NCBI GenBank assembly: GCA_026874595.1
Contig: CM049320.1
Location: 51,410,714 to 51,474,713, forward strand
Origin: Sipunculus nudus
Taxonomy: Eukaryota; Annelida; Sipuncula; Golfingiida; Sipunculidae
Direction of reading: 5' to 3'
Length of the DNA: 64,000 nucleotides
The position numbers and the translations under genes are program-made. Shown piece after piece: positions 1 to 64,000 of the stretch (positions within the stretch are counted from its first letter, which is position 1; each line of letters starts with the position of its first letter). Under the pieces are notes generated by a model. The model was not told the DNA's origin and ran no database searches. It saw only the letters and a list, made by a program, of their open reading frames with translations.

Positions 1-314
1 TGCATCTACAAATAAATTATTTATGCCTGCTGTTTACACATAAGTTATTTAAATTGCAAAAGAGCAAATTTCGATAGTTTGATATGATTAGTGCGATCAT
101 GCGGTCATGTTTCACTATGACTTGCAGTGTTTCTTATGGCGTCACATGAGAGTATAACATAAAATATTTATGACAGAAATAAGCATACAAAGGCGATACA
201 AATCGGCCGCCACTGGCTGAAACACAGTTTCCGTACCAAGGTGCAATCACCTTCAACTTGCGCATCTATTTGTTCATTTTACTGTTGTATCAGTATTTAT
301 ATATCAACCTGGAT
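1..314. other. 5' flank of the upstream transporter copy, duplicated at about 20250-20536
   Basis: No gene. Long stretches match the flank of the intact copy, for example the TGATATGATTAGTG / TGGCATGAGTAGTG area followed by GATCATGCGGTCATG versus GATCATGCGATCATG. The duplication therefore includes the promoter side of the gene. No clear TATA box was identified. Confidence 0.7.
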
Positions 315-1924
315 ATGAAATCATCGGGTAATTCGAAGACCTCAAAGCGTGACCCACTGTGGGCTTGGGTTGCTCTGGCAGGTAATATTCTGTTTGATTG
401 TTGTTTATTATCAGCATATCATGTTACTTCGTGTCAAAGGTAATCCCGTTGTCGTTCTGAAACTGTAGTATTTAATACAAAAACTTTACTTTTCATATTA
501 GGAAATGTTTTGACGTTCAGTTGATCTCTATTTGTCCAGGTATAAATACAAAATACAGGCCACATCCACTCTCTTTGGTCCGAATACACTGGAACTAACA
601 CAGAGCAAAAAACAAGACCAACGGGAGAGGATTTTGCCTGTTAATACATTGGAGCCGGATGCACAGTGCAATACCAAGCTCTCATTCGTCTGATTACACT
701 TCTTTGCTCTGTGCCCACCATGGTTGTGTAACCCAGAAAATCTTGCTTTCCAAAGCAGTGGTTAAAACAAAAAGATATATGGAACGACTGCAGTGCATAA
801 ATACTGCGTGAAGAGCTTGACTATAGTTCAATATTATAGGCCTTCTAATACAATAAGTTAAGATTATACAATCGAGTCCTAACAGAATAATTAATTTGAA
901 ATCTCTGTCAACTCTTAGGCGGTTTTTAATTTGTCTGATTTTATGTCGTTCTGTCCGACGAGTCTCTTTTCTGTTTTTCTTCTAACATTTCTTTTTTATC
1001 ACTGACCTTCTCTCCTTTTCGCTATTTGTTGACTGTACACCTTTTCACCGTCATTACCTCACTCATGCTCTCTTTACTTTACTTATGTTTTGTTGTTGTT
1101 GTTGTCCTTCTTTCTTACGTTCTTTCCCTATTATTCTTTACCGTCCTTTCTAACGTTTCTTATTATAGGTATAACATACTCCTTCATGTTGATTTCATCT
1201 TTCGTGAATTACCAAGGAATGTTATACGTAGAGTTCTTGGATGTGTACCAGGCTGGCCCAGTCGGAACCAGTTATATAGCGACGGTATTGGGATTTACAG
1301 GCATCTTTACAAGTATGTCAATGTTATTCACACAAGTCTGCATAATGAAATACCTCTATCATGACCTCAACAGTGGATAATAAGCTTTTACATATTATGA
1401 CTATTTTGAAAGTAAAAGAGATAACTGGATATATAACAGATCATTTTTCAGACTTTTATCATGAAATAATAAGCATTTTTAATATGATTCTATCCGGTTT
1501 CACTTATAACACTCGGGCTCGTTTAAAAACTAATTTCTGTAAAAATTAATTATTTAAAACAAATTAGTACAAACTATTACCTGAGCCGATTAATGTCGTA
1601 CTATCAAGCTTCTCTTTAAAACCCGAGCTTGATTTACAGTTGCCTGTAAAAACTTATTTTTGAGCCCTCCAATCACTATACAGAACCTGGGAGCCCAACG
1701 TGATAATATATTAATATTCATAATTTCATGTATATTCCTTGTCCCAGGTTGGCCACTAGGGGCGCTGACTGACTACTTTAGCGTTCGGATGATGATGATA
1801 GTTAGTGGTTTGTTGTGTTGTGCGGGGACCCTCCTTGCCGCATTTTCCAACAGTATCACTTTGCTGATAGTTTCGCTAGAATAGGGAATCATTTTTAGTG
1901 AGTTCATTTATATTAATAAAGTAT

Positions 1925-2022
1925 CCATCTATCTATATATTTGTCTATCTATCTGTTTATCTATCTATCTATCTACCTATCTATTTACCTATCTAACTAT
2001 CTATCTATCTATCTATTATATA
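1925..2022. repeat. (TATC)n microsatellite in intron 3 of the pseudogene
   Basis: Imperfect TCTA/TATC tetranucleotide tract directly after the third exon. The intact copy has a (TA)n tract at the equivalent place (23721-23770), so this spot expands simple repeats in both copies. Confidence 0.9.
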
Positions 2023-2179
2023 TAGGCCCCGTATGTCCCGTTATGAGCGCAGCCCAACCATGGGATATTTTGGGATCTCTTTAAAAAAACGGAAGGGATG
2101 AGCCATTTTTACCTTAAAACCTTCAGCATTACTTACGGTCACCGTAATTTTACCACCTTGCTTCATAAAATCGTATATA

Positions 2180-2925
2180 AAAGATTATTGTCGAGATATT
2201 AGTTTTCTGCATAGAATCAGTTTAGTTCCCGGATTTCTGACACTTAGGAACCTGTTTAAGTTCTTTTTTAATTACTTGGAATCATCAGCGAACGAACTTC
2301 AGATTATATTATTTGAAATAAATGGTGCGCTTGGGGATTAGAAGCTTTAATTCCTTAATTAATTTCTCAGTAAACTGGTTCAAAAGATGGTAAAGAAGTA
2401 CTCATTATCTCCAAAGCAGTTTTAACAACCCTATTTAGTAAATTCCGTTCTTCGGCATTGATGCTTCCTCCCCACACAGTCACAGAGAGCGTCAAGACAC
2501 TCTCTTAAACTGCTGAATACAATTTCAGCAGCGCCGGTAGACCATAACCAAACCCTTTAAGTCTCCTTAAAAGGTGCAGCCATTGTTAGGCATTCTTCAT
2601 ACAATGATTTACATTTTGCTCCCTATTCATATCTGATGATATTTGGAAACCTAAAAATATAAAACAATCAACATTCTTTACCGCAGAACCATTTATTTTT
2701 TAAAAGCGAGATCTCTGATATTTTACCCAAAAAGTCTATGATCATTTCCTTAGCTTTCCCAGCATTTACTTCAACGTTGTTTTCAAGAGCTACAGGTGGT
2801 TAAGTGTTTAATTTCATGACGTTATTGACTTTCGTTACTTCCTTGAATAGCCCTGTAATAGTTGTGTCATCCCGCATTCACTATTAAACAAGCATCAAAT
2901 TTCGATGAAGCTTGAAGATTTAGAT
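2180..2925 (-). mobile_element. Decayed non-LTR retrotransposon fragment (RT C-terminal part)
   Basis: On the minus strand, around 2470-2620, one frame reads WLHLLRRLKGFGYGLPALL, then LKLYSAV, a stop, and ESVLTLSVTVWGGS. This matches the thumb/C-terminal region of CR1/L2/Rex-type LINE reverse transcriptases in style. Many stops are present. The block interrupts DNA that is contiguous in the intact-gene intron (compare about 2150-2170 and 2928-2965 with 23890-23955), so it inserted into this copy only, after the duplication. Confidence 0.7.
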
Positions 2926-2965
2926 GGCGTGAAATTTTGATTGGGTTTCTCAAGCCCATTAATAT

Positions 2966-4040
2966 AGGCTATTTTTTGCTGTTAACGCACAGTTGTTTAA
3001 GCGGAAGGAAACGATAGGCTAACGCGCAAGTCGTAAGGCTAATGGCTGTTAGGTCTTATGTGTGGCACCCCTTGGATGTATCAAAGTGCGTTTTTACTTT
3101 CGAAATTTAAAAACTATATGTGTTACAATGTGTTACCTAATAATTAAACAGATTTTCAAAGAATATCATTGTGCCATCACTGAAAATGTATAAATACAGG
3201 GCGAACAATCCTTCTCGTCTGATTTTGTTTTTAATAAAATTGATCGCTCAAGGCGCGTGTCCTTTACTATGAGGTCCTTATTGGCGTTCTGTTTTACCGG
3301 AGGGCGTCTCTGTGCCAATTGCATGGGCAGCCTTTATGCAAAGAAACTGTCAACAATCTGAAAGTTAAAGTGGAAGTGGGCCCCTGTCGGGTTCAACGAG
3401 TTGAAACAGATATTCCCTGACCGATGTCTTAAAATCTACTGACGCATTTTAAATTCACGGATTCTATTGAAAATCTAAAAATAACTCTCGTCTCTTTTTG
3501 AGCACCCAGACCGGTCGTTAGAAACATATTGGGTAAAGTTCCCTGTTAATTTGCTCTACGTGTCAGCAAAGACTCGCGGAGTTCGACGAATAGGCATGTG
3601 CGACCTGTGGGAGATCGTTTCCCATGTAAAAAATGCGTTGGTGCATCAAAATTTAATTAATAATTTAAATAAAACGGGCGGACGCCCTTTTTGGGTTTTC
3701 GGCGTCCTTTTTCGGGATATTCTTTAATGTGATTACCGGTAGATGGCGCCTTACACTTAAAACAACATAATAAGAGTAATATGGCGCCCCAGCTTCGATC
3801 GAAATATGTCGGCTTCTTGACATAAGCAGTTGTCATGGAACCTAGCTGACGCTGTCACTTTTGTCTTGATCACGCTTCATTAACATGCAGTAGGTGTATT
3901 GGCTAGTCATTGACCGTGCTTATGTAATATGTTGATACTAAAATGCAGAATACAATGAATATATCTTTCGGATTAGCAATAATTTATTCTTAACTGTATA
4001 CAATTTACAATCGGATTCGTTAATATCCCTGGACCGACGC
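2966..4040. other. Intron DNA of the pseudogene, no gene seen
   Basis: Low-complexity AT-rich DNA. A short GGGCGGACGCCC palindrome lies near 3676. No open frame or domain is recognisable. Confidence 0.5.
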
Positions 4041-4042
4041 CA

Positions 4043-4069
4043 ATATATAAATATATATATATATATATA

Positions 4070-4135
<66 letters not shown>
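4043..4135. repeat. (TA)n microsatellite
   Basis: About 90 bases of TA dinucleotide with a TGTG interruption. On the minus strand it encodes an Ile-Tyr string that is not a protein. Confidence 0.95.
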
Positions 4136-4139
<4 letters not shown>

Positions 4140-6691
4140 CTGCGTTTTACATGCATGTTTAGCAACTTTGGTGCATACTCTTCACTACGTAACTTTACTA
4201 TATATTTGTACCTTGTCTTCATGTTCCTGCGTTTTCGCTTAATGTGCGCTGATTGTTTTATATCCTTTCAGTTTAACGGACCTATACGATTCTGTATTTT
4301 ATTGTAATTTCTCTTTGTTTTACAGGGCATTTATGTTAACAAAATTTTACACTGATAAAGGCTACCATTGAAGACGTAGTAAATAAATAGATAAATTATG
4401 ATAATTTTTCGAAAGAGCATAAGCCTTTGAATTCATTATCCTAAGTGAGGTCACGTCACGTATTACTAAGCTGATTTAGGTTTTGACCGTTTGATAGGAC
4501 ATTTAGAATCAGATGGTTGTCATAGTAGTTTACGTTTTGCTATCAGTTTATACAGGACAGTTTCGACCCTACCCTTGAAGAAATTTTTATTTAGGTTGAC
4601 TTCGTGATCATGTATAGGTATAGTAAAGTTACGCTGAATTCTAATGATTCATATGAATAATTATACAATAAATGGGAATTTTTATGACGGTTAGCTTTGT
4701 TTTTCTAAACAGTAATTACTCGAAGTTCCGGGTCGTGATTTTCAGAAAATATAGGTATTTCCTAGAATTTTTACTAAATACCCAGAGTACCTTAGAAAAT
4801 TGGGTACTTCATGAATTGACTTCACAAAATTTAAGTAAACACGTATATTTTCTGATTAACGCATTCAAGGTAACACACACACATATATATATATATCATT
4901 ATTTTACACACACATATATATATACATGTCTAAATAATCATTTTATTCCTTTCTTATTTTCATATCTAATACAGGCTTTTACCGTAAAACTGACGCAAAT
5001 GACATGATATCATGTTTTCGGTGATCAATGTACGGTCAACATTGGTTAGAAAAAATGTCATCAGAAGACTTAAATATCTTAAGGAGAATGTTACTAGAGC
5101 AGGAAATGCTGTAGTAACATTCAGTCTACCATCAATTAGTAAATATTTCAAACAGAAGCAGACATTTGCTACCAGCATAGTATATGCCGGAGGTGGTTGT
5201 GCCACTGCACTTTTCCCGATATTTGGGAATTATCTCATAGAGAGGTAAATACTCCGCAGGCTATTTCTAATATATTCCGGACTGTTGCTGAACATATGTG
5301 CTGCTGGGGTCCTCTTGCGGCCGGCATCGGGGACGCAACACTCCAAGCGAAGGTTTTCCTGTGGTGCCGTACATCAGGACAAAGTGTTAGACAATGTTAT
5401 TACCATATCTGTAATACGGGTTGGAGCTCGGTCCGAAATTACAAGTAGCATTGATTCAACTTCATGTGACTCAAATGGCAAAAGTTCTAATTCCCGCCAT
5501 ATGGAGTACAAGGATACCACAAAAAACAGTAGCCTGGTGCAAGGGGTTTGCACCTTCAGATGCATATTCTATTTAGCGGGCCTGTTGTTCTCTCAGTTTG
5601 GCTACTATACCTGTTCATTCTTTCTTGCAAATTTCATGTCTGATTTAGGCTACAACGAAAGACGGATTTCCCTGGTTCTTGCAATATTTGGTGGCACAGA
5701 CGCTTTTGGAAAGCTTCTCTTCGGTAACGTTGGTGATATGGAGTTAATTCACGACATCTTCGGTTCCGAGTATGTTGGATTTGGTATAGGACTATGCTAA
5801 TCTTTCTCAGACACGGCCATGACTATCAGTCCCATCATTTGAGGTACATTTCTTCTGTTGTAGAACATTCCATCTTTCCTTTATAGATAGAGGTCTCTTG
5901 GTCAAACGTCTCTTTGACCTGGGAGAGAGGCAGCGGGACACGTGAGGTCTCAGCGTTATAGCGAGATTGGCGAAGTTAATGGCCGGTAAAGTATAGTAGC
6001 CACTGTGACTGTCTGTCACCTTAAGTGGGGTCTTACCGGATGACTGTCAGTATAATATGTTTTGGCTTTATAATAACAACTATCCTAGACTAGACGGCAT
6101 TTAATCCCTTTTGTTTTAGTTAAGATTTAATTTCATCGTCATTTCTTTTGTGCGAGAACCTTGATAAAAAAAGACCTGAAACTTCAGGCATGGTGCCTTC
6201 TTTCAGGCCCATGGTCAGAATTAGTTTTACTGTTTTATATTCAGACAAATAAGTCAAACCTTAACCTTAATTCTTCTATAGACCATAGCATTATATGACT
6301 ATTATTATTCGTACAATGCTTACATCTTGCTTTACCACTTATTGTCTTTGCGTCCAGGTATTATGAAGGAGATGACGGGAACCTATGCTGTGTCCTACAT
6401 GGTAGGGCCCGGCGCTTACTTCGCAGCTGTAGGATTGTGCCTTTTATCCAGACAAACATCAGGGGTGTCGAGGATATCTAATAAAACATGTATCGGGATG
6501 TATACATAATGTTGTCCAAGCAATATCGTATTTTTCGTTTTCGCAAGGGATTGATTAGCACGGTTACTGTGGTACAAAGTAAATAATTGAAGAAGACAAA
6601 TTCACAGCACAAGATTTGTGAGTTGCAAATTAAATGACATGTGTAAAGCCATAAAAATACGCTCTCACTTAACGGCAGTTAATCTGCTTTA

Positions 6692-7050
6692 AAGTGGCCC
6701 AATCACCTATCTGACCTTAATAAACTAAAAGTAATCCCTTTGAGCTTTCATAAAAAAGGCCAGAAAACGTGGATATCACCGCACATAGACTTTTTTTGTT
6801 TATATCAACGTGTTTATATTGTGTGGGTCCCGCCATAATAATCAAAACATATTAAACAAGGCCATCTGTCAGCAAATCAAGTAAGCCAGAGCTTTGCAAA
6901 TGGCCTTTTGTAACAAGTTACTTTTCTACCTCCGCAATTATGCAACCTGCCACCTCTGGTTACATTTTTTCCCGTTTGTCAACATTGCTGTGTTTACAAA
7001 TATGTTGTTGATAAACAAGTTCACACATCCTTCAAGAACGCCTTCTAAAA
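6692..7050 (-). repeat. Dispersed repeat R1, copy 1
   Basis: The reverse complement aligns over about 350 bases with 32405-32770 and more weakly with 42335-42715. Shared landmarks are GGATGTgTGAACTTGTT, a TGTAAC...GGCAGGTTGCA block, GCGGAGGTAGAAA, GTTGATATAAACAAA and GGTGATATCCACGT. Orientation and position differ from copy 2 relative to the duplicated framework, so these are separate insertions of a mobile repeat. No coding capacity and no clear terminal inverted repeats; SINE or MITE is undecided. Confidence 0.75.
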
Positions 7051-7084
7051 ATTCTAAAGATCAATAATTTATACACAGTAGAAG

Positions 7085-8330
7085 CCAGAAATCATATTTT
7101 TTTTTTTTCAAAAGGTAGGTTAATGGGCACGTTTAATATCATAAATGGCATATTAATTTGATATGCAGTCAGATTCTCTATTCCAAAGTTGTTAGTGCAA
7201 TACTGATTAAGGATAATTAACCACATAATTCGGTGTACTGTAAAAATTGACAAATATTGCATTAATCATGTGTCATCACTTGCTGTCAGGGTTAATAAAA
7301 TAATATCCAGAATCAGGGATATTTTAAAGATTCATAGCTTTGTTTATTATGGTCTTTGTTTGATGAGAAAGTGTTAGGGGATAATCCACAGGTGTACATT
7401 CAGAAGACCCCCCGCTCCTGAAATAAAGATCCCAGCTGATATTCCCAGGCCCTGCCTTATAACAAAGAGGTCAAAAGACCCCGTTACATTTTCTTCTCTT
7501 CCATCACATATTATGGAATATATATATTGTTTATATTTTCAACACATTCATAATAATGCCTAACATGTATGTTAATTGAATGAAGCAGTCGGGGCATACA
7601 ATATACTATACGTTGAATGATAATTGAGGAAAATATCAAGATACTGTAAACGGTAATGGACACCCTATAAAGCACTTTTTTCAAAAGCTATGTTATCATG
7701 CCGTTAAATGCATTATGGTAGACTGTATACGTGACTTTCCGTGCAAAAGTGTAGGGAAGAATACGGCGCGGGACGCAAAACCGGGAGCTTCCATTTGGTA
7801 TTAAGCATATTTTACGATATTTATCAGATTTCAAATAGAAGACGCCTGTCCCTTTCATCCAAGAATAGGAAGGCATCTGGAGTTAATCGATTTCAACCAC
7901 AATATCAGTAATGAGACTTTCATACAAAATTAGTGAAGAACATTCCACCCAGAATAATCCGGTAAACTGTAAAGAAACTGAAAAAGTGACAATACAAATA
8001 GACGTCAATTGTATTAGATATTCTCTAGAAGTGTGTCTGGCTTAAAGTTGAGGTTAAGTATCTGGAGAGTAGCTGTTTTTTTTTTAACAGGGTTAGAATC
8101 AAGATTAAAGTATATCTTCCCCTTGTTCTTTGTTTGTCATTTTGAAGTTTCCGTTAGTAAATTTCAAATTGGTCATATGAATGTTTCATAATTTAAACCA
8201 AACTGCACCCATTGACCCAGATACATGAATAGGCTCTGTCTTGACTAAGTATAGTCAGACAAATGAACCCTTCTTTGAGACTTGTATGATTTCAAATGGC
8301 ATGTTTCCTTTCAAGGAAGACATTATTTCA
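7085..8330. repeat. Duplicated 3' flank of the transporter unit, upstream copy
   Basis: Non-coding DNA that aligns in order with the intact unit: 7160-7330 with 30060-30200, 7450-7640 with 32010-32215, 7660-7900 with 32950-33210 and 8030-8330 with 33360-33670. Homology stops near 8330/33670. The interruptions in the intact unit are a LINE fragment and repeat R1. The short open frames here are chance. Confidence 0.75.
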
Positions 8331-9630
8331 TTTTTGTTTTGGTGTCTCAGAAGTATGCAAAATATTATAGTATATACATTTTCTCTTTCAATCGTTGACA
8401 TCCTCTGGAGTAATATATATTTTGTTACACAAAGGAAAAAAACATTTGTAGTTTTTACTTTTCACATACCTTCTGCCTTTTTTTGTTTTAGTTAAAATGA
8501 AACGCACGGTGGCTGATTTAGGACACAGAAAAAAAATGTCTCGAATTTCACATTTGTACGAACCATTCGATGCTGAATTCACATCAAGCAAAGCAACGCT
8601 AAAGGGACGGAATACGTTAAGAGTGCTTACTATTGCAATTTTAAAGCCAAAGACCATGTATACTGTGTTTACCTGAACGGTAATACAATATAATTCATTT
8701 ATAATCAATCAAGTTTGTATTTCCCCTAAGATAAGGTGAAGAAAAGTTCAATATAAAATTCAATATTTAATTATTCATATCCGTAAGGAAGATGTCAAAG
8801 CCTAAAGATACTGAAACATTCTACCTGAACGTCGGATTTGAAGCCACAGCTGAGAAATCACTAAAATAGAAATGTTAGGTCTGCATGCATGCATTGTGGG
8901 TACCTTATTATTTTAAAAATACAAACAAATATGAGCTTGGTATAGAAACTTGTTGTTCAATTTTATTTCAGCTTTTGTTTTTATTGAAATGGTGGTTTGT
9001 TTTATGGCAGATGTATTTGACCATCATGTAATTATGCTTAAAATGAGTACTGCGTCATCGGGTAGGTTCGCTGGGATGAGGGGGGGGGGGCGGGGGGGGG
9101 GGGACGCTCCAGCCCCTAAAGCCCCAGTCTTGATCCACTCTAACTATAACTATAGCTTAGAATACCTTTATTCAACCTATTGTCATAAATGATTTATATT
9201 AATTAATAAACGGTTTAAATATTTCGATCATCTCTCTTCATGATTTTCCTTCAGCAAAATGCTCTGCTTTGGTCTTAAATTCACTATTCACCTGCCTTAT
9301 TTATAGAATTTGTGTGATACTGGCTATATAAACATATTAAAGAACTGAAGGTACTCCTTGCTTGGAAATGTTCTTATAACGCTACTTTAACGTATGAACA
9401 TTTTATCTACAGGCTACTTGTACACAAGATACTTGAGCCAACGTTAACATACAGATAAAACATGTAACTGAATTATTGAAAGATCTCTTGCTGATGTTCG
9501 TTAGAGCATGTGAAGCTATGCAATATTGGTCATTTACAGGACTGTCTTCTCTGAATTGAAGCCAGATATTTCTGCCGGAAGTCATTCTATTACGATCGGT
9601 GGCCATTTTGCACCCTCCCCCCACCACCCC
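8331..9630. other. Unassigned intergenic DNA with poly-G tract
   Basis: No supported gene. Contains a run of G interrupted by one C at about 9080-9103, followed by CCAGCCCCTAAAGCCCC. Small open frames on both strands show no domain and no coding-like composition. Confidence 0.5.
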
Positions 9631-9645
9631 ACCCAGACCCGTGTT
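9631..9645. repeat. Putative target-site duplication, left copy
   Basis: ACCCAGACCCGTGTT here is identical to 18360-18374. The left copy runs straight into the poly-T that is the poly(A) end of the minus-strand LINE, exactly as expected for target-primed reverse transcription. The last one or two T could belong to the tail. Confidence 0.7.
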
Positions 9646-9884
9646 TTTTTTTTTGCAAAAATACATCACATGTTACAAATTACATAATACAAAATAATAC
9701 AAACACATCAAGTAGTAAATATAACACACACAAAAATAAGAAATAAGGACAATACAGTAACCAATGTATACTTCACATTGAATAAGACATAATGAATATA
9801 TGTACTTAATTTCCTTGTTTCAGATATCAAAATTTTTTATCCTATTTTTTCCCATAATAATTTCCATTTGTTTCCCCCCTTGTA

Positions 9885-12800
9885 TTAAGCTGCACATTCG
9901 ATTTTATTCTGATAATTTAGATACTTTTTAAAGTTTTCTATATCAAATATAAATGATTCTTTGGTTTTATAGATGTAGGCCTTACCATGAATAAAAATTT
10001 TATTTTCCTTCTGTTTACTTTCTTCTGGAATCCCCAAGATTATATGTTTTTCTGTAATAACCTCTGGTGATATTTTATATGCAATGCAGACGTCTTGCCA
10101 ACATCTCTTTACAATGTCACAATTAAAAAATAGATGTTTAATATCTTCTATTTCTAGATTGCATAATCTACACTTCGGATTATCAATGATTCCACATTTA
10201 TGTAGCTTTCCTTTAAGATATAAAAAAATTATACAATATTTTAAACTGGAATTCACAAATTTTGTTTTCCCTACACAGGCTAAAACAATTTGAATAAAGA
10301 GTACCCCATTCTTCTTCCAAAATATTATATTTAAGGCTATATTTTAATTTTGTTTAAGAAGTTGGTCTTAGCTGACTAACAAAATAGTCATAAACCTTTT
10401 TTGAAGTAATATTCTCCATTACAGCAGAACCCTGTACTGTTTTACATATATCCAAATCAATTATATCTGTGCCCAGATCATTACAGATCTCTCTTATAGT
10501 ATGACTGTACAATAAGCTGACCTGTTTAACCACGGATCTATATACTAAATAGTCTCTTTGTTTTGCACCATTAGCTAGCCAGTAATCAAACTTTCTTAGG
10601 GCACCGTCATCTTTAAATATCTGATTTACATAGACCAATCCGCTTTCATATAAAGATTTACAGAATATCGGTCTTCCTACAATTGTTATAGATTTATTAT
10701 TCCAAATAGATACGGATTCACCTTGAACTCTTATATCTTTCCAACTCCTAGGTATATCAAGATAAAAATTGGGAATAGTCCCTTTTAGATTATCTATGGT
10801 GTAGCTAAAGTGTAGCAAAAATTTTAAGCTTCCATACCTGGCACTAAAATTATCAATAAAACATTTCCAATCTTTATCTGTATTATCCAAGTATCTCTTG
10901 ATCCACATAATTTGTTGCCCTTTAATATAACTATCTATGTGTAGCATGTTCAGACCTCCACTCTTCACTGGTTTCACTAAAATTTCTCTTTTTACTCTTC
11001 CTTTTGTTTGACCTTTACATATTAATAACCATAATATTTTCTTTATTCTCTCTTTATAGCTTTTTGGTAATATAGAGTTTGATATTAGATGTGCCAATTT
11101 TGAAAAACATAATGTTTTAACTATTAAAATTCTACCTTGTAAAGTTAGGTTTCTTTGTCTCCATATGTTTGTAAGCTCATAAATATTTCTTATTTTTGAT
11201 TCAAAGTTCAATTTATTGCACGTCTCTTGGTTGTAGGATATGTAGATACCTAGAACTTTGATACAAGTGGACCATATTAATCCTAATGGTTTTTCATTAC
11301 TGTTTTTAAGTTTCCCTAACCACATTGCCTCAGTTTTATCTTTATTAATTTTCAAACCTGAATACTGCCTTAACAGTCTAAACAAGTTTAAAACAATTTT
11401 AGCGGACTCTAAATCATTCACAATTACTGTTGTGTCATCTGCATACAACACTGATTTTAATTCCTCACTTTTCAATTTAATACCATGTATTTCTGAATTA
11501 TATCTAATATTAATTGCCATAATTTCTAAACAAATTATAAAGATAAATGGCGACAGTGGATCTCCTTGCCGAACACCCCTTCCTATTTTAAAATACCCTG
11601 AAGAATGACCATTATTCGTAATACATGCCTGAGCATCTTTATATAATAATCTAACCCATTTTAAGAATGAAGGACCAAAATTAAAAGTTTCTAATGTTGC
11701 ATTAATAAATTTCCATTCTACAGTATCAAAAGCCTTCTCAAAATCTATTGTTAAAAGTATACCATTTAATTTCTTTCGATCTAAATAATACATTGAGTCA
11801 AGAATAGTTCTAATTGCTTCATTTATTGATGTATTTTTCATAAACCCATATTGGTTTCTATTTATAATATGTGCTAACACTGACTTAAGCCTAAAGCTTA
11901 TAGCTTTTGTCATAATTTTATAGTCTGTATTCAGTAGAGATATTGGACGCCAATTTTTAAGTTTTGTACGGTCTTGATCCTTTTTCTTCAACAAGTGTGA
12001 TTACAGCTTGTCTCTGAGATGGGGATAAAGAGCCATTATCCAAAGAAAAATTGAAACTATTAACTATTATTTGACACAACTTATTCCAAAACGTTTTTAT
12101 AAATTCTGATGCGAGGCCATCATTTCCTGGGGATTTATTTGGTTTAAATGTATTCAAAGATTTCAAACATTCTTCATCAGTCAGATATCCTTCACATTTA
12201 TTTTGCTTTTCAATGGTTAATTTTGGAATGTTATTATTATTTTAAAAATATTACCTTTAAAGTCTGTTTGATTATTTGTTTGAGAAGAGTATAATTTAAG
12301 GTAGAATCTTTTCTGCTCATTTAATATATTTTGTGGACCTATTATTAGTTTTCCGTCATCATCTACCAATTTTTTTATATGTTTTTTTTGTCCATTTCTT
12401 TTTTCCAAATTATAAAAATACTTCGTGCTCTTTTCATCTTTTTCACCCATCTTATTTTTGCTCTTGTTATTATTCCCTCCACTTTAGTTTCATAAAGATC
12501 TTGTAGTTCTTTTTGAAGCTGTTCATATCGGTCTTTTTCCTGTTGAATATCTTCTAGAGCTTCTAATTCTCCAATAAGACACATTTCTCTTTCTTTATCA
12601 TCTTTCTTTTTGATTTGTGCAAATTTTATTGTTTCTTGTCTTATTTTATATTTAATGAATTCCCAGAGGCTGCTTGGATTCAGCATCTCATTTTCCTTCA
12701 ACCATTCATCAATTTTATTATTTATCAAAGTTATATAATATTGATTATTAAGAAGCTGATTATTAAATTTCCAGTATCCTTTTCCTCTTTCTTCATATGA

Positions 12801-13538
12801 ACTTTCTTTTATTGTAATTTTTATTCCTAAGTGATCTGACATAAAAGCTGGAGGATAGAATTATTTGTTATTTCATCCTGTAAATGACTTGTAATAAAGT
12901 AATAGTCTAATCTACTGTAAAACTTTTTTGTTTTTTGTCTCCATGTGTATTGCTCTTTTTCTGGGTTCTTGATTATCCATATGTCAATGAGATCAAACTT
13001 ACTTTTTAATTTTAAGATTTTTTTAATTACTTTTGATTTTAGAGGTGTTTGTCCACATTTTTTATCTCGACTAGTGAGAGCACAATTCCAGTCCCCTCCA
13101 ATAATTATATTTTCTTGGTGTGTTAGCTCCATTCCATTTAATTTTTTAATAATACTATTAAAGAACACTATTTGCTTTCCTTCATAATTTGGAGAATAGA
13201 TATTTATAATATTATGTAAAATGTCGTTTACTTCTATTTGACAAATTAGTAATCGGCCCCCACTATCATTTGAAACTTGGACTATGTAATATTTAATTTG
13301 GTTTGTAAACAAACAAGCTACTCCTCTGCTGTGGTTACTCCCATGACTAAACAGAATATATCCCCCCCCCCCCCCATTCATTTTTCCAAATATTTTCATC
13401 AGTTTTTTTGGCTATAGGTCTCTTGCAATAAAATAATGTCTGCTTTATGTCTCCGTATCCAGCTAAAGATAGCTCTTCTTTTTTAAAGGTTCTAAGGCCT
13501 CTTACATTTATACTAAATATCTTGACCTCTCCTATCAT
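9885..13538 (-). pseudogene. LINE endonuclease/reverse transcriptase ORF, frameshifted
   Basis: One long reading broken into overlapping frames. The endonuclease section (13538 to about 12825) has NVRGLR near its start, NIYSPNY, IIGGDWNC (about 13080-13105) and SDHLG at 12839-12825, so catalytic Asn, Asp and His signatures are present. The RT section (about 12166 to 10800) has SPGNDG, the LTIDFEKAFD palm motif, GVRQGDPLSPF and LYADD (about 11448-11434). The C-terminus (10256-9885) has C-x2-C...H-x4-C in CRLCNLEIEDIKHLFFNC, a zf-RVT-like knuckle. Frame changes occur near 13370 (inside a poly-C/G run), 12850, 12450, 12240, 11980 and 10300-10350. Motif preservation with only indel-type damage suggests a young copy, or uncorrected indels in the assembly. 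Expected function is nicking target DNA and copying the LINE RNA. Confidence 0.85.
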
Positions 13539-14499
13539 GTTATTTTTTTCTTGCAGTCTGAAATAAAGCTGAATCTACATGTACCATTAAAGTTTGACTC
13601 TATATAATATATCTGAAACTTCAATGAATTTGAGTTGAAATTAAAATAATAGGTATGACATATAATACAAAGAACATTAAATATAAATGGATTGACAGCA
13701 AAAGTATCCATTTCCCAATATAACATTAACATAATAGGTTGATTAAATTTATTTTTATGCTGTCTCCCCATCAAAGTTCTGGTAAACCAGATCAATGTGC
13801 AAATATGACCAGCATTCCAACTGGCTCCTATTTCTATTTTTATTATAAAATTATATTTTCCAACAAGTAAATAATTGTTTTAATATTATCAGGTATTTTT
13901 ATAATAATAAAAAAATAGATAATATGTTTGCTGTTTGAATATTTATTTTGAATCTGAACTTTCTGTAGTTTGCTATATATTTTGTTTACCTTGCTTCTTA
14001 TAACAAGAATTTTTGTGGAATTGAAGGTGTTATACAAATTAAACTATTTCTATATTATGAGCCAGCTTAACAATGTTAGTGCTGTTATGATATACTGATA
14101 ATCTGTTTCAATACAAACTAAAATTAAGTAATTCCGGTTCCTGCCTTCAGTGGTGTTATGGGTTAAATATACATACAGCAGCAAACGGACGACGGACAAT
14201 GTATTATAGCAAGAACATAACAATAAAACCCTGGTGCTACATCAAAATAACAAAAACTTAATGTGCCTTTCTATTACACTTTCTCCACTCTCCTATAGGC
14301 TCGTACGAGTCTGCAGTATGAGCAGTCTCCATGATTATGTATTAAATGTGAAGAAAAAAAATCTCACAATAATCAACCCCCCTATGTCTTCTACTATTGA
14401 CATGTGCATTGCTTTCAATAAAACAGAATCAGTCTGATATAAACAAGGAAAATGTTTGTATCCAGTCAGATTACAAACTTTGTTCCCATAAACCTAATA
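13539..14499. other. Leader region of the LINE, upstream of its endonuclease ORF
   Basis: AT-rich, no convincing coding frame on the minus strand, where an ORF1 would be expected. ATATGACCAGCATTCCAAC near 13803 resembles the monomer motif GATCTGACCAGCATTATAT, hinting that monomer-like sequence reaches close to the ORF. Confidence 0.45.
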
Positions 14500-15863
14500 C
14501 TGTAGATTCAGATAATATCGTGGGCTTAAAATTTCGTGGTTTTTGTACAAAACGCATATCGTGGGGTATTTGAATTCGTGGAAAGACAAAGAAAACTTCA
14601 GGAAATTATGTTTATTAATACTTCCATTTGCGCAAGGAAGACGAGCCCGACGTACAAAGGTGGTTCGGCTCTGATGCTTATCACACGGTGCGCCTGTATC
14701 GCGGTCAATCGGGTTAGTGTTGAACAAACAAGCTCCGCCCGACCCGAGCCTAACTAAGAATTAATCAGCCGTGACCGACACGTGCCGGCCGATACATCGG
14801 CTGTTAGTTGTTACACCCGATACATCGGCTATTAGTTATAACACCCGATCACACCACTTTGACAGAAAACGTAAACCATCACTTAACCGGAGGAAAAATG
14901 AAACGGGACCGTCCACATGAAGGTTTTTAACTTTGTTTAATCTAGGCGGTAGTCACATGTGGCGCCTGTAAATCCCGGACGGGGCGGTGAGACGAGACAC
15001 GGTTCGTTCGTCATTCATCATGTCAGCTATATTTGGAGATTATAAAGAAATAATTTGCCTAATAGTATTCTGTGGCGCTTACTTACGCTACCATATATGT
15101 ACAACTATCAGCAATACTCGGAAGAACTACCGCCTGCATGTATTATTAATGGCTCACTGTTATGCACGCAACTGTTGTCGCAATATTCGGAATAGGTGGT
15201 TTTTCGCGTCCCGCGGTAATCGCGATAATGCAAAGAGTTTACACGGCCCTTGTCTTTAAAGCCAATAGGTAGCGTAAGTCTCGTTTAATCTCTATTGAAA
15301 GAAGGTTGAAAAGGCCGTTCCGAAAAAGCCGTGCCTCGGTAGCTGTGGTTACGAACATTGGAACTTGTTTTCCGTTCATGGCGTGTTAGAACTACCGCTT
15401 TGCGCGACAGAAATGTGGTTCTGTTCTTGAATTTTTCATCCGAAATGTTGAGGAAATGAGGAAATATGGGGATACGTTTTCAGTTTAAATCATATGTTGA
15501 TATTGTTTGATTGTAAACATATCAGGGGGCCGTGTTTGTTCGATGTAAGGGGAAATAATTTGATTGACAAAAGATTATTTATAAATCCCATATTTTTATA
15601 GTAATTTAGGAAAAAGCAATTCGGTGCATTTAATATATATATCAAATACAATCATAAAACAGTAGTAAACAATTTTTGTATCTTTATTGAAAATCAGCCA
15701 GGGGTAACAATATATATATAAAGTCGACCACCAGCTACCGTTAGGATACCGCATATCCTCTGACCGTGTGATTTTTTGATCGTTGGAATCATGAATTCGT
15801 GGATTATCTTGATCCACGAAAACCACGAAAATAAAATCCCAACTAATATTTCTGAATCTACAG
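14500..15863. mobile_element. Non-autonomous TIR DNA transposon (MITE-like), nested in the LINE
   Basis: Begins CTGTAGATTCAG and ends CTGAATCTACAG, each flanked by TA (14498-14499 and 15864-15865), giving a TA target duplication. The inverted similarity continues inward for roughly 70-80 bases (TTTCGTGGTTTT and GAATTC blocks on both arms). The 1364-base interior is more GC-rich than its surroundings and includes a near-repeat of ACCCGATACATCGGCT (about 14815-14850). No transposase frame was recognised; the interior might be a captured piece of host DNA. Confidence 0.75.
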
Positions 15864-15865
15864 TA

Positions 15866-16119
15866 ACATACTGTTCCTTTGCTCCTTGAATGGTCGGACT
15901 TCTAACAAAGGAATATTATACATGTACACGCAGAGGTGTTATTTCCCTGTGCCATCTGACTCATTTTCACCAGCTAGTATGGTTCAATACTAGATGTCAT
16001 ACTATAATTACCATATTACTTTAATGCAATTTCATTTGAATTTTGAATCTCAGTTATATCCAGAAGCTAATATAACCTAACAGTAACACAGTGTCCATTG
16101 TGCTGATTTCAGTTTGGCA
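15866..16119. other. LINE 5' region between the nested element and the monomer array
   Basis: No gene or motif identified. Confidence 0.35.
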
Positions 16120-18130
16120 TCTGTATCTTATTTCTCAAACAGCATATGCCTGACCTCGGTTCAGTAAAATTTATGCATATTACACTTTTATTCTCAGAAC
16201 ATGATCTAAATAAAATATGGATCAGACCAGCATTATTTTTATCTATAAAAACATGTCCAACACAGACAAAAACAGGGCGGTAAGCAGTAACACTTGTACT
16301 CACTCAATTCACATCCGTGTTGTTGTAATGTTTATAATTTATAGTATGAATTATTATTTTATATGGTTCTAAGCAATTTATCACTACTATCAGTTATAAG
16401 TTTAATATATGTCAATTCTGATACAATTTATACCATGACTCCCTGGTTGCTCATTTAATATTCAATTTCTCTTGTAAATTCATTTCTGCTATAGGATATA
16501 CTAATTTAAATATATTCTGCTTTTAACTGGAACCAAATATCATTTCACTAAAAAAGGCACCTGGCCAGCCGCCTTTCATAAAAATATACCATATTATTAA
16601 TCAAGTATTTACAAGTTTTTTTTAACTAATGAGGCATTAAACAATAATATCAATACACCATTATCCCTTTGCTCTGTTGTTTTGTTTATGGTATCTATTA
16701 CAAATCCACACTAATTTTTTCACTTTTTTTTTTCAAATCATCACACCTTCATATCCAATCATTTTTTTTATTTATTTGTTTATTTATTAATTTTTTTAAA
16801 TGGCTACCTGATTCCTTATTAAATATTAAAATGCTCATGAAAACCCCAGATACACTTTAAGACATACCGATACCAATTTACTCTGCTTTCCATAGATTAT
16901 AATTTGGAGTGACGATCTAACCAGCATTGTATAACAATATATCATGTTATTAACAGAATAAATATGTCTTCCAACAAAACCAAAACAGACATAAATAATT
17001 TTGATTTGTAGCACTAATAAGATATACCAGTGTCAATTTATAGATACCTTACATTCATCAGAATATGATCTTTAGCATGGATTTGACCAGTATTGTGTAA
17101 AAGTATATCATAATATTAACCAAATGAATATTCTTCCAGCATTGTTTAAAAATATATCGTATTATTAACCAAATGAATGTTTTCCAGCACAGCTCAGACA
17201 GGAAGAATAATTTTGAAATACCAATACCAATTTACATGCATATACTCTGCTTTCCTCAGAATATTATTTGGAGCAATGACCCAACCAGCATTATATTAAA
17301 AGTATATCCTGATATTAACCAAATAAATGTCATCCTACACAACCATGACAAAACTAAATAATTTTAATTACTAGCACCTGTATGATAGACCGGTGCCAAG
17401 TAATGTATATTCTGCTTTCATCAGAATATGATTAGACTGAAAGGAAAGATCTGACCGGCATTATATAGTAGTATGTCATAATACTGACCAGCTGAATATG
17501 TCTTCCAGCCTAACCCAACCATGGAAAATTATTTTAAAATACCAAATAACATATGCACTGCTTTCATTATATTTTAATTTGAGGTAATGATCTGACCTGC
17601 ATTATATAAAAGTATATTATAATATTAATCAAATAAATATGTCTTCCCGCACATCCAAGACAGGAATAAATAATCTTAATTCATAGCACTAATATTAATA
17701 CCAGTACTAAGCTATATATATATTCTACCTGAAGTAAGTATTTGGCCAGCATTATCTAATAGTATATTGTAATATTAACCCGATATATATCTTCCAGCAC
17801 AACTCAATGAGGAGAGGAAATTTTGAAACACCAATTACTCACCGCAGTGTTGTTACATTTATAATAATACCTTATGTAATAAAAACAAATTACCAATTCT
17901 CTCAAGACACACATCCACTGTTTACTCTTTATAATAATATTCTTTTAATAGCCTCCTCATTACTTATTTAATATTAAAAGTTCTCATAGTAACTCCAATT
18001 ACAGATACTCTGTATGTTATACAAGTCAAATTAACATTTTCACTGCTTTTTACAGACTATAATTCGACTAGAGTAAGGATCTGATCAACATTATGCATAA
18101 CATAGTTTCATGGCATCAATCGTAGTAAGT
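16120..18130 (-). repeat. Tandem monomer array in the 5' part of the LINE
   Basis: A block recurs with variations of: TCTGCTTTCATCAGAATATG, GATCTGACCAGCATTATAT, AAAAGTATATCATAATATTA, ACCAAATGAATATGTCTTCC, AGCACA...GACAGGAATAAATA. Landmarks at about 16881, 17056, 17256, 17411, 17558 and 17730 give spacings of about 145-195 bases. A second recurring block, CTCATTTAATATTCAA-like, occurs near 16450, 16810, 17955 and 18285. Copies are clearly diverged. In mouse L1, tandem 5' monomers of about 200 bases carry the promoter; by analogy this array may be the element's promoter region. Confidence 0.8.
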
Positions 18131-18359
18131 AATGTTCATCTCAACAAAGGTAGTAAACAGTAATAGTGATAAACCCTTAACTCACTGTGTTATTGTTCAT
18201 GTTTATACAAATCTAAAACAAATTATCATTACTTTAAGATTTGAGGCCTAAAATGCACATTATAATACATTAATAGTGGCTATCTGGTCTCTCATTAAAT
18301 ATTCAAATCCTCATAAAAAAATTGTAAATCCTATGAATTGTACTAAATTAAATATATAG

Positions 18360-18374
18360 ACCCAGACCCGTGTT
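18360..18374. repeat. Putative target-site duplication, right copy
   Basis: ACCCAGACCCGTGTT, identical to 9631-9645. It marks the 5' end of the minus-strand LINE insertion. Confidence 0.7.
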
Positions 18375-19430
18375 ATAAACACATGGATATAAACAAAAGG
18401 CACCGCCTTTACCCCGTGGGATTGTCTCATTTTTATGAAAGGTTCAATAGAGTATATTTATTTGACAGACGTCAGATATAGAAGTCGGTCCCTGTAGCTC
18501 TGTTTTGCTTTACGTCAATTAAGCATCGAAAGGTTCGTACAACGCCCACTTGGACTTATTTAATTTTTTTTTTCATTGAAATTTTATCTCGAGATAATAT
18601 CTTGAGATCTCGACTTAACATCTCGAGATCTCGGCTTAACATCTCGAGATCTCAAGATAAATATTTTTTTTATCTGTGTCCTAAACCAGCAACTGTAGAA
18701 ATGTGAAAACTACAATTTTTTTTTCTCGTATTAATAAAATATATATTACTTCAAATGATGTTAATGAAGAAAAGAGAAAATGTATATACATCATTTCATA
18801 TTATAGATCTAATCTTCCTAGCTTATGAAGCATACTTACTGCTTGGTACCCCAGCTTTTCCATAATCCTTGGTCTGTCCCTCCCTCACAGGATAACTTTA
18901 CCATGATGAGTGGAAACATACTGATATAAACATTGAGGATATGCTGGGATTCTGCCGAAGATACACTATGACCAGTACAGGAGAGGAGCTGGGATCAACA
19001 CTGGAGGTCTGCTGATTAATTACATGGTAGTTTTAAAAGAAAATATTCTAAATCCGAATCGTTTTTACACTCGCCGTGTCACGTATTGTTGCCAGTACGC
19101 CTTATTATTAATAATAAATAAATAGTTGTTCCTCATATTTTAGATATCCAGGCACTACAAAAATTCTGTTCTCCGAGAGTTTTCTTCGTTTTCTTAAAAC
19201 AGTATTTCAGTCGATTACCCCATCATCTGGGGATATTTCTCACAGGCATCAACAATAATGCTTTCTAATTCTGCTCCTATGCTTTAGAAAATATAATCTA
19301 GGAAGCGTTTTTTTCCTGGATCTAAGTCTATTAAGAAATGACTTTCCATTTTTAACAGAGGACCATTTGTTAGTTTGTCTGGATACAAAAGAAACATTAA
19401 AGAAGAAAATTAAAAAAAAAAACGCCAGGC
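18375..19430. other. Intergenic DNA with an ATCTCGAGATCTCGACTTAA repeat
   Basis: At about 18586-18656 a 22-base unit, ATCTCGAGATCTCGRCTTAA, is repeated about three times and is itself largely palindromic, flanked by T-rich DNA. No gene seen in the remainder. Confidence 0.55.
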
Positions 19431-19439
19431 GATACTTCC

Positions 19440-20040
19440 TTGGTTTTAAATTTGAATAGAGCACATGGGATTTAGGTAACATAACATGGATGTCAAAGCT
19501 ACCATTCTTTGATATGACAATATTAAGGCCTAATATTTGAGAAAACTGGGATCATCACTTAAATAACGCTAGGTAATCATTACTTAAAAAATATTCAGAT
19601 CAATTCTTGAGACACACTAAGGTCTATATTGGAAATGTATAATTTGATAATACTGGAGATGTACTGAAATGAATATTCGAGAAATCCTGAATTCAATGCT
19701 AGGGTTATTTAATATAGAAAGGTGAGTGTTGGATATACATTGCAATCAACAGTGCAAGTAGTCTGAAATCAATATTGTTGAGAGGAATATGGAGACATAC
19801 GGGATACGCCAGGAGCATTTGATACGTAAGGAGTAATACCGGAGATGCGAGAGAAAATAATTAGGAATATGTGCTGGATCAGCACCAAATATACACTGAA
19901 ATAAAAACCGGGAATACAAGAAATTAACCGAAAATACCTTAAATCTGTCCCTGGGACAAACTGGTAGTAACACAAAGAAGAACTGGAACTTACACTGGAG
20001 CATTTCCGGAGCTGCACTGGAGCTTTAATTGAATGGGTAC
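19440..20040. repeat. Minisatellite-bearing block upstream of the intact transporter unit
   Basis: Degenerate repeats of the type TACTGGAGATacACTGARATCAAT. The left part (GGGATTTAGGTAACATAACATGGATGTCAAAGCT) aligns with 33690-33725 (GGGACTTTAAGTAACTGAACATGGATGTTAAAGCT), and similarity continues for several hundred bases. The same block therefore lies on both sides of the intact unit. Confidence 0.7.
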
Positions 20041-20536
20041 CGGCTTATGCAAATATCAATACTGCCTAAGGCACACTTTGACTACGCAAACCAATGATTT
20101 ATAGGCGTTGTTGAGGAGAGCGAATGTTACTAATAAGTGTATAAAATGCAGATCATGAGTGCTACTTTATTTTTTATAAGGGTATGGTGAATTCTATTGA
20201 ATTAAACATATATCTTAATCAATGAATAATTAACATCAACGAAAAGGCAATTCATGCCTGTTGTTCAAAAATAAGTAATTAAACTTATAAAAGAGCAAAG
20301 TTTAATATTGTGGCATGAGTAGTGAGATCATGCGATCATGTGTCACTATGATCGCGTTTATTATTTAATCACATGAGTATAACATAGAATATTAATGACC
20401 GAAACGAGTGTGCAAAACAGAACTAACCAGCCGTCACCGATTGTAACACAGTTATAATACTTTGGTGCTATACTACAACTTGTGCAGCTCTTTGTTCATT
20501 TTAACTATAGTATTATTATTCATATATCAACCGGAT

Positions 20537-23500
20537 ATGAAATCAACGGGGAATTCGAAGATCTCAATTCATGACCCTCTGTGGGCTTGGGTTGCACTAG
20601 CAGGTATTATTTTGTGCGTTTGATGTTTATCATAAGCATACCATTACAAAGCCCATTGGAATAGACTCCTCAATTGAATTTTTAGGGACTGGCATTATAT
20701 GGAGTCCATAGATTGCCCCTGCAGTTACCAAACATTATAACGTTATACCCAAACAGGGCATTTGACATTTTTCTGTTAATTAATGTTCAGTACAGGTATG
20801 TGTATTTGGGCCCTGTGCGGGGCGAGCTATATCCTAGAATGTGCTTGGCGATGCAAGCTGAATAAAGTATGCTGCGGGTTGATTAGCTGACCCAGTAGTT
20901 TAATAAAACGTAAATATCGGTATAAATTTGTAAATTAAAAAAATAATGTATTTATGTGTAAACTGTTTTCAGGTGATGTACAAACCAAAGATAACTGTGA
21001 ACAAACCTTAGAGTGTTTACTGTGACTTATTATTACAAACACTATGAAATGTTCTTTTCTAGGTATAAAGTTAGTTTTACAACATAGATGATATATCATT
21101 AATCTCAAATCTAACTTTAATATAATTGCCCTTTGCGGTGGCATCTGCTCATTACTATGGACTAGGTTACCATTCCTGATGTTGTAATGCCTGTATACTT
21201 ACATATGACGTAATACGGCAGGAGTGAACCAGAGGCATAATTAGATTTGCTCTTGAAATAGACACTGTGACCACAGATGGCTCTTTAGGTGACTAGAACT
21301 GCACAACGCCTAAGGTGGGTCCCTTATGACTGGGTGGTCAAAGGGCCTGCTAGGGCAAAGCAGAATGTGGCGATATAATGGTTATAGGGAAATCCTGCTC
21401 TTTTCATGTCTTTCCATTTTAGCTAGGGCCATATCTATCAGGTTCTCTCTTTATTCCCCTGACTCTTTCACAAGTCGCAGGTTGAGCTAATTAGCAGGTT
21501 ATGACTAACCAGAATAGACCTTGCAAACATATCTCAGCAGTTGAGTGGCTTTATGTAAGCCAATTCTATTCCCAATGGTAACTTTGGGTACACATGATTT
21601 TGTTTTTATTTTTTTTATTTTATTTTTATTTACATTTTAAAAATATAATCTTTCTCAAGGCCTGGTTTTATCCCCTGTAAATTTTAAAAACATGTTTGGG
21701 TATGTTAAATAGTCACGGATATATAAAAACTTTATATGAGCAATCAAATATGTATTTTAAACATTTTTATGAACTACGTTTTGAATCATTACTAAAAGTC
21801 ATTGATCATTCCATTAATCAAACGTCTCACACATTTTATAAGCATGCATGGCTGATCCATGTTTCCTGAAAAAAAAACTAATGTTGATATGTACACCTTT
21901 GAATAATAAAGCTTTGAATTATTGATACTGGGAAATTTGTTGTTGAGCTGAGCGGGCTGCGGACTGATAGTTCATGGTGCGGGACGGGTGCGGGTCTAAT
22001 ATTTCAGCCCGCACAGGGCCCTTATGTATATTGAACTTTTGACCATTGAAATAAATGGCTAAGTATTATAATATTAAAGTTGTCCCCTTTTTCATTTTTA
22101 TATAGAATTCTGTACTTGTCACATCCCGGCATCTTGTACCCCTATATGTGCAGTAATTGATTTTAAAAATGGGCAGTTGTAACTCTGTTTGAGTAGTTCT
22201 TAAATTTAAAATGATACCCTGTCAAAGACTTTTTAGCCCATAAGTGAATAATTGAATGTAATCGATCACTCTTGTTAAGGCTATACACCATGTAATTAAC
22301 TCTGATACGAGTATGTGAACATTATATTTCTGAAATAATTATTATATATATTATCATTTTATTATTCATAATATTTATAAGAACAAACATTAAGTATCCA
22401 CATTTGAGATTAACTGGTAATGGTTCAACTTTAAAATTAAACGGCCTCCGCCTCTGATGACGCTGGTCCTTTGCTCTATAGATTATGTTGATGGGGAACG
22501 CTTCATTACAAATTTATGTGGTTTTACGAATCCTTAATATAAACCCTGTATCATATGACAGTTATACATGCAATAGGCACTATTCATTGTGAAAAACAAT
22601 AACTGATATGTAAGCTATAATGTTCAATACCATAGACCTTCGAATACAAAAAAGTTAAAATTAAACAGCTTAATTTTAACAAAATATGTTTGTTGAAGTC
22701 AGATAGCTGTTTCTAAATACCTGTCAAGGAACTCCTAGGCACTTTTGTACTTGCTTTTTTTTCTGTCGTTCTGTCCTCCAAGTCTTTTCCCCCGTTTCTT
22801 TTCAAGTTTCCTCTTTTTTTGTCTTTATAAATTCTTTCTTCGTTTTTAATTCGTTTTTTGTACATTTTTATACCTTTTTGTTACTCATCCCACCCCCTCC
22901 CCCTTACTGTACTTATTTCAGGGTGTCTCTCCCTCCCTCGAGCACGGCCTCTTTTTGTTGTCTTTTTGTTTCCTACTTTTTTTACTTATTTATTTCTTTA
23001 CCTTCCTTTCTAATGGTTTATTTTACAGGTATAACATACTGCTGCATGTTGATATCATCTTTCATGAAATACCAAGGAATGTTATACGTGGAGTTCATGG
23101 ATGTGTACCAGGCTGGCCCGGTGGAAACGAGTTTAATAGCGACGGTTATAGGAATTGCAGGAATCGTGACAAGTACGTCAATAACATTAATATCAGTCTC
23201 TATAATGAAATGCCCCTATAATAATCTAAACACACAGTGGTAGGTAAATTAGCTCTTATTTATAACGATTTATTGAAAGTAAAAGAAATAACCATAGTAA
23301 GATGGTAATTGGATATATTACAGATTATTTATAGACTTTATCATGATTTGATGAGGATGTTTTTAATTATCAATATGATATATATGTAGAATGATACCAT
23401 TTTCCTTTTGCGTAACCAATGTTATTCTGTTTTGCTTTTCTTAAAACGCCCTAGCTCGAATTACAGTTAACTGTAAATTCATTACATGCGGTCATATATT

Positions 23501-23717
23501 AATATATATAATTTCTTGAAATATTCCTTGTAAAAGGTTGGCCACTTGGGGCGCTGGCTGACTATTTCAGCGTTCGTATGATGATGATAGTGAGTGGTTT
23601 GTTGTGTTGTGCGGGGACCCTACTTGCCGCATTTTCCAACAGTATCCCTTTGCTGATAGTTTCTCTTGGAATCATTTATAGTAAGTTCAGTGATATAAAT
23701 TAAGGCCATATATCACG

Positions 23718-23772
<55 letters not shown>

Positions 23773-26700
23773 AATACCATATATGACGTTAAGAATGCCC
23801 CCATGGATGTTTTAGGGATCTCTCTGAGAAAACGGAAGAGATGAGCTATTCTCACTCAAAAGCTTTACCAGTACATTCGATCACCATTATTTTACCACCG
23901 TACTTATGATTTTTATGGCGTGATTTAATGTCAGGGTTTCTCAAGCCTATTTCCATACGGAAGGATATTTTCCCCAAATAAGGACATAAAAGAGGTCAGA
24001 TCTTAGCCTGGAATAGCACTTTATTCATATGAAAGAATTTTCATACCGTAATTACTATAAACATCGTTGCTTTCCGTTATTTCCGTCGCCTTATATTATA
24101 AGAATCCCATTATCATGAAAAATACCCGGGATTGAAACCTGCCAGCACCTTCCAGGCCACAGAAACCCTTTGTTTTTATGGCACATTGGAATCGTGCTTT
24201 TCGGCAAATGACAATAGACGTCCAGCTGACAGATAGCCTGTAAAAATACGATATGTCACCTCATAATTAAGTCAACAGATCACCAGTGAATATCAGATTA
24301 AACATCTAGTAAAGTTTGGTATGTATTCCAGCTGGATTGTCGTGCAAAATAGATTTTATTAGCTAATTTTCTCGATTTAGGGGTGCTGATTCAAAATATA
24401 TCAGGTGCCATATTTTAGCCGCGTCTTCAACAGTAATTTTGCTTTTCTAGTAGCCGCCATATTTCCTATATTTTGACTTTTATTTGGCCTTCTGAGCTCT
24501 GTAGAGTAACAGAAGCGGTAGCCACATCCATGTTTACGATACCAGGGATTCCAATCAAACCATTGTCATAATCGCTTAAATTGGATTAGGCCGCGATATT
24601 TACTTTTAAAATGGCCGCCATTTTTAATCCGCATTTGTTTATTTTTACTTGTGAGCATGGGTTAAAATTTAAAATTAGTAGAACATCGATGTTTGTGATA
24701 CCAGCGAATCCATTAAAGCCATGGCCATACTTGTTTAAATTATTCTTTATTCTTTTCCACCATATTGGACTGTTGTGAGCAGCATAGAAAAGAAAAAAAA
24801 ATAGAGTGGCAATACCAATGTCTGTGACATCAGGCATTCCATTGATCAAAATTCCGTGCTTTCATAAATTTTGTTCGGCGGTCATGTTTAATTAAGATAT
24901 ATGATAATCTAAATGATGCTAAAAATCCACATTCATGCTGAAGAGGATCTAGCTGGCTGCGTGTCTAGCATTTGCCTGGTGAATTCAACCGCAATGTTTG
25001 ATTTACAATTTGCCGATATCGAAAATTATTTTAAGACGTGTGATTAAATGTAGTGTACAAGCACTCTGTCACTTATTTATTAACCTCACATGCAAATCAA
25101 TTAAACTGTATGAAAGTGAATGTCAATAATTTCAACGAAACATTTTCTGAAAGGAGACATTGTGTTAACCTTTGAAAGGTCTTGATCACGTGTGCTCTTG
25201 ACGGTTACTACTTCAAATACACCTGTCACGCCAGCCTTACTCGTATTTGTTTATTGCGGAGTGCTTGACATTTCCGGATAATTGTTTTCAAGATTTCCTA
25301 CTGCAAAGATTCTTCAAAGACGTCTTAGTTGGCCACATTGCTGGTTATGTATTATTAAGGCATTGGCGAATTGTGGCTAGAGCGACTGCTAATTCCTAAT
25401 CATGCAGTCACAACAACAACAAATTCAAACCAAGTGCAATTATTGCCATGTTGTTCAGGAGACCTTAAACTTATTGACCATTCACTATCCACTGTTGTTT
25501 TGCAAAAGTTATGTCAGCTTTTGTTCCTGGTCCTCTTCCAAAACAGTAATGGTTCTGGTCTTGACTGGTGTGAGAGGGAATTGAAGCTGCAGTCTTCAAC
25601 AGAGAAAGTCAACCTATTGAGAATTGATGGGCTTTAGGCTTAACCGTTTGTTTTCACTACACACTGCCGCAAATGATTTAGCATCCCATCTTGAATCCCA
25701 CATTATTGAAGCTGGTCATTATTCCCCAGCAAGCGACAGTTGGCAAAATCAGCACCGAAAAATGGTACTGTCATGGTGTTGAAAATAATTAGACCATAAT
25801 GGACTGTTATTATTGCAGCATAAAACTTAGAAACAATTTTCCTAAAATGCCATGCACTCCGCAAAAGGTCTTCATACGAGCCGAGATGAGTGTAACTTAA
25901 GGAGTAACATCATTATTCGGCGGAAAGTTCCACGTCACATGTTACCAAGACCTTGAACAAACGGCACTATGTCTCGCGAGTTCTATGGACCAGGAGGATA
26001 GTTCACTTGATTTGCCTCACTTGATCAAGCAGGCAGCGATAACGGCTGAGAAATTAATTGTATATAAAGCAAGAATTATAGATCCAATTGGAAATTTAAG
26101 CTAAGGACCTTCAATATCTTAAAGAGGAAGACGCGTGGCAAAGTTGGTTAAGAGAAGATAGACAACTAATGTTAAGCTTGCTTGTAGTTCAGCAGTCATG
26201 ACCTCTTGTGTTGCAATTTCTGATTGAGACAGTAGGGGAAACAGGTTTAATGTTTTTTAAAGGAACCTTTTCTCCTCCCATGGTATTTTTCTTATTCCGA
26301 CTGACAACAGTTTCTTTAGTCCATCAAATAAATATTACAATATTGAGTTTTTAAGTGAATCAGTTAACCTGGAAAAGACTTGGTGCATCAAACCCACACA
26401 TTCAAAGAGCATGTCCCATATCGCTAACAGGCAAATGGTATGAGGAGTCAGGATAAAAAAAAACTCCTCATCTTATTGACAAAACCGCTTAGTGGCAAAC
26501 GGTATAGGGAGTTAGGACCAAACATTCATCATGTTATTGCCAATGGATTGTCGGGAAACATCTGATAGAATAATTTCTCTCTAGATATGTCTTCAACTAC
26601 CTCCACCACAGGCAGTTTCTGAAAGAATATTTATATATAAACTTTATGTATTTATTTTATATGTATTTATCATTTTGATATTAAAAACACATGTATTAAA

Positions 26701-28352
26701 CGTAGAACTAATGCAAATATCAAGTTCAAGAGGCTTAATTTATTTTGAATTTCTTTTGTAGGCATAACAGGAACGGCTATAATGACATTCAGCCTACCAT
26801 CAATAAGTAAATATTTCAAACACAAGAAGACATTCGCTACCGGCATAGTATATGCCGGAGGGGGCTGTGCCACCGCACTTTTCCCCATATTTGGGAATTA
26901 TCTCATAGAGAGGTATACACTCCGTGGTCTATTTCTAATATATTCCGGACTGGTGCTGAACATATGTGCTGCTGGGGCCCTCTTGAGGCCGGTACCAGGG
27001 ACACAACACTCCAAACCAAGGCTCTCACATGGTGCCGTACATAAGGACGAAAAGTTAAACAATGTTATTACCATATCTATAATAAGACTTGAAGATCAGT
27101 CCGACATTGCAATTAGCACTGATTCAACTTCATGTGACGCTAAAGGTGAAAGTTCTAATTCTCGGAATAAGGAATGCAAGGATGCTACAGAAAACAGTGG
27201 CTTGGTGCAAAGGGTTTGCAACTTGAGATGCATATTCTATTTAGGGGGCCTGCTGTTCTCCCAGTTCGGCTACTTTACATGTTCGTTCTTTCTTCCTCCT
27301 TTCATGTCTGATTTAGGTTACAATGAAAGTCGGATTTCCCTGGTTCTTGCAATATTTGGTGGCACTGACGCGGTTGGAAAGCTTCTCTTCGGATACGTGG
27401 GTGATATGAATGTTTTTGACCGAAGCACACTGCTCTGCTTTGCTCTATTCGTTTGCGGCCTCTCGACAAGTTTCATTTCAGCATTATCCGCATTGAGTCA
27501 TATTATCGCTACAACTGTAATCTTCGGATTATGTGGTGGTGTGTCTACGATGTATATGGGACCACTAATTCACGACGTCTTGGGTTCTGAGCATGTCGGA
27601 TTTGGTATCGGATTATGCTACACTTTCTCTGACTCGGCCTTCACTATCAGTCCCATTATTGGAGGTAGGTTTGTTCAGGTGGGAGACAAAATACCTGTTG
27701 ACACCGCCCTATTTTAACACGGGGGGGGGGGGACTCCTGCCTTTAACCTTGCAAGATGTTCCCCTCACATTTTCCCATCAAACAAGGCCCCTGCTACATT
27801 TATTCACAAAATCAGAGATAGGTGTAATGTTTTATATCTGGGCAAACCGGCATATTTGAAGTCACGGCCCTAACATTAGTTCCGTCAGAGAAATTAATAA
27901 ACAGGGAAAATATCAGCTAGTCTGTTCATAGCTCAAATAAACTCTGAATTGATTTGAAGTATGTATGTTTTTTTTCTCAATTTTAAAGGTACGAAAAAAT
28001 TATCCTGACATATTTGAGTTTATCTCTGATAAGTAAGCATAGGAGAACCTGTGCGTATAAATCATATACAATACTTAATTTTACTGAAAAAAAGTTTTCT
28101 TTATTTTACATTGAATTGTCGAAATGTAATTTTTAACCTACTTATATCGATTCATTATCTGCTATAAATTTTATTATTCGTTTCATGGTGTTTTACGATT
28201 ATTTTTAATTGCCTCCAGGTGTTTTGAAGGAGATGACGGGGACCTATGCTATGTCCTTCATGGTAGGGCCCGGCGCTTACTTCGCAGCAGTCGGATTGTG
28301 CCTTTTATTCAGACGAACATCAGGATTGTCGAGAATATCAAATAAAAAATGA
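20537..28352 (+). CDS. Monocarboxylate-transporter-like protein (SLC16/MCT family, MFS), intact copy
   Basis: Five coding exons (20537-20603, 23029-23172, 23537-23680, 26762-27664, 28219-28352) join to 1392 bases, 463 residues plus stop, the usual SLC16 length. All four introns are phase 1 with GT/AG ends. The start is the ATG at 20537 because the TM1 motif DPLWAWVALAG follows 12 residues later and the pseudogene copy shares this start. Residues 136-153 (YFKHKKTFATGIVYAGGG) match the SLC16 TM4-5 signature. A hydrophilic loop at about 196-268 separates two six-helix halves, as in MCTs. The TM8 D-x3-R position of MCT1 reads D321-AVG-K325, lysine replacing arginine. The family carries monocarboxylates or related small organic anions across the plasma membrane; the substrate here cannot be inferred. 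The cytosolic tail is short, ending in Lys-Lys. A possible AATAAA signal lies at 28500-28505. Internal microsatellites are confined to introns and flanks. Confidence 0.9.
20604..23028 (+). other. Intron 1 of the intact transporter gene
   Basis: No second gene recognised inside. The region before exon 2 (about 22600-23028) aligns with 850-1168 of the pseudogene (for example the CCTTTCTAATG/ACGTTT stretch just before the acceptor). Confidence 0.55.
23721..23770. repeat. (TA)n microsatellite in intron 3
   Basis: Perfect TA dinucleotide tract about 40 bases after exon 3; position equivalent to the TATC tract of the pseudogene. Confidence 0.95.
24400..24880. repeat. Degenerate tandem repeat, about 130-160 base units
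   Basis: The phrase CATCCATGTTTACGATACCA (about 24526), CATCGATGTTTGTGATACCA (about 24683) and CCAATGTCTGTGACATCA (about 24814) is followed each time by similar GGNATTCCA and ...AAATT sequence; ATGGCCGCCATTTT-type blocks lie between. At least three units are seen, in intron 3 of the intact transporter gene. Confidence 0.6.
24881..26761 (+). other. Distal part of intron 3 of the intact gene
   Basis: Includes overlapping open frames at 25371-25637 that match nothing I recognise. The equivalent pseudogene intron is unrelated here, so this is copy-specific inserted or diverged DNA. Confidence 0.45.
27720..27731. repeat. Poly-G tract in intron 4 of the intact gene
   Basis: Twelve G in a row just after the long exon, inside the intron. 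Length may be uncertain in the assembly. Confidence 0.85.
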
Positions 28353-28499
28353 TTTGGGATGTAGTTAATGTTGTTCTAGCAACGTACATTTGGTTTTCGT
28401 AAGACATTTTCAAAGTCTTTATATTCAAATTTAATTTCATGATCAAAAGTCGCATATGACTGTAGGACCAAAAGGTCACAGGAAAAAGTCGCAGGAAAG

Positions 28500-28505
28500 A
28501 ATAAA
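28500..28505 (+). promoter_or_regulatory. Candidate polyadenylation signal of the intact transporter gene
   Basis: AATAAA about 150 bases after the stop codon, followed by A-rich then T-rich DNA. Another AATAAA overlaps the end of the coding region at 28341-28346, too close to the stop to be favoured. Confidence 0.35.
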
Positions 28506-28723
28506 AAATTTAAGGAAAAAAAATTCCCTGACAGAAAGTTAATTTCTGGGTAACCAATTAAGTGACATGTTTGAAGCCAAAAATAATTCCACCAAATATC
28601 ACAAAAGGATACTCTCAACATTGGTGTATCCGTCTTAAGATTGGCTGTAAATCATTTAAAAACTGGTCAATCAGATGGAAGATCTAATCTACAGTCTGAC
28701 CATATCATTAATGAAACACCGTT

Positions 28724-28726
<3 letters not shown>

Positions 28727-28765
<39 letters not shown>
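28727..28765. repeat. (TA)n microsatellite
   Basis: Dinucleotide tract immediately left of the LINE relic at 28796-29865; a second (TA)n tract (29948-30000) bounds its right side. Confidence 0.95.
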
Positions 28766-28770
<5 letters not shown>

Positions 28771-28795
28771 TATTTAATTTTATGATTTTACATGG

Positions 28796-29865
28796 ACATT
28801 CCCCAGCGGATATGAATACTTAAGTAATTATTCCTATACCGAAAGATCCAAGAGCTGACCTAACCTGTAGTGACTACTACAGGGGTATTTCATTGACAAG
28901 TTATTTCAGCTAATTACTTTATAGTGTTATTATTTAGAAAAATGTAGATAAAATTGCCTCTTCTCCACTGCAATATGCTTTTAAGAAGAGGCATTCGACT
29001 AACATGTTCATAATGGTGCTGAAGGAGGTTATTTCACATCACATATGGATCGGGATCAGTTTGCTATGCGGACGATCTTACGCTCGTTATATAACGCAAA
29101 GAAAACCAAATGTGTTATTTTTAACAGGGAGTATCCAGCTAGATCAGATGAGATCGGTTTAAATGGTATTTCCCTAGAATGGCAGGATTCTGTATATTAT
29201 TTGGGGAATACAGAAACTTGGAACTTGTCAGATAACAATGCCGTCTTCGGTAAAAGAGTCAGATTTATTGCAACCTTTAACACCTTAAAGGCGAATAACG
29301 GATGTCTGTCTAGCGAGGTTAAGAACAGGCTATTTCACTCTTATTATTGTTCCTTTTATGGCTTTCAAACCTTGTTATTTAAGCATAAGTCAATTGATCG
29401 AATAAGTACATCAAATAATAAGGCTCTGCGTCACCTATGGCTCTTATCATATAACTCCCACAAGAATATTGTTCATCGACTTGCGGGCTCTTCGGCTCTG
29501 ATACATATAATTAGCTCACGCTTTACACTTTATTTCTGAACATGCAGGACGTTGCAAATGACTCTGTAAATTTTCTGACAAAGAGTACTCATTATACCTC
29601 AGTTGGTGTACTTGGAAGCAACTTACGATATCTAGAAAGTCAGATGCACAACCATTGGATACAACTTCACATTAGAAATATAAAGATACTTAAGAGACAG
29701 TTTATGAATGTAACAACATGTATTAATTTAGATTTACTGTCGGAATTGATAGAATGCAAAGATGGAATATGCACCTCCAATTTGACCTCCGTTGAGGTTA
29801 AAAGGCTAATTGATATATTATCAACCGATTTTGTAATAGATATGGACTGAACTTTCATATTTCTG
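28796..29865 (+). mobile_element. Internally deleted non-LTR retrotransposon relic (RT)
   Basis: Plus-strand frames read PIPKDPRADLTCSDYYRGIS (about 28836-28895), the RT fingers region, and then after a deletion of the palm A region YADDLTL (TAT GCG GAC GAT at 29065-29076). The following open frame (29045-29539) carries a C-terminal RT/thumb segment with KTKCVIFN and a later NKALRHLWLLSYNSHKNIVH motif typical of LINE C-termini; the rest continues to 29850. The relic ends in AATAAAG followed by a (TA)n tail. It is absent from the matching flank of the pseudogene unit, so it entered after duplication. Confidence 0.8.
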
Positions 29866-29945
29866 TCCTTCTTTCTGTACATCTTTCATTTATTTAATAT
29901 TTCTTTTCATTGCATATAATGCACTCTACTTCCTTGTACGAATAA

Positions 29946-29947
<2 letters not shown>

Positions 29948-29990
<43 letters not shown>

Positions 29991-30000
29991 TATATATATA
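29948..30000. repeat. (TA)n microsatellite, 3' tail of the LINE relic
   Basis: Follows the AATAAAG end of the relic; some LINE families end in short simple repeats rather than poly(A). Confidence 0.9.
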
Positions 30001-30289
30001 CTGTCGCGCCTGAATGCACTTAATTTGCCTTTTCACAACGCAGTGTATTCACATTCTGATATGAAATAAGATTCTCTGTTCAAAAGTTGTTAGTACAATA
30101 AGGATTAAGGAAAATCAACAACACTGTCCGGTTTGCTGAAAAGTATAATTAAGATTGCATTGATTATTTCTCATTAATTGCTGTCCAGGGATAATTTTAA
30201 TATTTATAGTTTCAGCCATAATGAGAAAATGAGAAAATGTGAAGTGACAATCTGAAAGGGTACAGACAGCAGACCATCCCACTTCTGAA

Positions 30290-32003
30290 TTAATTACTAT
30301 TTATTATATCACAAATTCAGGATATGTTAAAAAGCCTTAAGAGCATTTTCAGTAATGCTATGTTCTAACTAAAACCAGGGCTTAAACACTACGAATACTA
30401 TCAACTAGACCATTGTTACCCTAGCCTGCTCTTTCCACATGATTTCTTTTCACAGACAGAACATAATTCCGATTAAGAATAACATTATTATGATTATATC
30501 CATGTGTTTTGCATGTGTTTTCCACACGTCCTGTTAACATATTAGGGCACTGACATGTTTTTACTGAGCATGAGACTGCAAAATGTTTTAGCCCCTGAGC
30601 TATATTCAAATATATTATTCAATAGTATTATAGTTTGCACATCAACATAGTGAGACACTTGCGGTAAGTCTAACGCCTGGAGTAGCGGCTTTGTGCGGTA
30701 ACAGGGACCTCTTCTGCTCAAGACTGCACATATAAGTTTGGGGACCACACAGTAAGAGGCAATATCGTGTGGGGGGGGGGGGGGGCTATAGCTATCGATG
30801 TTCCCCGACCTGGTTCAAATCCAAACTGGAATTCATTGTATGTGATATTTTCATAAATTCATGTAAAATAAACATATCAGCTAACTTTGAAAGTGTATTT
30901 CAGGCAATTATCGGTCTATACTTCTTTAGTATACTTGGGTCAACATTAGGCTTTTTCAATAGTGGTATCAGGATGCCATTTGAAAAGTTACGCTGACCAA
31001 CTCCGAACCGAAAACTTTCTGTCATGAACTCGCACAAAAGAAGTATAAGTCAGGTTCTCGAAGCATACTTCAAGTGTTCAGCAGTGATACCGTCTGTTCC
31101 ATGTGAACACCCCGATCTGAGTTTACGAATAAATCGTTTTATAAGATACTCGGGAAAGACAAAGGCTGACATATCGCCTTGCAAACTATTCAGTTTGGTA
31201 GTAATTATTTCACGACAGCTCTTTATCCGCGCTCTCAGATCTTAGGTCAAACGAAAAGTTTCTCCTTAAGGTGACAATGAAAATTTTCAATTAAGATTTT
31301 GTAATAGTTGTGTGCCTATTTTACCTTTGGCCATCTTTATTTTGTTTCAAAAACTTTTCATCCACTTTTTGCGAAAATACGAGTCAGCTTTATTGAAATT
31401 AAATATCGAAGAAGTATTAAACTCATGACGGCAGCTTTGTCGAAATATATGCTTACCGTGCTTATAGGAGTCTTACACAGCTCCGTGTCGTTGTCAGTCG
31501 CAATTATGCCACACTATGCCAGAAGCGCACTCTCTTCCTGGCTGAGGTGCAGGCCATGCTCCACCAGTGCCGTCTTCTTCTATTTCCTTGTCTCCCGCGT
31601 TACTTAAAATTGCATAATCGAGCAGTTTGTCTTTAACATATTTCGGCTTTAAGACGTGATCAATATACGATTTAACATGACCCTTCTCGTAAGTATGATT
31701 AGTAACTTGATTGAAGGAGAAGTTGGTCACGTATAAATCATTATCAGTCATGAATTCATAAACAACCGTGCTGTGTACAGTGAAAGATTTTTGTTTATTC
31801 CAATTTACGGACAAATCCCTCTCTTGGGAAGGGAGGCATTAAAGTCTCCCAACAAAACAAAAGGCGCGCCCTTGGTATTGGTGTCAATTAAAACCTGTAC
31901 CATCTCCAGCGTCTCTCTATTAAGGTCTATTTGATCATATTTTCCATTATAATATGGCATATAGACTATACAAGTCAGTACCAATAATCAAGGAATGGTG
32001 TTA
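30290..32003 (-). mobile_element. Decayed LINE fragment (endonuclease end plus RT start)
   Basis: Minus-strand reading from about 31985 leftwards gives YYNGKYDQIDLN, GAPFVLLGDFNASLP (the endonuclease GDFN motif), then after a linker GTDGITAEHLKYA (about 31120-31080), LIPLLKKPNVDPSILKKYRP (about 30980-30920) and a C-terminal piece LPQVSHYVDVQTIILLNNIF. Many stops. It splits sequence contiguous in the pseudogene unit (7420-7450), so it is a post-duplication insertion. A poly-G run lies inside at 30769-30785. Confidence 0.8.
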
Positions 32004-32404
32004 AAATCACTGCCTTATGACAAAGAAGTCAAAAGACCCCGTTCCAGAATTTGACAATTTTATTCTCTTTCAACAAATTGTATGAAATAGAAATGTTCGT
32101 TATATTTGCAACATGTTTAATAACTTTGAGTAACATTTTTGTCAATTCATTGAAGCAGTTGACGCATACAATATTATTCACTTTGTGAAAATATTTTGAT
32201 ACTGTATTCAATACAGAACAGTCTCTTAGTCGCTGTTTTAAAATTGATTTTATCACCACAAAAGTGAAAAGAACAAACGTTACTTTGTCTCTAACCTTCA
32301 AAGAATCTATTTCACCTATTTTTGAAAAATAAAATTGATGTGATTTCGTGCTTCCTCTGTGCATATATTTATGATCAATAATCTAGGGGTAATTTTGGCT
32401 GTGA

Positions 32405-32770
32405 AAAGTTCTGTTCTTATAAGTTCTTCGTAAAGGATGTATGAACTTGTTCATCAATAATATGTTTGTTTACACAGCAAGGTTAACAAACGGGAAAACA
32501 TGTAACCTAGGTGGTAGGTTGCATATATGCGGAGGTAGAAAGTTCCCTTGCTGCAAAACGCAACTTGGACAGCTCTGGCTTATCTGACATGCTGCCAGAT
32601 GCCCCTGCTAAATATTTTTTGATTATTTTGGCGGCCCCACATATTATAAACATGTTGATATAAACAAAACAAGCAGCTTGTGTGCGGTGATATCCACGTG
32701 TTCTTACCTATTTTATAAATGCCTCGTGAGATTACCTTTATAAAGGTCAGATAAGTGATTTGGCCCCTTT
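32405..32770 (+). repeat. Dispersed repeat R1, copy 2
   Basis: The best preserved plus-strand copy; reverse complement of 6692-7050. Ends near AGGTCAGATAAGTGATTTGG, matching CCAATCACCTATCTGACCTT of copy 1. Confidence 0.75.
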
Positions 32771-32902
32771 AAAATAGTGAGGATGACATGTTACCCACTG
32801 AAACAGGTCTTGTGTGGGCCATCCATTATCTTTGGATCCTTGGATCAATAGATATGTCTGTACATTACACATACCCTCCGCAGAAGGCTTTGAAACAACA
32901 CG

Positions 32903-32940
32903 GTGGGGGGGGGGGGGATTGGGGTGGGGTGGGGTGGGGG
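32903..32940 (+). other. G-quadruplex-forming motif
   Basis: A run of 13 G, then ATT, then GGGGTGGGGTGGGGTGGGGG. Four or more G-runs with one-base loops are an unusually strong G4 signature on the plus strand. Confidence 0.8.
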
Positions 32941-33689
32941 ACACTGTAACCAATGAAAAATCGGGTGCCGTAAAAAAATGCATGATGGTAGCTTTTAGAC
33001 ATAACTCTTGAAAGTTAAAGTGAAGGGTTGAAAACAGTGTGAGACGCAAAACCTTGCGCTATTTTTTTTTTATAATACGCGTAATTTTTTTTGTTAATCA
33101 GATTTTGAAGTAAAAAAAAAATGGACGCCTGTCCATTCCCGTCCGAGCCTGGGAGGGTATCTTAATGAACCAATTTCAACCACAGTATCAGTTGTAAGAC
33201 AAAAATATAAGTGAAAATCCTGTCACAAATGTTTGACAATTAAGGGTTAGCTAAAATACGTTACGCTATATCTACGCAAACAATATTCAATCAGGTTAAC
33301 TGTAAAGGTATTTACAATGTGCTACTTCAAATGGAGAACGTTACAGGCAGTTCTCGAGAGGTGTGTCTGACTTAAAGTTAAGGTCCCTAAAAAAAACTGG
33401 CAATTGTGTTTGTTTGTTTGTTTAGAATCAAGATTAAATTATCCGTCATTACCAAGTCTTTCGTTTGTCATTTTGAAGTGTCCGTTAATATAATTTCAAA
33501 TTGGTCATGAATGTTTCATAATTTTAGCCAAACTGCGCCCAGTGACCCCAAACAGAATGAATAACCATCAGCTTGACCCAGTATCATTAGACAAATGACA
33601 CCTTCTTGAAGAATTGTTTGGTTTCAAAAGGCGTTTATTCATTTATTTTTTCAAGGAAGACATTATTTCTAATTGAGGTTCTAAAGGAG

Positions 33690-34130
33690 CACAGGGACTT
33701 TAAGTAACTGAACATGGATGTTAAAGCTGGCCTTTGGTAGTATGACAAAATTAAGTCCAAAATATGAGAAATACTGGGACCAGCACAAATATATTCCAGG
33801 TACGTACGTTCATTACTGGACAAATATTCAGATGAATTCTGGAGATACGCTGAAGTCAATACTGGAAACAACTGATAATACAGGAGATATATTTAGATTA
33901 ATATCAGAGGTACACTAAGGTCAATGGCAGAGATATACTGAGATCAATACTGGAGATATACTGAGAACAATACTGGTGATACATGGGAATAAATACTGGA
34001 GATACCCTGAGATCCATATTGGAGATATACTGAGATTAATGGTTGATATATACTGAGACCAATGCAAGGGACATACTGAGATCAATCGTCGGGATATACT
34101 GAGATTAATAATGGAAATTTACTTAGATAG
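33690..34130. repeat. Minisatellite downstream of the intact unit
   Basis: Repeats of about 25-30 bases of the form GGAGATATACTGAGATCAAT with variations (GGTTGATATATACTGAGACC and similar). Its left end is homologous to 19440-19530. Confidence 0.8.
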
Positions 34131-35269
34131 GTTCCTATTCCTATTTTAAGGGTTAACCATTTGCCCATTGGCATAAATGTAAGTTAATAAAGCTTGAACG
34201 TACTGGCAACCTCCGAGATAGCAGCCAGGAATTGACACTAATAGTGCAAGGTATAATGTCGAAAATGAGAAATTTTGATCACGCGCCTTTCTATTAGATG
34301 TGTTAAAAAGGTGTTTACCCGAGAATAAACCACCTTTGAACACTTATATTATGACTGTACGATGAGCGTCATTATTGAAATAATTATCTGTATGGGGTTA
34401 CTATTTATTTTCAATTATCAAAGTCAAGTGGAAATTACAATTCTTGATCTTTCTCTGACTGACTTGTGGTAAGGAATGCTGCATTTGTTCAGTTTATTAC
34501 CAGGTCCAAACACGTTATGAAATGCTATAATCGAAACTTCTACATTTACATCGTTCTATAAAGCACATGCCATGTGATATTTTCAAAGACTATAAGGAGC
34601 TGCATCAGTGCTTGCACGTGATAGAATCAACTGATGATGCTGCCTTTTTCAACCAAATTTGAAAAATTTTCTCCACATCTTAACCATAATGTAACAGTTA
34701 ATTGAAAGACACTGAAATTGGTATTTGAAGGAGGCAAAGTGTAATTTCCTTTAGAAGGGCAATGCTAAGGACGAGTATATGGTGAGGAATATTCATTAGA
34801 AATAAATTACTTTTGCACCAGTTCTTCTAACAGCCTCCAGTCCACAAACTCCTATCAATGAGCAGCTGAGCAATCAGCTACTTCTCAACCTCTCTTGTGA
34901 CCCAACCGTCACCAGAGTCCGATCTCCTAAACTCCCAAGCCTCATTCTGTGCAGATCATGAAGACCAAGTGAAATACATCTCCGTTGGAGAAAAGCACAT
35001 TCTGCTGGTCGACCTGAAATGCCCGAGTCGGGACCAAGAATTTGAGGAGTGTACGTTGTCCACATAGTTTATCTAATTCCATTGGTCTGTTTTAATCATC
35101 TCTGCAGTGAACAACATGAACATCACAATCACAATTATTTTAATATATTAGTTGCTTTTAAATTTTAAATTTGAATAGCTGAAATCAGGATACATACGTG
35201 CATTGGAAAATTAACCAGTAATGCTTAAGAGGAAAAAGTTGATTCATAATAATAACATATTTAATGAAG

Positions 35270-35318
<49 letters not shown>

Positions 35319-38300
35319 TTATATCTATATATATAACCTGGTTTTCACTAGGAAAAATATTTTGAAGAGTCTGGGACGCTCATGCCAATAGTATGCGTGT
35401 CCCATCTCTTTGGATCGTCCCAAGGGTTGAGATCGAATGGTTATTGAATCATTTTTTTTCATTTTAGGTCATTATAGTATATTATTAAATTAGAAATTGT
35501 GTCATTATATCATTATTTGATTATGTGAAATTTATGGGTCAGTGGCCAGTGCAGTGTTTAGAAGCGGATCCAGATATGGGGGGGGGGGTCCGATCTTGCA
35601 ACCAGAAATTCAAGCGTTCTTTCAAACCCCAGAAAAAAATGTAGAAAAGCTGCAAATGATAGAAAGCTATTTACGGGCCGGTTATCTTGTCTGCATGTGT
35701 AACCAACACTCTTTCCCCTCCAGTGAAATTAAAGGTGTCATTAATTACATGAGTTACTTTCATATGTAAATATATAAATATATAGATATATGTATATGGA
35801 ACATAAACATATACATGTAAAGTATGAATATCTGTACCACCAGGCAAGGGATTGGCTAAAGTATGGGGTACAGAATGGCAAAAGTGTTGTGTTAAAGAGA
35901 TTGCAAGGGAATAAAGTAATGATGTATCTATGGGCACATGTATGTGCGAGGTTATTAAGACCAATGTTTATGTCTACGCAAGGTAAAGTCCTGAAGAAAG
36001 TAATGTATTAATTTGAATTGTCAATTAGTTGGACAGAGTAAGGCAGTATGAATTAAGTATATAGAGATGCGGCAGTGTGTTCAGCTTATGTAAATGTGCA
36101 AATAGATGGACAGAGTAAGGCAGTATGAACTTAAATTATAGAGATGCGGCAGTGTGTCCAGCTTATGTAAATGTGCAGGTTTTATTTGTTGTTGTGATGT
36201 TGTTAAAGCTTTGACTATCCTATTTTAAGACTTTCCTCGATCCTATATTTGACAATGTTGAACTTATATTATTGCTTATCAAATAGTGGACTGGAGATTG
36301 TTGATAGATTGAAGTTAATATATTGAGATATTTGATAACATTACCGTATATATATCAGACATCAGATCAAGCATAAACCCATCGGATTAAATTTGCTTGT
36401 AAAGACATGACAAATTAATTGTGGTATATAAAATTATAAAATTGTGTTATATTAAATATGTCATTATTAACATGTCATTATTAATTCATATAACAACCAA
36501 TTAGCCATATAACTGTTCGAGATGGCATAAAATATAGATAGAAATATATAACAATGTCACCTTTAGATATATTTGATAGATGATTTTATAAACGGCTTGG
36601 TGTCTGAACAAGAGCTTCAAATACTTACAATTTATGATGTTAGCGCTCAAGCCTTAAAATAAACAATGACCATAAACATCTATTTGTTAACAAAAAGTTG
36701 CCCTAATTAGTACTGTGATTAGCCATTTGCTTAAAAGAGCATATCTCCTTAAGCATTTTGCGTGCACAGTATTGTCAACTGATAGGTCAGTATGACAATG
36801 TAACTGTCCGTTTGTGGAGACAGTTCCCAATAAGCTTAGATTCACGGGCCTACTAGCTAGAAGGATAGGATCTTAAAAAGGCACAGTACAAAGATTTAGA
36901 GTAAACTTACATTTAGTAAGTAAACATCTCGAAAAAAAAACATTTATTGTAATTATAAATTTATATTTGTGCATTTGAATCTTAATGGCTAAGCAAAACC
37001 AGTAAAAAGTCATGTGTATGATCATGAACCTTTATGAATTTTCTATCATTTGCTAATCGGGGCTGTCATTTATAACAAGTTACATGATGTTCAGTTTGCC
37101 TTTTAAGAACCAAACGGACACAAATTTCATTCACTTAACCAATATGTGGAAGGCTCAGGAAAGAGCATACTGTAAAAAAATTGAAAATACGTACATTGCA
37201 TAGATCTTCTAAGTTTCATTGAATGTTAAGTTTTCTTGTTAGGGGGCCGAGAATTCATTCACTTAACCAATATGTTCTCTAGCGCCTATATGACACAGAC
37301 GTGGACCTTGCGGCCCAGGTTTTAATAGTAACCGGCACGATTGTATAGCTCTTTGATCAGCAGGTTTAACTAATAAACTGGCGGTTTGTGTTTATACACC
37401 CAGTTATGCTTGTGTTTTCGCTTACCCGGATACCAGGCTTACACCATGTTAATCAAGCACCCATCGTTTCACATGATCTAAAAGCCATTGAGTGTGTTCT
37501 AAATTTAATACATTTATTAATGATACATCCTGATCAGTGATGAATAAACCTGTGTTCTGTATTGTGTGACTATACGTCAGCCTGTTTCTTTTTAATGTAT
37601 GGACGGTAAATGGGCCATGATCGTTAAGATAACATTATTATACTTGCAACTCTGAGAGAATCAAGAGAACGTCAGTCACTACTTCCAGATAGAAGGAGAC
37701 CTTTCCTGAGTAATTTTTCTAACGAATTGCACTTTTATAACAGCATGATAACTAAACACTCAGTCAATTTTCCTTGATTGCTGGCTCAATTTTTTTTTTA
37801 GATACAGGTCATGTACGACACATGCACCTTAAATGTGGCACGTTATTAAGTTTTGGCATTTCCTGTGGGCAATCGCGTTTCCTGTTGGCAGAGAGAACGT
37901 CATACCCAATACTCAGTGAGTACCATTCAGTTTATATTTAAGATCTCATACAACATATGCCTGAAGCGCTGAAACCTTAATGCTGTATTTAAGAAGAATT
38001 GAAAAAAACATAACTTCATGAATACAGTTTTATTACTAGTACATTGTGTTTTTATATGAAGCTTACTGGTAGGCAAAGGTAAACCATGACTTTTTGAAGA
38101 GGGAAATAGAAATGCCATACATGTTGTAACATAAACGACGTGTTGATTATGTTTACAATATGCGCTACTTTAGTACTAATTTTAACATCGATTTAGAAAA
38201 ATCTCATTGATCAGAGAATGCTTATATGAATATGTTCTTTTCGACATCAGCAAAAAAGGTTTTGATTAATCTTTTATAAATGTAACAAAATTTTGTCAAA

Positions 38301-38400
38301 TAGTGTGACAGATTTAATTTATGCTCTACATTTCGACTGGCCTTTTTGTAAATAATTCCACCTGCATTAATAAGTTTCTTAATATATGGAATTTGCAGAA
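34131..38400. other. Gene-poor spacer between the two gene families
   Basis: No supported gene. Contains a (TA)n tract (35273-35333), a poly-G run (35579-35588) and a two-copy 78-base direct repeat at about 36031-36180 (GGACAGAGTAAGGCAGTATG). ATTCATTCACTTAACCAATA is repeated near 37125 and 37252. Short open frames are unconvincing. Confidence 0.5.
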
Positions 38401-41400
38401 AATAAACGGAGGAAACTTGGATGACGAAGATGAAGATGGTAATCTGAGTATATTAATATCGATTTAAATATCTTTGCAGAACTAATTTTACGATTTACAC
38501 TTATTTTTCCCTTATTTTTTTTTTTTTTAATCTAATGAACGCACTGTTAAAGACTAAAATATGTACAACTAATGAACAAAGTTTTGCTATTGAAAATATA
38601 ACACAACACGGTCAAGATCATTACTTTTAGATCCATCCGGGCATTAGTGGAACATTGTATGAGCGGAATTTCTTTAGACATCATCACCCAGTGTAACCAC
38701 ATAAGCCCCCGGTAATGTACATATGTCACAGTAAGCTGGCAGTACGTGTGCTGTCTGTATTATAAGTGTTTCCGGGGCCTTGCTCAGAGGAACGCGATAT
38801 GGCAGTCAGGTTGTCTCTACTGTTTATATACCGTTATATACAAATGTGGTCACCAGCCGGCAATATAATATCTTTAACGAGCACTATTTCAAGCAAACCC
38901 GTAAAAATACTTACTGAACATTGATCCCTATCAGAGGATGTAAATCTAAATCATCTTACCAGAAAACCAATATACCAAGCAGGTACCGGTCCTGTATTCC
39001 GTTTCGTCCACAGTATCCAGAGAACTGTTCAAGTGTCTTCGCTTCACACCCTTTTATCGGTCAGTTTTTATAAATCTATTCTCCTAATGTCGCACATCTT
39101 AGTCAAAATCAAGTTTTACTGGGACCTTAAAGTGACTAAATATGAGAGACTTAATCATGAAGGCAATGATTTATCTTAATAATATAGGTAAATCATGCAT
39201 TTAAATCATTTTATCTTATATCGAGTATAATATAATTGTATAATAACAAAATCAAACACCACAACTGGAAATTATTATTTATGTAAACGTCAGTCAATGA
39301 TTATGAAATTATGTTCTCACGCGTTATGTATAGAATCATTTAAACAAGAGCATTTTACTGATGATTGGTCGTTTTAAGATATTCAATATCAGAACCATTG
39401 GAAAGCTGTTATGTTATCTCAAGAACAGTTCAAGCGGATACGGTGAACGTTTTATTGAAGGTTGTTTCGTGTGAGAGAATGTGCGCTTTAGAATTTCAGA
39501 TCAATCAGAACCATATTGTATTTTTTTCTCGCAAATAACCTCAAGGGCTGTTTAATAGTTCAAGGGTTATTTCTACCGAAGATGGGTCCCTTGTGCTGAT
39601 GCGCAATACCAATATTTAGACCTGCGAATCCGAGTCATAGAGGAACCTAACTAAGCACTTAACCCAACTTGATATTCATAGTATAAATCTCACCAGCCTT
39701 CACCACATATATCAATGGTAATATTCGACTCTCGCGACAAACAAATTACCGGTCCACTTTGTTAATATAATCCCAGGTATGAAGGACAAATGAAACGCAT
39801 ATACGAATATTCATATTTTTATATTTTAAAAGACATTTTATGTTAAATAATGACGAAATGTACTGGATTGAAAAATAAAGAATAAAGAAGAGTATAATCA
39901 GAAATTTGAGGACAATCATTTATTTTAATTTATACACAATATCTCTCCATTTTATATTGTGTCTACCTGTAGGAACCGTTTGATGCCTTTTTTTTCATGA
40001 CAACTGTTTGTACTAACTGTTTCTTCTTCCTTTTACGTCTAGCTGCAAATGCTATTAGGTGACTGTCTTTTGTATCACTTCTCCCTGTATATACTTTAAG
40101 GTACCTTTCTTCCTGTTGATTGCCTGTCTTACACATTGATGGATGTGGTTTCTGTTGGCGAGTCCTCTTTTATATAACATATTATCCTAATCAATGTCCC
40201 AGAAGAATATCCTAGCGTGTAAATATTCGCCGGTACAAGTGCCTTGTCGGCATCTTTATGAGTCAATGTCCCGACATGTTGTCAGCTCTTGTTCATCCAA
40301 TTGAAAGCAACATCCAACATTTGATGTCTAAATGTAACATTATATATGTATATATAGATAAATAAGGTAAATTTGCCAGATGAATCTACCTGCATCGGAT
40401 CGACTGTTACATCTTTGGAAATTGAATACATTTATAGCGTGGAAATAACCTGTCAGAAGAAACCTTTCATTTAACAAGTAATCCAACCATGATAAAATGT
40501 TAAAAAAATTATTACAGGATATATACCATTTCCCGAGAGAGTTGTTTGTCCACTTTGTATATTTAGTTACTGGACTATTGTTTTGCATGTTTTTTTATAG
40601 AAATCCGCGGACCTTGGTCAGATCAGGTCATAAAGCAAAGATTGAAGCAGCCTGTCCTCGCGGATTTATACCCGTAAAATGTAGATGTGGAAGTACTTCA
40701 AGAGGAGCTTTGTTTCACAACACCATTTGTCAGGCCTTCAGTTGGTATACGATAATGGTACAGGTATGTTATAGCATGAAACAGGACATCTTTTGTTCAA
40801 TCCGACAATTTAGAAATCATGGACAGCAATAAATGTTCGATTAGCAGGAAACTTTTTATAATTTCTCTCGTGGAAGAAAATATGCACGCATTGGTTTCTA
40901 TTTTACGGTATTAACGTTATGCTAAAAATTCTTGTTAGTCGTATTTTAACAGAACATAATACTCCTTCATTTATTACTCATTGCTTTTATCTCTGTAAGT
41001 TACATATATTCAATCCCATCTTTAAAAAACCCTATTGTTCACTTTAAAATTGTTACCTAATTAGCAAATGATGTGTCAATTTATTTATCTTAATGTAGTT
41101 CAGAACTTAAAAAAACATACCCTATTGTTTATCATAAAGTCATAACTATATTCTGAAACGTTTTAACCTGAAAGGTGGTCATTACATGCGAGCCAGTGAG
41201 GAACGGCAACCTCAAACATTTGATTATTACATGACGGGAGTAAAGAGTGGGACGCAGCAGGGGTGGACGTGTCCTGATGGAACCAACGTTAAAAACTGTG
41301 GTCTAAAGGAAATTCGAGGGTCTTTATTGTGATATGCAAAGCTTCTAAAACATTTTAAACTAGATATTGTTGTTAGGCGACTACCTGGATATTACCCTTC

Positions 41401-42334
41401 CCCACCACAACTAGCATCATCTGACCAAGATTTTGTACATTTTACTAATGCCATGAGAGCAAACGCTGTCCTTTATACCTATAAATGGGATGCCCTGTAC
41501 GCGGCCTAAGGGATAGCCCCGATTCAGATGATACTGGACATAAAGGATATATTATATTGCCGGTTTACCCCTCCACTATCTTAAGGATTTATTGGACTGA
41601 ACACACCAGTTTCAAATATCATATCCTAAAGTATTTGAATACTCTGCCTCTTGTCATTGTGTGAAATGATTCCTCCAAAAACATATGGTTGGTCTTGATT
41701 CTTAAAGTATGTGTTCAAACAATCACACCTTCCCGAAATAGTTCAAGATAACACGTTGTACCTAAATGTGGTCACATGTAACAAAATCAATACTATCGCA
41801 TCATAAACATATGACCGATCGTACGAATGGTATTCTAACACTATGAGCGCCTTGTGATTACACGCTGTTCGAAAGGTTTACGCCACACATATCGTTAGTT
41901 AAATGAAGACTAGTTTTCTGCCGGACACTTAAAATATCATCACATGGTATACGGTTGACATTTGAAAAATTAATGTTGAAAAGGTGTCAGAAGTTCAATT
42001 GTCAATGGAACAAAATTACTGCCTTCTAATTTTGTTTTATAATGAAAGTTAATGTGAATATATATACTTTGAATATCTGTTTGTAGGAGTTCCTATCCAA
42101 TGGTACAATCTATATCTTCAGGAAACGTCTGACAAATCAGTTGTCGTAGCAGCACCGGTTGTATGATGCAGATCAGATGCCAGTGTAGGTACATGTAATT
42201 ATTTGTTTTGCAGTGTATAGGCATCACTTTAATAAATAAATAAAGCCAACTGGTCATCTGCTTGTCTGTAAAAATGACGTAATTTCTGATTTGCTCTGTG
42301 TGGCTTGCTCTGTGTATATGTTGAGCTGTTTTTT

Positions 42335-42715
42335 AAACATGCTTAGAAAGGTTCTTATAAACAGTGTGAGACGCATTTTTGAGCTTGTATACCTACAAGC
42401 CGAGAATAATCAAGGTATATGCCCCATGTTAAGAAACAAATAAAACATGTAACTAGGGGTGTATGGTTGCGCATGTACGTAAGTTGAAACGTTTTCAGTT
42501 GAAAACATAATCGGTAAAACTCTAATTCGCTGAATTGACACCTGATGTTCTTCTTGAAAATATTTTAATTATTTTTTCGGATCTCCCACATGTTACAAAC
42601 AAGTCGATGTAAACCTAACATTATTTGGCCTTTTCTGTGGACTTTTGCTTCAGCAATAGCCGGTTTAGAAGAGTGGTGCATTGATTGAATGGCCATTACA
42701 CAATTTGTTATCACT
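42335..42715 (+). repeat. Dispersed repeat R1, copy 3 (diverged)
   Basis: Shows ACATGTAACTAGGGGTGTAT / GGTTGCGCATGTACG, and near the right end GATTGAATGGCCATTACA, aligning with copy 2. It sits within the C1 pseudogene introns. Confidence 0.55.
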
Positions 42716-43550
42716 GTTGACATTGTGACTAAACTAAACATTTCCTTGATTAACCGACAGTCCGTGCCAAAGTCGTGCTCAATTAACCACGTTTCTGCTG
42801 TTTAAGGCATTGTGATAAAAGGAACTTTCCCACACAATGCACTGGGGATTCGAAATGTAATAATGGCGTAGGTGAAAATGTTTGAAGAGATCTGAGGTAC
42901 TCAACCAATCAAATATGCTGCTTTGGAATTGTTTCAAGGCAAATTTAACGAACATGCATAATTTATTTTAAGAACTTAATGAACCATTCAAAAATTGTTA
43001 GGTTTTCGTACGGGCAATGTGCACAACATACTTTTTTTTATTTTATGAAGTTTGACAGTTGAGACAAGTAGACCCAACAGTCCCTAACGGTGAAGAAAAA
43101 AGACCTCTGGCTGGAGGGTGACCAGCCTAGCTGTTGGATAATCCTTAGGTTTAACTAAGTCTCTTGTTGAAAGCTTGTAATCAGCAAACATTCGCTTCTA
43201 CCAGATTAAAACCCGCGTCTCTAGTGTATATATTTTCCGCATCAATAACCTGGACACTCTGCTGTCATACAACTCATTGTTAATGATGCCAAATGCCACT
43301 ACACAGTTTTCTTTATTGAGTTTTCCCTTGCACAGTGGCATATTGCGAAAATCCGGGTCCTGGTTTAAATGCCAGTAAGACTGGAGATTATTATCTGAAC
43401 GACACAGTGTCATATTCCTGTGACCCGGGCTACTAAATGGATGATGGAAAAACCACAAAGAACATAACCTGTACCACCAGCAAAAAATGGGATTTTGGGC
43501 AGGCCCAATAATGCAGTGAAAGTTTATCAAGTGAACTTTTATGTATCTGT

Positions 43551-43553
<3 letters not shown>

Positions 43554-43594
<41 letters not shown>
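43554..43594. repeat. (TA)n microsatellite
   Basis: Dinucleotide run just after the decayed sushi exon. Confidence 0.95.
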
Positions 43595-43595
<1 letters not shown>

Positions 43596-43599
43596 CAGG

Positions 43600-44854
43600 A
43601 TTACGAAAACACTATTACGAATTTTAAAATCAATTACACTAATGTTTCTTGTATTCACTGTATTTAAGCTTAACTTAATTATCATGTCTCAAACACATAT
43701 AGCATACATTGAAATATATTATATAGAGTAGATGGTCATTAGTCTCGAAAGATTACGGGAATCGTCTTGATATTATTTTGTTCCATAGCAAAGGAAGAAA
43801 GATTAAAATCTATATATGAATCGTATGTCCCGAGAAAAATATGGTATCCCAGGCAAATTGAGAGGGCTCTGTTTCTTGGATACTCCTCTAGCCAACTTCA
43901 CCTTTCTCTCTATTCAATGGGGTGACGTTTCTCTGTTCCTGGGAAAAATGAGTCTCAGTATGAAAAGCCTGCCTTCAGGCATCCCTATCTCGGATAATGC
44001 TCTTTTGAGTTTCCGCATGTACAACAGCTGATCTGAAGTCGTGTTAACCTATATCCATATAGTGTCGCATACGGGGACCTTATGCCAGAATGCCATCAGC
44101 AAGACTTATATTGAGAGGCTGCCTGGGAATCCTCTCAGCTTTCGTTATCTAGCAATGTCCACATAGCCGGAAGTTAAGCAGACAATTCCACAATTCGCTG
44201 CTAAAGACTGTGCGCTAGGGCCACACTATTTGTGATCATACCTTCACAGTGGATGTCATGTATGTGTTGTAGACAGCATGCAAATGCGGAAGCTTGACAG
44301 GCCTACTTCTTTTGAGCATGTGGTCAAAGACTCACAACTAAAAAATTGTGTTGAGGACATATACCTTTTGTAAACTGCCACATTAGTATTAGTGGTTAGG
44401 ATTTTGTTTATCCATACTCTCGTATACTCTCGTTAATCCAATTTTCCATGGGCATGCTGCTGGACACCCTTGACCAAAGCAGGTGCAATTCTCAACAATA
44501 TACAAGATTTGGTCGTCTACCCTGATGTTAGGCAGCTGAGTCATCTCATCTTGTTTGAGAATAAAGGTCTTTATGCTGACTGTGAGGGCAAGTTCTCTGT
44601 CGGCATATATAAAGCCTGTCTATTAGCTTTTGGAACTGTTCCTCAAAGAGAACTACGATTGCGGCACCAACAGCAAAGTGTTCTCAAGTCACAACTATTG
44701 TCATCTCGGTCTGTGCTCTCGGGCAGACTTTTGTAACCAAATAATGCTTGTAGTTATGCTTCGTCTTACACATAATGCTAACATTTAACTTAACATTTGT
44801 TGTCCCTTTTATTCCTGGTATAAAAAACACTTTTTTTAATTATCTTACCTGTAG
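43600..44854 (+). repeat. Intronic block of C1 duplicated in C2
   Basis: 44090-44760 aligns with about 52540-53200 (for example GCCTGGGAATCCTCTCAGCTTTC at 44125 against GCATGGGAATCCTCTCAGCTTTC at 52580). Shows that C2 is a segmental copy of C1. No independent gene. Confidence 0.65.
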
Positions 44855-45456
44855 ACATCGAATCAAGAACAACTTCAGAGTCAATCAAAGGCTTCAGCAC
44901 TCTCCCCAACTTCGCCAATACAACCTTCAATCGAGTGGGACAACGGGAAACTTCAGATTCCAGTACGGGCGAATATACAACTGAAATCCATACCCAGCTT
45001 TCTCTGGCGGTACGCACTGAAATGACGACAACTGAAATTCAGACGTCCCCTAAAATGAGAAAAATGTTTGGATCTGGACTTGAGGGCTCAAGTCCTTCTG
45101 GCAAACACATCGTTCTATTTGCCTGTGGGTCCGTTGGTTCATTTATGTTCACAGGAATAACGTGTCTGTTCCTTGTTCTGTTATATCAAACAAAAAAAGA
45201 GATAAGCTCAACGCGTGTCCGATAATGTGGAAGGTTACACAAATAAAACCTTAAGTGATTGTGAATTAGAAGTGAACATGACATATCAGCGTGTCCTGTA
45301 GTTTTATTAATGGGAAACGATATAACGTGACATGTTCTTGTGTGAGTTTTTAGTTTAGTAAAGAACAATTTAGTAAACTGCATTTCCACTTATGCTTAAC
45401 CTTATACAAAATATGAGGAAGGGGGCAGCCAATACATTTAACTGGGTCCCGGAGAG

Positions 45457-45458
<2 letters not shown>

Positions 45459-45507
<49 letters not shown>

Positions 45508-45520
45508 TATATAGATATAT
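45459..45520. repeat. (TA)n microsatellite between C1 and C2
   Basis: Dinucleotide tract with a few G interruptions at its right end. Confidence 0.95.
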
Positions 45521-46355
45521 ATGTAAATTCCAGCGTGACTCTTAGGTTAAAGGCTTTGCTGGCTGACTGAAAGGCCTAGGGACTTTAAAAATGCTAGAAA
45601 AACAAGTAAAGCCTAATCAGTTTATGATTGTTCCCATGAAGTTCCTAGCCCTGAAATACGTTTCATACCCCTAAAATCTTCTTGGCAGCCCTGGCGATAC
45701 AAGTTTATATAATTTAGTTTTGGTTAAAATTTTGCAAAAACAAATGTTTTACTACAGTTAACCCCTCTGCAGCGGACAGGCAATAGACCGGGGTTCCTGG
45801 TGCGGTCAGGTCCTTAGATCCAGGCGTAGGACTCAAACCGTTATGACATATATCGTTTCCCCATATAATGAGTATTTATGCTGGTATTGTATTTGATTAA
45901 GGTATTGTAACTTGTTGATTTTTATTATGTTTCTAGAAAAATCAGGTTATATTTATCCAGTGAGTCATTAATGTCATTTGTTGGAGAACATTTTTCTGAC
46001 ATTGGTTGACAGCATCTGGTCTTACTCACAGATAGATCTGATACGGCATTTGTTGTCAGGTGCATTTCCAAGTTCCTTAATTTCCAATTCTTGCTGTTAT
46101 CTTAAAACAGTCGTACATTAAATAAATGATTTCATATACCCGGTCTTTTAACGTCCTTTGGTAATCAACGTAATTTGATAAAGACGAATTAAAATATTTG
46201 ATAGTCTACGCAATTTGTTGTTAGTCAAGGTGATTCGTACCCGTGATGCGTATGATACAAGATATAAGGTGATTGGTTTATGTTTGGGTCATGCGAGGTT
46301 CTTGACAGGGGCATAATTTGCTTCTGTGTATCAGAAACAACTAATTGAAACTCTG
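45521..46355. other. Spacer between C1 and C2
   Basis: No feature recognised. Confidence 0.4.
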
Positions 46356-47175
46356 ATGACGAAGATGAAAATATTTATCTGAATATATCAATGGCCGTTT
46401 TAATATCCTTGCTTAATGACTTATTCCGTTAAACTTATTTTTCTTTCCTTTTTCAGAACTTACGCGAAGACTGTTAAAGACTACAGTATGTACACAATAT
46501 GAAGAAACGTATTGATATGGAAGAATATGACGTGTTTATAGTCTTCCAGCTCACGGTAACGATCTATCATTTTTACCAGTTCGAGCATTACCACTATTAC
46601 TGCATTTAATATATAAATCGCGAGATTCCTATAGACGGATAAAAAAATAAGTGTAATCTCACCGGACGTCTTGTGATATATGCATCACACTGAAAGCTGA
46701 CGTCAATTATATTTTCTATTTAATCAGAGTTTCTGGGCTCCGACTAGACGGGCGAGATATGGCAGTCAGGTCTTTAATTTAGTTTCATAACTCAAAAAAT
46801 CTAATATTGATCTTTCAATATAGATATTTCAAGAACCATTCCAGCAATAACCGTATGTATATTTCCTGAACATTAAACCCTATGTCTATACGGGGATGTG
46901 AATTTAAAACTCCAATAAAAAATCCAATATCTACATTAGGTCACGGTGTTGGATTTCATTTCGAGCAGAGTATCTCAAAAAGCGTTTGAGTGTTTGCTCT
47001 TATGACGTGCCAAAATCGAATACGGTCATCTGGCAGCGATATTGGGAACCTTATAGTCCAAGTCTTTTTCCTAGTTTTCAATTCAGTTAATGATATTAAG
47101 AACCCAACAACCGTTGGACCCCAACGGTGTGATCCGATCCGCAGTGAAGCCAGCCCAAGCCCACCAAATGAGGGG

Positions 47176-47790
47176 AGGTAATCAACAGTGATAATGATCC
47201 AGAATGCCTTGTGACAGCTCGGGTTAATGTCGTGTACCCCCGCAAAAGGTTGGAAGCGAAGCTTATGAAGTGGATATTGTTTGCACTGTTTGCAAGCTCT
47301 TCAGAAAAAAAGGTAAAAATAGCCACGTATCTATACAGTGTGGGCTTCACATGTGAACATTTATTAACATTTCATATTGATATATTCTAATTGTAATAAT
47401 TCATTGTTCAGCACAACTGTTATAATAAGTGTGTTTTCATTATCATATATTCCAATAGTGTCAAGGAATGCCTATTTCTTTTCTTTTAACGTTTCCTGTC
47501 GCTGTTGCCATTTTTGTGAACTCTAACGGACGTTCTGTTAGACACTGACATTCGCTCTATCCACATTTTTATTCCACTCAATACAAAACTACTGGAAGAT
47601 CGTCTCAGACAGGATAGGCATGATGTACCGCAAGTATAAAAAAGAAGAGGCACAGGCTCAAGGGGCATCAATGGATGACACTTGGTTGCAAAGTATCAGA
47701 AAAATTGTGCCAGAATGTGTATTAAAGTTACTAAGAAGAGTATATCCTAACCCAAAGTGGGTTCCTAACATGGGTCACAAATGGGTCTAG
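47176..47790 (+). other. Unidentified coding-like segments inside the C2 region
   Basis: Two open stretches too short to be conspicuous. First, 47176-47391 reads through SDNDPECLVTARVNVVYPRK and RLEAKLMKWILFALFASSSE. Second, about 47543-47790 reads HSIQNYWKIVSDRIGMMYRK and then a basic/acidic segment to PKWVPNMGHKW and a stop. Composition (charged, no simple repeats) looks protein-like and neither aligns to the Cys-rich family. They could be remnants of a DNA transposon or of a captured gene. I do not recognise a family. Confidence 0.3.
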
Positions 47791-48062
47791 TACAAAATAT
47801 AAAACTGCCAATATCAAAGAAATCTGTTTTATATATTTACACATTAATTATAGTACTACACTGTCTGCATTATCCTGCCACCATGACATATAAAATGTGG
47901 GGGCCATAAGTCTTACCAGTCTGAGATTCTGCTCAAGCTGAGATTCTGGTGTGATATGCATAGGCCGAGTCAGAGCAGGGCCTGTCTTGCCCGTGGAATA
48001 AAGCAGAAAGCCAGGAAAGGGGATTTCCATGCTGTCACAAGTGTGCGCCTGTTGTGATACTT

Positions 48063-48084
48063 GATAACCCCCCCCCCCCCCCCC
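48063..48084. repeat. Poly-C tract
   Basis: Uninterrupted C run of about 16 or more bases; length uncertain. Confidence 0.8.
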
Positions 48085-49549
48085 GCTAGGACCGGTAAAT
48101 TCAAAATTTTATTGGCTGCTGTGTACAAAACTCTGGAATGTTCACTGAAACTGATACTCAGTGCTTAATGAAGGAATAAAAAGGTTTCTTTCCATAAATG
48201 ATTCTCACAGACAATTTTGTGGACAAACAGGCAAGTATTTTTTTTTAATAAAATCCGCATTACCCTTTCTGATACCAGGTTTGTCTTAATACTGCAGTGA
48301 CAGGTTTTATATATTGGCTTGGCTGTGATTCCAGCTCCTTGTTTTATATACCGGGACGGGTCCTTTAAGAGCATGTTTATCAAGAAAAACCGGTAAAACG
48401 GTTTATGGATATTCTCTGTTAATTCTAATTCCTTCTAACCACATAAATAAAATAATCTATTAAAATATACGATTCTTCATGAGTGAAATTAAACGGACAT
48501 TATAAGTTGGTATTTATACAATGGAAGTGACAATTTTTTATCTTAATAAAAACATAGAACTCATCTACTAGCAATATTTCTTCATTTTATTTTGAGACAA
48601 GGCACTGCTGACGAAAATGTCTTCGGTATTTTTTTTTCAAATTCTTGATATAATATTGATCCCACTTTCATTGCAGATCTAAAATTCTGGAATCTTTGAA
48701 ATGCATAACTCCGCTACGTTGGATGCCACTTTTCTGGGATACTCCCTGACTCGTGTGTGCTTTTGTTAATTTTTCCCATATTGCCAGGTCAATAGTGCAT
48801 AAGTGATTGTACATTTGTGAGTATTTTTTAAGACGTTCCTTGATACGGAAAATGTGCCGGATCCACATCTATCTAATCCATACTTCTTTGGCCCATTCCC
48901 GAAATGTTCTAAAAATTAGATTCCGATCAAGAATGTGTGAGTTATTTTGTGAACAAATACGGACACACAGACACAAACACAGTAACATGACGAAAATTAA
49001 AGCAAATATCTTGTTGAATCAAGCAATATCTACAATTCTGAACGAACAATGTTATTTACTGATACGCCAGCCTCCGATTATGAAACTATTATCTCGCCCA
49101 TTAACTAAAAAATTTTTGAACAGTTGTTGCCTTTATATTTTATGACGATTGTTCCCTATGGGAAGTAGCGAGGTATCCAATATCATAACCGTCAGAAAAC
49201 AAATGACCGCTTAATATCGTTTATGGATTTTCTTCGCAAGTGTTATCTCAAGAACAGTTTAAACAATTGCGATGAAAGTATTACTGAAGCTTGGTCCCTG
49301 TGAGATGATGAATTTCAAATCCATCAGAGACCCATTATTGAATCGTTTCGCGTAAATTTCATAGGTCTGTTGAATCGTTCAAGGAATATTTTTACTGAGA
49401 GTTGGTCCCATGAGATGATGCACATTATCGTATTTAGACCTATAAGAAACATTACAAGGTCACCGGACAGCCACATTTGAACCCTAGTCATAGGGGTACT
49501 GTCTCTGAAGATTAAAATTTAATTTATATTCATAGGTTTTTGGATTTTT

Positions 49550-51730
49550 TTTAGCTCAGCTGACTGAAAGTCATCTGAGCTATAGCAATCACTCTTTGTC
49601 CGTCTGTCCGTCTGTCTGTCCGTCTGTCCGTCTGTCTGTCCGTCTGTCCGTTAACCAGGCACAAATCATAACCGCTGGACTTAGAACCTTGTAACTTGGG
49701 ATTCTGAGAGGTCCATGAAAAATCTCCTTGGAAACCAGAAATTAGGTCTCTGTTACCCATATCCTTTGAGCTATGGGGCCCCAAAGTACCCCCAGAAAAG
49801 TCAAAAATTTCATACAAAAACATCAATATCTCATTAACTACATCACTGATGGTCATGATTTTTGGCATACGTATTGATCATGAGATGTTTCGTCAGTTTC
49901 TGCAGACTGGTGGCGCCACCTGTATTTTTCAATTTTTACGAATTGTTTTCTCTATTTTTGAGACCTTTAAAAATGTGAACAGCTGTTAAGAGGGCACAAA
50001 TCATAAAGACTGGTCCTAGAATCTTCCTTTTTGACACACTGAGAGGTCCATGAAAAGTCTCCATGGAAACCTGAAATAAGGTCCCTGTTACCCATTTCAT
50101 TTGAGCTGTGGTGGGGGGGCTCCCAATAACCCCCCAGAATAATGGAAAATTTGATAAAAACAAACTGCAACATCTCAATAACTACAACACTGATGGTCAT
50201 GATTTTTGGCATACATATTGATCAAGAGGTGTTCCATCAGTTCCTGCAGACTGGTGGTGTCACCTGTATTTTTTTCAAATTTTCACATTTTTTTTTTTTT
50301 CTCTTTTTTTGAGACATTTAAGGATGTAGTTATCTGTCAACAGGGTACAAATCGTAACGACTGGACCTAGAATCTTCATTCTTGACACACGGGGAGACCC
50401 ATGATAAGTCTACATGGAAATCTGAAATTAGGTCTCTGTTACCCATATCCTTTGAGCTATGGTACTCCAAAGTACAGCTCAGAATAATGGAAAATTTGAT
50501 ACAAAAGCTAAAGTATCTGAACAGCTAATGCAGAGATCACCATAATTGTTTGCATGGATATTGATCATGGAGTGTTTCATCAGTTTCTGCAGACTGGTGG
50601 CACCACCTGTATTTGTTCGGGTTTTTTTACGAATTTTTTCTCTATTTTTGAGACCTTTAAAGATATGAACATATCTTTACCGGGTTCCTCCGCCGCTGCC
50701 ACGTTCATTTCCAGAGAGCTCCTCTGAGACTAATAGACTGATTTTTCCGAAATTTACGCCAATTATCGGGTCACATGCGAACTGGTGCCTTACCAATTTG
50801 CGTTGACCTCTGACCTTTCCTCTCTATCCAGCGTCCATTTGTGCGTCTGTTTCCAAACATAAACCCTCATATCTCGGGAACCGTTTGACTGATCAGGAAA
50901 TAAAATTTATACAAATGTAGCCCTTGGATTGCTTTATAACATACACAAAAAATGGTGGCGCCACCTGTAACCATGTTTGCACAGTGTGCATCTGTTCATC
51001 TGCCTTGGGTTAAAATCACTCATATCTCTGCAGTTAATTGACTAATTCACCTGAAATTCGGCATGCGTATACATCCAGGATAGCTTTCTTGATTTTATGA
51101 CAGGTAGCGCCACCTACATTCTAGTTACCGTTGCACACATCCAAGCTCATATCCCAGGTACCATTTGACCGATTGGGCCAAAATTGTGCATGTGTTTAGA
51201 TCTCACATAGGTCTTTATCATACACAAAACTGGAGGGGCCACCTGCAACCATTTTTGCACAGTGTCTGTCTGTTTGTCTGCCGTGGGCTAAAATCACTCA
51301 TATACATGTAGTCGTTTGACTTTTCTGCCTAAAATTTTGCGTATGTATACAACTTGGACAGCTTTCTGGATTTGTGGTAGGTGGCACGACCTACATACAC
51401 ATTTAGGCTGCAGACATCCATGCTAATATGCAACATACCTCACTCTATTTCCCCTTGCCACTCAATCCATGCCTCACTCCACCCGTTCCACTCTGATTTT
51501 GGCGGATACATGTAGAGACTTGTCGGCTACCCGTATTCTAGTTTTTAAAGTTTACACATTTTTTCTCTATTTTTGAGATATATAAATACAGACTAAATCT
51601 TGGCCTGTTGGTTAATCTGTTTGATGCTTCAGTTGAATGGGTATATACTACCATTCTGATGATAAAATTTCCTTTTGCGAATCTCTTCCCAGTCAGCTGA
51701 GCGTCATGACCCATGGGTCACTTGTTTTTA
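49550..51730 (+). mobile_element. Helentron/HINE-like non-autonomous element
   Basis: Left end: T-run then AGCTCAGCTGAC (49553-49564) and a (CCGTCTGT)n tract (about 49598-49652). Right end: GTCAGCTGAGC (51692-51702), its inverted partner, followed by the perfect palindrome TGACCCATGGGTCA (51707-51720) and CTTGTTTTT. Subterminal inverted repeats with a 3' hairpin, an internal microsatellite and central tandem units are the layout of HINE/DINE-1 type elements. The core holds three units of about 345 bases (TTTCTGCAGACTGGTGGCGC at about 49898, 50245, 50587) and two related units of about 285 bases (GCACAGTGT at about 50980 and 51265). No transposase. It interrupts the C1-like framework of C2. 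Confidence 0.65.
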
Positions 51731-51759
51731 TTTTAATTTGTACGAAATGTCTCTCCTTT

Positions 51760-52060
51760 TCCATGCACCAAGTGCTCTGTGCCTGTCCTATTTTCCCCGA
51801 ACCTATTTGCACTAACTTAACATTTCGCTGCATATGCAACCAGATTCGTGTCACCTATCAATACATGTGATACCAGGTATCTGTTTTCTCGTTACTCCTC
51901 CCAGCATGTATTATTAGGTACCTGTTTTCTCGTTATCTATGTTGTAATTATCTTTTTGTCATACCACTTCTTACTGCATGTGCTGCCAGGTGGCTGTCTT
52001 TTTCGTGTCACCTCTCACTGCATGTACTACTAGGTCTCTGTCTTTCTTATCATCTCCCTA
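51760..52060. repeat. Short minisatellite, about 50-65 base units
   Basis: CTGCATGTACTACTAGGTCTCTGTCTTTCTYRTCA-like units recur near 51865, 51905, 51975 and 52018. A partial relative lies in C1 at about 40040-40120 (GCAAATGCTATTAGGTGACTG). Confidence 0.6.
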
Positions 52061-53670
52061 TCATTTATCTAACTTTGGGGATATTTAACAGTTTACATAT
52101 ACACTGTTCTTATTGCTATATCACGAACTACACTAAAAGTACATGTCCAGATCTTCAGCCACGTTGTCCGTTTTTTGTTAATCCTGTGGAATGCCACAGG
52201 TAGTGTTTATTATTAAAATTGAACTTCGGCAAACTGGGACCCATAATGGATGGCCGGCCTCTGTCCCAGTATCAGGCAGCACTTCCAAAGTGTAGAGCCT
52301 CAGTCACAAAGCTAATTTGAAGTTGCTTTGTAGCAAATGCTACATATTTGACACCTTAAAATGAGGAATAATAGAAGATAAGTAAGATTATGAAGTGTGT
52401 TACCAGACATAGTATTATGTGCATTGTATACATCCGGATCTTGTGAATCATTTGGTGAATAATGTAATGCTAAGATTAATGAAAATAATTAAAGTTGTTT
52501 TACAGTTATATATTTTGTGGAACAACGGCTGACCAGAAGCAAGGGCGTCATCAGCTTACTTCTTCCCCATGGACAAGATGCATGGGAATCCTCTCAGCTT
52601 TCATTCTGTAACAATGAGGGAGCTGGTGGGATGCTGCTACAATCTGTGCGCTTTTGGACTACATTGTTATCTATCTCATCTTCCCAGGTGGCATGCTGTT
52701 GTTCATTCTTTTTTAGTATGTGGTCCAAGACTCACAAATGTAAAACAGTCTGTGGATAAACTTAGGTCTCCTGGGCAGTCACCTTTGTGTTAGTGATCAG
52801 GTTCATATTTGTCCTCAGTCTCTTGTTGAATTAAGAGAAGACATTTTGTCCTTAGGGGTTTGTTGTTGATTTCGTCTTTAGTGGATTGTATGTTTGACAC
52901 GGTTTACCCAAGGTAGATGAATTTCTCAAAAACTTCCCATGTCGTTATGCTTGATGTAACTCAGCTGAGGCAATCCATCTCATACAAGTAACCTGGTCTC
53001 CTTTTACTTGCCGGAAAGTCAAACGCTCTGCATGCATATGTGAAAGCCTGTCCTCCAGCTTTCGGAACGGTTCCTCTATGATCTACGATTGTGGCAACAT
53101 AGGCGAACAAGGTCAAAACCATTCTCAGTTTGGCCTGTGTCCTCAGTCGGGTTATCTGTAACAAAATAAATACTTGCGTTTATCCCTTATTTTATCATTT
53201 ATGACAACAGCCACAGCACCCTTATTTCAACATAACATTCCCGGAATAAATAAAACTGTGAGAAATTATCTGATCTGCAGACATCGAATCTAGAACAACT
53301 TCAGCCTCCATCAGAGGCATCAGCTCTCTCTCTGACTCCTTACTTACAAACCTTCCTCGAGAAGGAAAAAATAAATTATTTCATATTTTTTTAAAAGCAA
53401 AACCACACTGCCTTCTATACCCAGCTTCCTCTGGTAGAATACACCCAAATGACGACAACTGAAATTCAGATGTCTTTTGAAATAAACAACATAGCTGTTT
53501 CTGGAGTGGATGCATATTCAGAACTTGAGGGCTAAACTTCTTCTGACAAACCTCCCTTAAGATTGCATGTTGGTCCGTTTGGTCATTTCTATTCGTCGAC
53601 ATAATTGTTCTGTTATTTCGCGCAAGAAGAAAAAACCAACGTGTGTCCACTTATATGGAAGGTCGTGCAA

Positions 53671-55864
53671 AGTCAAATCTTCAGTGAGTGAACATTTTAT
53701 GTAACATGTCCTGTAGTCTGTTTAATGGAAATAGATGTAATTTGATATGGTCATGTACCAGTCTATAGTTTCGTGTTATGCATTGGCGTTTGAACCAGTG
53801 GTTGAAATCTGTCATCCTGGTAAATAATTAAAAGTTGATAAAATATGAAACAAAAACTGCATAGGAGACCATCAGTCTTCTGCAGCGATTATTGTTTCCC
53901 CTTAAATCTACTATTGCACCACGCAGTTTCAACCAGATGTTCCTCAGAAGTATAGTCTTTTGTATGAACTTTAATATTGCACCAATAGCAGACATCTTTC
54001 ATTATGAAGACAAACAAAGTAAACAGGTATGAAACAGAAAATTACAGATGATGCAACGGGTCTCCTAGACAGTTGAAGATGTCAAAGATCAATAAGCATT
54101 CCCCATTCCATGAAAATACAATCAGAAAATGTTGGCTGGTCATAGCAGACGGCGTGTTTAAAAGTTTTAAGGTGGTGTAAAAATACTGCATGAAAATTCA
54201 GATAAAATGTATATTGCCCTAAAAAATACAATGAATATGAAACGTATCCAATTTTTGGAACCCAGAGAACTGTTTTTAGTACAACAGTAATTTATAGATA
54301 TTCCACCAGATGTCAGCATGAGTCATTTTGTTTGAATAAACCTCAACTCATAGTGAAAATATTTAATCCTAGTATATTACTTTTATAAATCGGAGCATAG
54401 ACACAATGGCAGCTCACCTGAAATACTAAAAAGACAACAAATACGGATGGTCCAACGGGCAACCAGTTCATCTATAAAAACCATCCAGTCGATTGGACTG
54501 AGGTATAGCGATTTTGAATTTTGAATCATAATGTTCGCTCCTCATAGTGCAATAACATGTCAATACTAAACGACAGGCTGTAGATTGCGTGGGCAGATCC
54601 TACAGACCTCTAGTGGAGATTTATTATATGTAGTAAGCATGCTTCAATAAACCCTGGCTCCACTGGCGAGTGGCAGAACAAATAATGGCCATCTACATAG
54701 AGGGTTCTCCTTGTCACAATGATATTGAACCTTTTGAAATAAATTATATTTTTGTAAGGAGGATTACTTTTAAATCTAATGAACAGTTCAATAACTGTTA
54801 CACTAAGCCTCCACCCAAGGAAGACAAAGTACTGGTGGAGATAAACTAACTATAAAATAAACGATGATATGGAATATATGAACACAATTGCTGCACAAAA
54901 ACTGTCAAAGTGTGTGTTTGCCACATCCAGTCAATCAAATGAATGACCTCGTACGTTTAGATTGATTCTAAGAAAGTCAAAAAATGTCAAGTGATATACG
55001 TTAAATGTTCTGTATAAATTGGTTTACAAGGTCACTTTCTCCTGTGGTGCTTCCATATGAATTGTCTAACAAGCGTTCAAAATACGAGTTTACTGAGTGT
55101 TGTACGTATTGGTTAATTGAGCATCATCAATAAATGTGTGTAATTACTAGCAGCAACCGTGCAGATTTGGTGTGCTTGGTTTAACTACCAATTGTATGAT
55201 GCTTTTATATTTAACTAAATAGTCGCGCACAATGTAAATTAAGCACATATTTCTTAAAATAAACTTTAAAATACAAAGTATGATAGAAATGAATGTAAGC
55301 GACAGTTTTCTTATACATGTGTATTTATATAATCTCAATAAATTTTTGCCAATCATTTTACCGTGATGGCGGTTTCTTTTCAAACTATCAGATATACGCT
55401 GAAGTTGAGTCATTTTTAATATCAGCCCATTTATGGTCTATCCATGTCATTACCTCGTTTAGTAAGCCCAATTAGGATTGGTATATGGGTGTTAACTATT
55501 GTATACAATATATAAGAAATCACTAACCATGACAAAAGCTTAAAACATAATACAGGCAATCGTCTCGAATCATTTGCCGTTGTTTCCAAACACAATGGTT
55601 CTTACGTTTGCAGAGGAGCCTCGCACTATGTAAGTATATTCTCGTGACATTGAATTTACAACAATCGTGTAATTTTAGTAGTATACTTGTAAGTAATAAA
55701 ACAACACGGCCAATAGAAAATTACGCTACAAACAATTCAAATCAATTGCACACATATGTGTTACATTAAACATTTAATAATCCATATAAAAGTAACAGAT
55801 GCAATAAATAGCAGGCATATTTATGCTTTTATTTACATCTAGATCTCTTTCTATCTCTATCTCT

Positions 55865-55921
<57 letters not shown>

Positions 55922-56390
55922 CTCATCTGACGACCACCCCGATATTATGACTATCCCACCAACACGATTTTAGGTCAAGGACATAATTAATTTTAAAACA
56001 TATTTGAAAGGAACTCCAGCTGATGCTCCCAACTATAGACCACATTGTTTGGCCAAAACCTTCATATGAATCCCTGTATCAGTACCATTGACAAAGTTGG
56101 ATACGACCGGTTGGATACGACCGATTTTTTGTCATACACTCATACCAAACTTATGATTACCTTTCTTAGCTATTTAAAAACTTAGTTCATTGGAAACACA
56201 ATAAATAACAGTTGATAAACAGGTAACCATTTGATCAAAATGGTATTTTTTAAAGTAAATGACAACGGTTATAGATGATGTCTGAAACAAACAATGACTG
56301 ACTTATCAATAAACGAACATGTGACACTTGTTTAATCTGTGCTCACACAATGCTATAAAAACCGATGTTCTGCATGTTAGACATTTGGTG
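53671..56390. other. Spacer upstream of the open Cys-rich/sushi gene
   Basis: No supported gene. A (TA)n tract lies at 55868-55917. Short open frames without recognisable domains. Confidence 0.5.
56354..56360 (+). promoter_or_regulatory. Candidate TATA box of the Cys-rich/sushi gene
   Basis: TATAAAA 35 bases before a good-context start, ACCATGG at 56392-56398. Spacing would give a very short 5' leader. It depends on the candidate first exon being real. Confidence 0.35.
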
Positions 56391-56394
56391 AACC

Positions 56395-56418
56395 ATGGAA
56401 CCAACTCATCGTCGAAAG
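56395..56418 (+). CDS. Candidate first coding exon of the Cys-rich/sushi gene
   Basis: Reads MEPTHRRK then AAG|GT (56419). It ends in phase 0, as required by the next exon, and would supply the basic n-region of a signal peptide whose hydrophobic core is VIVFLVFGCLAYG in that exon. The donor (GTTTCC) is weak. C1 has a different but equally short basic phase-0 mini-exon (MTKMKM) at 38421, which supports the layout but not this exact exon. Confidence 0.35.
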
Positions 56419-57430
56419 GTTTCCTTTAATTCAACCCATAATCCTCGACAGACTCATTTTTCATAACAAGCAACAAGAAATCGATGACTGTTGTCCGTCT
56501 TTTTCTAAATAAACTACTTCATTTTGTCCTAAATGTTTACAGAATAGGTGCAAATGTAGGGCCTTTTTATTTTCTACTCAACCCTATTAAATAAATGTGC
56601 ACCGTGAAATATTTTTGTTTATATGTTTATATTATCGCCCGGATTAGTTATTGGTTAGACAACCAAATCATTCTCAAGACCCCGCTAATGCGAAGTGTCT
56701 CAAAGTGTTTTGATTCCTATGTTGTTCATTGATTTGCTCAAATAAAACTATGAAGATCAGAAGCATAACTTTATCTGGACACTATAAAAAGCAGATTTAT
56801 CTAATACTTGATAATTACATGTAGCTTACGCTATTCAAGTTTTCCATTTAAACCTTTTTCAAACTGTATGAAAATCATCAGAAACAAATACTTTATCACA
56901 TTTTTATGCACGTTATTTCTCACCGAAGTGTAAAACTGACGCCATGTATGTTATAACTGAATTTTCAGTTGGAAAATCCGGAAAGGAACCTGTGGAATGC
57001 CTCTGACAAAGATTATAGTAAGCCTGATTTTTAATGACTGCATTAACGTTCGGATAGATCAAATACATAATACGCATATTGTGGTAAAAATATAATGCTA
57101 CAACGTGAAAACAGAATAGAAACTCGGTATAGCAATTCCGTTTTGGCAGACATTTGCATACGTAAGGCATGTCCAACAAGGAAAGCATCGAAACCTTTGA
57201 TGTTTCATTACATTGTCAAGTTCGTAGGCCTAATGTGAACTTTATCCTTCAGATTATTACGGTAGTAAGACGTATGTAAAGGATTTTTATATGTGAATGT
57301 ATATGTGATTTATGAAAAACAAAACAAACACTATTGGGCTTAATAGGTTCCTGAGAACGATTCATTGTATTGAAAATATTAGTTTTCTATGAACAGTTTT
57401 ATTGTCAAACGTTCCCATCGATAACTCCAG

Positions 57431-59906
57431 GTGATCGTCTTTCTAGTCTTTGGATGTCTTGCATACGGATCGATGTCAAATTCTACAGGTGGGTAAAAGA
57501 GTTGTTTTGACATGTTTATAATGTTTGGGAAATAAAACGTTTAATAATCAAAATAACAGCAAATATACAATAAGCTTACGACACGTTGTCTAGTCAGAAA
57601 AACGCAGCTTAATACTCGCAACATCGTCACTCCTGCAAAACCCATGAAAAAAATTATGCGCTATATTAAATTACCCGATGGTTACTATTTGTAAACATTT
57701 CGGACATACCACAACCTGCTTTTAACTTTTAATGTTTGTAAATAAATAAACGTTTTTAATTAAAAATTCGTAACAAATTTTCCTTTGGTTCTTGGCAGAT
57801 TAATTTGTTATATAAATTTCCTACAATGGGCATCCATAATCATAGGTTAAAGAATCATAAACCTAATATGTTTTAAATGAGAAAAATGCTTTGTTCAACG
57901 GCACAAATATTGAAAGATGTTGTTCTATATGTTCCTTCATTATTAGGATTTTGCGAATATTCTTTTGTATTTTATTGTATAGAGTTCCGTGGGCCAGTTT
58001 CGACGGGTGGTTCAACTACCACCAGTGATGTTGCATGTCCACCCGGGAACACACCCCTGAAATGCCGATGCGCAGATAATAGGTGTAGTGGGGCTTTGTT
58101 CATAAACAACACGTGCCGAGCCTACAAGGGTCCTTGGTCTTCAGTTTCTCAGGTAGGTTTAGCAGAAAAAAATAGGTAACAGGTCCTAAATGTCTGGAGT
58201 TAGGTGTGTTATGATTCCTTCGGGGGACCAGTCACGCTTAAGCGCACTAAAGTGAACGGGGTACCTGCACCTGATTACAAGAAGGGGCTTCTTCGTGCAT
58301 TGGGGTTTATGATCGTAGTTAACACTAATCACTATACATTTTTCAAAGGGCCTGGGAACGACTATATGTGTAACTCTTTATAATTCTTGAATCACAAGAA
58401 CGTGGTGATGGTTTGTGTGTATTGTTGTTTTTGCAATGGTCTTCAATTTGCACTATGTGTATTTTATATGTGTATTTTATCCACCCCAGTCACTCGAGCG
58501 CATATTTGCAACCGCTGTCTATTTTTTTTTTTAATTTTCGAATTGTATACATGATATCTAATCAGAAACGCTTATATGTTTCTGGTAGCGGTGCGTCATG
58601 AGGGGTTAAGAACGCTACCCTGGTAGATAGGCCCCAGTTCCATGAAGCACTCTTATCATATAATGTCTCGATCTGTCCATTTATGTATCATTTCTTGATT
58701 TAAACACAAATTGGTCTGAAACTACCGTACCTATATGCCTTCCACACTAAAATATAACGATATGATATACCAGATTATTTAGCTGATATATTCTGGGAAA
58801 TATTGCACAGAAATATAAGCTAAGACTGGTTCTCATGCGAGCAATGGTGCAGGCACCGGAATATTTTAATGTATTTTGCTTAAAATTGTTTTCATTTTGG
58901 GGGAAAGAAAACTCTCTAACCAAGTTTTGATCTCAATATTACTTAATTTCAATATAAGACAGTCAATTGACAGATTCATTCATACTTGAGTGCCTGGAAA
59001 TCATATGTTTAAAATTGTTTGGAAGTATATTTAATTCATTGCACAGTCTGTTATAACGTGCGAACCTGAAAGAGAGGACAACCAGAGGTACAAGGATATC
59101 TCGAGGATGGTGACGGTGGGCGGGTCACACAAAATGGTCTGTCCTCCCGGAACTAGAATCACTCACTGCGGCGTTCTCCAAACGTAATGTTGTTTGATCT
59201 TCTTGAGTATTACTTAGCCAACTTCACAGTACACAATGTTGAAAACCGGATATCATGTATTTATTAACCTCTCTTACCATATTTGAAACAGCTAAATCCC
59301 ACATTTTACAAAAAAAAAATATAATTAAAATCAAACTATAATACAAGTATAATGGGCAAAGTATGAATTGGTAGAAAAATAATATTAAATTTCAAAAGTT
59401 ACTCTTTTATACTGTTAAATGTTCACTGTCGATTTTACTTCGACAACTTACTCATTACGCAGTGATATAAGTCACCATTTGAAAACCATTTATTATAAAA
59501 AAAAATAATATATTTCAATGAAGCCCCGATAAGAGGGGAACAGAAGAGAATATGGACCATGTGGAATGGTGCTAAAAGTTTCATTCGAATCATTCATAAT
59601 CATTAGAAATATATGTAGTCTAACTGTTTTTTTACTCATGACATTATACATTATCTGTATTTATATGTAAATATAGCCCTCCCTTATGCAGGCATCCCTA
59701 CCATACTGCAACACGTCTGACTGGAAAGTCCTGCCCAGCAATATGCTTTAAAAGAAACAATTGTCAGATACAGATCAGATGTTACTGTACGTATTTAATA
59801 TATATATATATCTATATACATATATATATATTGATTATTTATTTTTATAATATTCGAATGGAAGTAAAAATTAATAGATAAATAATATCTTCTCTTTTCA
59901 TACCAG

Positions 59907-59955
<49 letters not shown>

Positions 59956-60854
59956 TGCATAATCGTTTAAAATGATATCAATAACATTTAACGTCTTTAT
60001 CACGTGGTTCACTAATTTACCCTTTTGAAGTGTTATATTGTGGGGATCCTGGACCTGGTATAAATGCTATCAAGACTGGGAACTACTACCTGAATGACAC
60101 CGTTCTGTATTCTTGTGAACCTGGCTACTCAATCAAGGATGGAAATCTCACCAAGTATATTACCTGCACCAGCAGAAGAACATGGGATTCTGAACCGGCT
60201 AATTGCAGCGGTAGAAATCCTTAAACGTTTAATTGTAAAGAATATGGTGTTCACTTTAGTCGTTAAGATCAACCGCAATTTACAAAGAACAAAATAATGC
60301 GACAAAGGTTGAAGTAATTGGCATCAGCACTTACGGATTTTAATGATAACACAACTAATAATTCCATGAGAAATTGTAATAAGCAGACGCGACCATATTA
60401 GTTATAACAAATATTCGTAGGTAATAGCAAGTTCTATCTCAATTAGATTGTTGGCTGGAAAATATTTTTGTGGACCGCTCAGAGAAAAGGTAGGAATATA
60501 CCGACATTATGCCTTTTTAATAACATTTTTTCTTCTTCAAATTATCCTGTGTTCAGTCTTCAAGTCAAGAATAACAATAAATTTACAGAACAAATAATTA
60601 GGCCCACTTCAATACTTCTACCTCGAGTGGAACATAGAGAGATTTCTACAGAAGCACCCGAAGCCTCGCACCAAACAGTCAACGTGTCTACCACCGCAAG
60701 AGACGGGGATTCCGGTCCAGAACGGTCGCCTACAGCTAAAAGAGACACCATTTTGACTGCATGCGGGATTGTTGGTTTAATTGTTTTTGGAATGCTGCTT
60801 TTGTTTGTTTTCTTACAAAAGCTGAAAAAGATAAATATTGTGCCCGTACCCTGA
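57431..60854 (+). CDS. Single-pass membrane protein with Cys-rich ectodomain and sushi (CCP) domain
   Basis: Six open exons join in frame: 57431-57488 (hydrophobic VIVFLVFGCLAYG, signal core), 57983-58152 (CPPGNTPLKCRCADNRCSGA, INNTC), 59047-59183 (VITCEP...MVCPPGTRITHCGV), 59692-59786 (KSCPAICFKRNNCQIQIRC), 60031-60210 (sushi domain: four Cys, one Trp, YCGDPGPG start, ANCS end) and 60589-60854 (Ser/Thr-rich stalk, about 22-residue membrane helix, tail QKLKKINIVPVP). 906 bases, 301 residues, plus the first exon. Several N-glycosylation sequons (NNT, NDT, NLT, NCS, NVS). The protein should be a cell-surface type I protein. Sushi domains bind proteins in complement-like, adhesion and receptor settings; the partner is unknown. 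I do not recognise the three Cys-rich exons as a named domain. All splice borders are GT/AG and no stop interrupts. Confidence 0.8.
58153..59046 (+). other. Intron of the Cys-rich/sushi gene
   Basis: No feature seen; the short open frame at 58413-58601 is not supported. Confidence 0.5.
59799..59953. repeat. Two (TA)n microsatellites in an intron of the Cys-rich/sushi gene
   Basis: Tracts at about 59799-59831 and 59908-59953, immediately before the sushi exon. C1 also has a (TA)n beside its sushi exon, but on the other side (43554-43594). Confidence 0.9.
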
Positions 60855-61725
60855 AATAGATGCAGCCAGGCGACATACACGCAATCTTCTTGAACAAATA
60901 TAGGACAGGAGCCGTCAGATTGTAATATACACATATATGACAGGTGGCGTCATCAAACGTGTACTTCTAGTTTACATACAGACGATTGATTTAGCCAGCT
61001 AACCTGTTATAGCCATGTCCATATACATGTACAACGTATAATATGAGAATTTGTGTTTGTATATGAGTCTGTACTTAAGTCAGTATTTATTTTTGTATTT
61101 GCATTCTGTATTGGATGCTTTTCTCAAAAACTATTCAAATATGGTTCAATTACACATTTATATGATTGTGCCTGTCATGTGTGACTACCTAGTTAGTGTT
61201 CAAATATAACAAGGTTATGCAGCTTTCAAATTTTCCATTTAAACTACGCACGGCATTGAAGTATATTGCGTCAGTGTCTCATCTCTGCTGTCAATATGTC
61301 ACCAACGTATAATATGTCTTCAACCAGGATAGGGAACCTCCATCAACTATATAAAAGCTTAATGCAGGTAATATCATTTCATAATTAAAACCATCATCAT
61401 AAGCAACCTAAGACCTCTTGACAACTGTAAGGGAGCTCCATTCATGAATATATGATTTTGCAAAAACAAGGCCAAAGGTAACAATTTTAATCACACATCC
61501 TCTCATCTGCTTTGCACTTTTTAATATTGACCAAATTTAAAATAAGTTATTTAGACTTAACACTTTTGCAGTATCTAGCCATTACCATTGACATGTTCAG
61601 TTTAATGATCACATTAAAAATTACTTTTTGACATGTTTGTCAAGTATTTTTATTTACTGTTCAGTACCTGTATGTGTAATTGACCAAGTGTCTTTTGATT
61701 TGATTTTATTAAACCTGAACAGTTT
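60855..61725. other. 3' flank of the Cys-rich/sushi gene
   Basis: No canonical AATAAA was found close to the stop; the nearest variants (ATTAAA) are several hundred bases on. No gene recognised. Confidence 0.4.
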
Positions 61726-61739
61726 TCTTAGTTTGTAAC

Positions 61740-62880
61740 TGTGTTAAGTGTACATGACTTCATGTTTTTGATCCCGACAATGCTTGTCGTAACATCATCT
61801 CTAAATTGAATCTCATTAACCAACTTACTAGAGAAAATTAAGGCAATAATGTTATAAAGAGGCTCAATGTCTCCAAGCTCAGGTATGCCTACGTTGCAGA
61901 ACTCCTCATGACTCTGGAGAGGACTTTGTTCCCCGAATGTCGTCCCAGGGGCACTCAATGCAATAATCTTGCTAATGAACGAGAAACCAATCCTTGAGAA
62001 ATAGACTACGCAATTCGATAATATGCTCAGTTGTCCAGCTGTCATCAATGACGAAGCAATCGCTCATCCCCGCCCCCTCAGGTCACCTTCAACCCTGACC
62101 CTGATCTAGGCTTTAAAGGCCTTTTTCCCGAGCCGAGAGGAATGGAAAGCCTCCGTTTACTTGGAATCCTCTTAGACCGATGCTATATCTGCAGCTCCAC
62201 CATCAGGTTCAAAAGGATACAAGCTCAAACTAGGCAAGGCTATGAAATTTCCCTGCCCTAGCTGATCACTGAGTCGTCACTCCCTTATCAGAATTGTTGA
62301 GAACAATATGAGAGACACTGATAACAGAAACTGTCACCACTGCCGCTGCATGCCTTACTACACAAGTGGCTAATCAACAACATGGAAACCATACATACAC
62401 AGGTAGGAGAAACGGAAGCTTTGAAAAGGCAAAATTCTGAGCTTCAGTTAGAGATAAATGCTCTTGAACAGTACACGAGACAGATAAATCTATGTGTATT
62501 CGTAATCCCTGAAAATCAGGATGAAAACACAGACAATATTGTGCTATATTTGTGTTAGAATGAATGAAATTAAGGAGATGTAAATCTGGAGCACATTTAG
62601 AAGTTTCACAGAACTGGAAAACCAATGGCCAACGGTAAGCCACGGCCTATAATTGTCCGTTTCTGCAGATATCGGATTCGTTCTCAGATACACAGTGCAA
62701 AAATCAAAACTGGAAAACAGTAATGTTTTCGTGGCAAAGGATCTAACCTGACACAGAGCAGCTTTAACATATAATTTCTGTGTGCCAAAGTGGTAGAAAC
62801 ATGTGAATTATTCTTGGACATTCGACGGAATGTCTAAATCAGTACTTCATTTAATATGTTCCAACCTGGTTAAAGAATAC
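61740..62880 (+). mobile_element. Decayed LINE ORF1-like (gag/L1-transposase type) relic
   Basis: Plus-strand frames give ETEALKRQNSELQLEINALE then QYTRQINLCVFVIPENQDEN (about 62405-62535), a coiled-coil followed by the LEQYxRxxNL...GIPE motif of LINE ORF1 proteins. A shifted frame then gives HRTGKPMANGKPRPIIVRF (about 62610-62665), the typical RNA-binding C-terminal motif. Stops and shifts throughout. The upstream border is uncertain; no matching ORF2 follows. Confidence 0.65.
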
Positions 62881-63498
62881 GTTGAAACATAACACCGAGC
62901 TTCTGAGCAATACACTGAAGGCACAAGGTACACAAACCCACAGAGCTTTCTGAATTCTTTCATATTGTTTTTATGTTTCATATGCTTGTCAAAATACATT
63001 TATGTTTAGATGTTATAATGTTTATTTTTCAGAGTTTCATACACATTTTGTATATACATTGCATATATCATCTTCATGAGACAGTTGTTACCACCGGTGA
63101 GAGGAAAATGTTTTATCGGATCTTTACCGAAACGAGCGCCAGTGCTGTCACCAGAGGACTGTGACTTAGTTATTGTATTACATGTTCAAAAGGGAGTATA
63201 ACCAAATAATTGATTTTGTAGTCCATTGTATATTAATATGCAGTATCATGTTTAGATATTTGTGTGAGAAGTTTGGTTAGAGAGCACACATGTCTCGTTT
63301 GATGTTAATTTCAGTGCAGTTTAATTCCGTGGGATCCGTCTCTGTTTGGCGGTCTCTGTAGTAACGATTTTTTTATATAGACTTCAAAGGATGAGCATCT
63401 GTTTTGTTTGGTTTTCTCAGGGTTTGTCTCCGGAGGCGTGTTCATATCAAAATTCATGTTATTTTAGTAATAGGGAGTTGTGCATAAAAGGGAGTTGT

Positions 63499-63545
63499 GA
63501 TTGGCCGAAGGTCAGGACTTATGACGTCAGCAAGCATATATGAGT
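63499..63545 (+). promoter_or_regulatory. Promoter-like cluster: inverted CCAAT, CRE, TATA-like
   Basis: GTGATTGGCC (inverted CCAAT) at about 63497-63506, a perfect CRE TGACGTCA at 63522-63529, and GCATATATGAG at about 63533-63543. The following 450 bases are distinctly more GC-rich. It may drive a gene or an LTR lying beyond the window; no coding start is identifiable inside it. Confidence 0.4.
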
Positions 63546-64000
63546 CATGATTAAAATGAAATTCGCTACAATTGCCCGATCAGCGCGCCAGTTGAGTGAG
63601 GCCTAACGATAACTGCAGTCCGGGGGCAGATCTGCGTGCACCAGATTCTAAACAGCTGAGTGATGATGTCTCTAAGCGTAGATAGTCGGTGTCTGAGGAA
63701 GGCCACGTGGATTACTCTGTCACGGACTTAAACAGCGAGTATCGCATTTGGTCGACGGACTAGTAATTTAAACCTGTTGTGAGCACTTCCGGGAACAGAC
63801 CGAGGACATTATTTAAACGCGTAACTGTAAGGGTATGTGTCATTGCTGTGCGAAGCATATTTGATTTCCTAGAACTGGATGATTTCAGGACACATCAGCT
63901 GTGTAAGACATTGATTCTGTGTCCAGATAAAATAGTTTGTGCGCTTATTAGGATAGTACTCTGTGCAGAGCGAGAGCTAACAGTGAGCAGAACGGTTTTA
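63546..64000 (+). other. GC-richer leader-like DNA at the window end
   Basis: Contrasts with the AT-rich surroundings. No long frame. Could be a 5' UTR/first exon or LTR sequence cut by the window edge. Confidence 0.35.

Follow-up and report, generated by a model that had tools for sequence, protein, structure and literature searches.

What kind of protein is encoded near the right-hand end of this locus, and do its Cys-rich exons belong to a domain that has already been described? The window, i.e. the whole stretch of 64,000 nucleotides of Sipunculus nudus DNA that was analysed, is intron-rich and low in GC (28-41% in 2-kb steps), and the gene in question is on the + strand, towards the right-hand side of the window. 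Judging from the sequence, we consider it fairly likely that the gene is the one intact member of a small tandem family, and that it codes for a type I membrane glycoprotein, an anchored extracellular binding head concerned more with binding than with signalling. The local multi-copy family proposed in an earlier note does exist in the sense that there are several copies; however, only one of them is intact, and the other two (copies A and B) have decayed.

The joined model extends from 56395 to 60854 on the + strand and comprises 7 exons and 309 residues. The phase is kept at every junction (the entry phases of the seven exons are 0, 0, 1, 0, 2, 1 and 1), the internal borders are AG/GT, and neither a stop nor a frameshift is found across the 309 codons before the final TGA. 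The three Cys-rich exons, the sushi exon and the final stalk/transmembrane/stop exon that the earlier note had reported are all present and join in this way, and the gene end at 60854 is the same in both accounts. The exons and introns of the intact gene differ in GC content (41-53% vs 17-36%). Taken together, this is probably a real gene, and a believable animal cell-surface gene.

The individual exons, all on the + strand, can be described as follows. A candidate first coding exon, MEPTHRRK, would occupy positions 56395-56418 (phase 0 donor AAG/gtttcc), and a TATAAA at 56354-56359, 41 bases 5' of the candidate ATG, may be its TATA box. The second exon (57431-57488) carries, by hydropathy, the hydrophobic core of a signal peptide, VIVFLVFGCLAYGSMSNST, the hydrophobic segment being VIVFLVFGCLAYG. 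Two Cys-rich modules, M1 and M2, follow, and both straddle exon borders. M1 is formed by Cys-rich exon 1 (57983-58152), which holds most of the module (ACPPGNTPLKCRC..CSGALFINNTCRAY) and has a counterpart in copy A, together with the first residues of the next exon. Cys-rich exon 2 (59047-59183) contains the last Cys of M1 (VITC), a linker and, at its end, the first half of M2 (VCPPGTRITHC); its counterpart in copy A is weak and in two pieces. The second half of M2 (SCPAICFKRNNCQIQIRCY) is in Cys-rich exon 3 (59692-59786, donor T/gtacgt), again with a weak counterpart in copy A. A longer donor for this exon (TGTAC/gtattt) was rejected: it would supply an extra Cys, but the exon would no longer be in phase with the sushi exon. 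The sushi (CCP/SCR) exon at 60031-60210 has phase 1 at both ends and is identified both by Pfam PF00084 and by its counterpart in copy A. The last exon (60589-60854) was read from sequence and hydropathy as a Ser/Thr-rich stalk, a transmembrane helix, a 12-residue tail (QKLKKINIVPVP) and the stop TGA.

The predicted protein accordingly starts with a signal peptide and continues with a tandem pair of 6-Cys modules, a single sushi domain, a Ser/Thr stalk, a membrane helix and a tail of 12 residues. The sole domain that Pfam finds in the whole protein is the sushi domain PF00084, at residues 177-220 (30 bits vs a cut-off of 20.7, E 6.9e-07). A sushi-type four-Cys regular expression that includes the conserved Trp before the last Cys matches once in the window, at 60039, and in 0 of 100 order-1 Markov windows. 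All 12 module Cys and all 4 sushi Cys are present in the intact gene. The protein carries a signal-like segment and six N-glycosylation sequons, and a single strong transmembrane helix, with a mean Kyte-Doolittle value of 2.84 across 19 residues, precedes the 12-residue tail, in which no recognised signalling motif was found. These sequence features give good support to a single-pass surface glycoprotein. The signal peptide, the single transmembrane helix and the short tail are those of a type I protein, as far as hydropathy and a putative first exon can indicate.

It is instructive to compare this architecture with that of known sushi surface proteins. The top PDB sequences for the sushi domain are the CCPs of CR1/CR2, and the closest sushi sequences in the PDB are those of complement receptors and regulators. 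Since the E-values of these PDB sequences cover whole, many-repeat sequences and no single stretch passed the threshold, the matches say only that the sushi domain is an ordinary one. What the protein has in common with CR1, CR2, MCP/CD46, DAF/CD55 and proteins of the IL-2R alpha type is a canonical sushi domain (PF00084, four Cys) that is carried by a stalked extracellular protein of the single-pass kind. In contrast to these, it has one sushi domain only, placed after two Cys-rich modules, and none of these proteins is known to have such modules.

How might such a protein work? We propose that each module would be a small beta unit knit together by disulphides, in which C1-C6 and C2-C5 would be the core pairs, accompanied by a variable third pair; this pairing is our assumption, taken over from the modules of PCSK9. 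The Cys-rich modules and the sushi domain would together form a ligand-binding head, and the glycosylated stalk would keep this head off the membrane. Because the tail is tiny and without a recognised signalling motif, the protein most likely acts by binding, as an anchored ligand, a decoy, a co-receptor or an adhesion molecule, and not by signalling of its own. Its head would work through contact, through the presentation or sequestration of a ligand, or via a partner.

The Cys-rich modules are the part of the protein for which a name is missing. Each has six Cys, and the core common to them is C-P-x-G-x5-C ... C ... I-x-C. When M1 and M2 were aligned with each other the score was 40, which was reached by 13 of 2000 shuffles with the Cys fixed and by 26 of 2000 full shuffles, a likeness that rests partly on one common CPPG motif. 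The residues C, P, G, C, C, I and C are invariant in the four-module alignment. The pattern C-P-x-G-x4..6-C has four matches in the six frames of the window, two in the intact gene and two in copy A, and all of them are of the form C-P-x-G-x5-C; order-1 Markov windows contain 0.3 matches on average, and at least two in 4 cases out of 100.

No significant match to the modules was found in Pfam, NCBIfam or PDB, and a profile search of Pfam gives the sushi domain only; the statement of the earlier note that the protein cannot be assigned to a named family holds for these three libraries. Matches to secapin (Pfam, E 0.76) and to the light chain of a Fab (PDB, E 0.89) were rejected as chance. A single scan of viral contigs yielded 11 pattern matches and a single scan of prokaryote contigs 61, and none of these was confirmed as a relative. 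The structure prediction that had been proposed for the Cys-rich part was carried out with AlphaFold2 on one single exon; it yielded one hairpin at a mean pLDDT of 50.7, which is too poor for a fold search and gives no usable fold. Among the titles and abstract openings listed in searches of an open-access library there was none on PCSK9-type modules in molluscs or on the combination of Cys-rich modules with a sushi domain, and as far as the searches on sushi proteins go the combination may be unreported.

The chances are about even that the modules are an ordinary, lineage-restricted short Cys-rich domain with no named fold, within a sushi protein whose role would be structural or adhesive only. 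The absence of any significant library match besides sushi, and the viral and prokaryote contig scans without relatives, are what one would expect in this case, but absence from Pfam, NCBIfam, the PDB and these contigs says little, and small disulphide domains diverge fast. A bolder proposal, which we think improbable, is that the tandem C-P-x-G-x5-C modules represent an extracellular domain that has not yet been described, perhaps an invertebrate offshoot of the PCSK9 V-domain/resistin fold. This domain would make up the binding head in a family of sushi-bearing surface receptors that duplicates in tandem and evolves by birth and death. The Cys-rich part is a decent orphan, not a proven new system. 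Should the modules be a new domain, the gene would offer a clean, small starting point for defining it; if they are neither new nor V-domain/resistin-like, the gene simply adds to the number of orphan sushi proteins.

The tandem family, of which we take this gene to be the intact member, can be traced in the neighbouring DNA. A tblastn search with the model detected copy A, a paralogue 17 kb upstream (40.6-45.2 kb), in which Cys-rich, sushi and stalk/transmembrane pieces follow one another in the same order and on the same strand. This copy is a pseudogene. Two of its pieces are significant alone, namely the sushi exon (43336-43516, E 6.6e-22), which contains two in-frame stops, and the counterpart of Cys-rich exon 1 (40602-40763, E 7.6e-06), which is 36% identical to that exon of the intact gene and whose module M1 lacks one of the six Cys. 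The others are weak alone: the counterpart of Cys-rich exon 2 (41178-41305) consists of two halves in different frames (E 0.055 each), the stalk and transmembrane exon (44855-45222, E 0.071) is still open, and the counterpart of Cys-rich exon 3 (42082-42192, E 4.4) ends in ...CMMQIRCQ and has a stop upstream in that frame. At the DNA level Cys-rich exon 1 and the sushi exon are well above 20 shuffles, Cys-rich exon 3 is slightly above (41 vs a shuffle maximum of 35), and Cys-rich exon 2 and the stalk/transmembrane exon are not above. Cys-rich exon 1 of the intact gene aligns with positions 40581-40780 of copy A, acceptor included, and the intron that follows it beat 100 of 100 shuffles, this being one of five intron/upstream comparisons between the copies. 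In the codon-aligned parts of Cys-rich exon 1 and the sushi exon of copy A and the intact gene (76 codons) there are 12, 16 and 38 differences at codon positions 1, 2 and 3, respectively, and this split shows that both copies were once under coding constraint; a single intact copy does not in itself demonstrate expression or present-day selection.

Copy B (46.3-53.8 kb) is more fragmentary. It has flanking DNA and a broken 3' stalk/transmembrane exon in common with copy A; the decayed exon region (53026-53774, + strand) contains stops and is 65% identical to positions 44595-45359 of copy A over 791 aligned positions. No Cys-rich or sushi exon was detected above shuffles in the copy B region. 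Inside this decayed copy (49647-50684, + strand), a unit of about 340 bases occurs three times as a direct repeat, with 73-80% similarity, beside a run of CTGTCCGT. Duplication in tandem and subsequent decay would suit a recognition family that evolves by birth and death, be it in immunity, gamete recognition or adhesion.

With both neighbouring copies dead, one may ask if the model itself is partly wrong, i.e. if the intact copy is also decaying or has been mis-joined, for example because it starts at 57877 or because exons are missing. Exons 1-2 have no support from copy A: the best match of the candidate ATG exon at the DNA level (24) is below that of the shuffles (35), and the signal-peptide exon, at 30 vs a maximum of 29 in 20 shuffles, has no convincing counterpart. 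Of the five exons further downstream, three have only a weak match in copy A. Upstream of Cys-rich exon 1 the intact gene and copy A have a weak collinear stretch, with an insignificant score of 41 that 7 of 100 shuffles attained. Nevertheless, an error of this kind seems unlikely to us in view of the 309 open codons, the AG/GT borders, the matching phases and the full set of 12 module and 4 sushi Cys. As to the start, we prefer the one composed of the 56395 and 57431 exons to the ATG at 57877, because it would give the protein a basic n-region as well as a hydrophobic core, and would place the ATG 41 bases after a TATAAA. The ATG at 57877 is in frame, and the open stretch of 36 codons that it begins (57877-57984, + strand) runs directly into Cys-rich exon 1; an open Met-starting stretch is present at the corresponding place of copy A (40497-40601), possibly as an alternative first exon.

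It is also worthwhile to compare the modules with those of the C-terminal V-domain (CHRD, resistin-like) of PCSK9. If M1 and M2 were distant relatives of these, which we regard as doubtful, the gene would encode a membrane-bound V-domain protein that binds surface proteins. For the comparison the human PCSK9 sequence was first checked against PDB chains. At first sight there are several similarities: small repeated six-Cys modules, a C-x2-G-x5-C opening, the NTC Cys of human M3, and a C-x8-C spacing that PCSK9 M1 and M3 share with the present modules. According to PMC3820617 the V-domain subdomains have three disulphides each; the modules of the intact copy have six Cys each. On the other hand, they do not have the CC pair with which every PCSK9 module closes, they are two and not three, and there is no subtilisin part.

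The statistics in favour of such a relationship come from one module pair. M1 and human PCSK9 M3 align with a score of 42 that was reached by 13 of 2000 Cys-fixed shuffles (VAC..G.T...C......GA....NTC), and the score of PCSK9 M3 with M1 of copy A was reached by 51 of 2000. However, 8 of the 9 single-module pairs with PCSK9 score below the M1-M3 pair. M1 is at chance with PCSK9 M1 and M2 (872 and 692 of 2000 shuffles), and the scores of the seven pairs that remain besides M1-M3 and copy A M1-M3 were reached by 115 to 1210 of 2000. The PCSK9 modules compared among themselves gave 15, 342 and 1330 of 2000, which means that the shuffle test has little power. With the four-module profile PCSK9 M3 obtains 6.5 bits, as did 12 of 1000 Cys-fixed shuffles or better, but PCSK9 M1 and M2 are at chance (984 and 977 of 1000). 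Likewise, hhalign gives a P of 0.018, but over 12 columns only and at a probability of 2.6%. A three-module PCSK9 profile searched against 1562 sequences had M2 as its best match at a non-significant E of 0.23; the whole protein had no match up to E 50, and M1 was not among the matches listed. When the whole Cys-rich region was compared in four settings, between 122 and 185 of 1000 shuffles did as well. Finally, the Pfam families PCSK9_C1/C2/C3 list neither the whole protein nor the 3 module sequences up to E 10, whereas the human control matches PF18463 and PF18464 (C2 and C3). A classification of the modules under PCSK9 was rejected, given that Pfam, the PCSK9 profile, hhalign and the whole-region shuffles all fail. 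If they were V-domain/resistin-like after all, this would mean that the fold is used outside PCSK9 as the head of a membrane receptor, and it would bear on the origin of the PCSK9 C-terminal domain and on what that domain binds.

Least plausible, and very unlikely in our opinion, is a derivation of the modules from the CPPG-type repeat in the MABP beta-prism domain of MPEG1 (perforin-2): the three-module profile had 6sb1 (MPEG1) as its sole match in the PDB, the score of M1 against the MPEG1 stretch was reached by none of 3000 Cys-fixed and by one of 3000 full shuffles, and the four-module profile gave this stretch 9.4 bits (2 of 1000 shuffles), but the E of 0.57 is at chance level, and the shuffle figures are biased because they take no account of the selection of this stretch as the top match among 177,635 sequences. 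The stretch has no second Cys at x8 and its match spans 41 residues only; with M2 the score was reached by 124 of 3000 and with M1 of copy A by 12 of 3000 Cys-fixed shuffles. The P2 domain of MPEG1/perforin-2 is described as an MABP beta-prism in the review PMC7593815. As in our modules, its repeat opens with a CPPG-type motif and several Cys lie close together, but here there is no MACPF part and the Cys spacing differs, and with no significant profile match membership in the MABP domain was rejected. In view of the failed PCSK9 tests and the biased MPEG1 figures we claim neither membership.

The rest of the window contains a few further features. A gene with several exons that resembles MFS transporters is present in two tandem copies, at 1000-7000 and 22700-28400 on the + strand, about 21.8 kb apart. 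The MFS domain PF07690 is found with E 7.8e-27 in 26749-27714 of the second copy, and 5249-5797 of the first reaches 17.5 bits, below the cut-off; the matching pieces are 46-94% identical in protein, and the first copy lacks 51 residues relative to the second. A LINE-type retrotransposon is present on the - strand at 9888-13574, with a reverse transcriptase (PF00078, E 6e-42), a zf-RVT domain (E 3.2e-08) and a piece similar to an endonuclease that narrowly misses the cut-off. Its domains are spread over several overlapping open frames, so that the element is probably broken. Finally, a tandem repeat with a 23-base unit is found at 33855-34137, where nine overlapping copies of 99 bases lie in register and are 63-75% alike to the reference.
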